Assembly: GCA_009781315.1 (NCBI GenBank)
Contig: WQYI01000001.1
Coordinates: forward strand, 1-64,000
Reading direction: 5' to 3'
DNA from: Candidatus Endomicrobium embiratermitis
GTDB taxonomy: Bacteria; Elusimicrobiota; Endomicrobiia; Endomicrobiales; Endomicrobiaceae
Length of the DNA: 64,000 bases
Below the pieces are notes generated by a model. The model was given only the letters and a program-made list of their open reading frames with translations. It was not told the origin of the DNA and did not search any database. The stretch's first letter is position 1. Each line of letters begins with the position of its first letter. Positions 1 to 64,000 of this stretch are shown here, one piece after another. The position numbers and the translations under genes were made by a program.

Positions 1-1
1 A

Positions 2-1440
2 TTGAACATAACTGGAACAAATGCGTTAACATTTAACGGACAGGTAAGCGGAAGCGGAACAATAAACAAAAGCGGAAGCGGGACATTAAATATAACAGGC
101 AATGAATCTGTATTTACGGGAACGTTTAATCAGTCATTAGGCACAACGGTAATAAGCAGCAATACGTTTGCGGGTCGTCATAATATAACCGGAGGAATCC
201 TGGAATTTGCGACGGGAGCGCAGCTGACAGCAGGTTCGAGCTATTCTGTGATAGGAAGCACATTAAACATAACGGGAACAAATGCGTTAACATTTACCGG
301 ACAGGTAAGCGGAAGCGGAACAATAAACAAAAGCGGAAGCGGGACGTTAAATATAACTGGAAATGAATCTGTATTTACTGGAACATTCAATCAATCATTG
401 GGTACGACAATAATAAGCAGCAGTACGTTTGCGGGTCGTCATAACATAACCGGAGGAATACTGGAATTCGCGACGGGCGTGCAGCTGACAGCAGGTTCAA
501 GTTATGCGATAGGAGGCACATTGAACATAACTGGAACAAATGCGTTAACATTTAACGGACAGGTGAGCGGAAACGGAACAATAAATAAAAGCGGAAGCGG
601 GACATTAAATATAACAGGCAATGAATCAGTCTTTACGGGAACGTTTAATCAGTCATTAGGTACAACGGTAATAAGCAGCAATACGTTTGCGGGTCGTCAT
701 AATATAACCGGAGGAATTCTGGAATTCGCGACGGGCGCGCAGTTGACAGCAGGTTCGAGCTATGTGATAGGAAGCACATTGAACATAACTGGAACAAATG
801 CGTTAGCATTTAACGGACAGGTAAGCGGAAGCGGAACAATAAACAAAAGCGGAAGCGGGACATTAAATATATCGGGCAATGAATCTGTATTTACGGGAAC
901 GTTTAATCAGAGTGCGGGAACAGCGACGGTGAGCGGGAATACGTTTGCAGGGCAGCATAATATAACCGGAGGAATCCTTGAATTCGCAACAGGCGCGCAG
1001 CTTACAGCAGGTTCGAGTTATGTGATAGGAAGCACATTGAACATAACCGGCACAAATGTGTTAACATTTACCGGACATGTGAGCGGAAGCGGAACAATAA
1101 ACAAAAGCGGAAGCGGGACATTAAATATAACAGGCAATGAATCAGTCTTTACGGGAACGTTTAATCAGTCATTAGGTACAACGGTAATAAGCAGCAATAC
1201 GTTTGCGGGACAGCATAATATAACCGGAGGAATCCTGGAATTTGCGACAGGCGCGCAGCTTACAGCAGGTTCGAGCTATTCTGTGATAGGAAGCACATTG
1301 AACATAACGGGAACAAATGCGTTAACATTTAGCGGACAGGTAAGCGGAAGCGGAACAATAAATAAAAGCGGAAGCGGGACGTTAAATATAACGGGCAATG
1401 AATCTGTATTTACCGGAACATTTAATCAGACATCCGGACT
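2..1440 (+). repeat. Six near-identical tandem repeats (period 258/261 bp) in the autotransporter passenger
   Basis: Repeat units begin at 2, 263, 521, 779, 1037 and 1298; the sixth is incomplete and degenerates near 1440. Unit lengths are 261, 258, 258, 258 and 261 bp, so each change is a whole codon (86 or 87 residues). Each unit carries LNITGTNALTF, GTINKSGSG, GNESVFTGTF and HNITGGILEFATG. Near-identity at the DNA level points to recent duplication or gene conversion, and copy number probably varies between strains. The array may continue left of the window. Confidence 0.95.
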
Positions 1441-4400
1441 TACAACCGTTTATGATACGGGAAAAATGTTTACCGGATTAAATTCCATATCTAACAGCGC
1501 GCTGACAGTTTACGGAGCGGCAAGCGCGGCTAGCATGGGATATAACGTAAGGCTTGGAAATAACGGAATATCAAATTATTACAGTCAGAATGCCGGAGTG
1601 ACAGGTTTGTCTATAGAAAATATCACTTTTAACGGAACGGGAGCCAAAGCGAATTTCTATAATTCCGGCGGCGGCGACTACGCTTATTATCTGTTGAATA
1701 GTTCGTTTACGGCATCGGTAGCGGGAAACAGCGTAAATTTCAGCAATTCTTACGTAAGTTTTATGCCGTCAAGCTTTAGCGGATATGTAGGATATAGTTT
1801 TAACAATTCGGTTGTTGATATAACTAATCAAGTAAGCAACAGCACGAGAACCATATCGTTTGATACGTTAAATCTCACAGGCAGTAACAATAGTTTGAGT
1901 TTCGGAATAATATTCAGTTCGACTTCCGGAGGCAGTTATAGTATGGATACGGACAAATTAAGAGCGGTGTCCGGCAGCGGAGTGTTCGGCAGCATTTTCG
2001 ACGTAAAAGTATATTACGGGGAAGAAATAATCGATTTGAACGGGATATTCAACCGGCAAGTGTTGTACGGGGGGCTTACTTTTGCAACGAATATTTCGAG
2101 TTTCACGCTGGGAATGGGAAAGCATACCTACATAATAAGCGTGGATACTGGCAATTGGCAAAATATTAACGTAAGCATAGCAGGCGGAGTATTTACGTTA
2201 TACGATTATAACGCAGGGACAGTCGGAGCAGACAGAAGATGGGTATGGGGTGAATCCAGAACATATTACATAGATCAGGAATTAGGAACTACTGCTCCCG
2301 GAATATTTGCAGTAAGCGGGGATGATAATATTGCGTCAAAATGGGTCGTTTCGGGAAAGATAAATAACGGAAGCACATACGGTTCATTCTTTAAGATAAC
2401 GAATACGGTAAATGCGTCTTCATTTACTTTGGAAAATATAACGATAACGCAAGCGTCAGCGGTTAACAACGGAACCAGCAACGGAAGCGGTTCCGTGCTT
2501 TATATGAACAGCAGCGTGTCGGAGGCAATAATAAGGAATGTAATATTAGCGGATAATAATTCTTATGTAAACGGCGGAGCAATATATATGGGAGCCGGGA
2601 AACTGGCGATAGAAGATACAATATTTAGCGGCAACAGCACGCAGGGTTTAGGCGGAGCAATATATCTGGCCGCGGGAAGCTCGTCTACGTTTAACGGTAA
2701 TATAAGTTTTGTAAGCAACAATTCCGTAACCGGAGGCGGAGCCATATATGCAACAGGTGCGTATATGTCATTTAGCGGCAGCAGTATAAGTTTTATAAAT
2801 AATGGATCTAATAATAGCAGCGCAAGCGGCGGAGCTATTTATGCCGCTTCTTATTCTTCTATGTCTTTCACTGCCGCTAATAATATTAATTTTTTGAATA
2901 ATAATTCAGGAAATGGCGGAGCTGTCGGCGTTAACACTTCTTTATATACGTCTTTTGTCGCTGGATATAACATTATTTTCAATAATAACTATGCCAACAC
3001 TTACGGCGGAGCTGTTTACGGTACAAGTTCTTCTATGTCTTTTACTTCAGGGAATGATATTTCTTTTAATAATAATTATTCCAGCAGCACTAGCTCCGGA
3101 GGCGGAGCTGTCTATGCCGCTTCTTCTTCTATGTTGTTTAGAGCCGATAATAATATTTCTTTTAATAATAATTATTCCAGCGGCACTAGTTCGGGAGGAG
3201 GAGCTATATATGCCGCTTCTTATTCTACCGTGTCATTTACTGCCAATAATATAATTTTTGAAAATAACAGAGCTTCAGGCAGAGGAGGCGCTATTGCTTT
3301 GTCCAGCGGATTAATAAACTTTAACGCCGGTGCGTCCGGACTTAACCTTGTTTTTAAAAACAATTCCGATATGTCGGGAATTAACGATATATGCTTTTAT
3401 AACAATTCGTCAATAGTTAATTTAAACGCCGGGAATTACGGCATTGTATTGGAAAACGGATTAAAAGCAAACGGTAACGGCGGCATATACGGAATTATCA
3501 ACAAAACAGGAAACGGAAGTTTAACTTTCGGCGGCGATACGGTAATTAATATAGCGCAATTTAATATAACCGGCGGAAACGTAATATTTTTAGACAGCGC
3601 GACTTTTACGGGACCTAGCATGGTATTGCCCGGTACTGTTTTAGATCTGCAGAACAATACGGTAAATACAATAAAGGCCGGAGTTTTTACAAGCACGGTA
3701 AGTACAAAGATAGATATCTTTGCCAACGGCAGCTGTGATTTGATAATAGCGGGAACGGCGACAGTAGGAGGAAATTTAGATATCAAAGCGCGTGTAGGCA
3801 AATACGAGAACAAGGAATATGAAATCATACTTTCAACGCTGACATACGTGAAGGGAATATTTACAAGCACAAGCAGCAATTTGAAATTACAATTTGGTTT
3901 CAACAATTATACAAGCTCTAACAGCGTAATACTGATAGTTAACGGAATATTTACCGCGGACGAGTTACTGGATCTGGAGGGCTTAAGTTTCAATCAAAAA
4001 GAAACAGCCAAAGCATTTTCTAAATTGTCAATAGACGACGCAATAAGCGAAGACATGGCGGACGTAATAACGGACATATTGTCCCAGGATGAACCGGGCC
4101 AAAGAGATTCGCTTGCGCAAGCGTCGGGATATTTTTTAAGCAACATAGTCAGAAATTTTGCGGCCGACAGCCCCAATAACGAAATATACGACAAAATAAG
4201 AAACCACTCCAGATATAACGACGACCCAAACAGCGGTATATGGATACAAGTCAAAGGCGGAGCCGAGACGTTTGGAGAAAATGACAATTCTCCTGAGGAT
4301 TATGAAAACAATACGATGGGAGTATTGGCAGGATTTGATCGGATATCTGACAGCGGTCTAATGTTGGGAGTGTTCCTCAGATTTAACCAGGAGAACGTAA

Positions 4401-6370
4401 CGCAGGGTAATAATAGCGCCGAAGGCACAAAGAAAGGATTGGGATTATACGGAGGCTATATACAGGAAGGTTGGGAAATAAAAGCGATGTTATTAGGGAG
4501 TTTTGATAATTACAGTACCGAAAGATATATGCCTGTATATGACAGAACGGCAAAAGGCGAACTGGAATCGATGACAATAAGCGCGGACATAGAAGGAGCG
4601 TTAAATATAGTATTGAGCGAGAATACAAAACTCAAACCATACGCGGGAATAGAATCAGGAAACGTAAATTTTCAGGATTTTAAAGAAACAGGAGCCGGCG
4701 CATTGAATTTAGAAGTAACAGGGGACAGCTATATTAGAAACGCGGCGCGTTTTGGAATGGGAATAGAATACGGACATGCAGAGTGGAACATATACGCAAA
4801 AGGCGAAGGTAAATACCTGATAACTGGATATGAGCCTGAACTGGAAAGCGTGTTTGAAGGAACTGATGTAGCGTTCAAGAGCAGGGGCGCGCAAGAAGGA
4901 GCGCTGCAAATAGGATTTATGTTAGGCGGTGAAGTTTTTATAAACGAGAGCTGGAAAGTATTTGCTAATATGAATTATTACACGGCGGCGAGTTATGGAA
5001 ACATATATGGGAATGTCGGAGTAAGATACGTAATAGGAAACGCCGAAAATAAGCAAGATCGGTTTGAAAAAGAAGAAAAAATAAGAAAGGCGGAGGAATC
5101 AAGAATAGCCGAAATAAAAGAAAAAGTAAAAAAGGCAGAGGAAGCGAGATTCGCCGAGATAAAAGAAAAAATGAGAAAGGCGGAAGAAGCCAAACGTCTC
5201 AAAAAAGAAGAAGCGAAGAAAGTTACTAAGGAAGAAGCCATACGCCTGGAAAAAGAAGCAGCAGCGAAGAAAGCTGCCGAGGAAGAAGCCAAGCGTCTTG
5301 AGAGAGAAGAAAAAATAAGAAAAGCTGAAGAGACCAATCGTCTCGAAAAAGAAGAAGAAGCAAGGAAAGCAAAAGAAACTAAGATTCTTGAGAAAGAAGA
5401 AAAAATAAAAAAAGCGGAAGAAGTCAAACGTCTTGAAAATGAGAAAAAAACAAATAAAGCCGCCGAGAAAGAAGCCGAACGTCTTGAGAAAGAAGAAAAA
5501 ATAAAAGAAGAGAAAGAAGCCAAACGCCTTGAGAAAGAAGAGAAAATAAGAAAAGCAGAAGAATACAAACGTCTCAAAAAAGAAGAAGCAGCAGATAAAG
5601 CTGCCGAGAAAGAAGCAGAGCGTTTTGAGAAAGAAGAGAAAATAAGAAAAGCAGAAGAATACAAACGCCTCAAAAAAGAAGAAGAAGCAAATAAAGCTGC
5701 CGAGAAAGAAGCCGAGCGTCTTGAGAAAGAAGAGAAAATAAGAAAAGCAGAAGAATACAAACGCCTCAAAAAAGAAGAAGAAGCAAATAAAGCTGCCGAG
5801 GAAGAAGCCAAGCGTCTTGAGAGGGAAGAGAGAATAAGAAAGGCAGAGGAAGCCAGACGCATTGAAAAAGAAAAATCAATGAAAGCTGCTGAAGAAGAGG
5901 CCAAACGTCTTGAAGCAGATAAAGCTACCGAGGAAGAAGCCAATCGTCTTGAGAAAGAAGAGAAAATAAGAAAAACGGAAGAAGCTATACGTCTCAAAAA
6001 AGAAGAAGCAAAGAAAGCCATGGAAGAAGCCAAGCGTCTTGAGAAAGAAGCAAAAATAAAGGAAGCTGAAGAAGCCAAGCGTCTCAAAGAAGAAGAAGAA
6101 GCAAAGAAATCTACAGAGAAAGAAGCCAAACGTCTTGAGAAAGAAGCAAAAATAAAGGAAGCTGAAGAAGCCAGACGCCTCAAAAAAGAAGAAGAAGCAA
6201 GGAAAATTGCCGAGGAAGAAGCTATTCGCCTTGAAAGAGAAGAAAGAATAAGAAAGGCAGAGGAAGCCAGATTGGCCGAGAGAGAAGAAAGAATAAGAAA
6301 AGCAGAAGAAGCCAGACGCCTGGAAAAAGAAGCAGAAGAAGCCGAAAGTGAAAATATTCAGGACGAATGA
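2..6370 (+). CDS. Autotransporter adhesin with Pmp-like repeats and a long charged C-terminal tail (5' end cut off by the window)
   Basis: Partial gene: the frame is open from the window edge, so the signal peptide is missing and the apparent TTG start is only a repeat codon. Visible residues 1-480 are six beta-strand repeats resembling passenger-associated transport repeats (GSGTLNITGN, FTGTFNQ). Residues about 850-1110 hold nine GGA(I/V) motifs with intervening F-x-N-N strands, the signature of chlamydial Pmp-type beta-helix passengers. Residues about 1400-1680 resemble an autotransporter beta-barrel and match the second autotransporter (19235-22231) in the FGFDR/AGFDR, LLGS and NWKVFAN/SWKVFAN regions. 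Normally the barrel ends the protein; here about 440 residues rich in K, E, A and R follow, predicted helical. Known for the family: the passenger is exposed on the surface and the barrel is assembled by BAM. Inference: the tail would lie in the periplasm. Confidence 0.85.
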   Translation: MNITGTNALTFNGQVSGSGTINKSGSGTLNITGNESVFTGTFNQSLGTTVISSNTFAGRHNITGGILEFATGAQLTAGSSYSVIGSTLNITGTNALTFTGQVSGSGTINKSGSGTLNITGNESVFTGTFNQSLGTTIISSSTFAGRHNITGGILEFATGVQLTAGSSYAIGGTLNITGTNALTFNGQVSGNGTINKSGSGTLNITGNESVFTGTFNQSLGTTVISSNTFAGRHNITGGILEFATGAQLTAGSSYVIGSTLNITGTNALAFNGQVSGSGTINKSGSGTLNISGNESVFTGTFNQSAGTATVSGNTFAGQHNITGGILEFATGAQLTAGSSYVIGSTLNITGTNVLTFTGHVSGSGTINKSGSGTLNITGNESVFTGTFNQSLGTTVISSNTFAGQHNITGGILEFATGAQLTAGSSYSVIGSTLNITGTNALTFSGQVSGSGTINKSGSGTLNITGNESVFTGTFNQTSGLTTVYDTGKMFTGLNSISNSALTVYGAASAASMGYNVRLGNNGISNYYSQNAGVTGLSIENITFNGTGAKANFYNSGGGDYAYYLLNSSFTASVAGNSVNFSNSYVSFMPSSFSGYVGYSFNNSVVDITNQVSNSTRTISFDTLNLTGSNNSLSFGIIFSSTSGGSYSMDTDKLRAVSGSGVFGSIFDVKVYYGEEIIDLNGIFNRQVLYGGLTFATNISSFTLGMGKHTYIISVDTGNWQNINVSIAGGVFTLYDYNAGTVGADRRWVWGESRTYYIDQELGTTAPGIFAVSGDDNIASKWVVSGKINNGSTYGSFFKITNTVNASSFTLENITITQASAVNNGTSNGSGSVLYMNSSVSEAIIRNVILADNNSYVNGGAIYMGAGKLAIEDTIFSGNSTQGLGGAIYLAAGSSSTFNGNISFVSNNSVTGGGAIYATGAYMSFSGSSISFINNGSNNSSASGGAIYAASYSSMSFTAANNINFLNNNSGNGGAVGVNTSLYTSFVAGYNIIFNNNYANTYGGAVYGTSSSMSFTSGNDISFNNNYSSSTSSGGGAVYAASSSMLFRADNNISFNNNYSSGTSSGGGAIYAASYSTVSFTANNIIFENNRASGRGGAIALSSGLINFNAGASGLNLVFKNNSDMSGINDICFYNNSSIVNLNAGNYGIVLENGLKANGNGGIYGIINKTGNGSLTFGGDTVINIAQFNITGGNVIFLDSATFTGPSMVLPGTVLDLQNNTVNTIKAGVFTSTVSTKIDIFANGSCDLIIAGTATVGGNLDIKARVGKYENKEYEIILSTLTYVKGIFTSTSSNLKLQFGFNNYTSSNSVILIVNGIFTADELLDLEGLSFNQKETAKAFSKLSIDDAISEDMADVITDILSQDEPGQRDSLAQASGYFLSNIVRNFAADSPNNEIYDKIRNHSRYNDDPNSGIWIQVKGGAETFGENDNSPEDYENNTMGVLAGFDRISDSGLMLGVFLRFNQENVTQGNNSAEGTKKGLGLYGGYIQEGWEIKAMLLGSFDNYSTERYMPVYDRTAKGELESMTISADIEGALNIVLSENTKLKPYAGIESGNVNFQDFKETGAGALNLEVTGDSYIRNAARFGMGIEYGHAEWNIYAKGEGKYLITGYEPELESVFEGTDVAFKSRGAQEGALQIGFMLGGEVFINESWKVFANMNYYTAASYGNIYGNVGVRYVIGNAENKQDRFEKEEKIRKAEESRIAEIKEKVKKAEEARFAEIKEKMRKAEEAKRLKKEEAKKVTKEEAIRLEKEAAAKKAAEEEAKRLEREEKIRKAEETNRLEKEEEARKAKETKILEKEEKIKKAEEVKRLENEKKTNKAAEKEAERLEKEEKIKEEKEAKRLEKEEKIRKAEEYKRLKKEEAADKAAEKEAERFEKEEKIRKAEEYKRLKKEEEANKAAEKEAERLEKEEKIRKAEEYKRLKKEEEANKAAEEEAKRLEREERIRKAEEARRIEKEKSMKAAEEEAKRLEADKATEEEANRLEKEEKIRKTEEAIRLKKEEAKKAMEEAKRLEKEAKIKEAEEAKRLKEEEEAKKSTEKEAKRLEKEAKIKEAEEARRLKKEEEARKIAEEEAIRLEREERIRKAEEARLAEREERIRKAEEARRLEKEAEEAESENIQDE
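5542..5829 (+). repeat. 96-bp tandem repeats (three copies) in the Lys/Glu-rich tail
   Basis: The motif encoding EKIRKAEEYKRLKKEE recurs at 5542, 5638 and 5734, an exact 96-bp (32-codon) period. Looser, diverged versions of the same unit fill the rest of 5041-6360. The encoded protein is a charged single-helix type sequence with almost no hydrophobic residues other than Ala, Leu and Ile. Confidence 0.85.
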
Positions 6371-6448
6371 CGATAGAATTAAAGACAATTTAAAAGTTTA
6401 TGAGCGGCTGCGCCGCATATGATAATAGGCGCGTAAAGTCCGCTCGAT

Positions 6449-6521
6449 AATTACGAATTACAAATCAATTACACAAGTTAAACTGCGGTTTTTCTTTGTT
6501 TTTGATTCGTAGTTCGTAGTT
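6449..6521. repeat. Imperfect inverted repeat between convergent genes
   Basis: Left arm 6449-6468 (aattacgaattacaaatcaa) and right arm 6502-6521 (ttgattcgtagttcgtagtt) are about 75-80% complementary. It lies in the 173-bp gap between the autotransporter stop and the convergent htpX stop. It may act as a terminator or be another dispersed palindromic element. Confidence 0.55.
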
Positions 6522-6543
6522 GTTTTTATAAAGACAGGTGTAT

Positions 6544-7524
6544 TTATCTGTTTCCGTCCATAACTTCCAATGCTTTTATTCTTGCTTCAATAGGCGGGTG
6601 TGTGGATAAAAGTCCTGAAAATTTTGAGAAAAAAGAATTTTGTTTTTCTTTTGACAGAGGCGTTTCTATGCACATTGCCGACATTGTTTCTTTGTCTTTT
6701 AAAGTTTCAACCGTTGATTTTCCGGATATTTTTCTTAATGCGCCTATCAGCCCTTGAGGATTTCTTGTTATGAGAGCGGCAGTCGCGTCAGCCTGGAATT
6801 CTCTTGTTCTTGATACGGCAAGTTTCAAAAGCGGAGCAACAAGATAGCCGTAAATGTAAAGAGCCATTGCCAAAGCAAATAAAAGAAGCTGCGCGGCGTT
6901 ATTTTTGCCGCCGCGTCTTACCCACGCAAGCCTTAAAAGGATTTGCGCGGCTATGGTGGCAAAACTTATACATACAATCATTATAAGCATTGTTCTGATG
7001 TCGCGGTTTCCTATATGAGCCATTTCGTGCGCTATTACGCCTTCAAGTTCAGATTTTTCAAGATTGTTAACTAATCCTTTGGTTAAAACTACATAAGAAT
7101 GCTCGGGGTCTCTGCCTGTGGCAAAGGCGTTCATTCCGTCGTCGTTAATTGCATAGACTTTGGGCATGGGAAGACCCGCTGTAATTGCTATATCTTCAAC
7201 GATTTTTATTATTTCCGGCGCTGTTTCTCTTGTAATTTCAACCGCGCCCGCGGTTGAAATAATGAAATTCTGGCCAAAGAAGTAGCTTATCAAAATCCAT
7301 AGTATCGCTATGGCGGAAACTATCGGCAAAACATACATAGCGGTTTGATTTGCAATGTCTAAGGGCGATTGATAATTTCCGTGCTGCCCGCCGCCTGCTG
7401 CAAGGCTGAAAAGTATTATCGCGAGATAAACCAAAACAACAAGCGTTATAGGAAAAAGAGCCATAAGCAATATGGTTTTTCTTCTGTTTTCATCTATGAA
7501 ATCGTATGTTGTTATGTTAGGCAT
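6544..7524 (-). CDS. htpX: HtpX-like M48 membrane zinc metalloprotease
   Basis: 326 residues. Family role: inner-membrane endopeptidase that degrades misfolded membrane proteins under envelope stress. Two hydrophobic segments (about residues 20-45 and 62-85) precede the catalytic site. The zinc-binding HEMAH is at residues 166-170, and a downstream REFQAD segment supplies the likely third ligand, as in M48 proteases. A second hydrophobic pair follows the HExxH. Length fits HtpX (about 290-330). It lies 94 bp downstream of lemA on the same strand, a pairing seen in many bacteria, and is probably the last gene of a sulfatase-lemA-htpX operon. Confidence 0.92.
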   Translation of the reverse strand: MPNITTYDFIDENRRKTILLMALFPITLVVLVYLAIILFSLAAGGGQHGNYQSPLDIANQTAMYVLPIVSAIAILWILISYFFGQNFIISTAGAVEITRETAPEIIKIVEDIAITAGLPMPKVYAINDDGMNAFATGRDPEHSYVVLTKGLVNNLEKSELEGVIAHEMAHIGNRDIRTMLIMIVCISFATIAAQILLRLAWVRRGGKNNAAQLLLFALAMALYIYGYLVAPLLKLAVSRTREFQADATAALITRNPQGLIGALRKISGKSTVETLKDKETMSAMCIETPLSKEKQNSFFSKFSGLLSTHPPIEARIKALEVMDGNR

Positions 7525-7540
7525 TTGTCCTTTTTTAGAA

Positions 7541-7611
7541 GATTAGATGCACAGATGCATAACAGAGATGTTTGCCTTTACTACGCATCTATGCTTCTAT
7601 GCATCTAAGCC
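7541..7611. repeat. Palindromic 'gatgcat' repeat element, copy 1
   Basis: Fills most of the 94-bp lemA-htpX gap. The left arm (ttagatgcacagatgcat) pairs imperfectly with the right arm (atgcttctatgcatctaa). A second copy of the same family is at 25029-25109, also between two genes of one strand. Confidence 0.7.
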
Positions 7612-7618
7612 TCTGGTG

Positions 7619-8197
7619 TTAGAAAGAAACTTTCACCGGTTGTTTTGCGGCTTGTTCGTTTTCATCGAGTTTGAAGAATTCTTCTTTCTTGAACGCGAAC
7701 ATATTTCCTATGATATTGCTCGGGAACATTTCCAGTTTTGTGTTAAGAGACAAAACGTTTGAATTGTAAAATCTTCTGCTTGCCTGTATTTTGTTTTCAG
7801 TGTCGGTAAGCTCTCTCTGGAGTTCCAAAAAGTTTTCGTTGGCTTTAAGATTCGGATAATTTTCAGACAAGGCAAAAAGAGATTTTAAAGTTCCGGAAAG
7901 CATATTTTCGGCTTTTGCTTTTTCTTCTTTTGAACCCTGGCTTGCCATAGCCATATTTCTTGCCTGTATAACGGCTTCGAGAGTTCCTCTCTCATGGGTC
8001 GCGTAACCTTTTACGACTTCAACAAGATTCGGAATCAAATCATAACGGCGTTTCATCTGAACTTCAATGTCGCTCCATGCTTCTTTCACCCTGTTTTTCA
8101 ATGTCACAAAGCTGTTGTACGTTACAAGAAAATACAGACCTACGATAAGCGCGGCTAAAAAAATCAACACAATTAATACTACAAGAATAGTTGCCAT
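7619..8197 (-). CDS. lemA: LemA family protein
   Basis: 192 residues. An N-terminal membrane segment (residues 2-26) is followed by the conserved LemA core: YNSFVTLKNRVKEAWSDI, then a QMKRRYDLIPNLVE segment and a helical bundle. LemA proteins are membrane-anchored helical proteins of unclear molecular function; they are often encoded beside HtpX-type proteases, as here. The start shares one base with the upstream stop codon (TAATG), which suggests translational coupling to the sulfatase gene. Confidence 0.93.
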   Translation of the reverse strand: MATILVVLIVLIFLAALIVGLYFLVTYNSFVTLKNRVKEAWSDIEVQMKRRYDLIPNLVEVVKGYATHERGTLEAVIQARNMAMASQGSKEEKAKAENMLSGTLKSLFALSENYPNLKANENFLELQRELTDTENKIQASRRFYNSNVLSLNTKLEMFPSNIIGNMFAFKKEEFFKLDENEQAAKQPVKVSF

Positions 8198-10203
8198 TAT
8201 TTTTTCTCCTTTTTTCCCGCTGCAGTTTTTAAATAAATATCCGCTTCGGCAAGATTTATTTTATAATATTCTATCATTTCTTTATGCTCTTTTGTCTCAT
8301 TTGTTTTTGAAAGCATTTTTGTTTTTGTGTCAAAATTAAAACATTCGTAAAAATTATTATTGATATTATATAAAACCGCCTTATCTCCGGACAATATAAA
8401 ACCGTCGCTGTTGTACGCAATATGATTTTTGTCCGATAAAACGCTTGTCCCTGCCGACACGTAATTCGCGCTTGAAAGCGACAAATCGTAAAGAGTAGGC
8501 ATAATGTCCATATGGCAGGCTGCCGCGTCTTTGTCAAAAGGTTTTTTCAATTTTTCCGGAATATAAACATACATTGGCACGGAATATTTTTTAAAAAGCT
8601 CTTTATCCGATGCAGCCGTGATTTCCCTTAAGTTGTGGTCTCCCGTTATAACCACTATGGTGTTTTTGGCAAGGTTTGAATTTTTTACGGCCTCCAGAAA
8701 TTTCGCGGCTTCCCTGTTTGCGAACTGATAGCTTTCAAATATTTTTTTGCCGTATTTCTTTTCTCCGGGCATCATGCGTTTTAAATCCGCAGGAATGATA
8801 ATTTTCAAAGGAACATAATGCGGAGGAGTTTCATACGGAGGATGCGTTCCCGTGGACATAGCGTAAATAAATTTCGGCGTTTCGGGATCGGCGTTAAGTT
8901 CTCTTAAAAGAAGTTCGAAAAATTGGGCGTCGTTTATGCCCCATTCGTGCCTGTATTCGTTTTTTATGTCGCCTTCGCCGTAAGTTTTGTCAAACCCCTG
9001 CGCCTTGAAAAAATTTTCTATACCTCTCCAGTTGAGGCTTCCTCCGTAAACGGCTTTTGTAAGATATCCGGCGTTTTTGAAAGGAAGAGGAGCGGCGCTT
9101 GAAAACTGTTTGTACGCGGCGGGGCTTTGGGTGATCTGCGTTGAAAACGGATTTTGCGGCATATTTAAAATTGTGCTTTCAAGAGAGTGGACTGTAATAT
9201 TCCCGGCGGCAAGAAAATTGTAAAGGACTGTGTCCTCGTCAAAATGTTTTTTTAGTTCTCCCAAAACGTTGAAATCTTCTCCGTTAAAAAGGAGCGGCAG
9301 CTCCCCGAAACTTTCAAGGATTATGAATACGACGTTCGGTTTAATTGATTCAGCTTCTTTATTTACAGGGGTAATTTTATTAAAGTCCGACGTATTTAAA
9401 ATTTGTTTGTCGATTTTTAACTTTTGCGCCATATCCGCGCTGCCGCGGCTTTGCTCCTGTTTAGCCTGTATGGCGTCCGTAAGGGCGTGCGCGCTTGAAA
9501 TGGAAAGTTCATTTATAAACTGATTCGGCGAAATCTGCGTATAAAAAGTTCCGAGAGGAAACATCGATATTGTTCCCCGGGCTGCCAGAAAAAGTAAGCA
9601 CGGAAGAGTTAAAACGATTGTGATTTTTAAAAATACGTTCCAATATTGAGTGTCAATATAACATTTCATGTTCAAAAGGCGTTTATGCGTGATTTTGCTT
9701 AGTTTATAGAACATGAAAACAACGGCTGCCAGAATAATCAACGCGGGTATAAAACGCCTGTCCGCGATAATAGTCGCCGCGATAGCCTTTGTATCGTCGG
9801 CAAAAGCTTCAAAAATCAGCAGGTTTATATGTTTGTTAAAATATATAAAAAATCCGAAATCTATTATGGCAAGCAAAGCCAAAGCGCTGAAAATGAACCA
9901 ATAATAATATCTTATTATAAGCGTGAAAAATTTAAAAAGGTTTAAGTTTTTGATTGCTAGAAAAACCGTGAAAATAAGGACGGCCAGGATATTTACGTAT
10001 GCCAAAACGGAAATGTCAAACCTAAGCCCCAGAAAAAAGGCTTTGAACACGTCTCCGTATAATCCGGAAAGCGAGCCGAAGTCGGCAAAATAGAAAAAGA
10101 AAAACAATCTGTAAATCGTCATTAACGCCAAAGCCGCTATATTTATGGGGACGATTTGCAGCAAGCAGTCAAAATATTTTTCAAAATTATAAAGTTTTAC
10201 CAT
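8197..10203 (-). CDS. LtaS-like membrane sulfatase / phosphoglycerol or phosphoethanolamine transferase
   Basis: 668 residues. About five hydrophobic segments occupy residues 15-235. They are followed by an alkaline-phosphatase-superfamily domain facing the periplasm. It begins NVVFIILESFGE, where the Glu is a metal ligand in this family. NITVHSLES carries the likely nucleophilic Thr, and VVITGDHN supplies further metal ligands. Related enzymes (LtaS, OpgB, EptA groups) transfer phosphoglycerol or phosphoethanolamine to envelope glycans or lipids. The substrate cannot be read from the sequence; in a diderm, modification of a periplasmic glycan or lipid A is plausible. First gene of the probable operon with lemA and htpX. 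Confidence 0.82.
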   Translation of the reverse strand: MVKLYNFEKYFDCLLQIVPINIAALALMTIYRLFFFFYFADFGSLSGLYGDVFKAFFLGLRFDISVLAYVNILAVLIFTVFLAIKNLNLFKFFTLIIRYYYWFIFSALALLAIIDFGFFIYFNKHINLLIFEAFADDTKAIAATIIADRRFIPALIILAAVVFMFYKLSKITHKRLLNMKCYIDTQYWNVFLKITIVLTLPCLLFLAARGTISMFPLGTFYTQISPNQFINELSISSAHALTDAIQAKQEQSRGSADMAQKLKIDKQILNTSDFNKITPVNKEAESIKPNVVFIILESFGELPLLFNGEDFNVLGELKKHFDEDTVLYNFLAAGNITVHSLESTILNMPQNPFSTQITQSPAAYKQFSSAAPLPFKNAGYLTKAVYGGSLNWRGIENFFKAQGFDKTYGEGDIKNEYRHEWGINDAQFFELLLRELNADPETPKFIYAMSTGTHPPYETPPHYVPLKIIIPADLKRMMPGEKKYGKKIFESYQFANREAAKFLEAVKNSNLAKNTIVVITGDHNLREITAASDKELFKKYSVPMYVYIPEKLKKPFDKDAAACHMDIMPTLYDLSLSSANYVSAGTSVLSDKNHIAYNSDGFILSGDKAVLYNINNNFYECFNFDTKTKMLSKTNETKEHKEMIEYYKINLAEADIYLKTAAGKKEKK

Positions 10204-10339
10204 GAAAAATCCATTTTAACGCAGATCCGCTGAGGCGCTCGGAGATTGATAAAAGAAAGGATGTATTATCTTTTTAAAATCTGACAAGATTCTGCGGTCA
10301 AATCGCTTTTGAAATTGATGTTTTTTTGTTAATAGTTAA

Positions 10340-11248
10340 TTAGTAATCCATAGTAAATGCGACGGAACCGTCAGAAGCATAGGCGCGCCTTTTAGTTTTC
10401 TTTCCGTTTGTGTATAAATCGACGTATACGGGAGAATGAGGTCTGCTTTCGCGGTATATTTTCGTTTCGCCGTTACGTTTGCCGTTTGAATAATTCATAA
10501 CCGACTGAATGTTTCCGCCTTCGTAAAATTTAAGGGATTGCCCTTCAAGTTTACCGGCAGAATAATTGTATTCCGCAATCAGCGTTCCGTTTGAAGAGAA
10601 TTCTCTTTGCGTGCCTTCTTTTTTTCCGTTTAAATATTCGGTTACTGCTTTTATTTTTCCGTTATCGTAGAATTCTTTGGTTAGTCCGTTTAATTTCCCT
10701 TCGGAATATTGCTGTACAAGTAAAATAATCCCTGTTTCGGAATATTTCCTCAAAGTGCCGTATAGAAGCTCGTTTTTGTAAACGGCTTCTTTTTTTATTT
10801 TTCCGTTAGGATAATATTCCCTTGACGGTCCGTAAAGCTGCCCTGCTTTATAGTTGCTTACGGACGAAGCTATACCGTTCGGATAAAATTCTTTAATAAC
10901 TCCTTCAAGCCGTCCTGCGTTATAGTTTAACTGGGCTGTGATATAGTGTCCGGAATATTGGAGTATTAATCCGTCGGGTATTTTGCCTTCTATTTTAACT
11001 CCGCCTTTTTCATTGATGTATTCGATAGCGTAAACAACGCTTCTGTCAGCCGATAAATATTTATATTCTTTCGGAGATCCGTCCGGATATTTTTGTGTTT
11101 CAATTTTTTTTGCGGTTATTATGGGGTGTCCCGCTACTTGGTCGTTAGGACCTAAAATTTCAGAAAAGTTATTTTGGACCAGAGTATTGCGCGCGCAGGA
11201 AGCCAAAACAAAACAACAAGAGAATATAAGTATAAAAATATTTCTCAT
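10340..11248 (-). CDS. Lipoprotein with MORN-like / YwqK-type repeats
   Basis: 302 residues. A signal sequence ends in the lipobox LASC (Cys about residue 18). Residues 85-290 contain about eight repeats of the form (E/K)FYxNGKIKxxxxYxxGxxxG, the MORN-variant repeat found in YwqK-like proteins. These repeats form beta-hairpin stacks and generally mediate binding; no catalytic motif is visible. It is transcribed toward the sulfatase gene, with 136 bp between them, so it may have its own promoter. The exact role is unknown. Confidence 0.8.
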   Translation of the reverse strand: MRNIFILIFSCCFVLASCARNTLVQNNFSEILGPNDQVAGHPIITAKKIETQKYPDGSPKEYKYLSADRSVVYAIEYINEKGGVKIEGKIPDGLILQYSGHYITAQLNYNAGRLEGVIKEFYPNGIASSVSNYKAGQLYGPSREYYPNGKIKKEAVYKNELLYGTLRKYSETGIILLVQQYSEGKLNGLTKEFYDNGKIKAVTEYLNGKKEGTQREFSSNGTLIAEYNYSAGKLEGQSLKFYEGGNIQSVMNYSNGKRNGETKIYRESRPHSPVYVDLYTNGKKTKRRAYASDGSVAFTMDY

Positions 11249-11292
11249 ATAATTTTAACCTCGCCTTTGAATTTTATATAAGGAAGCAAAAA

Positions 11293-11379
11293 CGGAAGGG
11301 GAGGGATTTGAACCCTCGATACGGTTTCCCGTATATTAGTTTTCGAGACTAACTCCTTCAACCGCTCGGACACCCTTCC
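11293..11379 (-). tRNA. tRNA-Ser (anticodon CGA)
   Basis: Reading the minus strand: 7-bp acceptor GGAAGGG/CCCTTCC with discriminator G, the class II D-arm typical of tRNA-Ser, anticodon stem TTAGT/ACTAA with loop CTCGAAA (anticodon CGA, reading UCG), a long variable arm (TATACGGGAAACCGTA) and the T-arm GGGTTCAAATCC. CCA is not encoded. Coordinates come from manual folding. Confidence 0.92.
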
Positions 11380-11498
11380 ATTCACTGCGTTCATTACATG
11401 TTGTCCAGGAGGGTTGCCGGGGCGCTCACATCTCGCGCCCGCTGCAAGCTTGTGCTCCTTATTCGTCGCACTGCAGCCCGCTCGGACACCCTTCCATT
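11362..11498. repeat. 21-bp direct repeat of the tRNA-Ser 5' end flanking a GC-richer stretch
   Basis: Bases 11362-11382, within and just past the tRNA 5' end, recur exactly at 11478-11498 (ccgctcggacacccttccat plus t). The 95 bp between the copies (11383-11477) are visibly GC-richer than their surroundings and contain no ORF. Direct copies of a tRNA end are what integrase-mediated insertion and excision leave behind, although most integrases use the 3' end. No integrase is nearby. The 15-mer tcactgcgttcatta inside this stretch recurs near 12399, just after nadE. Confidence 0.7.
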
Positions 11499-11663
11499 AG
11501 TCTAGTTAAGATCTAAAATACTGACAATAAAGCAAGTCTACAAATTATAGCATTGTTATAAAATTCTTTCAAACGCTTTTTGTTATATTGAGATTAGGTT
11601 AGTCAAGTAGGCGGATGAATTTGCTACAATTAATATATTCATTGTGCGGAGGTAAATTTTAAT

Positions 11664-12395
11664 ATGGAATTTGATGCGCTAAAAGTTAAAAATAATCTTG
11701 TCAGGTGGATACAAGACTGGTTTGAACAAAACGGTAAAAACTGTAATGCCGTGTTGGGAATTTCCGGCGGAAAAGACAGCACTATTGTGGCCGCGCTTTG
11801 CGCACAAGCTCTCGGCAAAGAGCGCGTAACCGGCGTGCTTTTGCCTAACGGAATACAAAGCGATATTGATATTTCCAAAAGCGTTATTAAACATTTTGGA
11901 ATCGCCTCTTTGGAAATTAATATTGAAGAAGCGTACGACTCCATTATTTCAAAAGTGAATAAATATGCCGAGCCAAGCCTTCAAACCCGCGTAAATCTTG
12001 CGCCAAGACTTAGAATGAGCATTCTTTATGCCGTCTCACAGACAATAAACGGCAGAGTGGCTAATACTTCAAATCTTTCCGAGGCATGGATCGGTTACAG
12101 CACCCGCTATGGCGACAGCGCCGGGGATTTTGCTCCGCTTCTCAATCTTACCGTAACGGAATGTAAAGCCGTAGGTTACGCGCTTAATATTCCCGCGGAG
12201 TTTATAGAGAAGATTCCGCATGACGGCATCAGCGGGCAGACAGATGAAGAAAAAATCGGTTTTACTTATGACGTCTTAGACAAATATATCCGCACAGGCA
12301 TATGTGAAAATAAAGAAATCAAAAATAAAATAGATACAATGCATGCCGGAAATAAATTTAAAACTTTACCAATGCCGAGTTTTGAATGGAGATAA
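11664..12395 (+). CDS. nadE: NAD+ synthetase, ammonia-dependent type
   Basis: 243 residues. Converts deamido-NAD+ to NAD+ using ATP and ammonia, the last step of NAD synthesis. The P-loop pyrophosphatase motif SGGKDS is at residues 34-39. RVNLAPRLRMSILYA and NTSNLSEAWIGYSTRYGD match the NAD-binding region. There is no N-terminal glutaminase (nitrilase) domain, so it should use free ammonia. The ATG is preceded by GGAGG at 11649-11653 with suitable spacing. A TACAAT at 11625-11630 is a possible -10 with no convincing -35. It is convergent with the downstream outer-membrane gene. Confidence 0.95.
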   Translation: MEFDALKVKNNLVRWIQDWFEQNGKNCNAVLGISGGKDSTIVAALCAQALGKERVTGVLLPNGIQSDIDISKSVIKHFGIASLEINIEEAYDSIISKVNKYAEPSLQTRVNLAPRLRMSILYAVSQTINGRVANTSNLSEAWIGYSTRYGDSAGDFAPLLNLTVTECKAVGYALNIPAEFIEKIPHDGISGQTDEEKIGFTYDVLDKYIRTGICENKEIKNKIDTMHAGNKFKTLPMPSFEWR

Positions 12396-12415
12396 ACTCA
12401 CTGCGTTCATTAAAT

Positions 12416-13750
12416 TTACCCGCCGAAAAAGAATGATACATTGTGGTTTCCTGTTGCCGCGTCGTACGTATAATTTATTCCCAGCGGGAACGGTATTCTC
12501 CACATGCGGTAAGAAACTGCCGCGCCGACGCCTGTTCTTGAACGGGCTTTTCCCGAATCGTCTATGACGGACGATTCCGCAAAAGGAGTTATTGTGGTTA
12601 TGCCTATTTTGTTTTTTGTCGCATAATAAATAAAAGAAATTCCCGTACCGAAACCTTTTTTCCCTCTGAAATCTCTTGCGTATATTCCTCTTCCGCTTAA
12701 AACTTCGCCGCTTCGTACTCTGTCGTAATAAGGCGCTTCAAAAGCGGCAGCTGCGGCAGCGTCAAAAATTAACACATGCCTTTTTTTTGTTTCCGCGCTG
12801 AACTTTGTTTTCAGATAAGCTTTTGAAATCGTAAAATCAGAGCCGGTATAAGAACCGCCGTTTTCATAGTTTATTTCCGCGTAATATCCGTATTTTGTTT
12901 TATCCAAATCCGAAAGTTTATCCGTTACGTCGGATAAGCCTATGCCGAATAAAGCTCCCATTGAAGACATTCCTCCGGAAGTTTTTATGTTTTTGAATTT
13001 TCTAAAACCCGCGTATATTTTGTTGTGGCTGCCTGTATCGTTTGGGGGATTAATTCCTGAATATTTTACTTCGGAAAAATTAAAACCTATCGTAAATCCT
13101 TCTCTTTCCCTAAACGATTTTGACCATGATAATTTAACGGAATCAGATTTAACGTTATATTCGTTTGTCAAAACTTCCGAACCTCCGCTGCCTTTTAACG
13201 GAGAAAAAAGTCCGGAAACGCTGTATGAACCGTCGTCAAAGACTTTTTCATCGTAATTGAATCCGGAAACGGAAGCGCTAAAGAAATTGTCGTTTAATCC
13301 GAGCCCTCCGGAAGCTGCGAAACCGTCGGCGTTAAAAGCGCCGGAAATAAAAATCGTTTCGTTTCGTTTAAAAAGATTTGCTTCTATTAAAGCCACGGCC
13401 AGCGTGCTTTTTGAGCCTCCGGTGCCGAAAATAAAAGGAAAAACGTAATAACTGTCTTTCGCGTTGATATCTATAGAAATTGAAGAATCATCGTTTTCTA
13501 TTATCAAAAAATCCGCGGTTTTAAAAATCCGCATATCGTGTACGGCTTGTTTGGCAAAATCATAGTTGTCGGCGTAGAATATGTCTCCTTCGTTTAATAA
13601 AAATTTTTTCTTTACAATTTTAGGAGGTACTCTGGATGTTTTAACGTTGATTTCCTTTATGGTTCTCCCATCATAGGATCTCGGGTTTTCCTGCGCGTAA
13701 ACAAACGAAAAAAACAAAGAAATTAAAATAATTGAAAAGGCTGTTTTCAT
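12416..13750 (-). CDS. Omp85-like outer-membrane protein with a single POTRA-like domain
   Basis: 444 residues. A signal peptide (residues 1-19, cleavage after VYA) is followed by a POTRA-like segment at about 28-95 (IKEINVKTSRVPPKIVKKKF, then EGDIFYADNYDFA). A beta-barrel of about 330 residues follows, with alternating strands, many FNFSE/GLG turns and a C-terminal NVSFFFGG. BamA has five POTRAs and TamA three, so a one-POTRA, 444-residue protein is a short member, nearer to FhaC-type or uncharacterised surface-antigen families. Likely an outer-membrane assembly or transport pore; no partner is encoded nearby. It is divergent from the alkD operon and shares a 98-bp regulatory gap with it. 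Confidence 0.72.
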   Translation of the reverse strand: MKTAFSIILISLFFSFVYAQENPRSYDGRTIKEINVKTSRVPPKIVKKKFLLNEGDIFYADNYDFAKQAVHDMRIFKTADFLIIENDDSSISIDINAKDSYYVFPFIFGTGGSKSTLAVALIEANLFKRNETIFISGAFNADGFAASGGLGLNDNFFSASVSGFNYDEKVFDDGSYSVSGLFSPLKGSGGSEVLTNEYNVKSDSVKLSWSKSFREREGFTIGFNFSEVKYSGINPPNDTGSHNKIYAGFRKFKNIKTSGGMSSMGALFGIGLSDVTDKLSDLDKTKYGYYAEINYENGGSYTGSDFTISKAYLKTKFSAETKKRHVLIFDAAAAAAFEAPYYDRVRSGEVLSGRGIYARDFRGKKGFGTGISFIYYATKNKIGITTITPFAESSVIDDSGKARSRTGVGAAVSYRMWRIPFPLGINYTYDAATGNHNVSFFFGG

Positions 13751-13780
13751 AATCGGTTATTTTTGCAAATTTTACGCGCT

Positions 13781-13809
13781 TTGACAAATTTTTATCAGAA
13801 TTTGATAAA
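13781..13809 (+). promoter_or_regulatory. Promoter of the alkD operon with an operator-like palindrome
   Basis: TTGACA at 13781-13786, a 17-bp spacer and GATAAA at 13804-13809. The spacer contains the inverted repeat TTATCA-gaatt-TGATAA (13792-13808), placed between the -35 and -10 where a repressor could block polymerase. The gap is shared with the divergent Omp85-like gene. Confidence 0.55.
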
Positions 13810-13848
13810 ATTATCATGTCGTTATAGCGGTTATAAAAGGAGAATTCA

Positions 13849-14028
13849 ATGTCAGTCTATTTAAGCCTTACCGTTCATTCCGTTATTTTCGGAATTTTTT
13901 ACACGCTTATCTTTTTGTTTCTCAACAAAAGCTCTATTATCAAAGTTAAATTTGCTTCAATTTTCTTTTTTACGCTGATAATGTATTTCGTTTTAAGTTT
14001 ACTGCTCGGAAAATATATTCTTATATAA
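13849..14028 (+). CDS. Small membrane protein, 59 residues, function unknown
   Basis: ATG at 13849 is preceded by AAAGGAGAA (13836-13844) with good spacing. The 59-codon frame ends in TAA, which shares its last base with the alkD ATG (TAATG). The product is almost entirely hydrophobic, with two predicted membrane helices (about residues 5-26 and 34-55) separated by the basic linker NKSSIIKVK. Its strong ribosome binding site and translational coupling argue that it is real. No family recognised. Confidence 0.75.
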   Translation: MSVYLSLTVHSVIFGIFYTLIFLFLNKSSIIKVKFASIFFFTLIMYFVLSLLLGKYILI

Positions 14029-14729
14029 TGAACAAAAATAAAATTTTAAAAGAATTAAAATCTCTTGGAGATAAGGAATTTGCGATACACCACGCCAAAT
14101 TTTTTCAGACCCATAAAGGCGGGTACGGAGAAGGGGATTTATTTTGGGGTTTGCGCGTTCCGCAGCAAAGAGCCGTCGCGAAAAAATATTACAAAGACAT
14201 AACTCTTAAAGAAGCAAAAGAGCTTTTACAGCATAAAATCCATGAAGCAAGGCTTACGGCTTTGGCGGTTCTTAGCGAAAAATATAAAAAAGCCGATGAT
14301 AAAGAAAAAAAGGCAGTAGTTAAAACTTATCTGGCAAATACCGAATACATAAATAACTGGGATTTGGTTGACCTTTCGGCTCCGTATATAGCCGGCGCTT
14401 TTTGGTTTGATAATCCGTCTGATGATATGTTAGAACTTGCAAAATCCAAAAACTTATGGCGCGAAAGAATATCTATGGTATCCACGCTTTATTTTATAAA
14501 ACGCGGCAGATTGAAAGAAACTTTTGAGCTTGCGGAAATGTTTTTAAGCCATAAACACGATTTAATGCACAAAGCCGCGGGCTGGATGCTGAGGGAAGCG
14601 GGAAAAAAGGATATTTCCGCGCTGCGGGCTTTCCTTGATAAAAACCATAAAAAAATGCCGAGAACAATGCTGCGCTACGCGATAGAGAAGTTTCCGGACA
14701 GAGAACGGAAAAAGTATATGGGAAGATAA
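14028..14729 (+). CDS. DNA alkylation repair protein (AlkD-like glycosylase)
   Basis: 233 residues, made of HEAT-like helical repeats. AlkD-family signatures include FFQTHKGGYGEGDLFWGLRVP near residues 25-45, HEARLTALAVL near 70, NWDLVDLSAPYIAG near 108-121 (the Trp-Asp pair lies in the DNA-binding cleft) and KAAGWMLREAGK near 180. The family removes alkylated purines such as N3- and N7-alkyl bases without base flipping. Translationally coupled to the 59-residue membrane protein before it and followed 17 bp later by a Smr protein. Confidence 0.9.
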   Translation: MNKNKILKELKSLGDKEFAIHHAKFFQTHKGGYGEGDLFWGLRVPQQRAVAKKYYKDITLKEAKELLQHKIHEARLTALAVLSEKYKKADDKEKKAVVKTYLANTEYINNWDLVDLSAPYIAGAFWFDNPSDDMLELAKSKNLWRERISMVSTLYFIKRGRLKETFELAEMFLSHKHDLMHKAAGWMLREAGKKDISALRAFLDKNHKKMPRTMLRYAIEKFPDRERKKYMGR

Positions 14730-14745
14730 TTAAGGAGTTTTGTCC

Positions 14746-15012
14746 GTGTCTTTTCAAAAACTTGATTTGCATCCGATTTATAATAAAGGCGGGAAAATAG
14801 ATTCCGAGCTTAATAAAATATTGAGCGACGCGTGGTCAAAAAAACTGGATTTTATAGAAATAATACCCGGCAAAGGTTCCGGACAGCTTAAAGAAAAAGT
14901 TTTGAGGTTTTTAAACCAAAAAGACATACGGCGAAAATATTCCAAATACGACGTTGACAATAAAAATTTCGGAAGAATTTTCGTTCATTTTAACTGGAAT
15001 AAGCTGAAATAA
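14746..15012 (+). CDS. Small Smr-domain protein
   Basis: 88 residues from the GTG at 14746. AAGGAG at 14732-14737 lies 8 bases before this GTG but only 2 before an upstream in-frame TTG (14740), so the GTG is preferred. The product is a near-complete Smr fold: LDLHPIY at the start, the central IEIIPGKGSGQLKEKVLRFL (the H/I-GKG-G motif with the following helix) and a C-terminal VHFNW. Smr domains are nucleases or nucleic-acid binders, as in the MutS2 C-terminus. Its position after alkD suggests a DNA- or RNA-repair role. Confidence 0.85.
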   Translation: MSFQKLDLHPIYNKGGKIDSELNKILSDAWSKKLDFIEIIPGKGSGQLKEKVLRFLNQKDIRRKYSKYDVDNKNFGRIFVHFNWNKLK

Positions 15013-15048
15013 CAAAGAGGCAACGAATGTTATTTCATTCTGAATGGA

Positions 15049-15077
15049 GCAACATAGGGATAATATCCCGTAGTTGC
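15049..15077. repeat. Hairpin element between the Smr and holin-like genes
   Basis: Nested complementarity: GCAAC (15049-15053) with GTTGC (15073-15077), and GGGAT with ATCCC around a 3-base loop. It is embedded in a sequence resembling the common intergenic palindrome that starts 'tcattctga' and ends 'gaagaatcc' (about 15035-15092). A related element lies at 57991-58033. Confidence 0.6.
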
Positions 15078-15112
15078 GAAATGAAGAATCCAGGCTAATG
15101 AGTGAGGGCGGT

Positions 15113-15502
15113 ATGAAAAATATTTTTATCATGCTTGTAGTCAATATGGCGGCTTTACTTGTCGCGGTAAACATAGTTTCCGGCACTTCAATTACCCAAT
15201 GGGGCACGTTAATCGCCGCGGCTTTGGTAATTGCCGTTTTAAACTCGGTCATAAAGCCCGTTCTTATAATTTTAACGCTTCCTATAAACATTTTAACTTT
15301 GGGAATTTTCACATTGTTCATAAACGCTTTTCTCATGTATGTCACGTCCGTTTTGGTAAAAGGTTTTTTTCTTAAAGATTTTTGGAGCGCTTTTTGGGCG
15401 GCCGCGGTTTTCAGCATAGTAAGCATATTTTTAAATGTTATAATAGGCAGTAACGAAAAACGGGATTTTCAAGGCGGAAACAGGAGGAAAAGACACCAAT
15501 GA
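15113..15502 (+). CDS. Phage-holin-family (YvlD-like) four-helix membrane protein
   Basis: 129 residues from the ATG at 15113; an in-frame ATG at 15098 is the main alternative. Four membrane helices occupy about residues 3-22, 28-48, 55-80 and 90-118, with the family motif LNSVIKPVL...LPINILTLG. The C-terminus is basic and hydrophilic (RDFQGGNRRKRHQ). Despite the family name this is a widespread chromosomal membrane protein of unknown role, not evidence for a prophage. Its stop overlaps the next start (ATGA). Confidence 0.85.
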   Translation: MKNIFIMLVVNMAALLVAVNIVSGTSITQWGTLIAAALVIAVLNSVIKPVLIILTLPINILTLGIFTLFINAFLMYVTSVLVKGFFLKDFWSAFWAAAVFSIVSIFLNVIIGSNEKRDFQGGNRRKRHQ

Positions 15503-16677
15503 TTACAAAAGAACTTATCGTAAGAATTTTTTCAGCCGCGAATATTTTAAGATGGAACGACCACATCCGCCCGTTTGATTTTTTTGAGCTCGATAAACAG
15601 GCTCATAAAATGATTATTGCTTACATAGTTGCGAAGTTTGAAGAGGGAGAAGGCAGAAAAATCGACTGGACAAAACTTATCGAGGGCGGGATTTTCGAAT
15701 TTTTTCAGAGAATAATGCTTACCGATTTGAAACCCGAAGTTTTCCATGAACTTATGTCAAAAAAGGAAAAAGAGCTTAATAACTGGGTTATGGAAAATCT
15801 TAAGGAAGATTTGTCGGCTCTCGGCTGCGGAATCAATGAAAGATTTGAAGAATATTTTTCCGACTGCAAATACGCGGCTTTTGAAAAAAGAATTTTAAGT
15901 TCGGCTCACGCTCTTTCCACGAAATGGGAATTCGGCATTATTTATCCGTGGAACGCCATGCTTTACGGCATAGAAAAAACGAAGCAGGAAATAGACGAAA
16001 CTATTGCAAGTTTTGACGATTTGTCCGGAATAAGAAAACTTATGATAAATAAAAAATATTACGGTTTTCTGGACTTGTGCGGGCAATTGCGTTTTCAGCA
16101 GCGATGGGCTCAGGCTTTCAGAATACCTAAAACCACGGTTTTGGGGCATATGCTTATCGTAGCGATTTTTTCTTATATATTTTCAAAAGAAATGAAAGTT
16201 TCGGAAAAAAGAATATACAATAATTTTTATTCTTCGCTGTTTCACGATTTGCCGGAAATCCTTACGAAAGACATAATAAGGCCGATAAAATCATCTATAG
16301 CAGGGCTTGAAGAAATAATAAAAGTGTATGAAAATAAGCAGGTCGATGAAAGAATTCTGCCTTTGATTCCCGAAAGCTGGCACGAAGAAATGAAATATTT
16401 CGTACAGAATGAGTTTTCTGATAAAATAATTGAAAACGGGAAAGTCATAGCGGTTAAAGATTTGACGGATTATGACGACAATAAATATAACGCCGTTGAC
16501 GGCAGCTTAACAGAAATGTGCGATAAATTCTGCGCGTATATAGAGGCTTCAATCGCTTTGGAATACGGCATAAAATCAGAAACTCTTATTCAATCCAAGC
16601 AGGGTTTGTACGACAAATATTCGGGCTTAAGCAAAAATAATATTAACTTTAAAAAACTTTACGATTATTTTAAATGA
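15499..16677 (+). CDS. HD-domain phosphohydrolase (YfbR-like)
   Basis: 392 residues. Metal-binding HD pair in FYSSLFHDLPEILTKDIIRP (about residues 246-265), with a preceding KTTVLGHMLIVAIFSY segment giving the first His. A second, N-terminal HD-like segment (DKQAHKMIIAYIV) is visible. Homologues with this arrangement belong to the HD hydrolase group that includes 5'-nucleotidase YfbR; the substrate is not predictable here. AGGAGGAAAAG lies upstream at 15482-15492, and the start overlaps the holin-like stop by 4 bp. Last gene of the operon from 13849. Confidence 0.82.
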   Translation: MITKELIVRIFSAANILRWNDHIRPFDFFELDKQAHKMIIAYIVAKFEEGEGRKIDWTKLIEGGIFEFFQRIMLTDLKPEVFHELMSKKEKELNNWVMENLKEDLSALGCGINERFEEYFSDCKYAAFEKRILSSAHALSTKWEFGIIYPWNAMLYGIEKTKQEIDETIASFDDLSGIRKLMINKKYYGFLDLCGQLRFQQRWAQAFRIPKTTVLGHMLIVAIFSYIFSKEMKVSEKRIYNNFYSSLFHDLPEILTKDIIRPIKSSIAGLEEIIKVYENKQVDERILPLIPESWHEEMKYFVQNEFSDKIIENGKVIAVKDLTDYDDNKYNAVDGSLTEMCDKFCAYIEASIALEYGIKSETLIQSKQGLYDKYSGLSKNNINFKKLYDYFK

Positions 16678-16701
16678 ATCCGTATTTGCCGTTTGTCGTT
16701 A

Positions 16702-16725
16702 TTTTCACTTTGCACTTTTCACTTT
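16702..16725. repeat. Short direct repeat of TTTTCACTTT
   Basis: TTTTCACTTT occurs at 16702-16711 and 16716-16725 (14-bp period) and fills most of the 61-bp gap between the convergent HD and PBP1A genes. Likely another dispersed intergenic element. Confidence 0.5.
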
Positions 16726-16738
16726 GAACTTTGCCGTT

Positions 16739-18865
16739 CTAAAACCCTTCTTCTTCATCAACAATCAATCTATGCCTTGCTTCGTCCGAACCGGCTTGAT
16801 CGTAGTATTGCGTCGGGGCCGTGCCTTTTATAAAAGCTTCCAGAAATGCTCCGGGGGTTTTGCTTAAAGCTAGGAGACCTGTTATCGGGTCAATTAAAGC
16901 CCATTCTATGTTGTCGGGCTGCGTAAAATCTATAGACGGTTTTCCGGCTAAAGCGCTTTTCATAAAAGTCGTCCATATCGGGCAAGCCAGATTTCCGCCC
17001 GTGGATTTTTCACCGAGCGAAATAGATCTGTCGTCATAACCTACCCACACGCCGGCTGCAAGCTGAGGGGTGTATCCTATAAACCAAGCGTCGGAATATT
17101 CGTTTGTGGTGCCGGTTTTGCCCGCGCAGGGCCTTCCCAGGTTTTTTGCATACCAGCCGCTTCCTCTTTCAATTACGGATTTAAGCATATTTGTCATAAT
17201 ATAACACGTTTGAGGCGACAAAACTTCCGTTTGGCTCGGGAGGTTTTGTTCTAAAATTCTCCCGTCTTTATCGGTTATTTTGTTAATAACGTAAGGTCTT
17301 GTTTTTACTCCTCCGGCCCCGAACGTAGCGTAAGCCGACACCATTTCCTGAAGCGTAACGTCGCTTGAACCCAAAGCCAGCGCTAAGGAGTTTGACATGG
17401 GCGTCGTAATACCGAGCCTTTTGGCCGCCTGAATTACTTTTATCGGCGTCACTTGCATTATCATTTGTATTGCGCATGTGTTGATTGATAACGCGAGCGC
17501 CGTTCTTAAAGTTACCGGACCTCTGAACTTTCTGCTGTAGTTTAAAGGCACCCATACTTTAGCGATGTCTATTAAATCTTCTTCAGGGATTGTTTCCGCT
17601 ATGTTTTCAAGATCCGCTAAGTCTCTTGAAACCAAATCCCAGCTTTTTCCGTTGTAAAGGAAAATCATAGGCTCGTCGTCAAGAAGCGTCGCCGCGGTAA
17701 ATCCCGCTTCAAGGGCGGCAAGATATACAAAAGGTTTAAAAGACGACCCCGGCTGGCGTTTTGCCTGTATCGCCCGGTTAAACTGCGTTTCTTTAAAATC
17801 TCTTCCGCCGACCATAGCGCGTATGGCTCCGGTTTTTATGTCCATCGCTATAAGCCCGCCCTGGACTTTCACCGGTTCTTTGCCCGCTTTTTCAAAAGCG
17901 GAAACCCTGCTTTCATCAAATTTAGCCAGAGCTTCTTCTATGGATTTTTCAGCCGCGGTCTGAGCCTGCATATCTAAAGTAGTGAATATTGAAAGGCCGC
18001 CTTTAAACAAAACGTCGGTGCCGTATTTGGGTTCAAGCATTATTCTTAAAAACTCCACAAAATAATGTCCGGAATCCTTTTTTTCATTATCTTTTTTAAC
18101 TGGAAGAGGAGTTTTTAAAGCTTCTTCTTCCTGCTCGGGCGTTATGTATCCGAGAACTCTCATTCTCATCAAAACAATGTTTCTTCTTCTTAAAGAAGCT
18201 TCGGGATTTTTAAAAGGATTGTAATAATTCGGCGACTTTGGAATCGCGGCAAGAGTGGCGCTTTCAGCAAGGTTTAAATCCTCGACTTTTTTGTCGAAAT
18301 AAATTTTTGCCGCCGACTGCGCTCCGTACGCGCTGCTTCCGAAATATATCTGGTTTATGTAAAACTGTAAAATCTCGTCTTTTGAATAATTTTTTTCAAG
18401 CTGTATTGTCAAAAGCATTTCTTTTATTTTGCGCGATAAGGTTTTTTCGGGAGTCAAAAATATGGTTTTTGCAAGCTGCTGCGTTATTGTGGAGCCGCCT
18501 TCGGCGAGTTTTCTTCTCAGCAGGATTCTTGACATGGCGCGCATTACGCCTCTTGTCGATATTCCCCAGTGTTTAAAATAATCGTTGTCTTCTATAGCTA
18601 TAAAGGCATTTTGCAGGTTGACCGGTATGTCGTTTATCGGCACAAGCATTCTTCTTTCGGTAAAAAGCTCGGCTATTAAATTATTGTCTTTATCGTATAT
18701 TTTTGTCGACAGGTTCGGCGTATAGTTTTCAAGCTGGCTTATAGACGGTAAATTTTCTATGGCTTTTTCAACGATTTTACCCAATGCTATAATGCATAAA
18801 GGAATAAAAACGGCTAAAAAAATAAACGCTTTCGTAAAAAATTTGGTACTCCATTTATGAGGCAT
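16739..18865 (-). CDS. Penicillin-binding protein 1A (bifunctional transglycosylase/transpeptidase)
   Basis: 708 residues from the ATG at 18865. An in-frame ATG four codons upstream is less likely because the GGAG inside those codons sits about 7 bases before the 18865 start. Membrane anchor near residues 10-32. Glycosyltransferase family 51: IEDNDYFKHWGI with catalytic Glu92, GGSTITQQLAK, KIKEMLLTIQLE and YINQIYFGSSAYG. Transpeptidase: S374-S-F-K377 (nucleophile Ser374), S460-I-N462 and K583-T-G. Polymerises and crosslinks peptidoglycan at the outer face of the inner membrane. Length is typical of short PBP1A proteins. Confidence 0.96.
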   Translation of the reverse strand: MPHKWSTKFFTKAFIFLAVFIPLCIIALGKIVEKAIENLPSISQLENYTPNLSTKIYDKDNNLIAELFTERRMLVPINDIPVNLQNAFIAIEDNDYFKHWGISTRGVMRAMSRILLRRKLAEGGSTITQQLAKTIFLTPEKTLSRKIKEMLLTIQLEKNYSKDEILQFYINQIYFGSSAYGAQSAAKIYFDKKVEDLNLAESATLAAIPKSPNYYNPFKNPEASLRRRNIVLMRMRVLGYITPEQEEEALKTPLPVKKDNEKKDSGHYFVEFLRIMLEPKYGTDVLFKGGLSIFTTLDMQAQTAAEKSIEEALAKFDESRVSAFEKAGKEPVKVQGGLIAMDIKTGAIRAMVGGRDFKETQFNRAIQAKRQPGSSFKPFVYLAALEAGFTAATLLDDEPMIFLYNGKSWDLVSRDLADLENIAETIPEEDLIDIAKVWVPLNYSRKFRGPVTLRTALALSINTCAIQMIMQVTPIKVIQAAKRLGITTPMSNSLALALGSSDVTLQEMVSAYATFGAGGVKTRPYVINKITDKDGRILEQNLPSQTEVLSPQTCYIMTNMLKSVIERGSGWYAKNLGRPCAGKTGTTNEYSDAWFIGYTPQLAAGVWVGYDDRSISLGEKSTGGNLACPIWTTFMKSALAGKPSIDFTQPDNIEWALIDPITGLLALSKTPGAFLEAFIKGTAPTQYYDQAGSDEARHRLIVDEEEGF

Positions 18866-18893
18866 TGAATTCTCCATTTAACTGCGGATGATG

Positions 18894-18976
18894 AAAGGTT
18901 GAGAAGCTGAGATGCTGAGCAACGGCGTACTTCCTTGACGCTACTCAACTTCTCATCCTCCCATCCTCTCATCTTC
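18894..18976. repeat. Palindromic 'gaagctgagatgctgagcaac' element, copy 1
   Basis: The left arm (gagaagctgagatgctgagc) pairs imperfectly with the right arm (ctcaacttctcatcctccca and following bases). The same family recurs at 59122-59212 between ispG and greA, including the core gctgagatg and a closing cttctcatcttct. Confidence 0.75.
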
Positions 18977-19234
18977 TATTTAGGTGATTATATTTTAAAT
19001 TGAGATAAGTGTCAAAACTGAAATGAGTAATTAAGCGAAAAACCTTAGTTTTTAACTTGTGAAAAATTTGAAAAACTTATTGAAAAATTAACAAATCTGG
19101 CTTATCCTTATAGTATAATTAAATGAAGAATTATGATATTCAGGAAAGCCGTATCCATTTTAGACGTAATAGCGGGCATTTCCGCAGCTTGCGGACAATT
19201 GGAATATTAAATAAATTAAGGCAGGAGAAAGGCA
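18977..19234 (+). promoter_or_regulatory. Leader of the second autotransporter gene
   Basis: Non-coding, AT-rich. TATAAT at 19114-19119 is a perfect -10, but no convincing -35 sits 16-18 bp upstream. The 115-base leader has a small hairpin (TCCGCA/TGCGGA near 19180) and the ribosome site CAGGAGAAAGG just before the ATG at 19235. I see no gene here other than very short unsupported frames. Confidence 0.45.
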
Positions 19235-22231
19235 ATGAAAAAAATACTTTTGAATCTTGCAATCTTGATGCTTTTTTCGGTAATTAAAGCGTATGCCGTT
19301 GATGTATCAAGCTTCAGTTATTTCAATCAACTGTGGCAGGCAGGAGGAACTCAAAATGTAAATTTAACCGGAAATATTACTTTTACGGGAAAGCTTGGCG
19401 CCGTGGGTGCAAATCTTAGAATGAATATTACAGGCAACGGCTTTACGTTAAACGGCGCAAATAATTACGGGCTAAAATTAAATAACAGTTCCGTTACGGT
19501 AAACGGAGCGATAACATTCAGAAATTTTTCAAGCACCACGACTGACAATGGCTTAGGCGTAGTGATTTACAACAGCAGTTCGTCGCTAACGTTCTCAAAC
19601 TCCAATGTAACCTTCAGCAGCAATACGACAAGTAATGGAGGAGTAGCGATATACAATGATAATGCTTCAAATGTATTGTTTAACTCAAGCACGGCAGTCT
19701 TCAGCAGCAACACGGCAAGCGGCTATTATGGCGGAGCGATATACAACGGGAACGGTTCAAGAATAACGTTCACAAACACAAGCGTAATCTTCAGCAGCAA
19801 TGCGGCAGCGTCAGCGTACTACGGTTATGGCGGAGCGATATTCAACTCGTATTATTCAACGATAACCTTTACAGGCGCAAATGTAATCTTCAGCAGCAAT
19901 ACGGCATCAGGACGAGGCGGCGCGATAGCTAATGATAATTTAATAACTTTTACTAACATAAACGTAACTTTTAACGGCAATACGGCAAGAAGCAACTATG
20001 GCTGCGGCGGCGCGATATCCAACAGCGCAAATATGTCATTTTCGGGAAGCACGGTAACTTTCAGCGGCAATATGGCAAACAGTTCCAACGGCAACGGCGG
20101 TGCAGTTTACAACGAGTACGGCTCAGCAATAACTTTTACAAACTCGAAGGCAGTCTTTGATAACAATGCGGCAAGTAATGGCGGAGCGATATATAATACG
20201 TATGATTCAACGGTAACCTTTACAAACGCGAATGTAACATTCAGCAGCAATACGGCAAACAATAACGGCGGCGCGGTATACAATGGAAACAGTACGGTGA
20301 TAGGTTTTAATTCGTCGGCAGTAAGTTTTGTAAACAACAGAGCGGGTTTAGGCGGAGCATTATATTCTGCCGGCGGAGCAAATACGAGCTTTAGCGGAGG
20401 GGAAGTAATTTTCGACGGCAATATTGCCGTAAGTTCCGGCGGAGCATTGTACATAACGGCCAGTACCGTAAGTTTTAACACAAATGCAGGCAATGTGTTG
20501 TTTACGGGGAATAAGGCGGCCGGAAAACCTAATGACGTATATTTAGGCATAAACGGCAAGTTAAATATAAGCGGGTCCAATGCGATAAGGTTTGAAGGCG
20601 GAATACTGAGCGATTACAGCGGAACCGGAATAGCGATAAACAAAAGCGGAACCGGAGCGATGTATTTGGGCGGGACAAACGAGATATGGGGCGATTTCAA
20701 CATAACCGGCGGAGATATAATATTACTGGATAATGCAACCTACAGAGGTAAAGAATTGCGGTTGGGAAATACAGGCAGGCTGGATATGCATAACGGAAGC
20801 ACAAATACGATAACGGTATCAGGGTTATTTCAGAGCAGCACGAGTTTGAAGATGGACATATTTGCAAACGGTAAAGGAAATGACAGAATAATAGCAAGCA
20901 CGGCAGTAATATCGGGAAACTTAGAGATATTTGCCGGAGTAGGAACATACAGCAATGCATTATTTGAGTTGATAATAACAAGCGGCGCAGCGAATTTGTT
21001 ATATAACCCCGCAACAAACGGGATAATAAACTCGGGCGGAAGCAGTTTAAGTTATCAGTTTATATATAATGACGGCAGCGGAATATTGAAATTGCTGGTG
21101 AACGGACAAGTGACGGCGTACACTTACAATTTTAGCGCGCTGGGGTTGACATATAATCAAAGCGAGACGGCAAGGTCATTTAATACGTTTGATATAGGAA
21201 TTGCAAATTCCGGCAAATGGGAAATGATGCTAAACGCAATGAGCAGCAAACTAGAAAGCGGGACAGAGTCGGCAATAGCGGAAGTAAAAGATTTCTTATC
21301 GCAGGTGTCGGGATATTTCATATCGAACATAGTAAGAAGTATGGCGTCGGACAGCCCGAACAACGAAGTATACGATAAAATAAGAAATCACAAGGAAGAT
21401 TATAAGACAAATTCGGGATTGTGGGTACAGTTTCAAGGCGGAATGGAAAACCTTGAGAAAGACGAAAATTCGCCGGAAGATTACAAAAACGTATCGATGG
21501 GAGCGGTGTTCGGTTTTGACAGATTCTTAACGGAGAAGATGGGCGGAGAGCTTATGTGGGGAATGTTCGGAAGGGTAATCAAAAGTAATGCGGAACAGGA
21601 AGAAAATAGAGCGGAAGGAAACAAGAACGGATTTGGAGTGTATGGAGGGTATCTAAGGAACTATTGGGAATTGAAATGCATGTTGTTAGGGAGTTATGAC
21701 AACTTCAGCACTGAAAGAAAAACATACGAAGGCGATATAGCGGAAGCGGACATAAACGCGATAACGGTAAGCGGGGATTTGGAATTGTCAGGAGCGATTG
21801 TTTTAACGGAAAGTATATTTTTGAGACCGTACGTCGGAATAGAAGCGTCAAATACAATGTACGAAGGATTTAAGGAAAAAGGCGCCGGAATGTACAATTT
21901 GGATGTGAAGGAAGGAAGCTATTTGAGAAGTATGGGAAGAGTAGGAGCGGGTTTTGATTATGAGAAAGGCAGATTGATATGGTACGCCAAGGTAGAAGGA
22001 AAGTATATAATAGAAGGAACGGCGCCGGAGATAAAGAGCGAGTTTGAGGAAACGGGAATAGATTTTTACAGCAGGGGAGCCGAAGAGGGAAAAATACAGA
22101 TAGGAGCAGGAGTGGGAACAGAAATAAGGGTATCGGAAAATTGGAAAGTGTTCGCAAATGCGAAATATTATACTGGAGAAAACTATGAAAATGCGAATGG
22201 AAATATAGGAATAAGGTTCATGTTTTACTAG
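19235..22231 (+). CDS. Autotransporter with Pmp-like beta-helix passenger
   Basis: 998 residues, complete. Signal peptide at residues 1-22 (cleavage after VIKAYA). The passenger, about 30-430, carries nine GGA(I/V/L) motifs and many F-S-S-N-T-A strands, as in chlamydial Pmp proteins; 430-640 resembles passenger-associated repeats (NKSGTGAMYLGG). The beta-barrel (about 727-998) begins SGLWVQFQGGME and ends GIRFMFY, the aromatic C-terminus expected for BAM recognition. It is paralogous to the autotransporter at 2-6370, sharing the conserved segment SPNNEVYDKIRNH (SPNNEIYDKIRNH in the other) just before the barrel. Predicted surface adhesin or structural protein; ligand unknown. Confidence 0.92.
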   Translation: MKKILLNLAILMLFSVIKAYAVDVSSFSYFNQLWQAGGTQNVNLTGNITFTGKLGAVGANLRMNITGNGFTLNGANNYGLKLNNSSVTVNGAITFRNFSSTTTDNGLGVVIYNSSSSLTFSNSNVTFSSNTTSNGGVAIYNDNASNVLFNSSTAVFSSNTASGYYGGAIYNGNGSRITFTNTSVIFSSNAAASAYYGYGGAIFNSYYSTITFTGANVIFSSNTASGRGGAIANDNLITFTNINVTFNGNTARSNYGCGGAISNSANMSFSGSTVTFSGNMANSSNGNGGAVYNEYGSAITFTNSKAVFDNNAASNGGAIYNTYDSTVTFTNANVTFSSNTANNNGGAVYNGNSTVIGFNSSAVSFVNNRAGLGGALYSAGGANTSFSGGEVIFDGNIAVSSGGALYITASTVSFNTNAGNVLFTGNKAAGKPNDVYLGINGKLNISGSNAIRFEGGILSDYSGTGIAINKSGTGAMYLGGTNEIWGDFNITGGDIILLDNATYRGKELRLGNTGRLDMHNGSTNTITVSGLFQSSTSLKMDIFANGKGNDRIIASTAVISGNLEIFAGVGTYSNALFELIITSGAANLLYNPATNGIINSGGSSLSYQFIYNDGSGILKLLVNGQVTAYTYNFSALGLTYNQSETARSFNTFDIGIANSGKWEMMLNAMSSKLESGTESAIAEVKDFLSQVSGYFISNIVRSMASDSPNNEVYDKIRNHKEDYKTNSGLWVQFQGGMENLEKDENSPEDYKNVSMGAVFGFDRFLTEKMGGELMWGMFGRVIKSNAEQEENRAEGNKNGFGVYGGYLRNYWELKCMLLGSYDNFSTERKTYEGDIAEADINAITVSGDLELSGAIVLTESIFLRPYVGIEASNTMYEGFKEKGAGMYNLDVKEGSYLRSMGRVGAGFDYEKGRLIWYAKVEGKYIIEGTAPEIKSEFEETGIDFYSRGAEEGKIQIGAGVGTEIRVSENWKVFANAKYYTGENYENANGNIGIRFMFY

Positions 22232-22390
22232 AGTGTGAACACACTCTAATAGGGTTTCTTGAAAAACCTTAGTTGTGTCCCCTGAACTTGTTTCAGCAGC
22301 TAGCCTTTAATATTTCTAATGGCTAGCTGCTGAAACAAGTTCAGCGCATTTTAAACGATGTTATGTTTAAAGGGTTTTTTTAGAAACCCG
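22230..22390. repeat. Hairpin cluster after the autotransporter, including a 24-bp perfect stem
   Basis: AGAGTGTG-aa-CACACTCT (22230-22247) overlaps the autotransporter stop. A second inverted repeat has 24-bp perfect arms at 22282-22305 and 22321-22344 with a 15-base loop. Around it, gggtttcttgaaaaacc (22252-22268) is nearly the complement of 22372-22389. This makes a nested palindromic element of about 140 bp. It probably ends transcription, but none of the hairpins is followed by a classic T-tract. Confidence 0.75.
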
Positions 22391-22445
22391 ATTTCCTGTC
22401 AAATCATTTAAAAAAGACACCGAAAAAGGAAAGAAAGAAAAATTT

Positions 22446-22474
22446 TTGATTTTACATTTTGAATTTGGTAAAAT
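22446..22474 (+). promoter_or_regulatory. Promoter of the nucleotidyltransferase/phosphomannomutase gene
   Basis: TTGATT (22446-22451), 17-bp spacer, TAAAAT (22469-22474). Expected start of transcription is near 22481, giving a leader of about 35 bases with AGAGGTGG just before the ATG. Confidence 0.5.
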
Positions 22475-22515
22475 TCGCTTGTATTTACAATAACTTTCCA
22501 TAAAGAGGTGGCGTT

Positions 22516-25020
22516 ATGCAGGCTGTTATTATGGCGGGCGGATTCGGCACTAGACTCAGACCTATCACATGCAGTGTTCCAAAACCTATGGCGCCTATGG
22601 CGAACAAACCTATGCTTTGCCATATTATTAATCTTCTCAAACAGTATAAAATCGACGATTTAACAATGATGCTTTATTATCAGCCTGAAATAATAACGGA
22701 CTATTTCAAAGACGGAAAAAAATTCGGCGTCGATATAAAATATTTAAGACCGGAGTCGGATTTAGGAACCGCGGGAAGCGTGAAATTCGCCCAGAAAAAC
22801 TTAAGCGACACTTTTATGGTTATTTCCGGAGACGTTTTAACGGATTTCGATTTGTCTAAAGCCGTTGAATTTCACAAAAAGAAAAAAGCCATAGCGACAA
22901 TGGTTTTAACAAGGGTTAACAACCCTCTTCAGTTCGGCGTCGTCATTACCGATAAAGACGGAAAAATCGAAAGGTTTTTGGAAAAGCCGTCGTGGGGCGA
23001 AGTTTTTTCCGATACGATTAACACAGGCATATACATATTGGAACCGGAAGTTTTTGATTACATTCCGCAGGACAGACCTTTTGATTTTTCAAAAGATTTG
23101 TATCCTCTGCTTTTAAAAGAAAACAAACCGCTTTACGGCTATATCGCCGAAGGCTACTGGAAGGACATAGGAAACCACGACGAATACAGACTTGCCCATT
23201 ACGATATTCTCGACGGCAAAGTTAAAATAGGTCTTACCTGCAAAATTACGGACGTGGAAGATAAAGAAATTTGCGCGGGTAAAAACGTCGTCATAGGAAA
23301 AAACGTTGAAGTTGACGGACAGGTTATTTTAGGCGATAACGTTGTTATCGAAGACGGCGCGAGAATTTCGCGTTCGGTAATAGGTTCTAACGTCAAAATA
23401 GGAGCGGGCGCGGATGTTCTGGGCGCTATAATCTGGGATAATGTTTCCATAGGGACCGAAGCAAGGCTTAAAGAAGTCGTCATAGGAAATTCGACAAAAA
23501 TCGGCGACAGAGCCGTTCTTCAGGTGGGAACGATTATCGCAGAAGAATGCAGAATAGGCGCGGACGCTATCATAAGAACCAATTTAAGAATATGGCCTCA
23601 TAAAATAGTGGAAGCGGGCGCTATACTTTCAAGCAGTCTTGTTTGGGGCGAAAAATGGAATAAAGCGTTATTTAACGCTTACGGAATAACAGGCCTCGGC
23701 AACATTGAAATCACGCCTGAATTTGCGGCAAAAATAGGCTCCGCTTACGGCGCTTTTGTCGGCGCGGGCGCGTACATTCTTACTTCAAGGGACGACCACC
23801 GCGCTACCATAATGATAAAAAGAGGAATAATTTCAGGGCTTTTGTCCGCCGGAGTTAAAGTCGGGGATTTGAGGAGCTCTCCTGTTCCCGTAGTGAGATA
23901 TGAAATGGGAAATGAGGGCGAGGCCGGAGGAATTCACGTCAGGCAGTCGCCTTATGACCCCAGGCTTGTGGATATAAAGTTTTTTGACTCAAAAGGCCGG
24001 GACATATCAATCAATCAGGAAAAAGGCATAGAGCAGCTTTTTTTCAGGGAAGACTTTAAAAGAGCCAATATGAACGACGTCGGCGAAATTACCGTTCCGC
24101 CGCGGGCTATCGAATATTATAAAACAGGCTATCTGAATACCATTAAGAAAGACAAAATAACAAAATCGAAAAAGAAAATAGTCATAGACTACGCTTATTC
24201 TTCCGCGTCAATGATATTTCCCGCGATACTGGGAGAACTCGACGTGGACGTAGTAGCTTTAAACGCTTTTGTAAATTCTTCTAAAATAAACAAATCATCG
24301 GAAGAGTTTACCAATTCTTTAAACCAGCTTTCCGATATAGTCACAACGCTTAAAGGCGACGCCGGGTTTTTGATAGACACCGGAGCGGAAAAGCTGTTTT
24401 TGGTGGATGAAAAGGGGGAAGTAATTTCGGATGATTTGGCTATGCTTATAATGGCCTATCTTGTGATGAAAACTCATAAAGATTCAAACGCGGTTATAGC
24501 CGTTCCGATAAACGCTTCTTCCGTTATCGACGAGCTTGCCGCAAAATTCGGCGTAAAAATAAGAAGAACCGCGACAAGTCCGAGAAACATAATGAACGCG
24601 TCGGCGGATAAAGAAGTGGTTTTTGTGGGCGATAATCACGGCGGTTTTATTTTTCCGGAATTCCAAAACGCTTTTGACGCCATGTACGCTATAGGGAAAG
24701 TTATTGAAATGATGTCGGAAGAAGAGTTAAGTTTGAGTAAAATAAGCCGTGAAATTCCGTCTTTTGAAGTTTTTCATAAAACCGTGCCTTGTACCTGGGA
24801 TAAAAAAGGACAGGCCATGCGCAAAGCAATAGAAGACGCAAAAGGTAAAAAAGCCGAACTTGTGGACGGCGTAAAAATATATTTAAGCAACGGCTGGGTT
24901 CTGCTTGTGCCGGATCCGGACGAAGCGTTTTTTCACATATGGGCGGAATCCAAAGACAAATCCTCGGCCGCGGGATTGATAGAAATATATTCTGAAAAAA
25001 TTAAGGAATGGCAAGAGTAA
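22516..25020 (+). CDS. Mannose-1-phosphate guanylyltransferase fused to a phosphomannomutase-like domain
   Basis: 834 residues. Residues 1-235 are a nucleotidyltransferase (MAGGFGTRLRP, KPM, GDVLTDFDL). Residues 240-390 are a left-handed beta-helix of hexapeptide repeats (IGKNV, LGDNVVI). Residues 395-834 resemble phosphohexomutases. In the mutase part the phosphoserine loop reads TSRD (Ser424) instead of TASHNP, and the metal loop reads DTGAEK (from Asp621) instead of DGDADR. Known fused proteins of this type share such deviations. The transferase half is therefore likely active, while mutase activity is uncertain. Probable role: GDP-mannose or related sugar nucleotides for envelope glycans, together with the true mutase encoded next. 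Confidence 0.85.
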   Translation: MQAVIMAGGFGTRLRPITCSVPKPMAPMANKPMLCHIINLLKQYKIDDLTMMLYYQPEIITDYFKDGKKFGVDIKYLRPESDLGTAGSVKFAQKNLSDTFMVISGDVLTDFDLSKAVEFHKKKKAIATMVLTRVNNPLQFGVVITDKDGKIERFLEKPSWGEVFSDTINTGIYILEPEVFDYIPQDRPFDFSKDLYPLLLKENKPLYGYIAEGYWKDIGNHDEYRLAHYDILDGKVKIGLTCKITDVEDKEICAGKNVVIGKNVEVDGQVILGDNVVIEDGARISRSVIGSNVKIGAGADVLGAIIWDNVSIGTEARLKEVVIGNSTKIGDRAVLQVGTIIAEECRIGADAIIRTNLRIWPHKIVEAGAILSSSLVWGEKWNKALFNAYGITGLGNIEITPEFAAKIGSAYGAFVGAGAYILTSRDDHRATIMIKRGIISGLLSAGVKVGDLRSSPVPVVRYEMGNEGEAGGIHVRQSPYDPRLVDIKFFDSKGRDISINQEKGIEQLFFREDFKRANMNDVGEITVPPRAIEYYKTGYLNTIKKDKITKSKKKIVIDYAYSSASMIFPAILGELDVDVVALNAFVNSSKINKSSEEFTNSLNQLSDIVTTLKGDAGFLIDTGAEKLFLVDEKGEVISDDLAMLIMAYLVMKTHKDSNAVIAVPINASSVIDELAAKFGVKIRRTATSPRNIMNASADKEVVFVGDNHGGFIFPEFQNAFDAMYAIGKVIEMMSEEELSLSKISREIPSFEVFHKTVPCTWDKKGQAMRKAIEDAKGKKAELVDGVKIYLSNGWVLLVPDPDEAFFHIWAESKDKSSAAGLIEIYSEKIKEWQE

Positions 25021-25028
25021 CGACAGAG

Positions 25029-25109
25029 GATTAGATGCATAGAGGCATAGACGTATGGTAAAATAAGTGTCGTTGCTATGCATCTGTGCATCCCTGCATC
25101 CATGCATCG
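25029..25109. repeat. Palindromic 'gatgcat' repeat element, copy 2
   Basis: Left part ttagatgcatagaggcatag; right part ctatgcatctgtgcatccct continuing to catgcatcg. Same family as 7541-7611. It occupies the gap between the two sugar-phosphate genes and supplies an in-frame upstream ATG (25067) that is not the real start of the next gene. Confidence 0.7.
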
Positions 25110-25129
25110 CCGTTAGGGAGTTAAACAGT

Positions 25130-26554
25130 ATGATTAAATTCGGGACGTCAGGCTGGAGAGGCATTATAGCCGAGGATTTTACTTACGGTAATGTCCGGAT
25201 CGTAACGCAGGCAATCGCAAAACTTATAAACGAAGAAAATAAAAAAGCATCCGTGATTATCGGCTATGATACGAGATTTATATCCGAAGATTTTGCTAAG
25301 ACTTCCGCCGAAGTCTTGGCCGGAAACGGAATTAAGGCTTTGTTTTGCAAAAGAGATACTCCGACTCCCGTGATTTCTTATGAAATAATCCGTTCGAAAC
25401 TTACCGGCGGAATAAATTTTACGGCAAGCCACAATCCTTACAAATACAACGGTATTAAATATTCTCCGTCATGGGGCGGCCCGGCTTTGCCCGAAACGAC
25501 TAAAAAAATTGAGAAATACTGCGCTTCAATACAGCCTAAAGATATTAAAAATATTTCTTTTGACGAGGGAGTAAAAAATAAACTTATTGAAATTTATAAT
25601 CCCCGTACGGCTTATTTGAAAAGGATAAAAGAACTTGTAAATTTTAAAGCGTTAAGGAAAGCTAATTTGAAAGTTGCCGTCGACGTATTAAACGGCACGG
25701 GAAGCGATTATCTTGACGCTTTGCTTGACGAAGCCGGAATAAAACAGACTACTATAAATAAAAACAGAGACGCGATGTTTGTTGCGAGCGGCGGAGCGCC
25801 CGAACCTGCCGAAAAAAATATTTCGCAGCTTTTCCAGATAGTAAAAAAAGAGTCGTACAAACTCGGGCTTGCTACGGACGGCGACGCGGATAGGTTCGGT
25901 ATTATAGATTCTAACGGTAAATTTATTACGCCTAATGAAGTAATTCCTGTTTTGCTTTATCATCTTAATAAAACCAGAGGCTGGAAAGGAATTGCCGCGC
26001 GAAGCGTTATGACAAGCCATATGCTAGACAAGCTTGCCGCGAAAATAGGAGTTGAAGTGAAAGAAACTCCCGTAGGGTTTAAATATATAGGCGATATAAT
26101 GGTAAATAATCCTGACGACTTCATAATCGGCGGAGAAGAGTCCGGCGGTCTTACCATAAGAGGGCATGTCCCCGAAAAAGACGGAATACTAGCCTGTCTT
26201 TTGATGGCGGAAGCCGTTGCCATGAATAAAAAATCAGTCGGCGAAATAATAAAAGAAATAAAGAAAATGACGGGAGAAGTTTTGACTTCAAGGCTTAATT
26301 TCCGTTTGCCTGTTGAAGTTATGGAAGCGTTCAAAGATACCCTTAAAATGAAATCGCCTGATAATATTGCGGGAATGAAAGTCCGCGAAAAAATTACCAT
26401 AGACGGAGACAAATTTATTCTTGACGACAGCACATGGATAGGTTTCAGGCTTTCGGGAACCGAACCTGTTGTCAGGGTTTACGTTGAATCCGACTCGCAG
26501 GCGAAATTAAACAAACTCTTAAAAGCGGGGAGGGCGTTTGTATATGGAAAATGA
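25130..26554 (+). CDS. Phosphoglucomutase/phosphomannomutase
   Basis: 474 residues from the ATG at 25130, preceded by AGGGAG (25115-25120) at 9 bases. An in-frame ATG at 25067 would start inside a repeat element and add 21 non-conserved residues. Complete catalytic set: substrate loop KFGTSGWRG at the N-terminus, phosphoserine TASHNP (Ser100), metal loop D250-G-D-A-D-R, sugar loop GGEESGG and phosphate loop RLSGTEP. Interconverts hexose-6- and hexose-1-phosphates; glucose versus mannose preference cannot be assigned. The next gene starts inside its 3' end (11-bp overlap). Confidence 0.93.
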   Translation: MIKFGTSGWRGIIAEDFTYGNVRIVTQAIAKLINEENKKASVIIGYDTRFISEDFAKTSAEVLAGNGIKALFCKRDTPTPVISYEIIRSKLTGGINFTASHNPYKYNGIKYSPSWGGPALPETTKKIEKYCASIQPKDIKNISFDEGVKNKLIEIYNPRTAYLKRIKELVNFKALRKANLKVAVDVLNGTGSDYLDALLDEAGIKQTTINKNRDAMFVASGGAPEPAEKNISQLFQIVKKESYKLGLATDGDADRFGIIDSNGKFITPNEVIPVLLYHLNKTRGWKGIAARSVMTSHMLDKLAAKIGVEVKETPVGFKYIGDIMVNNPDDFIIGGEESGGLTIRGHVPEKDGILACLLMAEAVAMNKKSVGEIIKEIKKMTGEVLTSRLNFRLPVEVMEAFKDTLKMKSPDNIAGMKVREKITIDGDKFILDDSTWIGFRLSGTEPVVRVYVESDSQAKLNKLLKAGRAFVYGK

Positions 26555-27245
26555 AATTAAAGACGAAATACCGGAAAAAAGTTTTACGGATAAAATAAAA
26601 CTTATATTTAAAAAATATTTTGTTACCGGATTAATTGTTATAATTCCTTTGTGGCTTACCTATTTTGTGCTGCGCGTGTTATTTAATCTGATAAGCGATT
26701 TTACTTCGCCGTATTTAATTCCGATTCTCAGCTATTTTATGTCGGACAAGGTATGGGTGTACGGGCTTGCTAAGTTAATAAGTTTTTTCACGTCGATAGC
26801 GATCGTTTGCGCTTTGGGTTTTTTAACGAATAAAGTTTTGGGAAGATCGGTTTTAGCGTATTTTGAAAAATTAATAGCAAAACTGCCTCTTTTGGGAACA
26901 ATTTATTCCGCCGCGAAGCAATTTATTCATTTTATTTTCGGAAACGACAGTAAAAAGAGTTTTAAGAAAGTGATTTTTATTCCTTACCCTTATAAAGGCG
27001 TTTACAGCGTTGCTTTTTTGACCGGCGAACAAATCGTCAACGGCGAAAGATATATTTGCGCGCTTATGCCTACGACGCCTAATCCTACGACGGGTTTTTT
27101 GTTTTTGTTTAAAGAGGAAGACATAGTGCATACTAACCATACTATAGACGAAGCTTTCAAAATGGTTATGTCGGTAGGAGTTTTGAGTATGGACGAAAAA
27201 CAGATATGCGGAAATAAAATTGAGGAAATTAAGAATGAACTTTAA
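26544..27245 (+). CDS. DUF502 family membrane protein
   Basis: 233 residues from the ATG at 26544, overlapping the mutase end by 11 bp; GGGGAGGG lies 10 bases upstream. Two membrane helices (about residues 24-50 and 68-95) with the DUF502 signature YFVTGLIVIIPLWLTYFVL. LPLLGTIYSAAKQ and a soluble beta-rich part (PYPYKGVYSVAFLTG, MPTTPNPTTGFL) follow. Function unknown in the family; widely conserved in diderms and plants. Confidence 0.9.
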   Translation: MENEIKDEIPEKSFTDKIKLIFKKYFVTGLIVIIPLWLTYFVLRVLFNLISDFTSPYLIPILSYFMSDKVWVYGLAKLISFFTSIAIVCALGFLTNKVLGRSVLAYFEKLIAKLPLLGTIYSAAKQFIHFIFGNDSKKSFKKVIFIPYPYKGVYSVAFLTGEQIVNGERYICALMPTTPNPTTGFLFLFKEEDIVHTNHTIDEAFKMVMSVGVLSMDEKQICGNKIEEIKNEL

Positions 27246-27266
27246 TAAGAGGAAGCGGAAACTGCT

Positions 27267-28544
27267 ATGATAAAAGACGTATTTACGCCCCCGAAAGGAA
27301 TGCGCGACATAGAGCCTGCGGCGTCCGAAATAAGGAATAAAGTTGTCGGCGGGATAATCTCGTGCTATAAAAAGTACGGTTTTAATTCCATAGATACGCC
27401 TAGTCTTGAAAAGATGGAAAATCTTACGAGCAAAAAAGGCGGCGAAAACGAAAAACTTATATTTAAGATTTTAAAACGCGGGGATGAACTTAAAGAAACG
27501 TTAAAAGAAGGCGCGCAGGAAAATGATTTGGCGGATTTCGGACTGCGTTACGATCTTACGGTTCCTCTTGCGCGATATTATGCACATTTTAAAGATAAAC
27601 TGCCGAAACCTTTTAAAGCTTTTCAAATCGGAAATGTATGGCGGGCGGAAAAGCCCCAGCAGTCGCGTTACAGGCAGTTTACCCAATGCGATATAGACAT
27701 TATAGGCGATTCTACTCCTAACTGCGAAACTGAGCTGATTTATGTCACATGTAAAACCCTGCAGTCGCTTGAAATAAAAAATTTCGAAATCAGAATCAAC
27801 GATAGGCGGATACTTAAAAGAATAATTTTAAATTGCGGAGTTACCGATGACGGCTACAGGGATTTTCTTATAGCTTTGGATAAACTTGATAAGAAATCTT
27901 TGGATGATATTATAGAAGAACTTAGGAAAAAAGGATTTGAAGAAACCGTGCTTGCGAACGTAAAAAAAGTTTTTGAAGATTTCAAAGCGCGTAGAAGCAG
28001 AATAGATTTGCAGGAAGGCGCCGGAGCTTCCGATGAAAATTACGCTAAAGCATGTAAAGAATTGTTAAAAATAATTTCATCGGTTAAAAGCCTTTTGGGA
28101 GACACAATTATACGCTTTGACCCTATGCTTGTGCGCGGTATGGACTATTATACCGGAACGATTTATGAAGTTAATGAAATTAACGGCAATATGTCTTTCG
28201 GCGGCGGCGGACGCTATGACAATATGATAGGAAGTTTTTCCGGACAGCAAGAGCCTGCCTGCGGCTTTTCGCTTGGTTTTGAAAGAATAATCGACTCTTT
28301 TTTTTCGGGCGGGATAAAACCTGCGTGCGGGATAAAAGCGGCCGTTTTGTACGACCCCGAAAAGGACGCTTATCCGGAAGCGGTTAAATACTGCGAAAAG
28401 GCAATGAACGATTACGAAACTGTTTCGGTTTTTGTCAGGCAGAAAAACGTGTCAAACCAGCTTGAAAAATTAAAGGAAACAGGTTTTACTCATTGGGGGT
28501 TTTTTAAAGGCGAAAACACTCAAATATGCAAGTTGGAAAAGTGA
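27267..28544 (+). CDS. hisS: Histidyl-tRNA synthetase
   Basis: 425 residues, class II synthetase. Motif 1 region PPKGMRDIEP at the start. Motif 2: FQIGNVWRAEKPQQSRYRQFTQ (about residues 121-142). Histidine-binding RGMDYYTGTIYE near 289 and motif 3 GFSLGFERI. A C-terminal anticodon-binding domain of about 90 residues is present. Charges tRNA-His. Lies 21 bp after the DUF502 gene and ends at a strong bidirectional terminator. Confidence 0.96.
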   Translation: MIKDVFTPPKGMRDIEPAASEIRNKVVGGIISCYKKYGFNSIDTPSLEKMENLTSKKGGENEKLIFKILKRGDELKETLKEGAQENDLADFGLRYDLTVPLARYYAHFKDKLPKPFKAFQIGNVWRAEKPQQSRYRQFTQCDIDIIGDSTPNCETELIYVTCKTLQSLEIKNFEIRINDRRILKRIILNCGVTDDGYRDFLIALDKLDKKSLDDIIEELRKKGFEETVLANVKKVFEDFKARRSRIDLQEGAGASDENYAKACKELLKIISSVKSLLGDTIIRFDPMLVRGMDYYTGTIYEVNEINGNMSFGGGGRYDNMIGSFSGQQEPACGFSLGFERIIDSFFSGGIKPACGIKAAVLYDPEKDAYPEAVKYCEKAMNDYETVSVFVRQKNVSNQLEKLKETGFTHWGFFKGENTQICKLEK

Positions 28545-28570
28545 CAAAAGCAGGTTTGAGCTTATATATA

Positions 28571-28619
28571 AAAAAACAAAGGACTGAAAGCATACTACGC
28601 TTTCAGTCCTTTGTTTTTT
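28571..28619. terminator. Bidirectional intrinsic terminator between hisS and the citrate-synthase-like gene
   Basis: Perfect 21-bp inverted repeat, arms 28571-28591 and 28599-28619 around a 7-base loop. The outer part of the stem is A-rich on one side and T-rich on the other, so both convergent transcripts end in a GC-containing stem (ggactgaaagc) followed by U residues. Confidence 0.93.
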
Positions 28620-28627
28620 TATATTAA

Positions 28628-30001
28628 CTATAAATAATCCGGCAAATATTTTTTTGCAAACGCCAGCATTTCCTGATGCGTCATCGCGGTGCATCTGCCT
28701 TCCTGAAACAGTTTGTCCACTTCTTCTTTTACCTGTACTATAGAAGAGTTGTTTTTGTCAAGTTTATCGTTAGAATTTTTCAATTTTGGAAGCTGCGTGT
28801 TAAACCAATAGGCTATTCCCGCAAGCCCGGCTCTGTCGGTTATTTCCACTTCCGGAGGCCTGTTTAATATTGCCGCCGTATCAAAAACATTGTAGATTTC
28901 CTGTTCTTTTAAAAGCCCGTCGGCATGAATGCCGGCTTTAGTCATTGCAAAATTGGCTCCCACAAACGGCTGGTTCTTAGGTATATCGTATTTAAGTTCT
29001 TTTTTAAAATATTCCGCAATTTCGGTTATGGCGGTCAAATCCATTCCGTTGGGAGTTCCTCTTAATCCGACGTATTCTATGGCAAGGGCTTCTACCGGCG
29101 TGTTCCCGGTTCTTTCGCCTATACCCAAAAGAGATCCGTTAATGCTGGAACATCCGTAAAGCCATGCGCTTGTAGCGTTGCTTAAACCTCTGTAAAAATC
29201 ATTATGCCCGTGCCATTCTATAAATTCCGACGGAACTCCGGCATAATGCGTAAGCCCGTGCATTATTCCGTTTATGTTTCTGGGTAAAGACGCGCCGGGA
29301 TAGCTTATTCCGAATCCCAAAGTGTCGCACGCCCTTATTTTTATCGGCATTTTTGCTTCTTTTGAAAGTTTCATAAGTTCCATTGCGAAAGGAACTATAA
29401 AACCGTAAATATCGGCTCTTGTAATGTCTTCAAAATGGCAGCGCGGTATTATGCCTTCGGATAACGCCGCTTTTACTATGTCCAAATACATTTCAAGCGC
29501 TTCTTTGCGCGTTTTTTTAAGTTTTAAAAATATGTGATAGTCCGAGCATGAAGTTAAAATTCCGGTTTCTTTGATTCCCATTTCTTTTACAAGTTTAAAG
29601 TCGCTTTTTGTCGCTCTTATCCACGAAGTAATTTGCGGAAATTCATAGCCGAATTCCTGACATTTGCGCACGGCCGCCCTGTCTTTTTCGGAATATAAGA
29701 AAAATTCGGTCTGTCTTATTATTCCGTTCGGACCGCCGAGTTTATGCATAAGGTTAAACATATGAGCTATCTGGTCGGGCGTAAAAGGATCCATAGCCTG
29801 CTGTCCGTCGCGGAAAGTCGTGTCCGTAATCCATATTTCGTCAGGCGGGTTCATAGGGACTACTTCGTTGTTAAAAAATATTTTAGGAACTTCCGTATAT
29901 TGGAACGTTTCCCTGAAAAGATTCGGCTCCTTAACGTCCTGAAGCTCAAAATGGTAAGCTTCGAGTTCGAGCTTATTTGTTTTTTTGTTAAATGTAAGCA
30001 T
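28628..30001 (-). CDS. Re-citrate synthase / homocitrate synthase-like aldol-condensing enzyme
   Basis: 457 residues from the ATG at 30001. An ATG four codons upstream has no ribosome site, while its codons contain the GGAG serving 30001. DRE-TIM-barrel of the isopropylmalate/homocitrate synthase family: WITDTTFRDGQQ near residues 57-68, the metal-binding HGHND segment near 264-270 and GERTGNTPVE near 294-303. The continuation ITDRAGLAGIAYW and the absence of a LeuA regulatory domain resemble the Re-type citrate synthase described from Clostridium kluyveri more than 2-isopropylmalate synthase, as I recall these sequences. If right, it makes citrate from acetyl-CoA and oxaloacetate for glutamate synthesis in anaerobes. 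Alternative: homocitrate synthase. Confidence 0.65.
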   Translation of the reverse strand: MLTFNKKTNKLELEAYHFELQDVKEPNLFRETFQYTEVPKIFFNNEVVPMNPPDEIWITDTTFRDGQQAMDPFTPDQIAHMFNLMHKLGGPNGIIRQTEFFLYSEKDRAAVRKCQEFGYEFPQITSWIRATKSDFKLVKEMGIKETGILTSCSDYHIFLKLKKTRKEALEMYLDIVKAALSEGIIPRCHFEDITRADIYGFIVPFAMELMKLSKEAKMPIKIRACDTLGFGISYPGASLPRNINGIMHGLTHYAGVPSEFIEWHGHNDFYRGLSNATSAWLYGCSSINGSLLGIGERTGNTPVEALAIEYVGLRGTPNGMDLTAITEIAEYFKKELKYDIPKNQPFVGANFAMTKAGIHADGLLKEQEIYNVFDTAAILNRPPEVEITDRAGLAGIAYWFNTQLPKLKNSNDKLDKNNSSIVQVKEEVDKLFQEGRCTAMTHQEMLAFAKKYLPDYL

Positions 30002-30034
30002 TATTTTCTCCATTCAAAACAGATTTAAACAATT

Positions 30035-30063
30035 ATTATACTTTTTTAAAGTTATCATTACAA
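30035..30063 (-). promoter_or_regulatory. Promoter of the citrate-synthase-like gene
   Basis: On the minus strand: TTGTAA (30063-30058), 17-bp spacer, TATAAT (30040-30035). Expected transcription start is near 30028, about 27 bases before the ATG. Confidence 0.65.
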
Positions 30064-30155
30064 GAAAAAAATATAAAAAAATTATAATGTAATTTAGTTT
30101 TTATCTATAAAACGCTTACGGGAATATTCAGTAAGAATAACATGTTGCGGGTTTT

Positions 30156-30737
30156 TTATTTCTCCAAGGCGGGTTCTTTAATTTTTATTTCTGCGTCTGT
30201 TTTTACGGAAGCTATAAAATCTTTAGCCGAGGAGAACGCTTTGTCCGTAAACGGAAAAACCGTAAAAATTTGCCATGAATAAAGATCTCTTTTTACATAC
30301 AAAGCTTCAACGCCGAATTTTTGTCTTGAGTGTTCGAAAGTTCCTGTTAAACTTAAATTTTCTTGGCTGCCGGTTTCTTCACCGGCAATTTCATACGCGA
30401 AATTATTTCCGGAAAACAGGGAAATAAGAGAATCCGCTAAATTGTTAATCTCAAAATCTTTTGTATGTCTGGTAAAAATTACCGAGTATTCGGCTTTTTG
30501 GCTGAATACGCCGTAAACAGAAACATAAGAAATTGAATCTTTAAGAGATTCTTTTATGTTTTTTTCGCTTAAACTTTTGTTTTCCAGAAGCGGAGCGGTA
30601 ACGGTTATGAAAGCCGCTTCAATATGTTGTTCCTTCGCGTTATTCTTTGCGGATTTAAACTGCATTCTTGCATTGCTGGCTATAAGCACTGCGGCTAATA
30701 CCGCGACAAGTATCCAAATAAGCGTTCTTGAACTCAT
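30156..30737 (-). CDS. Unrecognised membrane-anchored protein
   Basis: 193 residues from the ATG at 30737, chosen because GGGAG lies 7 bases upstream; a longer in-frame start at 30779 has no ribosome site. One N-terminal helix (residues 4-23, TLIWILVAVLAAVLIAS) is followed by a soluble alpha/beta domain of about 165 residues facing the periplasm if the helix anchors N-in. No catalytic motif or named domain recognised. Divergent from the next gene. Confidence 0.7.
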   Translation of the reverse strand: MSSRTLIWILVAVLAAVLIASNARMQFKSAKNNAKEQHIEAAFITVTAPLLENKSLSEKNIKESLKDSISYVSVYGVFSQKAEYSVIFTRHTKDFEINNLADSLISLFSGNNFAYEIAGEETGSQENLSLTGTFEHSRQKFGVEALYVKRDLYSWQIFTVFPFTDKAFSSAKDFIASVKTDAEIKIKEPALEK

Positions 30738-30846
30738 AATTATCTCCCGAATAATAAAATGTTTTATTATAATATACAATAAAAATAAAGCGAATACAAA
30801 ATTATTGACAACATTATGATTTACAGATATTTCACAAATATTTCAC

Positions 30847-30874
30847 TTGCGGAGATCAACATTTATAGTATAAT
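30847..30874 (+). promoter_or_regulatory. Promoter upstream of the 171-residue protein and the giant gene
   Basis: TTGCGG (30847-30852), 16-bp spacer, TATAAT (30869-30874). Expected start near 30881, 20 bases before the GTG at 30901. It is the nearest clear promoter for the giant ORF, whose transcript would have to pass the hairpin at 31396-31436. Confidence 0.6.
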
Positions 30875-30900
30875 TTAAGTGTGCTTTAAAAGGAAAAATT

Positions 30901-31416
30901 GTGAGCAATAGATTAAAAATGAAAATCATTGCCTATGTTATTTTGTCATGCATACTGTTAAATCTTTCTTTTTATTCTATAACTATAAATAAAAAGATAG
31001 ATTTATCTATAGTATTTTCGCATGTTGGCAGCACGATAACATATTCTTACAATCCGATTCAGCTTACGAAAGAATTACAAGACTCATTATTAGGCCATTT
31101 GAGTAATGTTACGGACAAACAAAACGAAAAGAAAAATGAAAAAAATACCGGCAGGGAGAAAAAGAATAATCCTATAAATTTTTCATTTTCCAATTACAAA
31201 ATCCAAACTATTGAAAAATTCAGCAGTCCGGCCTATGAAAAACTTATTGCAAAAAACCGATTGTTAACGGATAATTTATCCGTTGATTTTCTGTATAATA
31301 ACGCGGCAATATTTGCTTTTTATTGCATGTTAATGATGTGGCTTGCGATAATTTTCAGAAAAAAACGTAATTTATTAAAAGATATGAAGTTTATAAAAAA
31401 ACATATAATTCTGTAG
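30901..31416 (+). CDS. Unrecognised two-helix membrane protein encoded directly before the giant gene
   Basis: 171 residues from a GTG start preceded by AAAGGAAAAA. A membrane helix or uncleaved signal at about residues 8-26 (IIAYVILSCILLNLSFYSI) and a second at about 133-152 (AAIFAFYCMLMMWLAIIF) enclose a 105-residue hydrophilic, Lys/Asn-rich domain that would face the periplasm. The C-terminus is basic and cytosolic. Only 34 bp separate its stop from the giant ORF, so it may be the membrane partner of that protein. Its stop codon lies in the loop of a terminator-like hairpin. No family recognised. Confidence 0.7.
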   Translation: MSNRLKMKIIAYVILSCILLNLSFYSITINKKIDLSIVFSHVGSTITYSYNPIQLTKELQDSLLGHLSNVTDKQNEKKNEKNTGREKKNNPINFSFSNYKIQTIEKFSSPAYEKLIAKNRLLTDNLSVDFLYNNAAIFAFYCMLMMWLAIIFRKKRNLLKDMKFIKKHIIL

Positions 31417-31438
31417 TTCAGGATTATATGTTTTTTTT
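31396..31438 (+). terminator. Terminator-like hairpin (possible attenuator) before the giant gene
   Basis: Stem arms 31396-31413 and 31419-31436 (18 bp, one G-U pair) around the loop TAGTT, followed by U residues: a textbook intrinsic terminator. The loop contains the stop codon of the preceding gene (31414-31416). The giant gene's AGGA ribosome site and ATG (31451) begin within 15 bases of the T-tract. A ribosome stopping there would cover the left arm, so translation of the upstream gene could decide read-through. Confidence 0.75.
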
Positions 31439-31450
31439 ATAGGATGCTTT

Positions 31451-34400
31451 ATGAAAATAGTATCTGTTTTTAACTTAAAAAAAACCATATCAATTTTGAC
31501 TCTAGTATGTTTCCTTATTTCCGCAATGGGAACAAACGCGTACTCTATTGGCTCTATTGGCGCGCAGGAAAATACTGAAAACGGAGCCAAGCCACCAAGC
31601 CAAGCCAAGCCAAGCCAAGCCAAGCCAAGCCAAGCCAAGCCAAGCCAAGCCAAGCCAAGCCAAGCCAAGCTAATTAACCTCTCCCCTAATGGGACTTTTT
31701 TACAAGACGTTTTGATATCGAACGCTCACGGTAAAATAACCGAGAAGGCGTTTTTTGACGCGCCCGAGATAATCATAAATATTCAAGACCTGCATTGTAA
31801 TCCTGAAATTCAAAGAAATATAGCCGCGCTTATAGAAGAAATAGACGACAAATACGGTCTAAGCGCCGTGTATGCCGAGGGTGGTTACGGTAATGTAAAT
31901 ACAGGCTGGATTGAAAGTGTCGAAGATAAAAACGACAGAAAGGAATTGCTGGATGTTTTGTTAAATTCCGGAAGGATTACGGGAGCGGAATATTATTCTG
32001 CGCTGAACAATAAATACGATATTATAAAAGGAATAGAAGACGAAAAGGTACACAAGCAAAACATAGTAAGGCTCAATGAAATATTATCGCGGCAGGAACG
32101 CTATGAAAAGAAATTAAAAGCATTGGAAGAAGAGCTGGTTTTGATACAGGCGAAATATCTCGGACACAGGAATAAACGGTTTGACAAAATAACGAAAGAG
32201 TATAAAGCCGGAAAAATCAGCATGGATAAATATTATGCTTTGCTGAAGAAGTATTGTGAAAATATTAAAGAAATAGATATGCGCAAGTACCCGAACATAA
32301 GTGCATACGTAAAAATGGGCGGGTTTGAAAAAAAGACTGACTATAAGAAAGTACAAAAACAGCTTAAAATATTTATAAATATTTTGAAAGAAAAACTGCC
32401 GTATTCGGTATATTCTGAGTTATTGGCAAAAACGGATAATTTTGCAAATAGCGGCGATTTATGTTTTTACGCGGGAGAAATAGCTGAAAAATACGGAATC
32501 GAAATAAGCAGGACATTGCCCGATTTGGATTTATTTTTTAAAAACGCGCGTCTGCAAAAAGCGATAAACGCGCATGAACTGCCGGAAGAAGAAAACAATC
32601 TTTCGCAGGAAATAAGAATAGCGTTTTCAGATGATATAGACGAAATAGAGGCGGCGTTTTTGTCGTATTTTTACGGGTATTTTAAGAATTATCTGACAAA
32701 TTCGTTAACTGCGGAGGATTATAAATATTTCGTAAGGAAGTTTGAAGATTTTAAATATTTGTGGGACAAATATAATTATGAGAACAGTTTGGAAGAATTG
32801 CGGGAAGATTTTAAAATATTGGACGAATATTATAGGGTCAATGATGAAAGGGACGAGATATTTTTACGGCAATTACGAATCAAAGACAAAGGGGAAGGCG
32901 TTTTATTAAATCTTTCTCATATGGAAATTCAGGATAAATTAAAGAATTCTAAAGTTGTTGTGGTTGTGACGGGAGGATTTCATTCCGAGGGTTTTAAAGA
33001 AATGCTTAAGGGCAGAGGAGTGTCGAGCATTACGGTAATGCCGAATTTAAACGGAGTGGGGAATTCTCAAAAGATTTACGAAAAGCTTGTTAAAGCACAG
33101 GCGGGGAAAATTTCGATTATTGGCAGCTCGGCAACGGCAACCCCTCACCCTCAAGCTTCGTCTTTCGCGGGCGAGGGAGAAAAGGCGCAGGCTGTTTTTT
33201 CCTCGCCCCTTGCGGGAGAGGATGCCCGCAGGGCAGGTGAGGGGTTGCCGTTTTTGAAGGACAGTTCTGCTTTAGCATTAACGCTTGGTTCGACGGACGC
33301 AAAAATAAGTTATGCAGACGGCAGGTATATAGTAAATATTAACGGCGAAATTTTAGAGATATATAAAAACGAAATCACAAACAAATTTGAAATAAAAGAT
33401 TTTCCTGAACAAGCAGCCGTCGAAAACTCCGTACGCGCTTTGCAGATAACGGAAAACGTCAAAGAAAGCGTACTTTCAAATATCGAAAGAATAAGGACTT
33501 TGTCCTCTCCAGCGGGAAGCGCGGAACTTATATATTGGCTTGTAAAAGAAATATCGAAAAGCGGTCCGTTAAGCTCCGTTATGCAAAGCGGCGACGGCTT
33601 AATATGGCGCATAGCAAGCAATCCTGAAGTACAAAAAGCGATAAAAGAAAACGAAGGTTTTACCCTAAACGAAATAAGCATGCTGCCCGACGGCGTGCAG
33701 ATGATAATATCAAATCATGCCGTTCTAAAAGACAAATTCAAAGACAATCCCGTAATAAGCGCGGTGTTAAACGTTCCCGAGTTTAAAACAATCCTTTCAA
33801 TGCTGTCCGACAAATTTAAAATTCAAAATTATCTTACGCCGACATTAAATACGGTAAAAGGATATTTTGACGCATTAGTAAGCGCGGCGACAGTCAGGAC
33901 AAAAATAAAAGCAGAAGATGTTAAAGGCTATGGGAAATACGGCGTCGAAGTTATAAATTATTATAAGCAAAGACACGACTTGCTGCAAGCCGTATATGCG
34001 CTTGACGCGGATTTATATAAAAAATCGTATGAATCCATGTTAAAATCCGCGCAAATTGTAAAAACGGCGTTTTTAAATAAAGAATTGGATTTGCAATTGC
34101 TGATGGAAGTTTTTACAAGAGACGGGACGCTTAAAGAATACGCTATGCAGTTATTAACGGAGCCTGGGAACAGCGCCATAGGGCCTTGGTATGAAATAAT
34201 AAGTTCTGCAGGGGAAGAATTTGACGATAAATATAACGGATGGATAAGAGAAGCTGTAGATACTTTAATATCGGCATTTCCAGCAAATCAAAGGCCTAAT
34301 GCGGAAAAAGTAAGAGATGAAATGATAAGGAATACAAAACCGCACAGTTTCTCTTCGATGATTTGGTCTCCTGAAGAAGCAAGAAAAATATTCTCTGAAA

Positions 34401-37400
34401 TGTCTCCCATGCAATATCAACAAATTGTTAGTATTTTTTCAAGACAGCTTAATTATTCCTCTGATTTTGAAAAATACGGCAATCATGGTTATACAATTCC
34501 CAAGACGGGCGTAGTTCATATGCATGCGATAGAAAATGAAGAATTATTCAAATCCGTCTACATTCACGAACTTATACACGCTTTGGCAAATAAAAAGATA
34601 ATCGATATTCCTATGCAAATTGAAATATTGACGCAGTCAGTAAGCGCGTTATTATATTATTCTACAAATATTCCCAAAGAAGAAAATGAAAAGAAAGAGT
34701 ATTCAGTTTTTGAGCTTGGAGAAAAGAATGCGGATAAAATTAAAGGGGAACTTAATTCAAATACGTTAGATCCGTTCATTTTTAATTTAATATCGGAAAA
34801 TTGGCAGCTGTTGGGATATAAATCAGTCGAAGACGCTTTGAAATTTCTAAATCTTGTTGAGTCCGGAAATAATCTGGCAGTTGAAATGTATGAAAGATTG
34901 AAGGGAACAGTTGCGGCGGGAATAATATGGGGGAGAAATAAGCATATCCGAGATGAAAAAGAAAGAAAGAAAAAATCATTGTCCGACGCTTTAGAGTGGG
35001 CGGATAAGGTTTTGGCCAAAGAAACAAGTAAAGTGCCTAAATTTTTTCCGGATATGGAAAAAAGAGAAAGGATAGTAAAAGAAATAGAAGAACTGTTCAG
35101 AAGTATGACCGGCAATGAGAAGTTTGAGCTAAAAGAGAGAAAGAAGACAAGCGAGAATGAGGAAAGCGGCGAACTTTTTTCTATTTCCGAAGACGGCAAT
35201 ACAATATATTACGATCCTCTGTTGCTAGATTATCCCGATGAAGATGCGGCGAAAGCGTTGTTTTTGGAGCAAATATCGGTAGTGCGTTTTTCAAAGCCCG
35301 TAAAAGTTGAAAAAGGGTACGATAATTCCAGATTTTATCTTTTGATGTCAACGCTGGAGTTAATAAGGACAAGAAAAGATAATTTTAAAGGGAAAGTAAA
35401 CGAAGATTTAATAAAGGTATTGTATCCCAACCCTGATTCGGAATCTGCAAAAAGGACAATGCAGGACAAATCGCTTTTTGCGCAATATATAGAAGGATTG
35501 CTTTTCGTAGCAAGAACCGGAAGAAAAGAAGACCCGCGCATTGAAAATGCTTTGGTGAAAAAAGCCTTGAGGGAGACGTCTGATGCCGTGAAGAGAATAT
35601 CCGGATTAGGGGTTATAGGTGACAAAATACCGCAAGAGGTTTATGAAACGGCCAAAACGGAAATCTGGCCGAAACTTGCGGAAATAATAAAAGAGTCCGA
35701 AGAATATTTAAAGAAAAGAAAAATGGAAGAACTGGCCAGAGAAAAAGCCAGACGTGAGCAAATACAAAAAAACATAGAACAAATGCTTGAAAATTTACGC
35801 AAACAAAAAGAATCCGGACAGAAGCAAACCGGACAGCAGCAGCCTACGGAAGAGCAAATCCGCGAGATGAAAGAAATGCTTGAAAATATGAATGAAGATC
35901 AAAAGCGCGAATTTGAAGAATCAATGAAAGAGTTAATGCGCGACGAAATGGATTCTATGCTGCAACAGCAGTCCGGCGGATACGCGCAAAACGGAAAACA
36001 AGCGTCCTCAAACGAAAAGCAAGGAGAGCAGTACGACAAAATGCAGGGGCAGGCGTCTTCTGCGCAGGGCAAAGCGGGAAAACTCGGGCAGACGCAGCAG
36101 GAAATAGCCCAAACAATAGAACAGATGCGCCAAGAGCTGGAAAAACTTGAAAAATCGGCAAGAGATATAGAAAGCAAAAGCGGTTCCGGCGGGGATATGA
36201 GCCAGGACACAAGCCGTCTGGAAGAGCTGTCGCAGCAATTGCAGACGCAGGCAGAAGAGCTGGGTCAGGAGATGTCCGACGTAAGAAACGGGACGCAAAA
36301 GTTAAAACAGCAGGGAAATCAATTAGACGGCGAGAGAGAATCGGCAAAAGGAACGCAGGCCGCATCCGACGATTTGTATCAAAAAGGCAAAGATTTGGAC
36401 AAAGGCGTTAAAGAATTTGAAGAAAAAATGAAAGAGCTGCAGGAAAAAATTCAACGTCTGCAGGAACTGTTAAAAGAAAATAAAAACGTGCCTTCGCAAA
36501 GGGATCAGGCGGAAAAAGTAGAAAAAGGGGCGCAGGATTTAGAGGGCAATGTTTCGGAAATAGACCGGTTAAATAAAGGAGTTGGAGATTCTTTGCAAAG
36601 TTTGCAGCAGCAGTTGGAGGAATATAAGAAAGACATAGAAGAACTTAAAAAACAGATAGGGCAGGGGAAAGACGGTTCGGAGTCAGGCAAAGAACAGCCT
36701 TCGTCTTCGCCGAAGCAGGGACAAAACGAGCAGGCGTCTGAAAAATCTTCGCAGTCTTCTTCGCAGGACGGACAAAGCGGGCAGAAAAAACCGTCCAAAC
36801 AGCCCAGCCAAAAAGTAAAACAAGCTGCAAATCCGTTTAAAAAGTTCGGCAGCCAGGGCAAATCAAATAGCGGCAAAGGCGGAGGCAAAGCCAAAGTAAA
36901 AGACAGAAGCGCGGAAATAAAACATCCGGATTTAAGCCAAACCGAATTAAACGAGATGTATAAACTTCTCGAACCGTTTAGAGAGGGTGCAAAAGAGCTT
37001 GCCGACGAAATAAAAAGAGAAATGCAAAAACCAATACCCGGCGAGTATCTTGCGGGAATGGAAAGCGGGGAATTAAGCGATGATTTTTCGCGCCTTGCCG
37101 ACGGCAAAATATTTCAAAAAATGCTCGTCAAAAGCAGCGGCGAACACAGGGTAATGATAGTTATAGACGGCAGCGGGTCTATGGGGAGCGTTGATGTTGC
37201 AAGCGACGGCAAATTAATAGATAACGGAAGCGACATGTACGGCACGCTTAAAATGCTTATTACGGTTTTGCTTGCTTTAAAAGAAATAGACGGCATAGAA
37301 ATAGGCGTGACGATGTACGGCGATATTGCAAATTTTTTGGAAATTACAAAATCCAAAGATATAACCGACGAATCTATTTACAGTATGGTTAAAGAGCTTA

Positions 37401-40400
37401 AAGACGGCAGCAACAGCGGTACTGAAGATATTCCGTCATTGCGCGCCGCCGTTGAAAAAATATCCGAAGACGGCAGCGGAATTTTTAAAAGTATTTTACA
37501 TATAAGCGACGGAGACAGAGGTAATATCATTCCTTATAATGTCGAAAAATTTTACAGAGAGAATGCGGAAAGCGGAGTAAAGTTTGTCAGTTACGGGATA
37601 GGAAAAAATGCTGCCAATTTGGAGGAACGCTATACCCCTTCGGGTGAAATTTCCGCTCTTTATCCCCAGGGGCTTGCTCCGGCCGCTAAAACGGTTGCGA
37701 AAGCCGAAGATTTGCTCGGTGAAATGGCGGCGTTCGTGAAAGATATGTTTAAGGAAGAACGCGACGAGACGATGACTTTCGGCAAAAATATAAAGAAAGT
37801 TTTAAAAGAAACGCTGAAGGCAATACCGAGCGTAACGACCGGATATGTTGTTGAAAAATTTATAGAATTCATAAAAGAAGACGGATATTTCAGAATTGAC
37901 CCGAAGGATCCGTCTCAAATCGAAAAAATCATAAACCTTTCGCTCGACGAAACTCAATCCCATATCGCCATGAATTTTTCCGTAAAATACGTGCAAAAAC
38001 TCATAAAATTTTTATTTGAAGGCAGATATGAACACTGGATATTAAGCGATGCGGATACAGATAAGAAATACGGCAAATTTTTACCTTCCGCGGAGGTTCG
38101 GGAAAAAGACGGATATATTATTAAGGTAAGCAAAGCGCCTTTGGATTTAACTGCTCCCGGGGAAGATAATTATGTATTTGCGACGATAAATTTAGACGAA
38201 AAAACCGGAAAAAAAGAAATAATAATACATCAGTCGGTTTTGGAATGGATAAAAAATAACGGGCCTCCGCAAGGGTATGAAGCGGAAACTTTTATAGAAA
38301 AACAGCTTATACCCCACGAACTAGAAGAATACGAATTTATACAAAGAAGAGCCGGCGGCGATACACAATGGCTTGAACAAAAATACGGCAGCGACGCTTT
38401 AAGGGAAAGTTCTCAGCCTCATGAGATTTTCCATGAACTTACCGCAGACAAATACGAACCTTTATTTGAAGTCGGCGACGCAATAGCCAAAGGCGACGAT
38501 TTAAGCGGCAACATAACTCATTGGGGTTACGTTACCCGCAACGGAAAAAAATATTTAAAAATTAAAAGCGACGGACAGAAAAAGCCGGTAGAAATTGCCG
38601 TTGACAACAGGGCTGATTCTAAGAAAGCCGAAAACAGAGTAAAGTTATATACGAAAGAAAACGGCGAATGGAAAGAGTTTATCGCTGGGGAAATTGACAC
38701 AATTCCCGACCTGATAGGTTACCGCGTGGGAGATTCCGGCAGAATAAACGCGTATAAATTTACAGCGGGTAACAGAGATTTATTAAAACGCATGCTTACG
38801 ACTTACAGCAAACCGGGAAGCGACGCGAGAAATAGCAATATTTGGCTTGAAGGGCAAAAAGGCAGCGGAAAAAACGCGCTGTCTTTTGTTTTTGCCGGTC
38901 TTACGGGCATGCCCATGCGTTTTGTAAGCCTGCACGCAAATACAACGCAAAAAGATATAAGCGAAAGAATAATTCTTATGCAGGGAAAACAGGAAATAGA
39001 GTTAGAACTGGCTGTTTCCTCGCCCCTTGCGGGAGAGGATGCCCGCAGGGCAGGTGAGGGGTTGCCGTTAAAGATAAAAGTTGAAATACCGGCAGTAATT
39101 ACCAAACATGAATTTTCGGAAATATATAAGGCGGCGCTGCAGGGAGAACTTGTAATAATAGACGAAGTCGACAAAGTAAAACTTGAAGGCGTGCTGTCGG
39201 CGTTAAATACCATTCTTACCAGGGAAAGAATCAGCGGTCTTTCTTACGACGATAATTTCAGAGTAATAATGCTCAGCAACGACCGCTCGGGCAAGGACGT
39301 AAGCGGAAACGATTTAAACAGAAAAAACCGCGATTTGCTCAGCAGAATGACAAAAATCAAGGTCGGCTATCCTGAATTCGGCGAAGAATACGAAAGAATA
39401 ATGGACGGCATTTACGGCGATTTGGAAGACGGCAGCGAGAATAAAGAGATATTGTCGGACATAGTATCGTTTCTTATTACTTTGGCCGGTTGGTCGCGAA
39501 ATTATAACGGTAAAACCGTCGAATTTGACGGCAAACAAATAACTTTTCCGAAACTCTCAAAATCAATATCTCCGCGGACAATAATAAAAATAGCAAAACA
39601 CATACATCCGGACAATTATATGGACGATATCGAATATCTCGGCTCCTTAATCGATTCGGCTTTCGCAACGGACGCGTTAAGCGATAAAGAGAGAGAAAAG
39701 TTTAACGAATTTTTATCGCAGTTCGCAAACTTTAAAAGATTTAACCAAAACGCGAAATTTGCTTTAGGTTATAAAAAGCTTGAAGACGCCGAATTTGAAT
39801 ATAAGGAAGAAAACGGCGCTGTTTACGCGGTATTAGGCAAAGGCAAATGGGAAGTAAAAGTAAAAACGGCTATAAACCCTGAAAATATAAAAGAAGCGAG
39901 GGAACGTTTAAAATCCCGGCCGCAATATCAGCTGCCTGCGAATATGCTTTTATTTTGGCAATGGATGAAAGATATAAATCTCGGCGAAAACATTATGGTT
40001 TTGGGAGTACCCGGAACCGGAAAAACCGTGCTTACGGATTATCTCCTTAATACCGTTTTGGGGCTGGACGCGCAGTCAATGCAGTTAAACGTTCAGTCTT
40101 CAGGAACGGATTTACTCGGCCAACCGGAACTAGAAAACGGAATAAACGTATTTCGCGAAAGCCCTTTGGTGCGGGCGATGATTGAAGGAAAACCCGTAAT
40201 AATAGACGAAGCGGACAAACCGCGCGACGAAACCGCGTTAGCCGTTTTAAACAATATTCTTCAGGACGGATTCGTAACGCTTCCCGACGGCAGAGTAATT
40301 TACGCCGAAGAAGGATTTTTCGCAATTTCCGCCGGCAATCTGCCGGGCAAAGGCGGCACGGCGTCGACAAGAATCAGCGGCGAAGTAATGGACAGGCACA

Positions 40401-43400
40401 GCGTTTACATAATGGAACCGCTGCCCAAAGAGCAAACGATTGAAATGTTAAAACGTTATGCCAAAGCCAACGGCTATGAAATGTCGGAAGGATTTATAGA
40501 AAAGCTGACAGAATTTCATTACGAAATAATGAATGATAAAACTATCAAACAAAAACCGTCAATAAGAACGCTTGAAAAAACAATCGGCACGCTCGCAAGA
40601 GACCCGTCAAGATTCAGCGACGTATCCGGCGTTTATATGGAAGGATTTTCCGTGTCAAATGAAAAAATCAAAAAAATGGTTTTGTCAAAAGACACAATAT
40701 ATTTTGGTTTGCCAAAGGACCTGGATGTGCTTTCTCTCTCTTACGATGAAATTAAGAGATTTACAGGCACATTTATGACGTCCAATGACGGATCTACTTT
40801 GTTTTACAAAGAAGATAATGGTTACAAATTTCTTATGACAGAGGGAAGAGTAGCAGCATTTGACTATGGAATGATGGTTCACGTGGCTTGTATTCTGAAC
40901 GTAATTGAAATGAGCGGATATCAGGATAAAACAATTCAAGAAATACGCAATGGTTTTCTAGAATTGTATGACAACATTTATTATAATAATAAGTCTTTGG
41001 GTAATATTGAGAGAGCTGCATTACCGGTATTTAAGAATATGGTAAATCTGCTTACAGCTTTTAAGACATATCAGGGTTTATATAGAGATAAAATTGAAAA
41101 TTATCTAAAACATAATTATCAAATGAACCGTAATCAAGCCGGTATTCCCGCTTCCTCTTCGGAAGAGACGCCTTCTTATGCGTATAATAAAAGGGATATA
41201 AGAAGATTTGAGGATTTGTTTGCAGGTAAACTTCGGTATAACGAAAACGAAGAGTTGGTGCAGCTAGTCAAGATAAGTAATTCTATTCTTGCTAACTTGA
41301 ATAGCATTGGTAATGAATGGTTTAATGTCCGGTATATCAATACTAAGGGCGTGATGAAAATAGATGTTGATAGAAAAAGATTTAAAGAAGAAATAGGAGA
41401 TTTTATAGAAGATTTTCTTAATAAAATTGAAAGAGAAGGATATCCTAATATCGGCAGAATTGATGCAATACGAAATAATTTGGGTGAATTGGCCTCTTTT
41501 AGTAAAAACGAGAAAGTAACACGTAGAGATTATGAAGACCTACGCTCTGCTATTCTGGGAACATTCAATTCAACAATAAAGAAGGCAATTAAATATAACA
41601 CTGGCACGATTTCTTCGGATTTTATAGAACTTGTACAAAATCTGGTTTCCGATACGAACGCTTTATTAAAGGACATTGAAACTTATCCTGAAGTCGGGAT
41701 TTCCTACGATGAAATTATGGAAGATATAGACGAATTTAACAGCTGGCTGGATAATGTGAGCGGATATACGATTAACCCTATTATGAGGAATGAACAACCT
41801 ATATTACCACGAACGTTCTATCGCGAAATAATAAAACCTGCAGAATATTTTCTTAAGACAATTGAAATGAGCGGATATAGAGGCGAAATAATTAAAGGGA
41901 TACGCGATGGTTTGCAGGAATTGACTCAAAAGAACAAAGAAGGTGCTTTTAATAATTATAATGCCAACACTGCAGTACCTGTGGATTATATCCCGGCGAT
42001 TAGGAATATGCGGGATTTAAGTAGGGATTTTTCAAGGTACGCACGCAATAACAAAGAAGAAATCGAAAAACAAAAATACAATCAACAAACAAACCGCAAT
42101 CAAACCAATGTTTCCCTGCAATATTCATATAAAGAAGGCAAAAAATATCTTGATATTGGCGGTGTATCTGCTCCTATAGATGATCGTAAAGACGATCCCC
42201 GCAGAGTGAAACTGTTTTTAAGCGGCGAAGATAACGCTAAAGAAGTTTTCCCGCGGGATTTAACCGAAATTCCGGAAATTATATATTATCAAATCGGCGA
42301 CGGGGAAAAGACGGCGTTTGTTTTTACCGACGGGAATAAAGAATTGCTAAAACGCATGATTGCAACTTACGGCAAACCCGAAACCGACGCGAGAAACACA
42401 AATCTTTGGCTTGAAGGGCAAAAAGGGAGCGGTAAAAACTCATTGGCTTTTATTTTTGCCGGGCTTACGGGCGTTCCCATGCGTTTTGTAAGCCTGCACG
42501 CTAACACCACGCAAAAGGACATAAGCGAAAGAACGGTTTTATCCAAAGCATACAAAAAAGTTATAACTAAAACTCCCGACGGCCGGGAAATAGAAATTGA
42601 TATACCGGCAAATATAACGATAAAACAGTTTTCCGAAATATACGAAGCCGCTAAAAACGGGGAGCTTGTAATAATAGACGAAGCCGACAAAGTAAAACTG
42701 GACGGAGTGCTCTCTGCGCTAAACACCGTGCTTACGAGGGATAATATAAAAGGTTTGACATATGACCCGCGTTTCAGGGTAATAGCGTTAAGTAACAGCC
42801 ATGAAACAAAAGACGTAAGCGGAAAAGATTTAAACGAAAAAGCGAGAGATTTCATAAGCAGGCTGACAAAGATAGAAGTACCGTATCCGTCGAAAGAAGA
42901 AGAAATGCAAAGGGTAATAAAAAGCGTGTTCGGCAGCTTGGAAAAAGACAGCAAAGAATATCAGATAATTGACAGTGTAATAAACATTGCCGAAAAAATA
43001 AGAAATAATAAAAATATATCAAGACCGTTATCTCCCAGAAGCGTATTAAGAATAGCCAAACACATAAAAGCGTTTCCGAAAGACACATATCCTTTAACCA
43101 GTTTAATAGACAGATTTTATGGTGTTGGAACGCTGCCGGAAAACGAACATATACAATTTGAAGTGATGGGTGATACTTTTTCCTTCCCGAATATAAGGAG
43201 TAAAATGGGTTATATGGGATCTGGGTCGTCGGTTGCTGACAAAATGGGTTATGACGATTATAAAACGGAAATAAAATTTGAATATACGGTTGATGATAAA
43301 GGCGTAGTTTATGTAAATTTAGGCAAAGACGATCGTAAAGTAACAGTGCCTACGAAATATAAAAGCATAAAAGAAGCGCGAGCGAATTTAAAAGACCAAT

Positions 43401-46400
43401 ATCACCTGCCGGTGAATATGATTTTATTCTGGCAGTGGATGCAGGATATATCGCTCGGCGACAATATAATGGTTTTGGGAGTGCCGGGCACTGGCAAAAC
43501 CGTTCTTACGAATTATTTGTTGAACAATGTGCTGGGCTACGGCGCCGATATGCAGACTTTGTCGGTTCAGACCGAAGGGCGGGATTTGCTGGGCGAATGG
43601 TCTTTGCAAAACGGCGAGCAGGTATTTAGCGAAAGCCTGATAGTAAAAGCTATGATAGACGGCAAACCCGTAATAATAGACGAAGTTGACAAACCGCGCG
43701 ACGAAACGGCGCTTGCGGCGTTAAATAATATTTTGGAAGCGGGCTTTGTAACGCTTCCGGACGGCAGAGTAATACACGCCAAAAAAGGCTTCTTAATAGT
43801 ATCGGCGGGCAATTTGGCAAACAAAGGCGGAACCGCGTCGACAAGAATCAGCGGCGAGGTAATGGACAGGCACGCTATTTACGTTCTCGACCCGTTACCC
43901 GAAAAAGACACAATAGAAATGTTAAAGCGTTATGCCAAAGCCAACGGCTATGAAATGCCGGAAGGATTTATAGAAAAGCTGGCAGAATTTCATTACGAAA
44001 TAATGGAAGATAAAGATATAAAACAAAAACCGTCAATGAGAACGCTTGAAAAAACAATCGGCACGCTAGCAAGAGACCCGTCAAGATTCAACGGCGTAAC
44101 TGGCGTTTATTTGGAAGGGTATTCCGTGTCGAATAAAAAAATCGAAGAACGGATTTTAAAATATCTTTTCCCTGAACCGCTTCCGCTTGCTTACAATAAA
44201 TATATGCAAGATCTATCCGAATTTAGGGACTACTACGATAGAAAAAATCTTAATTTGATGTACCGCAGTGGACCTCGTACACTTACTAATGCCGGGTCTA
44301 TTGTAAAAAATGGAAAACTTGAACCAGAAATATTCAATGATAAAGTAATAGTTCCCATAGATTCTTTTCTTAAGATAATAGAAATGTGCGGATATCATGA
44401 TGAAAGAATTCAACAAATACGCGATGGTTTACAGGAATTGCTTAAAAAGGAATACGCCGCAGATAGAACTGGCGAGTATCTTCATGATTTTAAAAAAGCT
44501 GCATTGCCGGTGCTTAAAAATATGGCAAGTTTGGATAGTGATTTTTCGTTCTATGCAATTGAGAAGAAAGCAGAGTCTATAAACCAAAAAAACCAAAAAA
44601 CAAAGAACTATGTTCCGCTTGATGACGAGTTTGTGAAAGAATGGAAAAAAGAATATGCGAAAAATATGAAAAATGGAAATTCTTCGTATTTAAGTTTTCC
44701 TTTGTCCGGCGGTTATACGACCATATATATTGGGAGCAAACAAAACTATAGAGAATTTTATGATGGTATTTATGAATTTTTAATAAGACAAGGTTTATTA
44801 AAAATAGGAAGGAAAAATGAGGGTTACTCGGCTCTAGCACAAGAAAATCCTTTCGTAGAAAAAGCTTTTATAGATGAAATAATAAAAGATATAGATACAG
44901 TAAATGAATTTGGACTCGGTAGGCGGTTTAAGAATGAGGAATCAGCTAAATATAAAAAATTGTATGAGGATTTATTCATAAAAATCGGTAATAATGTGGA
45001 AACTTTAATTTACAAGCTCGAAAATATAAAAGTAAATGAAGACGTTCATATTTCGTATAAATCTGAAAATGGTAAAAAATATCTTGATATCAACGGCGTA
45101 TCTGCTCCTGTAGATAGTCGCAAGGGTATCGAAAAAGACCCCCGCAGGGTAAAACTGTTTTTAAGCGGCGAAGATAACGCCAAAGAAGTTTTTCCGCAGG
45201 ATTTAAAAGAAATTCCCGAAACGATATATTATCAGATAGGCAGCGGGGAAAAGACGGCATTTGTTTTTACCTTCGGAAATAAAGAATTATTGAAACGTAT
45301 GATTGCAACTTACGGCAAGCCCGAAAGCGACGCCAGAAACACAAACCTTTGGCTTGAGGGGGAAACGGGAAGCGGTAAAAACGCATTGGCTTTTGTTTTT
45401 GCCGGTCTTACGGGTATTCCTATGCGTTTTGTAAGCCTGCACGCAAATACCACGCAAAGAGATATAAGCGAAAGAACGGTGATAGATACGATTGAACAAG
45501 AAGTTTGGGTCGCGTTGTCCGGCGGCAAAAAGGTTAAAGCAAAAATCCCCGCGATGGTAACAAAAAAACAGTTTTCCGAAATATACGAAGCGGCGCAGAA
45601 CGGCGAGCTTGTAATAATAGACGAAGTGGATAAAGTAAAACTCGACGGAGTATTGTCGGCGTTAAACACCGTTCTCACAAGGGACAAAATATCCGGGTTA
45701 AAATACGATCCGAGGTTCAGGGTAATAGCGTTAAGCAATGACCACAAAACCGGCGACGTAAGCGGAAAAGATTTAAATCTCAAAGCGAGAGATTTCATAA
45801 GCAGATTTGCGAAAATAGAAGTGCAGTATCCTACAAAAGAAGAAGAAATACAAAGGGTTATGAAAAGCGTTTTCGGCGATTTAAGCTCTAAGTCTTTAGA
45901 ATATAAAGCTGCAAGAATGACGGTTGACGATATAGTTACCGCAGCCGTAACAATAAGAAATGACAAAGTATTGACAAGACCGTTATCGCCCAGAAGCGTA
46001 TTAAAAATAGCCAAACATTTAAAGGCCTTTCCGAAAGATAAGGAATATCTGCGCAGTTTGATAAAGCAGTCTTACGGCGCGGAAACATTGTCTTCAAACG
46101 AACAAAAAAAGTTTGAGAAGATATTGGAAAATATATTGGGAACAAAAGGATATAAAGAATATCCGAAAGATTTTCAGATGGAATATGGTAAAGCTGAAGG
46201 CATCGATGAAAAATACATCCAAAAGGCTAAAGATCTCCTTATGGGTTATAACAATCGAGAGGCTAGAGATTTCATTACAGGAAAAGGAAAAGGCAAAAAG
46301 AAATATGGGTTAGCCAGTATGGATGAAAACAGACGTGTTGAGTTCGCTGTACATGAGGACGATGGTAATGACGGACGTATCCTTGATTTTGTCGATGTGG

Positions 46401-49400
46401 GCGATATTTTGGAGATTTTAGAAGATACAGAGACGCAAATAAATAATTTAGTAAATAAAGAACAGGAATGGAAAGATAATGGATGGAAAGACGACGACAT
46501 AGGAGAAATTAGAAAAATGATGGGAAGTCTGTCCGGGCTGGCAAGAGAATATAAAGATGAAAAATCCAAAAATGAAACCGATAAAGATCAAATATTCAAA
46601 AATGTTATAAATAATGATTTTGAATACATTAAAAGCTCCGACCCCAGGGCTGTCATTGCGGGCTCCGACCCGCAATCCGATATTGTTTACGTAAGCTTAG
46701 GCAAAGGCGAATACAAAGTAACGATCCCGACAAAATTTAAAAATATAGAGGAAGCGAAAGCGCGCCTAAAAGACCAATATCATCTGCCCGCCAATATGCT
46801 TTTGTTCTGGCAATGGATGAAAGATATATATCTCGGCAATAATATAATGTTATTGGGCGTGCCCGGCACCGGAAAAACCGTGCTTACAAGCTATCTGCTT
46901 AACGATGTGCTGGGGATGGAAACGGATTTAATGCAGATGAACGTTCAATCTTCAGGGACGGATTTGTTCGGCGAGTGGGGAATGGAAAACGGGAAAATGG
47001 TATTTAAAGACAGTTTAGTAGTAAAAGCGATGAGGGAAGGCAAACCCGTGATAATAGACGAAGTTGATAAACCCAGGGACGAAACGGCGCTGGCGGCGTT
47101 AAATAACATTTTAGAGTCGGGTTTTGTAACGCTTCCGGACGGCAGAGTAATTTACGCTAAAAAAGGATTTTTTATAGCGTCGCTGGGCAATTTGGCAAAC
47201 AAAGGCGGTACCGCTTCGTCAAGAATAAGCGGAGAAGTAATGAACCGCCACAGCGTGTATATACTAGACGGACTGCCCCAAGACCAAACCGCGCAGATGC
47301 TAAAAAAATATGCCAAAAACAATAATTATAAAGTTTCGGACGATTTTATAAAAGCGCTTGCTGCTTTTCACGAAAGAGTTGCAAACGAGCCGAGCCTGCC
47401 GCACAAGCCCAATATGAGAACGCTTGAAAAAACAATCGGCGCGCTTGCGCAGGACCCGTCGAGATATTTCAATATAGCCGAAGTATACCTCGAAGGATTT
47501 TCACTGGGAGAGCCCGGCCAGGAACTTCGCGTATACCAAATGGCGGCGGAAAAAGTAAATAACGAACCTTCTTTTGACGAAGTGTCTAAAAAATACGTAT
47601 TATTGTCTGAAAATATTAATTTGAATGAAAAATTATTAGACAAATTAAATAAGTTCAGAGAAGAATTCGACGCAAGCGAAAAACACAGACCGTTCACGGA
47701 TATCGAATTTTTAGGGCTGTTAAAACAAGTTTCAAAAAACAGCGGCGACGTTTTAGGCGTTTACGATTATGCCGTAAAAACCCTGCAGCTGCAGGAGTCC
47801 GACGCCGAAGCTTTAATAGACATAGAAAAGTTATGTTTCGAAAGTTTCTTAGATGAAATTTTAAAATACGAAGTTAAAAACAAATCGGACATGAAAAAAA
47901 TAAAAGTTCTTGAAGAAACAGGGGTATTCAGTACAATTTACAATTTAGAAAGATTAAGATTACATCAATCTTTTCTTGAATTTTACAATCCGAAAAATGT
48001 GAATTTGTTAAAAAAGATAACAAAATTTGCACACTTGCCTCCTTATGGATTATTGAGACAAGTTTTAACAGACGGAAATGTATTGGATATGTATTATTAT
48101 TTCCGTGAACGGTACCGGGACTCGCCAAAGCAGTTTAAAGAACAGATAGAAAGAGAGTATTTTGAAATTTTCCTTGATGAAATCATAGAATACGAATTCA
48201 AAAACAGACGGGACATAAAAAAAATAAAAAGCCTTGCAAAAGACGTCGTGAATGATCTTGAATCTTTCAAAAAATTCAAAGCTATTTTAGGTACGCCTGC
48301 TTTTACTAAAATAGAGAAAGTATACAATAAACACTCTAAAATATTAAAGTCTAAATTAGATATTGATAATTTTGGAAAATTTTATGACACAATAGCTCCG
48401 TATTACGATAGCAAGAGCGGAAAAATTTTATGGCCTTTAGATGAGTTTATGGAATTCTTGCATAGACAATTAAGCGGCTATGCCGGTCTGCCATCGGATA
48501 TTGATGGGTTTCTTGAAGACGTGAAAAAAATTATAGATTTTGGCGACATACGCTCTGCAGTTACTCGCAACATAAAAGAGGTATCAGAATCAGAAAGCCA
48601 TCGTAATAAAGGGGAGTTTTATGACGGTAATTATTCATATTATCGGTTTGATAAAGAACAATTGTCAATACTGACAAGAATCTATGAAAATCTTTTAAAA
48701 AATAATGAATTCAAACTCCTATATAGGCGAGACTTGATGGAAGAAGTTATGGACCTTGTATACGAAGGGCATATTGCTTTGGCTTATGAGTTTATTATCC
48801 GGTTTCACTACCATGAGAGTGCCAGTCTTCAAGATACTATTTTAAATTTTTCCGAAAGGGAGAAAAGAGCACAAATGCTTGGCTTAAGCAAGCATTTATC
48901 CGATGAGGAATTTATTTTCCATATAATAAAAAAATATACTAGAAACGCAAGCCTAGTAGCGGGAATGAATTTTATGAATCATGAATCTTTGATTGGCGTT
49001 GATTTGGATAAAATAATATATGCAACCGATATTAAGCTGTTCAAAGAGGATATTTCAAATTTTTTTCAGGATATCGTAAAAATAAACAAATATTCGAATT
49101 ATGTTTATCTTGACGTAAACGGAAAATATTCTGATAGAAACATTACCGAAACGCCTGCGTTTACAGATGACCGGGATATTTGGACAATGTTTGCCGAAGG
49201 TTTTAAAATGTATAGAGAATATGCGGGGCACGAGAAATATGAGGAATTAATATTGCCTGCGGGAGCAGGTATTTCAGAAAAAATACGCATTTATAAACAC
49301 GGTGCATATTATACGGATCTCAATAAAATTATAACTAGAGTCGATGGTAAAGCTGTTTGGGGCAAGGTGAGTAACGGAAAAGTCGTATTATGGAGCGACG

Positions 49401-49681
49401 CCGACAGCGCAAGAGTTAAAGAAGAAATAATGTCCATGTTAAGCGGCAGCGGAAAGATAAAACCTTCCAGAGAGTTACAACGCAAATTAAAAGATTTATT
49501 CAAGTCCGCCGGAAAAAAAGTGGATTTAAAAAATATGTTCCCTCAAAATGCCGTAAATATTGCCGCCCAGCGCGGTTTTGACATTCCTGCCGATCCGCTG
49601 CTAAATCTTAATAAAACAACCGAAATATGCGAACGGCAAATTGATATCAAATTAATTTCCGCCATGATGCATTCATCTTAA
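31451..49681 (+). CDS. Giant protein: N-terminal novel domain, coiled coil, VWA/MIDAS domain and six AAA+ modules (midasin-like)
   Basis: 6076 residues in one uninterrupted frame. Order: signal-peptide-like segment (1-34); CAAGC-encoded KPSQA repeats (about 49-73); unrecognised N-terminal domain (75-560); helical region with HELIH (1039-1043); Gln/Glu-rich coiled coil (about 1417-1817); VWA with MIDAS D1906-G-S-G-S1910, T1991 and D2020; a segment with HEIFH (2324-2328); and AAA+ modules with P-loops at 2468, 2852, 3656, 4010, 4637 and 5136. Modules form three A-B pairs; A modules read GSGKN, B modules GVPGTGKT, all with IIDE Walker B. Six AAA+ modules plus MIDAS in one chain is the make-up of eukaryotic midasin; MoxR-VWA gene pairs are the usual bacterial form. 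Inference: a covalent hexameric remodelling ATPase whose VWA part holds a client. The secretion-like N-terminus is hard to reconcile with ATP use. Confidence 0.9.
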   Translation: MKIVSVFNLKKTISILTLVCFLISAMGTNAYSIGSIGAQENTENGAKPPSQAKPSQAKPSQAKPSQAKPSQAKLINLSPNGTFLQDVLISNAHGKITEKAFFDAPEIIINIQDLHCNPEIQRNIAALIEEIDDKYGLSAVYAEGGYGNVNTGWIESVEDKNDRKELLDVLLNSGRITGAEYYSALNNKYDIIKGIEDEKVHKQNIVRLNEILSRQERYEKKLKALEEELVLIQAKYLGHRNKRFDKITKEYKAGKISMDKYYALLKKYCENIKEIDMRKYPNISAYVKMGGFEKKTDYKKVQKQLKIFINILKEKLPYSVYSELLAKTDNFANSGDLCFYAGEIAEKYGIEISRTLPDLDLFFKNARLQKAINAHELPEEENNLSQEIRIAFSDDIDEIEAAFLSYFYGYFKNYLTNSLTAEDYKYFVRKFEDFKYLWDKYNYENSLEELREDFKILDEYYRVNDERDEIFLRQLRIKDKGEGVLLNLSHMEIQDKLKNSKVVVVVTGGFHSEGFKEMLKGRGVSSITVMPNLNGVGNSQKIYEKLVKAQAGKISIIGSSATATPHPQASSFAGEGEKAQAVFSSPLAGEDARRAGEGLPFLKDSSALALTLGSTDAKISYADGRYIVNINGEILEIYKNEITNKFEIKDFPEQAAVENSVRALQITENVKESVLSNIERIRTLSSPAGSAELIYWLVKEISKSGPLSSVMQSGDGLIWRIASNPEVQKAIKENEGFTLNEISMLPDGVQMIISNHAVLKDKFKDNPVISAVLNVPEFKTILSMLSDKFKIQNYLTPTLNTVKGYFDALVSAATVRTKIKAEDVKGYGKYGVEVINYYKQRHDLLQAVYALDADLYKKSYESMLKSAQIVKTAFLNKELDLQLLMEVFTRDGTLKEYAMQLLTEPGNSAIGPWYEIISSAGEEFDDKYNGWIREAVDTLISAFPANQRPNAEKVRDEMIRNTKPHSFSSMIWSPEEARKIFSEMSPMQYQQIVSIFSRQLNYSSDFEKYGNHGYTIPKTGVVHMHAIENEELFKSVYIHELIHALANKKIIDIPMQIEILTQSVSALLYYSTNIPKEENEKKEYSVFELGEKNADKIKGELNSNTLDPFIFNLISENWQLLGYKSVEDALKFLNLVESGNNLAVEMYERLKGTVAAGIIWGRNKHIRDEKERKKKSLSDALEWADKVLAKETSKVPKFFPDMEKRERIVKEIEELFRSMTGNEKFELKERKKTSENEESGELFSISEDGNTIYYDPLLLDYPDEDAAKALFLEQISVVRFSKPVKVEKGYDNSRFYLLMSTLELIRTRKDNFKGKVNEDLIKVLYPNPDSESAKRTMQDKSLFAQYIEGLLFVARTGRKEDPRIENALVKKALRETSDAVKRISGLGVIGDKIPQEVYETAKTEIWPKLAEIIKESEEYLKKRKMEELAREKARREQIQKNIEQMLENLRKQKESGQKQTGQQQPTEEQIREMKEMLENMNEDQKREFEESMKELMRDEMDSMLQQQSGGYAQNGKQASSNEKQGEQYDKMQGQASSAQGKAGKLGQTQQEIAQTIEQMRQELEKLEKSARDIESKSGSGGDMSQDTSRLEELSQQLQTQAEELGQEMSDVRNGTQKLKQQGNQLDGERESAKGTQAASDDLYQKGKDLDKGVKEFEEKMKELQEKIQRLQELLKENKNVPSQRDQAEKVEKGAQDLEGNVSEIDRLNKGVGDSLQSLQQQLEEYKKDIEELKKQIGQGKDGSESGKEQPSSSPKQGQNEQASEKSSQSSSQDGQSGQKKPSKQPSQKVKQAANPFKKFGSQGKSNSGKGGGKAKVKDRSAEIKHPDLSQTELNEMYKLLEPFREGAKELADEIKREMQKPIPGEYLAGMESGELSDDFSRLADGKIFQKMLVKSSGEHRVMIVIDGSGSMGSVDVASDGKLIDNGSDMYGTLKMLITVLLALKEIDGIEIGVTMYGDIANFLEITKSKDITDESIYSMVKELKDGSNSGTEDIPSLRAAVEKISEDGSGIFKSILHISDGDRGNIIPYNVEKFYRENAESGVKFVSYGIGKNAANLEERYTPSGEISALYPQGLAPAAKTVAKAEDLLGEMAAFVKDMFKEERDETMTFGKNIKKVLKETLKAIPSVTTGYVVEKFIEFIKEDGYFRIDPKDPSQIEKIINLSLDETQSHIAMNFSVKYVQKLIKFLFEGRYEHWILSDADTDKKYGKFLPSAEVREKDGYIIKVSKAPLDLTAPGEDNYVFATINLDEKTGKKEIIIHQSVLEWIKNNGPPQGYEAETFIEKQLIPHELEEYEFIQRRAGGDTQWLEQKYGSDALRESSQPHEIFHELTADKYEPLFEVGDAIAKGDDLSGNITHWGYVTRNGKKYLKIKSDGQKKPVEIAVDNRADSKKAENRVKLYTKENGEWKEFIAGEIDTIPDLIGYRVGDSGRINAYKFTAGNRDLLKRMLTTYSKPGSDARNSNIWLEGQKGSGKNALSFVFAGLTGMPMRFVSLHANTTQKDISERIILMQGKQEIELELAVSSPLAGEDARRAGEGLPLKIKVEIPAVITKHEFSEIYKAALQGELVIIDEVDKVKLEGVLSALNTILTRERISGLSYDDNFRVIMLSNDRSGKDVSGNDLNRKNRDLLSRMTKIKVGYPEFGEEYERIMDGIYGDLEDGSENKEILSDIVSFLITLAGWSRNYNGKTVEFDGKQITFPKLSKSISPRTIIKIAKHIHPDNYMDDIEYLGSLIDSAFATDALSDKEREKFNEFLSQFANFKRFNQNAKFALGYKKLEDAEFEYKEENGAVYAVLGKGKWEVKVKTAINPENIKEARERLKSRPQYQLPANMLLFWQWMKDINLGENIMVLGVPGTGKTVLTDYLLNTVLGLDAQSMQLNVQSSGTDLLGQPELENGINVFRESPLVRAMIEGKPVIIDEADKPRDETALAVLNNILQDGFVTLPDGRVIYAEEGFFAISAGNLPGKGGTASTRISGEVMDRHSVYIMEPLPKEQTIEMLKRYAKANGYEMSEGFIEKLTEFHYEIMNDKTIKQKPSIRTLEKTIGTLARDPSRFSDVSGVYMEGFSVSNEKIKKMVLSKDTIYFGLPKDLDVLSLSYDEIKRFTGTFMTSNDGSTLFYKEDNGYKFLMTEGRVAAFDYGMMVHVACILNVIEMSGYQDKTIQEIRNGFLELYDNIYYNNKSLGNIERAALPVFKNMVNLLTAFKTYQGLYRDKIENYLKHNYQMNRNQAGIPASSSEETPSYAYNKRDIRRFEDLFAGKLRYNENEELVQLVKISNSILANLNSIGNEWFNVRYINTKGVMKIDVDRKRFKEEIGDFIEDFLNKIEREGYPNIGRIDAIRNNLGELASFSKNEKVTRRDYEDLRSAILGTFNSTIKKAIKYNTGTISSDFIELVQNLVSDTNALLKDIETYPEVGISYDEIMEDIDEFNSWLDNVSGYTINPIMRNEQPILPRTFYREIIKPAEYFLKTIEMSGYRGEIIKGIRDGLQELTQKNKEGAFNNYNANTAVPVDYIPAIRNMRDLSRDFSRYARNNKEEIEKQKYNQQTNRNQTNVSLQYSYKEGKKYLDIGGVSAPIDDRKDDPRRVKLFLSGEDNAKEVFPRDLTEIPEIIYYQIGDGEKTAFVFTDGNKELLKRMIATYGKPETDARNTNLWLEGQKGSGKNSLAFIFAGLTGVPMRFVSLHANTTQKDISERTVLSKAYKKVITKTPDGREIEIDIPANITIKQFSEIYEAAKNGELVIIDEADKVKLDGVLSALNTVLTRDNIKGLTYDPRFRVIALSNSHETKDVSGKDLNEKARDFISRLTKIEVPYPSKEEEMQRVIKSVFGSLEKDSKEYQIIDSVINIAEKIRNNKNISRPLSPRSVLRIAKHIKAFPKDTYPLTSLIDRFYGVGTLPENEHIQFEVMGDTFSFPNIRSKMGYMGSGSSVADKMGYDDYKTEIKFEYTVDDKGVVYVNLGKDDRKVTVPTKYKSIKEARANLKDQYHLPVNMILFWQWMQDISLGDNIMVLGVPGTGKTVLTNYLLNNVLGYGADMQTLSVQTEGRDLLGEWSLQNGEQVFSESLIVKAMIDGKPVIIDEVDKPRDETALAALNNILEAGFVTLPDGRVIHAKKGFLIVSAGNLANKGGTASTRISGEVMDRHAIYVLDPLPEKDTIEMLKRYAKANGYEMPEGFIEKLAEFHYEIMEDKDIKQKPSMRTLEKTIGTLARDPSRFNGVTGVYLEGYSVSNKKIEERILKYLFPEPLPLAYNKYMQDLSEFRDYYDRKNLNLMYRSGPRTLTNAGSIVKNGKLEPEIFNDKVIVPIDSFLKIIEMCGYHDERIQQIRDGLQELLKKEYAADRTGEYLHDFKKAALPVLKNMASLDSDFSFYAIEKKAESINQKNQKTKNYVPLDDEFVKEWKKEYAKNMKNGNSSYLSFPLSGGYTTIYIGSKQNYREFYDGIYEFLIRQGLLKIGRKNEGYSALAQENPFVEKAFIDEIIKDIDTVNEFGLGRRFKNEESAKYKKLYEDLFIKIGNNVETLIYKLENIKVNEDVHISYKSENGKKYLDINGVSAPVDSRKGIEKDPRRVKLFLSGEDNAKEVFPQDLKEIPETIYYQIGSGEKTAFVFTFGNKELLKRMIATYGKPESDARNTNLWLEGETGSGKNALAFVFAGLTGIPMRFVSLHANTTQRDISERTVIDTIEQEVWVALSGGKKVKAKIPAMVTKKQFSEIYEAAQNGELVIIDEVDKVKLDGVLSALNTVLTRDKISGLKYDPRFRVIALSNDHKTGDVSGKDLNLKARDFISRFAKIEVQYPTKEEEIQRVMKSVFGDLSSKSLEYKAARMTVDDIVTAAVTIRNDKVLTRPLSPRSVLKIAKHLKAFPKDKEYLRSLIKQSYGAETLSSNEQKKFEKILENILGTKGYKEYPKDFQMEYGKAEGIDEKYIQKAKDLLMGYNNREARDFITGKGKGKKKYGLASMDENRRVEFAVHEDDGNDGRILDFVDVGDILEILEDTETQINNLVNKEQEWKDNGWKDDDIGEIRKMMGSLSGLAREYKDEKSKNETDKDQIFKNVINNDFEYIKSSDPRAVIAGSDPQSDIVYVSLGKGEYKVTIPTKFKNIEEAKARLKDQYHLPANMLLFWQWMKDIYLGNNIMLLGVPGTGKTVLTSYLLNDVLGMETDLMQMNVQSSGTDLFGEWGMENGKMVFKDSLVVKAMREGKPVIIDEVDKPRDETALAALNNILESGFVTLPDGRVIYAKKGFFIASLGNLANKGGTASSRISGEVMNRHSVYILDGLPQDQTAQMLKKYAKNNNYKVSDDFIKALAAFHERVANEPSLPHKPNMRTLEKTIGALAQDPSRYFNIAEVYLEGFSLGEPGQELRVYQMAAEKVNNEPSFDEVSKKYVLLSENINLNEKLLDKLNKFREEFDASEKHRPFTDIEFLGLLKQVSKNSGDVLGVYDYAVKTLQLQESDAEALIDIEKLCFESFLDEILKYEVKNKSDMKKIKVLEETGVFSTIYNLERLRLHQSFLEFYNPKNVNLLKKITKFAHLPPYGLLRQVLTDGNVLDMYYYFRERYRDSPKQFKEQIEREYFEIFLDEIIEYEFKNRRDIKKIKSLAKDVVNDLESFKKFKAILGTPAFTKIEKVYNKHSKILKSKLDIDNFGKFYDTIAPYYDSKSGKILWPLDEFMEFLHRQLSGYAGLPSDIDGFLEDVKKIIDFGDIRSAVTRNIKEVSESESHRNKGEFYDGNYSYYRFDKEQLSILTRIYENLLKNNEFKLLYRRDLMEEVMDLVYEGHIALAYEFIIRFHYHESASLQDTILNFSEREKRAQMLGLSKHLSDEEFIFHIIKKYTRNASLVAGMNFMNHESLIGVDLDKIIYATDIKLFKEDISNFFQDIVKINKYSNYVYLDVNGKYSDRNITETPAFTDDRDIWTMFAEGFKMYREYAGHEKYEELILPAGAGISEKIRIYKHGAYYTDLNKIITRVDGKAVWGKVSNGKVVLWSDADSARVKEEIMSMLSGSGKIKPSRELQRKLKDLFKSAGKKVDLKNMFPQNAVNIAAQRGFDIPADPLLNLNKTTEICERQIDIKLISAMMHSS
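31596..31670 (+). repeat. Microsatellite (CAAGC) x15 inside the giant ORF: probable phase-variation switch
   Basis: Fifteen perfect tandem CAAGC units (75 bp) directly after the signal-peptide region; one more unit lies just upstream at 31588-31592. With 15 units the frame continues as AAG-CTA-ATT-AAC. Five is not a multiple of three, so gain or loss of one unit shifts the frame, and the following bases GCTAATTAACC then give AGC-TAA or GCT-AAT-TAA: an immediate stop in both wrong frames. Confidence 0.97.
31671..33130 (+). other. Giant protein: unrecognised N-terminal domain (residues about 75-560)
   Basis: Starts with a beta-strand and loop IINIQDLHC (about 108-116), then VYAEGGYGN (140-148), a long helical insertion (180-440) and a closing VVVVTGGFHSEGF (about 503-515). 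The strand-Glu-Gly and strand-Gly-His pattern recalls the TraB/ChaN/EreA-type folds, in which two such loops form the active site. That comparison is only by pattern. Confidence 0.5.
33135..33252 (+). repeat. Palindromic element inserted in frame in the giant ORF, full copy
   Basis: Perfect 15-bp terminal inverted repeats (cggcaacccctcacc at 33135-33149; ggtgaggggttgccg at 33236-33250) enclose a GC-rich interior with a further hairpin (ctcgccccttgcgggagagg). It is translated into a Ser/Ala/Gly-rich stretch containing SSPLAGEDARRAGEGLP. Composition differs sharply from its AT-rich surroundings. Confidence 0.92.
37121..37760 (+). other. Giant protein: von Willebrand A domain with intact MIDAS
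   Basis: VMIVIDGSGSMGS gives the DxSxS metal site (Asp1906, Ser1908, Ser1910). SGTED supplies Thr1991 and HISDGDRG supplies Asp2020, all with normal VWA spacing. A beta-alpha Rossmann pattern surrounds them. In midasin and MoxR-partner proteins such MIDAS domains bind an acidic residue of the client through Mg2+. Confidence 0.9.
38770..39615 (+). other. Giant protein: AAA+ module 1A
   Basis: Walker A G2468-QKGSGK-N2475 (Asn where Thr/Ser is usual), Walker B VIID2571-E2572 with VDK following, and a sensor-1-like MLSND. NTTQKDISERII precedes a loop lengthened by an inserted palindromic element (39015-39069). The module ends with PRTIIKIAKHI. Confidence 0.88.
39015..39069 (+). repeat. Palindromic element inserted in frame in AAA+ module 1A, partial copy
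   Basis: 55 bp identical to 33198-33252. It encodes SSPLAGEDARRAGEGLP in the same frame as the first copy. In modules 2A and 3A the corresponding loop lacks this segment (compare ISERTVL to IEIDIPA in 2A), so insertion rather than ancestral sequence is the simpler reading. Confidence 0.95.
39940..40640 (+). other. Giant protein: AAA+ module 1B
   Basis: Canonical Walker A G2852-VPGTGK-T2859, Walker B VIID2919-E2920 followed by ADKPRDE, then the MoxR-like ISAGNLPGKGGTASTRISGE and VMDRH. The latter resembles sensor 1 and the region bearing an arginine finger. Confidence 0.9.
42330..43080 (+). other. Giant protein: AAA+ module 2A
   Basis: Walker A G3656-QKGSGK-N3663 (Asn again), Walker B VIID3743-E3744. 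Closely parallels 1A: NTTQKDISERTV, GVLSALNTVLTR, ALSNSHETKDVSG and PRSVLRIAKHIKAFP. Confidence 0.9.
43420..44110 (+). other. Giant protein: AAA+ module 2B
   Basis: Walker A G4010-VPGTGK-T4017, Walker B VIID4077-E4078 followed by VDKPRDE. Near-copy of 1B, with SAGNLANKGGTASTRISGE, VMDRH and LEKTIGTLARDPSRF. Confidence 0.9.
45270..46030 (+). other. Giant protein: AAA+ module 3A
   Basis: Walker A G4637-ETGSGK-N4644 (Asn), Walker B VIID4724-E4725. It contains NTTQRDISERTV, GVLSALNTVLTR and ALSNDHKTGDVSG. Confidence 0.9.
46651..46680 (+). repeat. Half-copy of the 'gtcattgcgggc' palindromic element inside the giant ORF
   Basis: tgtcattgcgggct followed by ccgacccgcaatcc closely matches one arm of the intergenic hairpin at 49764-49830. 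It is translated as AVIAGSDPQSD in the linker between modules 3A and 3B, where pairs 1 and 2 have nothing comparable. Confidence 0.85.
46790..47480 (+). other. Giant protein: AAA+ module 3B
   Basis: Walker A G5136-VPGTGK-T5143, Walker B VIID5203-E5204 followed by VDKPRDE. It contains SLGNLANKGGTASSRISGE, then VMNRH in place of VMDRH. Confidence 0.9.
47500..49681 (+). other. Giant protein: unrecognised C-terminal region (residues about 5350-6076)
   Basis: About 725 mostly helical residues with no domain I recognise. It includes two FLDEI-x-EYE-KN repeats (near 47850 and 48170) that look like a duplicated helical unit, and ends in NKTTEICERQIDIKLISAMMH. Base composition between about 47900 and 49350 appears more AT-rich and less biased than the AAA+ parts, as in the inter-pair linkers. 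Confidence 0.5.
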
Positions 49682-49763
49682 TATTTTTTGCTAAATACCT
49701 TATCCTTTATAAAAACCGGAGATTGTTCTTAGTATTTTTCTTGGTATCTCTATCCCCCCTGTT

Positions 49764-49830
49764 TGTCATTGCGGGCTTGACACGCAATCTATGATTTACG
49801 CCGAGATTGCGTGTCAAGCCCGCAATGACA
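49764..49830. repeat. Palindromic 'gtcattgcgggc' element with 27-bp perfect arms
   Basis: Arms 49764-49790 and 49804-49830 are perfectly complementary around a 13-base loop. It lies 83 bp after the giant stop and may also stop transcription, though no T-tract follows. The rest of the 344-bp gap (49682-50025) holds only the brnTA terminator. Confidence 0.95.
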
Positions 49831-49908
49831 ACCGTATACTACCCGACTTTTCAGCTTGCCGTAAAGAGTATAAAGACAGGTTATATATATTGGATATGTC
49901 AAAATAAA

Positions 49909-49976
49909 AACACAAAAACCGCTATCTGGATAATCATCGACTAAAAAGTCTTTGGCCAAGCTCAGATAACGGCTTT
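49909..49976 (-). terminator. Intrinsic terminator of the brnTA operon
   Basis: On the minus strand, aaagccgttatctg (49976-49963) pairs with cagatagcggtttt (49928-49915), 14 bp with two G-U pairs. A T-rich tail (tttttgtgttttta) follows. An inner hairpin (gactttttagtc) fills the loop. Confidence 0.75.
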
Positions 49977-50025
49977 AATTGTCATTGTACATTCTATAAG
50001 TTAACATAAGAGCTTTTCTCGTGTT

Positions 50026-50235
50026 TTACTTAACTCCAACGTAAAGCTCTTTTTCTTTCGCGACGCAATCCAACAAATACAGGTTTATAAGTTGTTGATA
50101 CGGAACGCCGGTTTTTTTAGCTTGTTTTTTGAAATAATTTATAGTATCGGTGTCAAGGCGGATGGATATTTGTTTCCGCAATCTTTTCGCATAAGGGTTT
50201 GGGGTTGCTTTTGAAAAATCGTATTCTTTTCTCAT
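50026..50235 (-). CDS. brnA: BrnA-type antitoxin
   Basis: 69 residues, BrnA/CopG-like. RLRKQISIRLDTDTINYFK gives the ribbon-helix-helix DNA-binding part, with YQQLINLYLLDCV as the second helix. BrnA neutralises BrnT and represses the operon promoter. It starts 2 bases after the BrnT stop (toxin gene first, as is usual for brnTA). Confidence 0.88.
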   Translation of the reverse strand: MRKEYDFSKATPNPYAKRLRKQISIRLDTDTINYFKKQAKKTGVPYQQLINLYLLDCVAKEKELYVGVK

Positions 50236-50237
50236 AA

Positions 50238-50522
50238 TTAATCTCCGTAATATTTTATTTCTTTTGCCGTCGCTTTTCTCGCGGATATTATCCTTATAAC
50301 GCCATCGTAGTTTTTATAACAATGACAAACAACAAGCAATCTCAATTTTCTACTTATGCCAAGAATAATAAACCTGTCCTCTTCCTGCGAATGGTCCGGG
50401 TCGCTTATTATTTTCGCATTAGGATCAAAAAACACGGTTTTGGCTTCTTGAAAAGAAATGCTATGTTTTCTAATATTTATCTTTTCTTTCTTTTCATCAT
50501 ATTCAAAATGTATATCTTCCAT
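50238..50522 (-). CDS. brnT: BrnT-type toxin (ribonuclease)
   Basis: 94 residues, BrnT family. FEYDEKKEKINIRKHSISFQEA at residues 5-26 (D-x-x-K-x-x-x-N-x-x-KH-x-(V/I)-S-F signature), DPDHSQEEDRFIILG near 42-56, and a C-terminal RIISARKATAKE. BrnT is an RNase that inhibits translation; homologues respond to environmental stress. The ATG directly follows the -10 region, with no room for a ribosome binding site. Confidence 0.92.
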   Translation of the reverse strand: MEDIHFEYDEKKEKINIRKHSISFQEAKTVFFDPNAKIISDPDHSQEEDRFIILGISRKLRLLVVCHCYKNYDGVIRIISARKATAKEIKYYGD

Positions 50523-50528
50523 AATTAT

Positions 50529-50557
50529 AATATATATATATATTATCTGTCTGTCAA
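50529..50557 (-). promoter_or_regulatory. brnTA promoter, predicting a leaderless transcript
   Basis: On the minus strand: TTGACA (50557-50552), 17-bp spacer, TATATT (50534-50529). A start 6-7 bases further on falls at the brnT ATG (50522). The (TA)n stretch over the -10 is a plausible BrnA operator. Confidence 0.65.
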
Positions 50558-50696
50558 GTATATGCCGTTATATAGCCTTTATTTTTCTTGATAATGCTAA
50601 GTATTTTATCCGCTGCGTTCATGTTGCTGCCTCCGAACTTGTATGCTAACAATATGCCTGAATTATAGCATAAAAGTTCGCCATCGCAGTTTGTTA

Positions 50697-50725
50697 TTGA
50701 GTTTTGTAATATTTTTTTGTAAAAT
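50697..50725 (+). promoter_or_regulatory. Promoter of the rpsB-tsf-pyrH operon
   Basis: TTGAGT (50697-50702), 17-bp spacer, TAAAAT (50720-50725). Expected start near 50732. Confidence 0.55.
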
Positions 50726-50731
50726 TATTAA

Positions 50732-50964
50732 TGTTTGATAATTAAAGAGTATTTGCTCTGGTATGCATTATCAGCGCAAATACTCTTTAAATAAGCACGC
50801 GGTCGGATTTGCCGAAGGTCTGTCGATGACATTTTTGTCAAAGATAGTTTCGGATATTGAAAACCGCGGAAGCCGATAAAGCCCGAGGCGTTAAAAAAGC
50901 CGGAGGCTTCGGAACCCTTCAATCCGGGATTCGGAAAGGGTAAAAACCAAAGGAGAGAAGCACA
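50732..50964 (+). ncRNA. Structured rpsB leader RNA (possible autoregulatory leader)
   Basis: About 230 bases of leader before rpsB, GC-richer than other gaps here. It contains a perfect 14-bp hairpin (arms 50743-50756 and 50776-50789) at its 5' end and GC-rich potential stems near the 3' end (gccggaggcttcgg; aacccttcaatccgggattc). Ribosomal protein S2 leaders that bind S2 are known in other bacteria; whether this one matches a known class cannot be judged here. The remaining upstream gap (50558-50696) shows nothing else. Confidence 0.45.
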
Positions 50965-51726
50965 ATGGCTAACATCACGATGAAAGCCCTGTTGGAAGCG
51001 GGCGTCCATTTCGGACACCAGACAAGAAGATGGAACCCGAAAATGGCTAAGTACATTTTCGGCACAAGAAACAAAATTCACATCATCGACCTTCAAAAAA
51101 CCCTCAAAGAACTTAAGAAGAATTACAAAGTCGTAAGAGATTTTGTTTCCGAAGGAAGAGAAATAATTTTTGTAGGAACAAAAAAACAGGCCCAGCAGCC
51201 GGTAAAAGAAGAAGCGCTGCGCTGCGGAGCTTTTTTTGTTTCGGAAAGATGGCTTGGCGGAACTCTTACGAATTTTGAAACGCTTAAAAAATCAATCGCC
51301 AGATTCAGAGAAATAGAAAAAATGAAAGAAGAAGGCGTTTTCAGGCTTCTTTCCAAAAAAGAACAGTCGCAGATAGAAAAAGAAAGATTAAGACTTGTAA
51401 AATCTCTCGAAGGTCTTAAAGAAATGTCAAAACTTCCGGGAGTGATGTTTGTAGTGGACCCGCATGAGGAAGCTACTGCGGTGTCGGAAGCCAGAAAGCT
51501 GGGTATTCCCGTAGTCGCGGTATGCGATACGAACTGCGATCCTGATTTGGTTGACCATGTGATTCCCGGAAACGACGACGCTATAAGAGCCGTCAAACTT
51601 TTCTGTTCTATAGTTGCCGACGCTGTTTTGGAAGGAAAAGGCGTGACGGAAAAGAAAGAAGAAGACGCGGAAGAAACGGCGGAAGCGAAACCCGAAGAAA
51701 ATATACCAGAAGGAGCGGCAAACTAA
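50965..51726 (+). CDS. rpsB: 30S ribosomal protein S2
   Basis: 253 residues. S2 signatures include [19 protein letters not shown] at residues 9-27, IHIIDLQKT near 44-52, [12 protein letters not shown] near 97-108 and [18 protein letters not shown]. An acidic tail ([16 protein letters not shown]) extends the C-terminus, as in many bacteria. A strong AAAGGAGAG lies before the ATG. Its last base overlaps the tsf start. Confidence 0.97.
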
Positions 51727-52322
51727 TGGGACTTGAACTTGTAACAAAACTCAGAGAAATGACGGGAGCCGGAATTTCGGATTGCAATAAAGCTTTGAAA
51801 GAATCTAACGACGATATAGATAAAGCCTGCCAGTGGCTCAGAGAAAAAGGAATGGCTTCGGCCGTAAAAAGAGCGGGCAGAACGGCAAAACAGGGATTAG
51901 TTTATTCGTATATACACGGCGCCGGGACGCTTGGCGTTTTAGCCGAAGTTAACTGCGAAACGGATTTTGTCGCAAAAACCGACGATTTTCAAAATTTGGT
52001 GAAAGAAATTTCAATGCAGATCGCGGCGATGTCTCCCATGTACGTAAGCAGAGAAGGGGTTCCCGCGGAAGTTTTGGAAGCCGAGAAAACGGTTTATAAA
52101 GCCCAGCTTAAAGAAGAAGGAAAACCGGAAAAAGCGTGGGATAAAATCATAGAAGGAAAAATTGAAAAATTTTACTCAATGGTTTGCCTTTATGACCAGA
52201 CTTATATAAAAGACGCTTCGGGAAAAACGACCATTAAAGATTTAGTCAATGAAAAAATAGGCAAAATCGGCGAAAACATAGTTATAAAAAGATTCGCAAG
52301 ATTTAAACTCGGAGAAGAATAA
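51726..52322 (+). CDS. tsf: Elongation factor Ts
   Basis: 198 residues: the short form with one core subdomain, as in Thermus-type EF-Ts, rather than the 280-residue E. coli form. LREMTGAGISDCNKAL and DKACQWLREKG form the N-terminal UBA-like domain. EVNCETDFVAKTDDF is the TDFV motif that contacts EF-Tu. Exchanges nucleotide on EF-Tu. Start shares a base with the rpsB stop. Confidence 0.96.
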   Translation: MGLELVTKLREMTGAGISDCNKALKESNDDIDKACQWLREKGMASAVKRAGRTAKQGLVYSYIHGAGTLGVLAEVNCETDFVAKTDDFQNLVKEISMQIAAMSPMYVSREGVPAEVLEAEKTVYKAQLKEEGKPEKAWDKIIEGKIEKFYSMVCLYDQTYIKDASGKTTIKDLVNEKIGKIGENIVIKRFARFKLGEE

Positions 52323-52324
52323 AA

Positions 52325-53023
52325 ATGACGTTAAAAAGAGCGCTTTTAAAACTTTCAGGAGAATCTCTTTCAGGCAATGCTTCGTCTATAGACGCCGAAA
52401 GTTTGAAAAGAACCGCTTTGGAAATTAAAACGGCGTTAGACGCCAGTAACATTCAGCTTGCCGTAGTTATCGGCGGCGGGAATTTGTGGCGCGGCGCGGA
52501 TAAGTCGATGGACAGGGTTACCGCGGACAAAATAGGCATGCTTGCTACCGTAATGAATTCTCTTGCTTTAAACGACGCTTTAAAAGAAGCGGGACTTAAA
52601 TCCAAAGTTTTTTCAGCTTGCGGAGTAAGCGGTTTTGCAGAGCCGTTTAACAGGGAAAAAGCCGTAAAATGCCTTGAAAAAGGCTGCATAGCGATTTTTG
52701 CCGGCGGAACCGGAAATCCGTTTTTTACTACGGATACAACGGCTGCTTTAAGAGCCGCGGAAATAAAAGCCGGCGTTCTTCTTAAGGCGACGCAGGTTGA
52801 CGGTATTTACAGCGCGGACCCTAAAAAAGACGCAAATGCGGTTAAATATGATTCTTTGTCTTTTTCCGAGGCGATTGAAAAACGTTTGAAAATTATGGAT
52901 GCGGAAGCGTTTTCTTTATGCATGCATTCAAATATTTCGATTTCCGTGTTTGATTTTTATAAAGACGGCAATTTATGTAAAATTTTAAACGGCGAAAAAA
53001 TCGGTACGACAGTTAACAAATAA
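52325..53023 (+). CDS. pyrH: Uridylate kinase
   Basis: 232 residues, amino-acid-kinase fold. LKLSGESLSG at residues 8-17, VVIGGGNLWRG at 47-57 and GIFAGG-type FAGGTGNPFFTTDTTAALRA at 126-145. Phosphorylates UMP to UDP. Follows tsf by 2 bases in the conserved rpsB-tsf-pyrH-frr order. Confidence 0.96.
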   Translation: MTLKRALLKLSGESLSGNASSIDAESLKRTALEIKTALDASNIQLAVVIGGGNLWRGADKSMDRVTADKIGMLATVMNSLALNDALKEAGLKSKVFSACGVSGFAEPFNREKAVKCLEKGCIAIFAGGTGNPFFTTDTTAALRAAEIKAGVLLKATQVDGIYSADPKKDANAVKYDSLSFSEAIEKRLKIMDAEAFSLCMHSNISISVFDFYKDGNLCKILNGEKIGTTVNK

Positions 53024-53029
53024 CAATTA

Positions 53030-53065
53030 ACAAATAATAATTGTTAATTGTTAATTATTATTTGT
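53030..53065. repeat. AT-rich hairpin between pyrH and frr
   Basis: Perfect 13-bp arms acaaataataatt (53030-53042) and aattattatttgt (53053-53065) around a 10-base loop. It shares the words acaattaacaa and ttgttaattg with the longer elements at 53646-53758 and 54842-54950. Confidence 0.8.
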
Positions 53066-53080
53066 AAATTGGGGGATTTT

Positions 53081-53644
53081 ATGCAGCAGTTAAATTCTTT
53101 TTTTACGGCGAGTGAAGACGGAATGAAAAAAACCGTTGAAAAGGTTAAACACGATTTGGCTTCAATCCGCACCGGAAGGGCGAATGCCGCGATAATTGAA
53201 GGCATAAAAGTGGAAAGCTACGGTTCTCTTATGCCGATAAACCAGATAGCCGGAATAAGCGTACCCGACGCTAAAACCATAGAAATAAGACCGTGGGACA
53301 TATCGCAGCTTGGCGCGATAGAAAAAGCGATTATAAAAGCCGAAATAGGTTTTATGCCTGTCAATGACGGCAAAGTCGTGCGTATTTCGGTTCCTCCTCT
53401 TACCGAGGAAAGAAGAAAAGACATTGTTAAATCGATTCACAAAACCGCGGAAGATTACAGGGTCGCGGTAAGAAACGAAAGACGGGGTTTGGTTGATAAC
53501 ATAAAAAAAGCCGAGAAAGACAAAGCGATAACCGAAGACGACAGGAAAAAAGCCGAAACCGAAGCCCAAAAGATAACAGATTCATACATAAAAAAGATAG
53601 ATGAGCTTATAGCTTTAAAAGAAAAAGAAGTGATGCAGATATAA
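53081..53644 (+). CDS. frr: Ribosome recycling factor
   Basis: 187 residues from the ATG at 53081, preceded by GGGGGA; an upstream in-frame start would lie in the repeat element. RRF signatures: LASIRTGRANAAII near residues 26-39, INQIAGISVPDAKTIEI, and PPLTEERRKDIVK followed by EDYRVAVRNERR. Splits post-termination ribosomes with EF-G. Confidence 0.96.
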   Translation: MQQLNSFFTASEDGMKKTVEKVKHDLASIRTGRANAAIIEGIKVESYGSLMPINQIAGISVPDAKTIEIRPWDISQLGAIEKAIIKAEIGFMPVNDGKVVRISVPPLTEERRKDIVKSIHKTAEDYRVAVRNERRGLVDNIKKAEKDKAITEDDRKKAETEAQKITDSYIKKIDELIALKEKEVMQI

Positions 53645-53645
53645 A

Positions 53646-53758
53646 CGACAATTAACAATTAACAGATTACAATTAATGGCTTAGATAGAGCAGGTTTAGC
53701 TATAAATGATTTATGAAGTTGTCCTTAATTGTTATTTGTAAATTGTTATTTGTTAATT
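53646..53758. repeat. AT-rich element, inverted copy of 54842-54950
   Basis: About 105 bp are near-identical to the reverse complement of 54842-54950, including aacagattacaatta and ctataaatgatttatgaagt. The two copies flank ferredoxin and uppS. Confidence 0.9.
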
Positions 53759-53775
53759 TATTCGGAGGTTTTACA

Positions 53776-53949
53776 ATGGCTTACAAAATTGATGGCGCAG
53801 TATGCGTAGGATGCGGAGCTTGCGAAGGGACTTGTCCTGTTACGGCAATTTCGCCTAAAGACGATAAATATGTTATAGACGCCGACAAATGCGTAGATTG
53901 CGGGGCTTGCGAAGGCAGCTGCCCTGTCAACGCAATTTCAAAAGAATAA
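53776..53949 (+). CDS. 2[4Fe-4S] ferredoxin
   Basis: 57 residues from the ATG at 53776, with GGAGG 8 bases upstream. Two cluster motifs: CVGCGACEGTCPV near residues 10-22 and CVDCGACEGSCPV near 39-51. Clostridial-type low-potential electron carrier, as expected in an anaerobe. The nearby ispG product (a [4Fe-4S] enzyme) and pyruvate or hydrogenase systems elsewhere are possible partners. Confidence 0.96.
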   Translation: MAYKIDGAVCVGCGACEGTCPVTAISPKDDKYVIDADKCVDCGACEGSCPVNAISKE

Positions 53950-53962
53950 TAACCCTTAGTAG

Positions 53963-54118
53963 TGTCATTCCGGACCTGATCCGGAATCCACTGTTACTAA
54001 ATATTTGGTTTTTACCTTATGTTTTTTAATGGCTAACATGGATCCCTCCCCGACTAAGACATTCGGGGACAAGCTGTTTTAGAATAACACCTTTTAAACA
54101 GCACTCGGGGATGACAAA
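53963..54118. repeat. Composite palindromic element ('tgtcattccgg ... cggggatgaca')
   Basis: tgtcattccggacctgatcc continues to ggaatcc and contains the hairpin attccgga-cctga-tccggaat. Further on, ccctccccga and actcggggatgaca give complementary ends (tgtcat/atgaca). It resembles the widespread 'gtcattccgg..tccggaatcc' intergenic repeat. Lies between ferredoxin and uppS. Confidence 0.7.
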
Positions 54119-54142
54119 AACGGGGGAGGTAAGGAAATTTAG

Positions 54143-54841
54143 TTGAACGAAATAGATTTTTCCAGACTGCCGAAGCATATCGCGATTATAATGGACGGCA
54201 ACGGCAGATGGGCTAAGAAAAAGTCTTTGCCCAGAATTTTCGGTCATAAGCAGGGGGTCAAAACCGTTAAAGAAATTGTCAAGGCGTCAGACAGTCTTGG
54301 CATAAAGGTTTTGACCCTGTATGCTTTTTCTACTGAAAACTGGAAAAGGCCGGTTTCGGAAGTTAACGCTTTATTTTCGTTAATGCTGCAATTTCTTAAA
54401 AAAGAATTCGAAGAACTTTCCGCAAACGGTATTCGTTTGAGAGTTTTAGGCGATATGTCTAAACTTCCGCAGAAAGCTCAAAACGAAATTAAGAAGGCCT
54501 GCGATTTAACAAGCGATAATAAAGGTTTGCAGTTAAATATCGCGTTAAATTACGGCGCAAGGCAGGAATTAATCGAATGTTTTAAAGCTCTTGCAAAAAA
54601 AAGGATTTATAATCCTACGGAGAAAGACGTATCGGATTTTTTATATACCGCGGGACAGCCCGATCCCGATTTGCTTATACGAACCTCGGGCGAATTCAGA
54701 GTATCGAATTTTTTACTATGGCAAATAGCCTATAGTGAAATTTACATTACCGAAAAACTCTGGCCTGACTTTACGAAAAAAGATTTGGAACAAGCCGTAA
54801 TAGAGTTTCAAAAAAGAGAAAGACGCTTCGGCGGAGTTTAA
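54143..54841 (+). CDS. uppS: Undecaprenyl diphosphate synthase (cis-prenyltransferase)
   Basis: 232 residues from a TTG start; GGGGAGGTAAGG lies upstream, and no ATG precedes the conserved start. HIAIIMDGNGRWAKKK carries the catalytic Asp, with ALYAFSTENWKRP and a C-terminal PDLLIRTSGE...FLLWQIAYSE. Condenses isopentenyl diphosphate onto farnesyl diphosphate to make the carrier lipid for cell-wall and O-glycan synthesis. It heads the uppS-cdsA-dxr-rseP cluster common in bacteria. Confidence 0.95.
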   Translation: MNEIDFSRLPKHIAIIMDGNGRWAKKKSLPRIFGHKQGVKTVKEIVKASDSLGIKVLTLYAFSTENWKRPVSEVNALFSLMLQFLKKEFEELSANGIRLRVLGDMSKLPQKAQNEIKKACDLTSDNKGLQLNIALNYGARQELIECFKALAKKRIYNPTEKDVSDFLYTAGQPDPDLLIRTSGEFRVSNFLLWQIAYSEIYITEKLWPDFTKKDLEQAVIEFQKRERRFGGV

Positions 54842-54950
54842 TGACAATTAACAATTTACAAATAACAATTAAAGACAACTTCATAAATCATTTATAGTTA
54901 AATCTATTATTTTAAGCCGTTAATTGTAATCTGTTAATTGTTAATTTATT
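54842..54950. repeat. AT-rich element, inverted copy of 53646-53758
   Basis: Begins in the uppS stop region; its reverse complement matches 53646-53758 over about 105 bp with roughly nine differences. It separates uppS from cdsA. Confidence 0.9.
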
Positions 54951-54960
54951 TGGAGCTAAA

Positions 54961-55755
54961 ATGTTAGCGACCCGTATTTTTACCGCTTTAATCGGTATTC
55001 CCGTAATTTTTGCCTGCATTTATTTCGGCGGAATTCCTTTTTTTATAATAATGGCGATAGTATCGTTTTTTTGCGTTTTAGAATATATGGCAATTTTGCA
55101 AAAATACAATCCGCATAAAATTATTTCTATTATAATGTCCGTTTTGTTTTTTATTTTTTTGTATATTTCTCAGTATAACGATAAAGCTGTCATAGCCGCG
55201 GCAGTTATACTTTTTGTTTTATTTGCGGTTGAAGTTTTCGGCAAAAATACCGATATGTGCGCTGTAAGGATATCCGTATCTTTTTTAGGCGCGTTTTTTT
55301 TGCCTCTCGCGTTAATGCATATGGTTTATATAAGAGAAATCCCCGGCGGCGGAATGAAACTGATATTTTTTATTTTTATAACGGTATGGATTTTAGACAC
55401 GGCCGCTTATGCTTTCGGCAGGATGCTCGGCAAACATAAACTCGCCCCGAACGTAAGTCCTAAAAAAACCGTAGAGGGCGCGGTCGCCGGCACGGTATTT
55501 GGAATTTTAACCGCGGTTTTATGCAGATATATTTTTATGGCGGACGTTTTAAGTTTGAAAGAAGCAATTATTTTAGGAATTATAATTTCCATGGTAGGAC
55601 AATTTTCAGATCTCGCGGAATCTTTAATCAAAAGAGACGGACAAATAAAAGATTCGGGAACTATTATTCCCGGACACGGCGGTTTTCTAGACAGATTTGA
55701 TTCCTATATTTTTGCAGCGCCGGCGGTATATTATTATTTATACTTTTTCAGATAA
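54961..55755 (+). CDS. cdsA: Phosphatidate cytidylyltransferase
   Basis: 264 residues, about seven membrane helices. The C-terminal signature KRDGQIKDSGTIIPGHGGFLDRFDS (about residues 223-247) is diagnostic of CdsA. Makes CDP-diacylglycerol for phospholipid synthesis. Six bases separate it from dxr. Confidence 0.95.
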   Translation: MLATRIFTALIGIPVIFACIYFGGIPFFIIMAIVSFFCVLEYMAILQKYNPHKIISIIMSVLFFIFLYISQYNDKAVIAAAVILFVLFAVEVFGKNTDMCAVRISVSFLGAFFLPLALMHMVYIREIPGGGMKLIFFIFITVWILDTAAYAFGRMLGKHKLAPNVSPKKTVEGAVAGTVFGILTAVLCRYIFMADVLSLKEAIILGIIISMVGQFSDLAESLIKRDGQIKDSGTIIPGHGGFLDRFDSYIFAAPAVYYYLYFFR

Positions 55756-55761
55756 ATATAT

Positions 55762-56928
55762 ATGAAAAGAATAATTGTTTTGGGCTCATCTGGTTCAATA
55801 GGCACGCAAACTCTTGATATTGTTTCTAAAACGGGAAACAGTGTGTCTGTTTACGGGTTATCGGTTAATTCTAACGTTGCTCTTTTAAAAAGGCAGATAA
55901 AAAGGTTTAAGCCTGAAGCCGTTTGCGTAGGCAATCCCCAAGACTGTGAAAGTTTAAAAAAATGGCTGTCGGACAATAAAATAAAAACCGAAGTTTTTTT
56001 CGGAGCGGGCGGGCTTGATAAACTTGTATCTTCCGCGAAAGCCGATATGGTTGTGGCCGCAATGGTCGGCGCGGCGGGTCTTAGGTCTGTTATAAAAGCA
56101 ATTGAATCAGGAAAAGACATTGCGCTTGCAAATAAAGAAGTTTTGGTAATGGCGGGCAAAGAAATAATGAGCCTTGCCGAAAAGAAAAATGTAAGTATTT
56201 TGCCGGTTGACAGCGAGCATTCCGCGATTTTTCAATGCTGTAGCGGCGAAAAAAAATCGCGGATAAAAAAAATAATACTTACGGCGTCCGGCGGGCCTTT
56301 TTATAAGTATAATAAAGATTTTTCGAAAATTACCGTAAAGCAGGCTTTAGATCACCCGACCTGGAAAATGGGCAAAAAAATTACCGTTGATAGCGCGACT
56401 CTTATGAATAAAGGTCTTGAAGCAATAGAAGCTTCGGTTTTGTTCGGCGTTCCGATAGAAAAAATTGAGATAATAATACATCCCCAATCCATAGTTCATT
56501 CAATGGTGGAATTTATAGACGGATCCGTAATAGCGCAGCTGTCAAATCCAGATATGCGTCTTCCGATACAGTACGCTTTAAGTTATCCTGAGAGAATAAA
56601 ATCAAATATAAAGCCTTTAAATCTTGCCCAAAAAGGGAAACTTGAATTTTATAAACCTGATTTTAACAGATTCCCGTGTCTTAAACTTGCGTACGTTGCT
56701 GCAAAAAAAGGATATTCCATGCCTGCCGTGATGAGCGCGGCAAACGAAGTCGCAGTCGAGGCTTTTTTAAGTAAAAAAATTAAATTTACGGATATTGCAA
56801 AGATAGTGAAAAAAGCTATGAATGCTCATAAAATAAATAAGCTGCAAACCATAGACGGGTTTATCGCGGCTGACATGTGGGCAAGAGATTACGCTTTAAA
56901 TTTGACAGGTAAAGGAAAACTGAAATGA
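55762..56928 (+). CDS. dxr: 1-deoxy-D-xylulose-5-phosphate reductoisomerase
   Basis: 388 residues. NADPH-binding GSSGSIGTQTLDI at residues 7-19, ANKEVLVMAG near 123-132, the metal and substrate site PVDSEHSAIFQ near 150-160, and GGPFYKY. Second step of the MEP isoprenoid pathway; ispG downstream is a later step. Its stop overlaps the rseP start (ATGA). Confidence 0.97.
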   Translation: MKRIIVLGSSGSIGTQTLDIVSKTGNSVSVYGLSVNSNVALLKRQIKRFKPEAVCVGNPQDCESLKKWLSDNKIKTEVFFGAGGLDKLVSSAKADMVVAAMVGAAGLRSVIKAIESGKDIALANKEVLVMAGKEIMSLAEKKNVSILPVDSEHSAIFQCCSGEKKSRIKKIILTASGGPFYKYNKDFSKITVKQALDHPTWKMGKKITVDSATLMNKGLEAIEASVLFGVPIEKIEIIIHPQSIVHSMVEFIDGSVIAQLSNPDMRLPIQYALSYPERIKSNIKPLNLAQKGKLEFYKPDFNRFPCLKLAYVAAKKGYSMPAVMSAANEVAVEAFLSKKIKFTDIAKIVKKAMNAHKINKLQTIDGFIAADMWARDYALNLTGKGKLK

Positions 56929-57980
56929 CAATTATTATCCAGATACTCGGAGTTTTATTCGGGTTAGGTATTTTGATTTTTATACATGAGCTTGGGCATT
57001 TTATTGCCGCTAAACTATGCAAAGTCCGGGTTTTGACTTTTGCTTTCGGATTTGGAAGCGATTTGTTAAAGTATGAATATAAAGGCACGAAGTACTGTAT
57101 TAAAGCTATTCCTTTTGGCGGTTTTGTATCGATGGCGGGGGATAACCCTGAAGAAGCAAGCGGCGCAGACGGAGAATATTTGTCTTTGCCGTGGTACAAG
57201 AAAATATTTATAGCGTTTTCGGGACCTCTCTATAACTATATCTTTGCCGTAATTATGTTTGCGGTAATATTTAACATATGGGGCGTTAGTAAAATGTCTA
57301 CGGATTCGTCCGTAGGCACGGTTTTAGAAAATTATCCTGCCGCAATGTCTGGAATTTTGCCGGGCGACAGAATAGCCGTCATCAACGGCGTTCAGATAAA
57401 AACGTGGGCTGATATCAGCGATAATTTAAAAGATAAAGCCGATAAAGAAATTTTATTCGTAATTGAAAGAGGCACATCTTCTTTTGACTTAAGTATGACT
57501 GTGGCAAAAAACCCGGTAACCGGAACCGGCGCTATAGGAATTTCGCCTGCGTTTTTAACAACTCAGGCGGGCTTTTTTAAGTCTTTTGCTTTAGGAGCGG
57601 AAACGGTTGCAGCGCAGACCGTTATGACTGTTATGTATCTTGGAGATAAGATAATAACATGGGAAAAACCCGATATTGCCGGTCCTATAGGCGTCATGCA
57701 GGTTATGGCAAGAGCCACGAAGTCGGGTATTCAGGATTATTTGAAGCTTATAGCCGTGATTTCAGTAGCGCTGGGGTTGTTTAATCTTTTTCCTATACCT
57801 TTAGTTGACGGCGGAATGATAGTTTTGTTTATTACAGAAGGTATTACGAGAAAAAAAATAAGCGCGAAAGTAATACAGGTTTACAATACAATAGGGTTAA
57901 CTCTGATAATTGCGATTTTTATATTTGCTACTTACAGCGACTTGCTCAGGCTTGGAATAGGAAAACTTTTCGGAAAATAG
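56925..57980 (+). CDS. rseP: Site-2 membrane metalloprotease RseP
   Basis: 351 residues. Zinc motif H21-E-L-G-H25 in the first membrane helix, one PDZ domain (about residues 120-200, with SGILPGDRIAVINGV), and the second metal site NLFPIPLVDGG near 286-296. Only one PDZ is visible, against two in E. coli RseP. Cleaves membrane-embedded substrates such as anti-sigma factors or signal-peptide remnants. Confidence 0.94.
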   Translation: MTIIIQILGVLFGLGILIFIHELGHFIAAKLCKVRVLTFAFGFGSDLLKYEYKGTKYCIKAIPFGGFVSMAGDNPEEASGADGEYLSLPWYKKIFIAFSGPLYNYIFAVIMFAVIFNIWGVSKMSTDSSVGTVLENYPAAMSGILPGDRIAVINGVQIKTWADISDNLKDKADKEILFVIERGTSSFDLSMTVAKNPVTGTGAIGISPAFLTTQAGFFKSFALGAETVAAQTVMTVMYLGDKIITWEKPDIAGPIGVMQVMARATKSGIQDYLKLIAVISVALGLFNLFPIPLVDGGMIVLFITEGITRKKISAKVIQVYNTIGLTLIIAIFIFATYSDLLRLGIGKLFGK

Positions 57981-57990
57981 TTTTTCGTTT

Positions 57991-58033
57991 GTCATGTTGA
58001 GCGGAGCAACGAAGTTGCGAAGTCGAAACATCT
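57991..58033. repeat. Intergenic 'tgtcatgttgagcggagcaac' type element
   Basis: gtcatgttgagcggagcaac, then gaagttgcgaagtcgaaacatct. It has internal complementarity gcaac/gttgc and gatgtttc-type ends, related to the element at 15035-15092. It fills the rseP-ispG gap. Confidence 0.65.
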
Positions 58034-58042
58034 AGGGTTTTT

Positions 58043-59128
58043 ATGAAATTTTATAAACGAACAGAAACCAGAAAAATAAATATCGGCGGAGTTATTATCG
58101 GCGGAGGAACTCCTGTCGCTGTTCAGTCTATGACCAATACCGATACGCGCGACTGGAAATCCACGGTAAAACAGATAAAACAGCTTGAAGAAGCAGGATG
58201 CGAAATTGTCAGGGTTTCATTGCCGGATATGGAATCTGCTTTAAACGCAGGGAGAATTAAAAAAAATATAAAAATTCCTCTTGTAGCGGATATTCATTTT
58301 GATTACCGCATAGCGTTGGAAGCAATAAAACAAGGCGTCGATAAATTAAGAATTAACCCCGGAAATATCGGTTCCAAAGACAGAGTCGAAGCGGTTGTAA
58401 AGGAAGCGAAATCCGCGGGAATTCCCGTAAGAATAGGCGTGAACGCAGGTTCGCTTAAATCTGTTCATAATTATAAAACTGTTTCCGGCAAAGCAAAAGA
58501 GCTTGCCAAATCCGCGATGGAACACGTTAAAATTTTAGAGGATTTGAAATTTTATAATATTGCAGTTTCTTTAAAAGCGTCCGATATCGCAACAACAGCC
58601 GAAGCGTATAAAATTTTTGCCGGAAAAAGAAATTATCCTTTGCATTTAGGCATTACCGAAGCGGGTTCAATATTTTCGGGTACTATAAAATCAAGCGCGG
58701 GACTTGGTATAATGCTTTATGAAGGACTCGGCGATACAATCCGTGTTTCTTTAACGGCAGACCCGGTTGAGGAAGTAAAAACGGCATATCTGCTGCTTCA
58801 GGATTTGGGTTTGAGAAGCGCGGGGATAGAGATTATTTCATGCCCTACATGTTCCAGAACCGAAGCGGACTTAATTAAAATCGTTTTGGAAATGGAAAAA
58901 GAAACGTCAAAAATAAAAGAACTTAAAAAACTAAAAAAACCTTTGAAAGTCGCGATAATGGGCTGCGTTGTAAACGGTCCGGGCGAAGCAAAAGACGCCG
59001 ACATAGGAATAGCCGGCGGAAAAAACACGGGCGTTTTGTTTGAAAACGGAAAAATTATAGGGCAAGTAAAACCCGATATGTGGGTTAAGAAACTTGTATC
59101 AATGATAAAAAAGAGGTTGGGAAGCTGA
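58043..59128 (+). CDS. ispG: 4-hydroxy-3-methylbut-2-en-1-yl diphosphate synthase (GcpE)
   Basis: 361 residues, the short bacterial form. VAVQSMTNTDTRD near residues 25-37, VADIHFDYRIAL near 76-87 and LRINPGNIG. Cluster-binding cysteines lie in SCPTCSRTEADL (about 262-273) and MGCVVNGPGE (about 305-314). A [4Fe-4S] enzyme of the MEP pathway; the ferredoxin encoded upstream could supply electrons. Confidence 0.97.
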   Translation: MKFYKRTETRKINIGGVIIGGGTPVAVQSMTNTDTRDWKSTVKQIKQLEEAGCEIVRVSLPDMESALNAGRIKKNIKIPLVADIHFDYRIALEAIKQGVDKLRINPGNIGSKDRVEAVVKEAKSAGIPVRIGVNAGSLKSVHNYKTVSGKAKELAKSAMEHVKILEDLKFYNIAVSLKASDIATTAEAYKIFAGKRNYPLHLGITEAGSIFSGTIKSSAGLGIMLYEGLGDTIRVSLTADPVEEVKTAYLLLQDLGLRSAGIEIISCPTCSRTEADLIKIVLEMEKETSKIKELKKLKKPLKVAIMGCVVNGPGEAKDADIGIAGGKNTGVLFENGKIIGQVKPDMWVKKLVSMIKKRLGS

Positions 59129-59212
59129 GATGTTGAGATGCTGAGCAAATACAAAGATTTTCTTGTCGTTGCCCAACTTCTCAGCTGCTAAACTTCTCAT
59201 CTTCTTGTTTCG
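59122..59212. repeat. Palindromic 'gaagctgagatg' element, copy 2
   Basis: gaagctgagatgttgagatg and gctgagcaaa on the left; cgttgcccaacttctcagct and aaacttctcatcttctt on the right. Same family as 18894-18976. Its left end overlaps the last codons of ispG. Confidence 0.75.
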
Positions 59213-59222
59213 GAGAAACAAC

Positions 59223-59687
59223 ATGGCAATTTATTTAACAAAAGCCGGTAAAGAAAAACTTTTAAAAGAACTGGAAGCCCTTCAGAAGAGAAAACCTTTG
59301 GTTCAGGAAGAAATCGCCAGAGCCAGAGAACACGGCGATTTAAGGGAAAACGCCGAATATCACGCGGCAAAAGAAACTCTTACAAATATTATGCGCAGAA
59401 TAGAAGAACTTGACAGAAAAATCAACAGCTCTAAAATAATCGAGGATTTAAACATTGAATCCGATAAAGTTTTTATAGGCGTTACCGTGTCGCTTCAGGA
59501 TGAAGACGGCGATGATTATGAATATATGATAGTGGATTTAGAAGAAGCCGACCCGTCCGCAAACAAAATATCCGTGCAGTCGCCGCTTGTTCAGGGGCTT
59601 TTAGGGCATAAAGCCGGCGAAACGGTAACCGTAGAATTGCCGGCCGGAAAAGCAAAGTTTAAAATTTTAAAAATTACAAGACAATAA
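59223..59687 (+). CDS. greA: Transcription elongation factor GreA
   Basis: 154 residues from the ATG at 59223 (GGAG upstream). The N-terminal coiled coil has LTKAGKEKLLKELEAL and the acidic tip AREHGDLRENAEYHAAKE. The C-terminal FKBP-like domain contains SPLVQGLLGHKAGETV. Rescues backtracked RNA polymerase by stimulating transcript cleavage. Confidence 0.96.
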   Translation: MAIYLTKAGKEKLLKELEALQKRKPLVQEEIARAREHGDLRENAEYHAAKETLTNIMRRIEELDRKINSSKIIEDLNIESDKVFIGVTVSLQDEDGDDYEYMIVDLEEADPSANKISVQSPLVQGLLGHKAGETVTVELPAGKAKFKILKITRQ

Positions 59688-59717
59688 TACTAAATTATCA
59701 TTCTAACGGGGGCAAAA

Positions 59718-61484
59718 ATGTATTTCTCAAAAATGCTTATTCCTACTTTAAGGGAAGCGCCTTCCGACGCGGATATTATTTCGGCAAAACTTATGATAAG
59801 GTCCGGAATGATACGTAAAGTCGCTTCCGGGCTTTATGAGTTTTTGCCTTTGGGTTTAAAAGCGTTAAGAAAAGTTGAAAAAATAGTCCGGGAAGAGATG
59901 GATGCCGCCGGCGGCCAGGAAGTAGTACTTCCCCTTATTTTTCCCAAAGAACTCTGGCTTGAAACCGGCAGATGGGATGTTTACGGAAAAGAGCTCTTCA
60001 GGCTTAAAGACAGAAAAGAAGCCGAGTTCTGCCTTGCTCCGACAGCGGAAGAAGGAATAACGGATTTGGTGAGAAAAAATATATATTCGTATAAGCAGCT
60101 TCCTTTGATGCTTTATCAGTTCGGAACGAAATTCAGAGACGAAATACGTCCCCGGTTTGGAGTTATGCGGGCGCGGGAATTTTTGATGAAAGACGCTTAT
60201 TCGTTTCATACCGACGAAGCCGATTTGGAAAGATACTACAAAATAATGTTTGAGGCTTACACAAACATCTGTAGAAGGTGCGGTTTTAAATTCTGCTCGG
60301 CAGAGGCGGACTCCGGAGCCATAGGGGGATCTTTCTCTCACGAATTTATGGTTATTGCCGAAACAGGAGAAGAAGGAGTCGCGTATTGCGAATGCGGCTA
60401 CGGAGCAAATATAGAAAAAGCCGAATGCCTGCCTTGTGAAAATGCATCTGATGAACTTTTGCATATAGAGGAAATTTTTACTCCGAATATAGGTTCTGTT
60501 GAAGACGTTTCAAAGTTTTTAGACGTGGATCCCGGAAAATTTATTAAAACTATGGTTTACATAGCCGACGAGCAGCCTTTGGCTGTTTTGATAAGAGGCG
60601 ATTTCGAAATTAACGAAGTTAAACTTAAGTCTTATTTGAGAACTGAGAAATTAAGCTTGGCCGATGATGACACTATAATAGATATTACCGGAGCTCCCTG
60701 CGGTTTTGCCGGACCCGTTAATTTGAAAAAGAAAGTCAGAATAATAGCCGATTTATCGGTTATAAGCGTGCATAACGCGGTTGCCGGGGCAAATAAAAAA
60801 GATTACCATTTAAAAAACGTCAACGCCGTAAGGGATTATAAATACGACGAGACCGCGGATTTAAGAAAAATATTAAAAGACGATATATGCCCGAGATGCA
60901 AAAACGGAAAAATTGATTTTTCAAGAGGCATAGAGATAGGCCATATTTTTAAACTCGGCACTAAATATTCAAAGTCTATGAACGCCATATATCTTGACGC
61001 GAAAGGCGAAGAAAATTTAATCGTTATGGGCTGTTACGGAATAGGCGTGACAAGGATACTTGCGGCGACAATAGAACAGTCTCACGATGCAAACGGCATA
61101 ATCTGGCCTGATAACATAGCTCCGTTTGAAGTTATAATCGTTCCGGTAAATTTTAACGACGTTAAAACAAAAGAAATAACGGAACATCTATATAAAGAAC
61201 TCACGTCAAACGGATTGGACATTTTGGTTGACGACAGAGACGAACGGGCGGGCATAAAATTTAAAGACGCTGATTTAATAGGCATTCCTTACAGAATAAC
61301 CATAGGCGAAAAAAATCTGGCAAACGGCAACGTGGAACTTAAAGCCAGAAAAGACGGTAAGGAAGGAATAAAACTGTTAGCGCCTGAAGACGTCGTTGTC
61401 GAAGTATTGAAAATATTTAATAAGAGTTCTTTTGTAATTAGCGATAAAGACATTACAAAGGATAATTCCGAAAATGAGTTATGA
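59718..61484 (+). CDS. proS: Prolyl-tRNA synthetase (bacterial type)
   Basis: 588 residues. Class II motifs: VASGLYEFLPLG (motif 1 region), FRDEIRPRFGVMRAREFLMKDAYSFH (motif 2, about residues 138-163) and GCYGIGVTRI (motif 3, about 436-445). An editing INS domain lies between (about 220-400, VYIADEQPLAVLIRGDFEINEVK). GRE-type C-terminal anticodon domain. Its end overlaps lpdA by 11 bp. Confidence 0.97.
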   Translation: MYFSKMLIPTLREAPSDADIISAKLMIRSGMIRKVASGLYEFLPLGLKALRKVEKIVREEMDAAGGQEVVLPLIFPKELWLETGRWDVYGKELFRLKDRKEAEFCLAPTAEEGITDLVRKNIYSYKQLPLMLYQFGTKFRDEIRPRFGVMRAREFLMKDAYSFHTDEADLERYYKIMFEAYTNICRRCGFKFCSAEADSGAIGGSFSHEFMVIAETGEEGVAYCECGYGANIEKAECLPCENASDELLHIEEIFTPNIGSVEDVSKFLDVDPGKFIKTMVYIADEQPLAVLIRGDFEINEVKLKSYLRTEKLSLADDDTIIDITGAPCGFAGPVNLKKKVRIIADLSVISVHNAVAGANKKDYHLKNVNAVRDYKYDETADLRKILKDDICPRCKNGKIDFSRGIEIGHIFKLGTKYSKSMNAIYLDAKGEENLIVMGCYGIGVTRILAATIEQSHDANGIIWPDNIAPFEVIIVPVNFNDVKTKEITEHLYKELTSNGLDILVDDRDERAGIKFKDADLIGIPYRITIGEKNLANGNVELKARKDGKEGIKLLAPEDVVVEVLKIFNKSSFVISDKDITKDNSENEL

Positions 61485-62802
61485 AAAATACGATATTGCT
61501 GTTATAGGCTCCGGTCCTGGAGGTTTTACCGCCGCGGTAAGAGCCGCGCAGCTTGGAGCAAAAACCGCGCTGATTGAAAAATCCGAAATAGGCGGAACAT
61601 GTTTAAACTGCGGATGCATGCCCACTAAGTTTTTATGGCAGGCGCTAAAAACAAAACAAAAAATCCAAAAATCTTACGAATACGGCTTTAAGGCTGACTT
61701 AAAGCCTTTTTCTTTTTCCGACTTAATTTCTAAAAAAGACAAAACCATAGCCAATATACGAAAAGGCATGGAATTGATTTTGTCATCGTATTCAATAGAT
61801 GTTATCAAAGGCCGGTCCTCTTTTAAAGACGCTAATGTTTTAAATGCCGGAGATAAAGAAGTTTTTGCCGATAAAATTATAATTTCCGCGGGAACAATGC
61901 CTGCCTCATTAAAAGGTTTTGATTTTGACGGCAAAAAAATAATAAGTTCGACCGACGTTTTAAATTTAAAAGAAATTCCCGAAAGCGTTTTGATTGTGGG
62001 CGGCGGAGCCATAGGCATTGAAATGGCGACGATTTTAGCGGGTTTCGGAAGCAAGACGACGATAGCCGAATATGAGAATCGGCTTTTGCCTGCGGAAGAT
62101 GCGGAAATTTCGCAAGAAATAACGAAAAATTTGCAAAGACAGGGAGTCGAGGTTTTGACTTCGTGTTCTAATGCTCTTGAAAATATAGGCAATTATGAAA
62201 AAGTTTTAATAGTTACCGGACGCGGCGTTTGTAAAGATTTAAATACCTCTAACGCCGGGATTGAAACAGACGGCAAAGGTTTTATAATAACAGATGAAGC
62301 CTGCAGGACAAATGTTAAAAATATTTACGCGGTCGGGGATATAACAGGAAAAAATATGCTGGCTTATACCGCGCAAAATGAAGGAACTATTGCCGCTGAA
62401 AATGCCGTCAAAGGCAACAAACTTGCCGTAAATAACCATGTTATTCCTAAAGTTGTTTTTTCAATGCCGCCCGCGGCTTCGGTTAAAGTCGCGGATTTTG
62501 AAAATTATAAAAGCGTTGCTTTAGGTAAATTTCCGTTTACCGCAAGCGGAAGAGCTTTTATAGAAAACGAAAGAACGGGATTTATAAAATGCGCGGTTGA
62601 TAAAAATACGGAAAAGCCGTTGGCATTTTGGATTATAGGCGCTCATGCGGATGAGCTTGTAAATACCGCAGCTCAAATATTGAAAAACGGCAATATGCCG
62701 TCAAGGGAAATGTTTTTTCACCCGTCGCTTGGCGAAGGTTTATTTAACGCTTACGAAGACACGTTCGGGAAATGCACCGAGAAACAGGCAATTAACAAAT
62801 AA
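61474..62802 (+). CDS. lpdA: Dihydrolipoyl dehydrogenase
   Basis: 442 residues, FAD/NAD disulfide oxidoreductase. GSGPGGFTAAVRAAQLG binds FAD. Redox pair C43-L-N-C-G-C48 (motif CxxxxC, with an extra Cys46). NAD-binding VGGGAIGIEMATILAGFG. C-terminal H416-PSLGE421, the base for the partner subunit. Shorter than the usual 460-475 residues. The gcvT gene 877 bp downstream suggests it is the L-protein of the glycine cleavage system. A RAYT gene now separates the two. Confidence 0.92.
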   Translation: MSYEKYDIAVIGSGPGGFTAAVRAAQLGAKTALIEKSEIGGTCLNCGCMPTKFLWQALKTKQKIQKSYEYGFKADLKPFSFSDLISKKDKTIANIRKGMELILSSYSIDVIKGRSSFKDANVLNAGDKEVFADKIIISAGTMPASLKGFDFDGKKIISSTDVLNLKEIPESVLIVGGGAIGIEMATILAGFGSKTTIAEYENRLLPAEDAEISQEITKNLQRQGVEVLTSCSNALENIGNYEKVLIVTGRGVCKDLNTSNAGIETDGKGFIITDEACRTNVKNIYAVGDITGKNMLAYTAQNEGTIAAENAVKGNKLAVNNHVIPKVVFSMPPAASVKVADFENYKSVALGKFPFTASGRAFIENERTGFIKCAVDKNTEKPLAFWIIGAHADELVNTAAQILKNGNMPSREMFFHPSLGEGLFNAYEDTFGKCTEKQAINK

Positions 62803-62820
62803 CAATTCACAATTAACAAG
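62793..62820. repeat. Short 'aattaacaa' repeat tract
   Basis: caattaacaaataacaattc followed by acaattaacaa: the same words as the AT-rich elements near frr and uppS. It overlaps the last codons of lpdA (AINK). Confidence 0.55.
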
Positions 62821-62824
62821 GAAA

Positions 62825-62851
62825 GTGTCAAGGGGACGTTGTTTTTGACAC
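62825..62851. repeat. REP sequence left of the RAYT gene
   Basis: gtgtcaaggggacgttgttt followed by ttgacac: a 27-base palindrome-ended unit (GTGTCA/TGACAC). The unit right of the transposase gene (63637-63662) is its reverse complement over the core. Confidence 0.93.
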
Positions 62852-62879
62852 AGAAAGAATAAAAATATAGAATAATTTT

Positions 62880-63632
62880 ATGGCAAGAATATCAAGAAAA
62901 GACATCGGCGGAAAATATTTCCATATAATGGTTCAGGGAATTGCCAAAGAAAGTATTTTCCCAGATGATAATTCAAAAGGCTATTACTTGAGTTGCCTTA
63001 GAGACGGTAAAGATAAGGCAAGTGTGAAGATATTTGCTTTTTGCGTTATGAGCAATCACGTGCATATCTTGTTGGAATCAGATTCAATATCGAAGTTGTC
63101 GTCTTTTATGAATAGTGTAAATGCAAAATATGCGAAGTATTACAATACTATAAATAATCGTGTCGGATATGTTTTCAGAGGAAGATTTAAAAGCGAAATT
63201 ATAGAGGAGCCGAAATATTTAATAAATTGTTTGGCGTATATTCAAAATAATCCTGTCAAAGCCGGTATTGTAAAAAATGCGCAGGATTATGGACATTCAA
63301 GTTATACGAACTATCTTACAGGTTTGGGAATAGTAGATTTTAAAAGCGCGGCGAAACATTACGATATAGCCGCGTCAAATATAAAAGCAATAATGAAAGA
63401 GAAAAGCGATAGTATCTGGCTTGAGCACGACGAGATGATTTATGAACCGGTTGATAAAGTTTTTGACGAGTTAATTATACGATACAAAATCAACAAAAAT
63501 AATTTAGACGATGATGTAATAAAAAAAACAGCGAAAGAATTAACGGAGCGGTGCGGAATAAGCCTAAGGAAAGTTGCAAATTTACTTGAGATAGGCCGAG
63601 AACGGGTGAGAAGGGTAATTGTAAACGAATAG
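62880..63632 (+). CDS. REP-associated tyrosine transposase (RAYT, Y1/IS200-like)
   Basis: 250 residues. HUH motif H60-V-H62 in MSNHVHILLE, catalytic tyrosine probably Tyr120 in AYIQNNPVKAG, and GRFKSEI and HSSYTNY segments typical of RAYTs. The last 75 residues (ELTERCGISLRKVANLLEIG) look like a helix-turn-helix, as in one RAYT subgroup. RAYTs are single-copy domesticated relatives of IS200/IS605 transposases that nick and spread REP hairpins. The gene is bounded by inverted REPs and appears intact. Confidence 0.93.
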   Translation: MARISRKDIGGKYFHIMVQGIAKESIFPDDNSKGYYLSCLRDGKDKASVKIFAFCVMSNHVHILLESDSISKLSSFMNSVNAKYAKYYNTINNRVGYVFRGRFKSEIIEEPKYLINCLAYIQNNPVKAGIVKNAQDYGHSSYTNYLTGLGIVDFKSAAKHYDIAASNIKAIMKEKSDSIWLEHDEMIYEPVDKVFDELIIRYKINKNNLDDDVIKKTAKELTERCGISLRKVANLLEIGRERVRRVIVNE

Positions 63633-63636
63633 TATT

Positions 63637-63662
63637 GTGTCAAAAACAACGTCCCCATGACA
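63637..63662. repeat. REP sequence right of the RAYT gene (inverted)
   Basis: gtgtcaaaaacaacgtcccc followed by atgaca: reverse complement of 62825-62851 with one change in the first 26 positions. With the left copy it frames a cassette of about 840 bp between lpdA and gcvT. Confidence 0.93.
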
Positions 63663-63679
63663 TATGAAGGAAAAATATA

Positions 63680-64000
63680 ATGAAAAGAACGCTTTTATAC
63701 GAAGAACATAAAAAGCTTAATGCTAAATTTACGGAATTTGGCGGTTGGGAAATGCCTGTGCAGTATTCGTCCATTATAGACGAGCATAATGCCGTCCGGA
63801 CTGCTGCCGGCGTATTTGACACTTCCCATATGGGTACTTTTATGGTTTCTGGAAATAAAGCCGAAGAGTTTTTTAATAATGTTACTCTCGGAAATATTTC
63901 GGGACTTAATGAAAATAAGGCCAGATATACGATGATTTTAAACGAAAACGGCGGGGTAAAAGACGATATAATAGTTTATAAAACCGGCGCAGGATATATG
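63680..64000 (+). CDS. gcvT: Aminomethyltransferase, glycine cleavage T-protein (3' end beyond the window)
   Basis: 107 codons visible from the ATG at 63680 (GAAGG upstream). LYEEHKKLNAKFTEFGGWEMPVQY, EHNAVRTAAGVFDTSHMG and ARYTMILNENGGVKDD are the conserved N-terminal GcvT segments for folate binding. Transfers the aminomethyl carbon to tetrahydrofolate in glycine cleavage. Runs off the right edge. Together with lpdA it suggests a gcv operon interrupted by the RAYT cassette. Confidence 0.95.
   Translation, partial: MKRTLLYEEHKKLNAKFTEFGGWEMPVQYSSIIDEHNAVRTAAGVFDTSHMGTFMVSGNKAEEFFNNVTLGNISGLNENKARYTMILNENGGVKDDIIVYKTGAGYM

Follow-up and report, generated by a model that had tools for sequence, protein, structure and literature searches.

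The window, that is, the whole 64,000-nucleotide stretch of DNA analysed here from the termite-gut bacterium Candidatus Endomicrobium embiratermitis, contains the gene for a real, conserved and apparently undescribed bacterial protein that carries six AAA+ modules and a VWA domain in one chain. This protein is a variant of the MoxR-VWA type that falls outside the midasin family, and its parts list resembles those of both midasin and NorQD. Judged from sequence comparison, the six-module chain is a tandem triplication of a pair of modules, termed A and B, that took place within Endomicrobiaceae independently of midasin.

Anatomy of the 6,076-residue chain

The protein is encoded by positions 31451-49681 (+), from an ATG with an AGGA Shine-Dalgarno-like motif shortly 5' of it, and without an internal stop. 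The single open frame claimed by an earlier, sequence-only reading of this DNA was confirmed, and the complete MIDAS (Asp1906, Ser1908, Ser1910, Thr1991 and Asp2020) and the six pairs of P-loop and Walker B named there were found to be exact at every position, with VIIDE following 64-100 residues after each P-loop. From the N-terminus, the chain runs through a signal-like segment, a header, an HExxH domain, a pre-VWA region, the VWA domain, modules in the order A-B-A-B-A-B and a C-terminal region (Table 1). The same reading had put the VWA at the end opposite to that of midasin; the domain does precede the modules, of which A1 starts at residue 2392, but at residues 1890-2080 it is not at the end of the chain. 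The GKN of the A modules, the HExxH domain before the VWA and the signal-peptide-like N-terminus are features beyond those first described.

Table 1. Features of the 6,076-residue protein and their positions in the window
Feature	Positions	Strand	Basis
Signal-peptide-like N-terminus, aa 1-31, MKIVSVFNLKKTISILTLVCFLISAMGTNA-Y	31451..31543	+	Hydropathy, (-3,-1) pattern; hydrophobic start also in relatives
Header domain, aa 92-560, IQDLHCNPEIQRN ... GGFHSEG, possibly TraB/TIKI-like	31724..33130	+	Common to many giant ORFs
In-frame mobile repeat peptide SPLAGEDARRAGEG, aa 584-601	33200..33253	+	94% identical copy at about aa 2523-2540
Metallopeptidase-like domain, aa 818-1250; HExxH 1039-1043, Glu1058	33902..35200	+	Conservation in fused relatives, model, weak matches
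Pre-VWA region, aa 1251-1860, helical, then Q/K/E-rich	35201..37030	+	Homology to G225 split VWA protein
VWA domain, aa 1890-2080, complete MIDAS	37118..37690	+	MIDAS residues, profile match to midasin MIDAS 6qt8
AAA+ module A1, GQKGSGKN at 2468, holds mobile repeat insert	38624..39676	+	
AAA+ module B1, GVPGTGKT at 2852	39881..40660	+	
Long B1-A2 linker, helical, about 510 aa	40661..42193	+	
AAA+ module A2, GQKGSGKN at 3656	42194..43135	+	
AAA+ module B2, GVPGTGKT at 4010	43358..44170	+	
AAA+ module A3, GETGSGKN at 4637	45134..46090	+	
AAA+ module B3, GVPGTGKT at 5136	46739..47515	+	
C-terminal region, aa 5356-6076 (~720 residues), no recognised domain	47516..49678	+	

All six modules match Pfam AAA_5 above the curated cut-off, and their six P-loop motifs compare with a mean of 0.48 and a maximum of 4 in 500 shuffles of the protein. 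Self-comparison of the chain revealed two alternating types, the A modules being 45-71% and the B modules 60-67% identical among themselves, with only short or weak matches between A and B. Walker A and B, the sensor-1 Asn, the Arg finger and the sensor-2 Arg are intact and in order in the six modules of each of three genomes; in places sensor 2 was missed by the motif pattern and was counted from the NMRTLEK visible in the alignment. The P-loop of the B modules ends in GKT/S. In the A modules, GKN replaces GK[ST] in 16 of 16 cases from 10 genomes, and the Walker-B DE, sensor-1 N, Arg-finger R and sensor-2 R of these same modules are invariant. The alternating A and B sites, with GKN and GKT/S respectively, probably differ in their catalytic properties. 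With the A-module GKN as the exception, the hallmarks of the MoxR (helix-2-insert) clade were found: Walker A and B, sensors, Arg finger and AAA_5 are all present, and the VWA/MIDAS partner is here a fused VWA with DxSxS, T and D. A low-confidence AlphaFold model places hairpins in both A and B where a helix-2 insert would be expected.

The VWA domain is weakly recognised by Pfam (E 0.003, below the cut-off), yet all MIDAS residues are present, the domain is conserved in 12 genomes, and its profile matches the midasin MIDAS (6qt8, E 5e-5) among other VWA proteins. Residues 1252-2063, which run from the pre-VWA region into the VWA, align with the split VWA protein of a relative, G225 (L052). 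The VWA, the pre-VWA region and A-B were observed to co-occur in 12 genomes, as two genes in G225.

Palindromic repeats occur within and beside the gene. The one coding for SPLAGEDARRAGEG is found nearly identical and in frame in a linker (Table 1) and at 39017-39070, inside module A1, and a MITE-like one (GTCATTGCGGGCTTGACACGCAATCT...) lies 3' of the gene at 49760-49850.

Nearest known systems and the case for one ring

The A, B and VWA profiles were searched against solved structures. The B profile matched the whole midasin chain with an E of 9e-65, its best module scoring 53 bits, followed by NorQ (39 bits), CobS (37 bits) and CbbQ (34 bits), and the A profile matched CobS with 45 bits and the whole midasin chain with 7e-31 (best module, 32 bits). 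The whole-chain lead of midasin comes in part from summing over its six modules.

Like the bacterial giant, midasin (Rea1/Mdn1) unites a MIDAS VWA with six AAA+ modules in a single polypeptide, and it is the best whole-chain sequence match among solved structures for both module profiles. However, its VWA is C-terminal, after the AAA ring, whereas the bacterial VWA is N-terminal to the modules; the bacterial modules come as an A-B pair in three similar copies and resemble one another more than they resemble midasin; and the bacterial chain has a signal-like N-terminus and an HExxH domain, with no known link to the ribosome. NorQ-NorD, CbbQ-CbbO and RavA-ViaA also pair MoxR/AAA_5-type modules with a MIDAS VWA, and a Foldseek search of a weak model placed NorQ and CbbQ closest among single-module structures. 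Unlike the bacterial giant, which is fused, with two module types and a covalent 1:6 ratio, these systems are homohexamers of separate subunits; separate AAA+ and VWA proteins of the NorQD type are not in the 6,076-residue chain but are encoded by separate genes in G225. Among single modules, CobS matches the A profile best, and CobT carries a VWA, but the two are separate subunits of a metal chelatase with CobN, of which nothing is seen for the bacterial giant. Mitochondrial VWA8 has a VWA and several AAA modules in one chain, but only three such modules are predicted (PMC8517341), its VWA is C-terminal, and it is a matrix protein. Single chains with six AAA modules are known in dynein, midasin and RNF213 (PMC4047620, PMC7311170), of which the dynein heavy chain and RNF213 are eukaryotic and have linker/stalk or E3 parts instead of a VWA. 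Elusimicrobiota have been reported to be enriched in huge proteins of more than 5,000 residues, those of Elusimicrobiota being without assigned COG in that report (PMC11573180), and no multi-AAA+/VWA machine is described among the huge proteins of Elusimicrobiota and Omnitrophota in the literature found. In that literature, six AAA+ modules per chain are described only for eukaryotic giants, and no bacterial system of the present form is described, in line with the sequence-only reading; PMC7203096, in which the words midasin and MoxR both occur, may mention bacterial relatives of midasin.

MoxR-VWA pairs are usually separate subunits, with one NorD per NorQ hexamer and the VWA finger in the pore, a 1:6 docking reported in the case of NorQD and suggested for Rea1 and VWA8 (PMC9976466, PMC13036017). 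The best explanation of the bacterial giant as a whole, which we hold to be somewhat more probable than its alternatives together, is a single-chain MoxR-clade AAA+/VWA machine for protein remodelling. Three tandem A-B units would supply six AAA+ modules, most likely forming one pseudo-hexameric ring in which A and B alternate. The B modules would contribute the full ATP-hydrolysis set, and the A modules, with their GKN, would probably bind nucleotide with poor or different hydrolysis. The VWA, fused ahead of the ring, would dock on it with the MIDAS metal holding the substrate, in the manner of NorD on NorQ, and a single chain would thereby fix the ratio that NorQD reaches with separate subunits. 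In one-unit relatives, three A-B pairs would come together to form such a ring.

The argument for one ring draws on the number of modules, the conserved Arg fingers and the ring-forming relatives, and counting for a remodelling machine is that its nearest solved relatives are ring-forming VWA partners. Counting against it are the signal-peptide-like start, long B-to-A linkers (about 320-510 aa), the lack of an operon partner hinting at a substrate, and an AlphaFold model of A1-B1-A2 from a shorter homologue (1,197 aa, 13 alignment rows), which has a pLDDT of 56 and a pTM of 0.37 and does not reproduce ring geometry. Foldseek of this weak three-module model returned NorQ, CbbQ, Rea1 and dynein, but is uninformative on geometry, as the multi-module alignments have an rmsd of 14-24 Å. 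The long linkers would also suit AAA+ folds that do not close into one intramolecular ring, the A-B units of different chains instead forming rings and joining the giants into a multi-ring network, and single-unit relatives must assemble between chains. Such a network is considered rather unlikely, since exactly three units recur in three proteins that are complete or nearly so and also in a fourth genome, there over two contigs, and chance can hardly account for such a hexamer count. The likely evolutionary steps kept in this lineage make the evolution and logic of a fixed stoichiometry of one VWA to six AAA modules directly testable, in what may be a natural ring of alternating GKN and GKT sites.

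N-terminus, header and HExxH domain

A hydrophobic segment was observed at the start of all family members for which the N-terminus is available, the two split proteins of G225 among them, and most of these N-termini combine a positive n-region with a good (-3,-1) site. By hydropathy, the 6,076-residue protein shows no other convincing membrane segment, the remaining peaks lying in or beside AAA+ modules. A signal-peptide-like start would place the ATPase modules in a compartment not expected to hold ATP, in conflict with a simple cytosolic analogue of midasin: either the segment is no export signal here, or AAA+ modules with conserved catalytic residues sit outside the cytoplasm. The question posed by these starts is that of AAA+ motors working at an envelope or host-facing site, and the putative ring, with its ATP cycle and substrate remodelling, may be located at or beyond the inner membrane.

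Across 67 of 336 Elusimicrobiota genomes, the signal-peptide-like segment and the IQDLHxxxExQRN header (about 500 residues) were also found at the head of many unrelated giant ORFs, with lengths of up to 12,027 aa (e.g. L053, L098, L099). The header gave a weak TraB match in one homologue (E 0.03). Some of the giants bearing it carry second, divergent copies of PGK and in some cases also of PGI (G294:C17, L099; G000:C3:105145-106488, L098; L053:3-5189). An argument against export, namely that the only PGK bears this header, was rejected, as normal stand-alone PGK and PGI exist in the same genomes.

The signal-peptide-like starts, those of the two G225 split proteins included, and the sharing of the header with many other giant ORFs would fit an exported protein whose AAA+ modules serve as nucleotide-independent binding or structural parts of a large envelope or extracellular protein. 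This proposal appears fairly doubtful, since the catalytic residues are conserved family-wide and a purely structural role would let the Walker B motifs and Arg fingers decay. Also unlikely, in our estimate, is an exported, periplasmic or host-facing machine with six AAA+ modules in a single chain that uses ATP outside the cytoplasm, as one of a set of signal-headed giants with second PGK/PGI copies.

The HExxH motif (1039) and a Glu 19 residues further are conserved in all fused relatives. An AlphaFold model of this region (pLDDT 76) gave weak Foldseek matches to minigluzincins (archaeal selecase and jannalysin; prob 0.66-0.72, E about 1), and one family member matches Peptidase_M78 with an E of 5e-4. 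The domain is likely to be metallopeptidase-like, and in the remodelling machine it would act as a protease or clamp coupled to the unfoldase. Conservation of HExxH and Glu, like the separate VWA and A-B genes of G225, would also agree with a polyprotein from which this domain or another protease cuts the VWA and AAA parts to give ordinary MoxR/VWA subunits. Cleavage lacks direct evidence, however, and the one-frame fusion of VWA and A-B is kept in most genomes holding both, which makes a polyprotein quite improbable.

Family history and genomic setting

The A-B unit was searched in 341 Elusimicrobiota genomes and 394 relatives, two largely overlapping sets, and strong matches were found in 12 genomes, every one of them Elusimicrobiota. 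No relative was found in viral contigs or plasmids. The relatives include Candidatus Endomicrobium macrotermitis and neocapritermitis, which from their names we take to be termite-gut MAGs, and the giant gene is absent from two congeners. The VWA-A-B-A-B-A-B order stands in one frame in the source genome, which is 1.9 Mb in size, in G292 (5,192 aa) and in G294 (6,027 aa, 5' end cut by the contig), and G297 has the three-unit chain spread over two contigs; a search for the same architecture in related genomes, as suggested in the sequence-only reading, was thus successful. At least two units are present in G296, whose A-B contig starts inside a preceding B. A single unit was found in G326 (6,534 aa, frame complete at the 3' end) and in G225, where an A-B protein with C-terminal ankyrin repeats (1,332 aa, L052:6489-10484) and a VWA protein (1,030 aa, 10379-13468) are encoded by separate adjoining genes. 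In G008, G163, G161, G164 and G007, one unit each is visible, in frames cut by contig or fetch ends.

The matching open frames in the congeners G292 and G294 and a codon-position bias typical of purifying selection (27/19/48% of differences at positions 1/2/3 in 5,080 aligned codons) rule out an assembly join, so that an assembly or frame artefact fusing separate genes, named at the outset as a possible refuter, is extremely improbable even for a MAG with repeats 45-71% alike, repeats that differ too much for misassembly.

In the B tree, the B1, B2 and B3 modules of four genomes were found to cluster by position, which dates the triplication to before two genera diverged; resolution is lower in the A tree, and both trees are limited by long branches. 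The proposal that the array arose independently, through duplication of a MoxR-like pair, was borne out by the B tree, the single pair in sister lineages and the module identities, which contrast with scores against midasin of no more than some tens of bits. Among the outer relatives, the clearest carry a single unit fused behind a VWA or, in G225, VWA and A-B as separate genes, and common descent of the six-module array with midasin is not supported. The lineage keeps the likely steps, from separate VWA and A-B genes through a VWA-A-B fusion to triplication.

The neighbours of the giant gene are housekeeping genes (HisS, S2, EF-Ts and RRF), which at this locus provide no substrate hint and no operon partner. 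In G292, these genes stand side by side, with a hypA-rpsB gap of about 350 bp, and the giant gene is on another contig; the gene has either moved, or been lost and gained. A link to ribosome assembly through the neighbouring rpsB was rejected, as this proximity is not conserved.

Some further genes were observed in passing. Two autotransporters with Chlamydia-type PMP repeats lie near the locus, at 2-6370 and 19235-22231, and in E. proavitum the region upstream of rpsB carries a different giant, autotransporter-like, with Chlam_PMP repeats and a length of at least 5,148 aa (L095:3-15446). G007 encodes a second giant (L059:3846-11777, -; 2,644 aa, frame truncated at its 5' end) that combines three AAA_5 modules with beta-propeller repeats, in which a MIDAS VWA (D2017) lies downstream of the AAA_5 modules, a midasin-like order.
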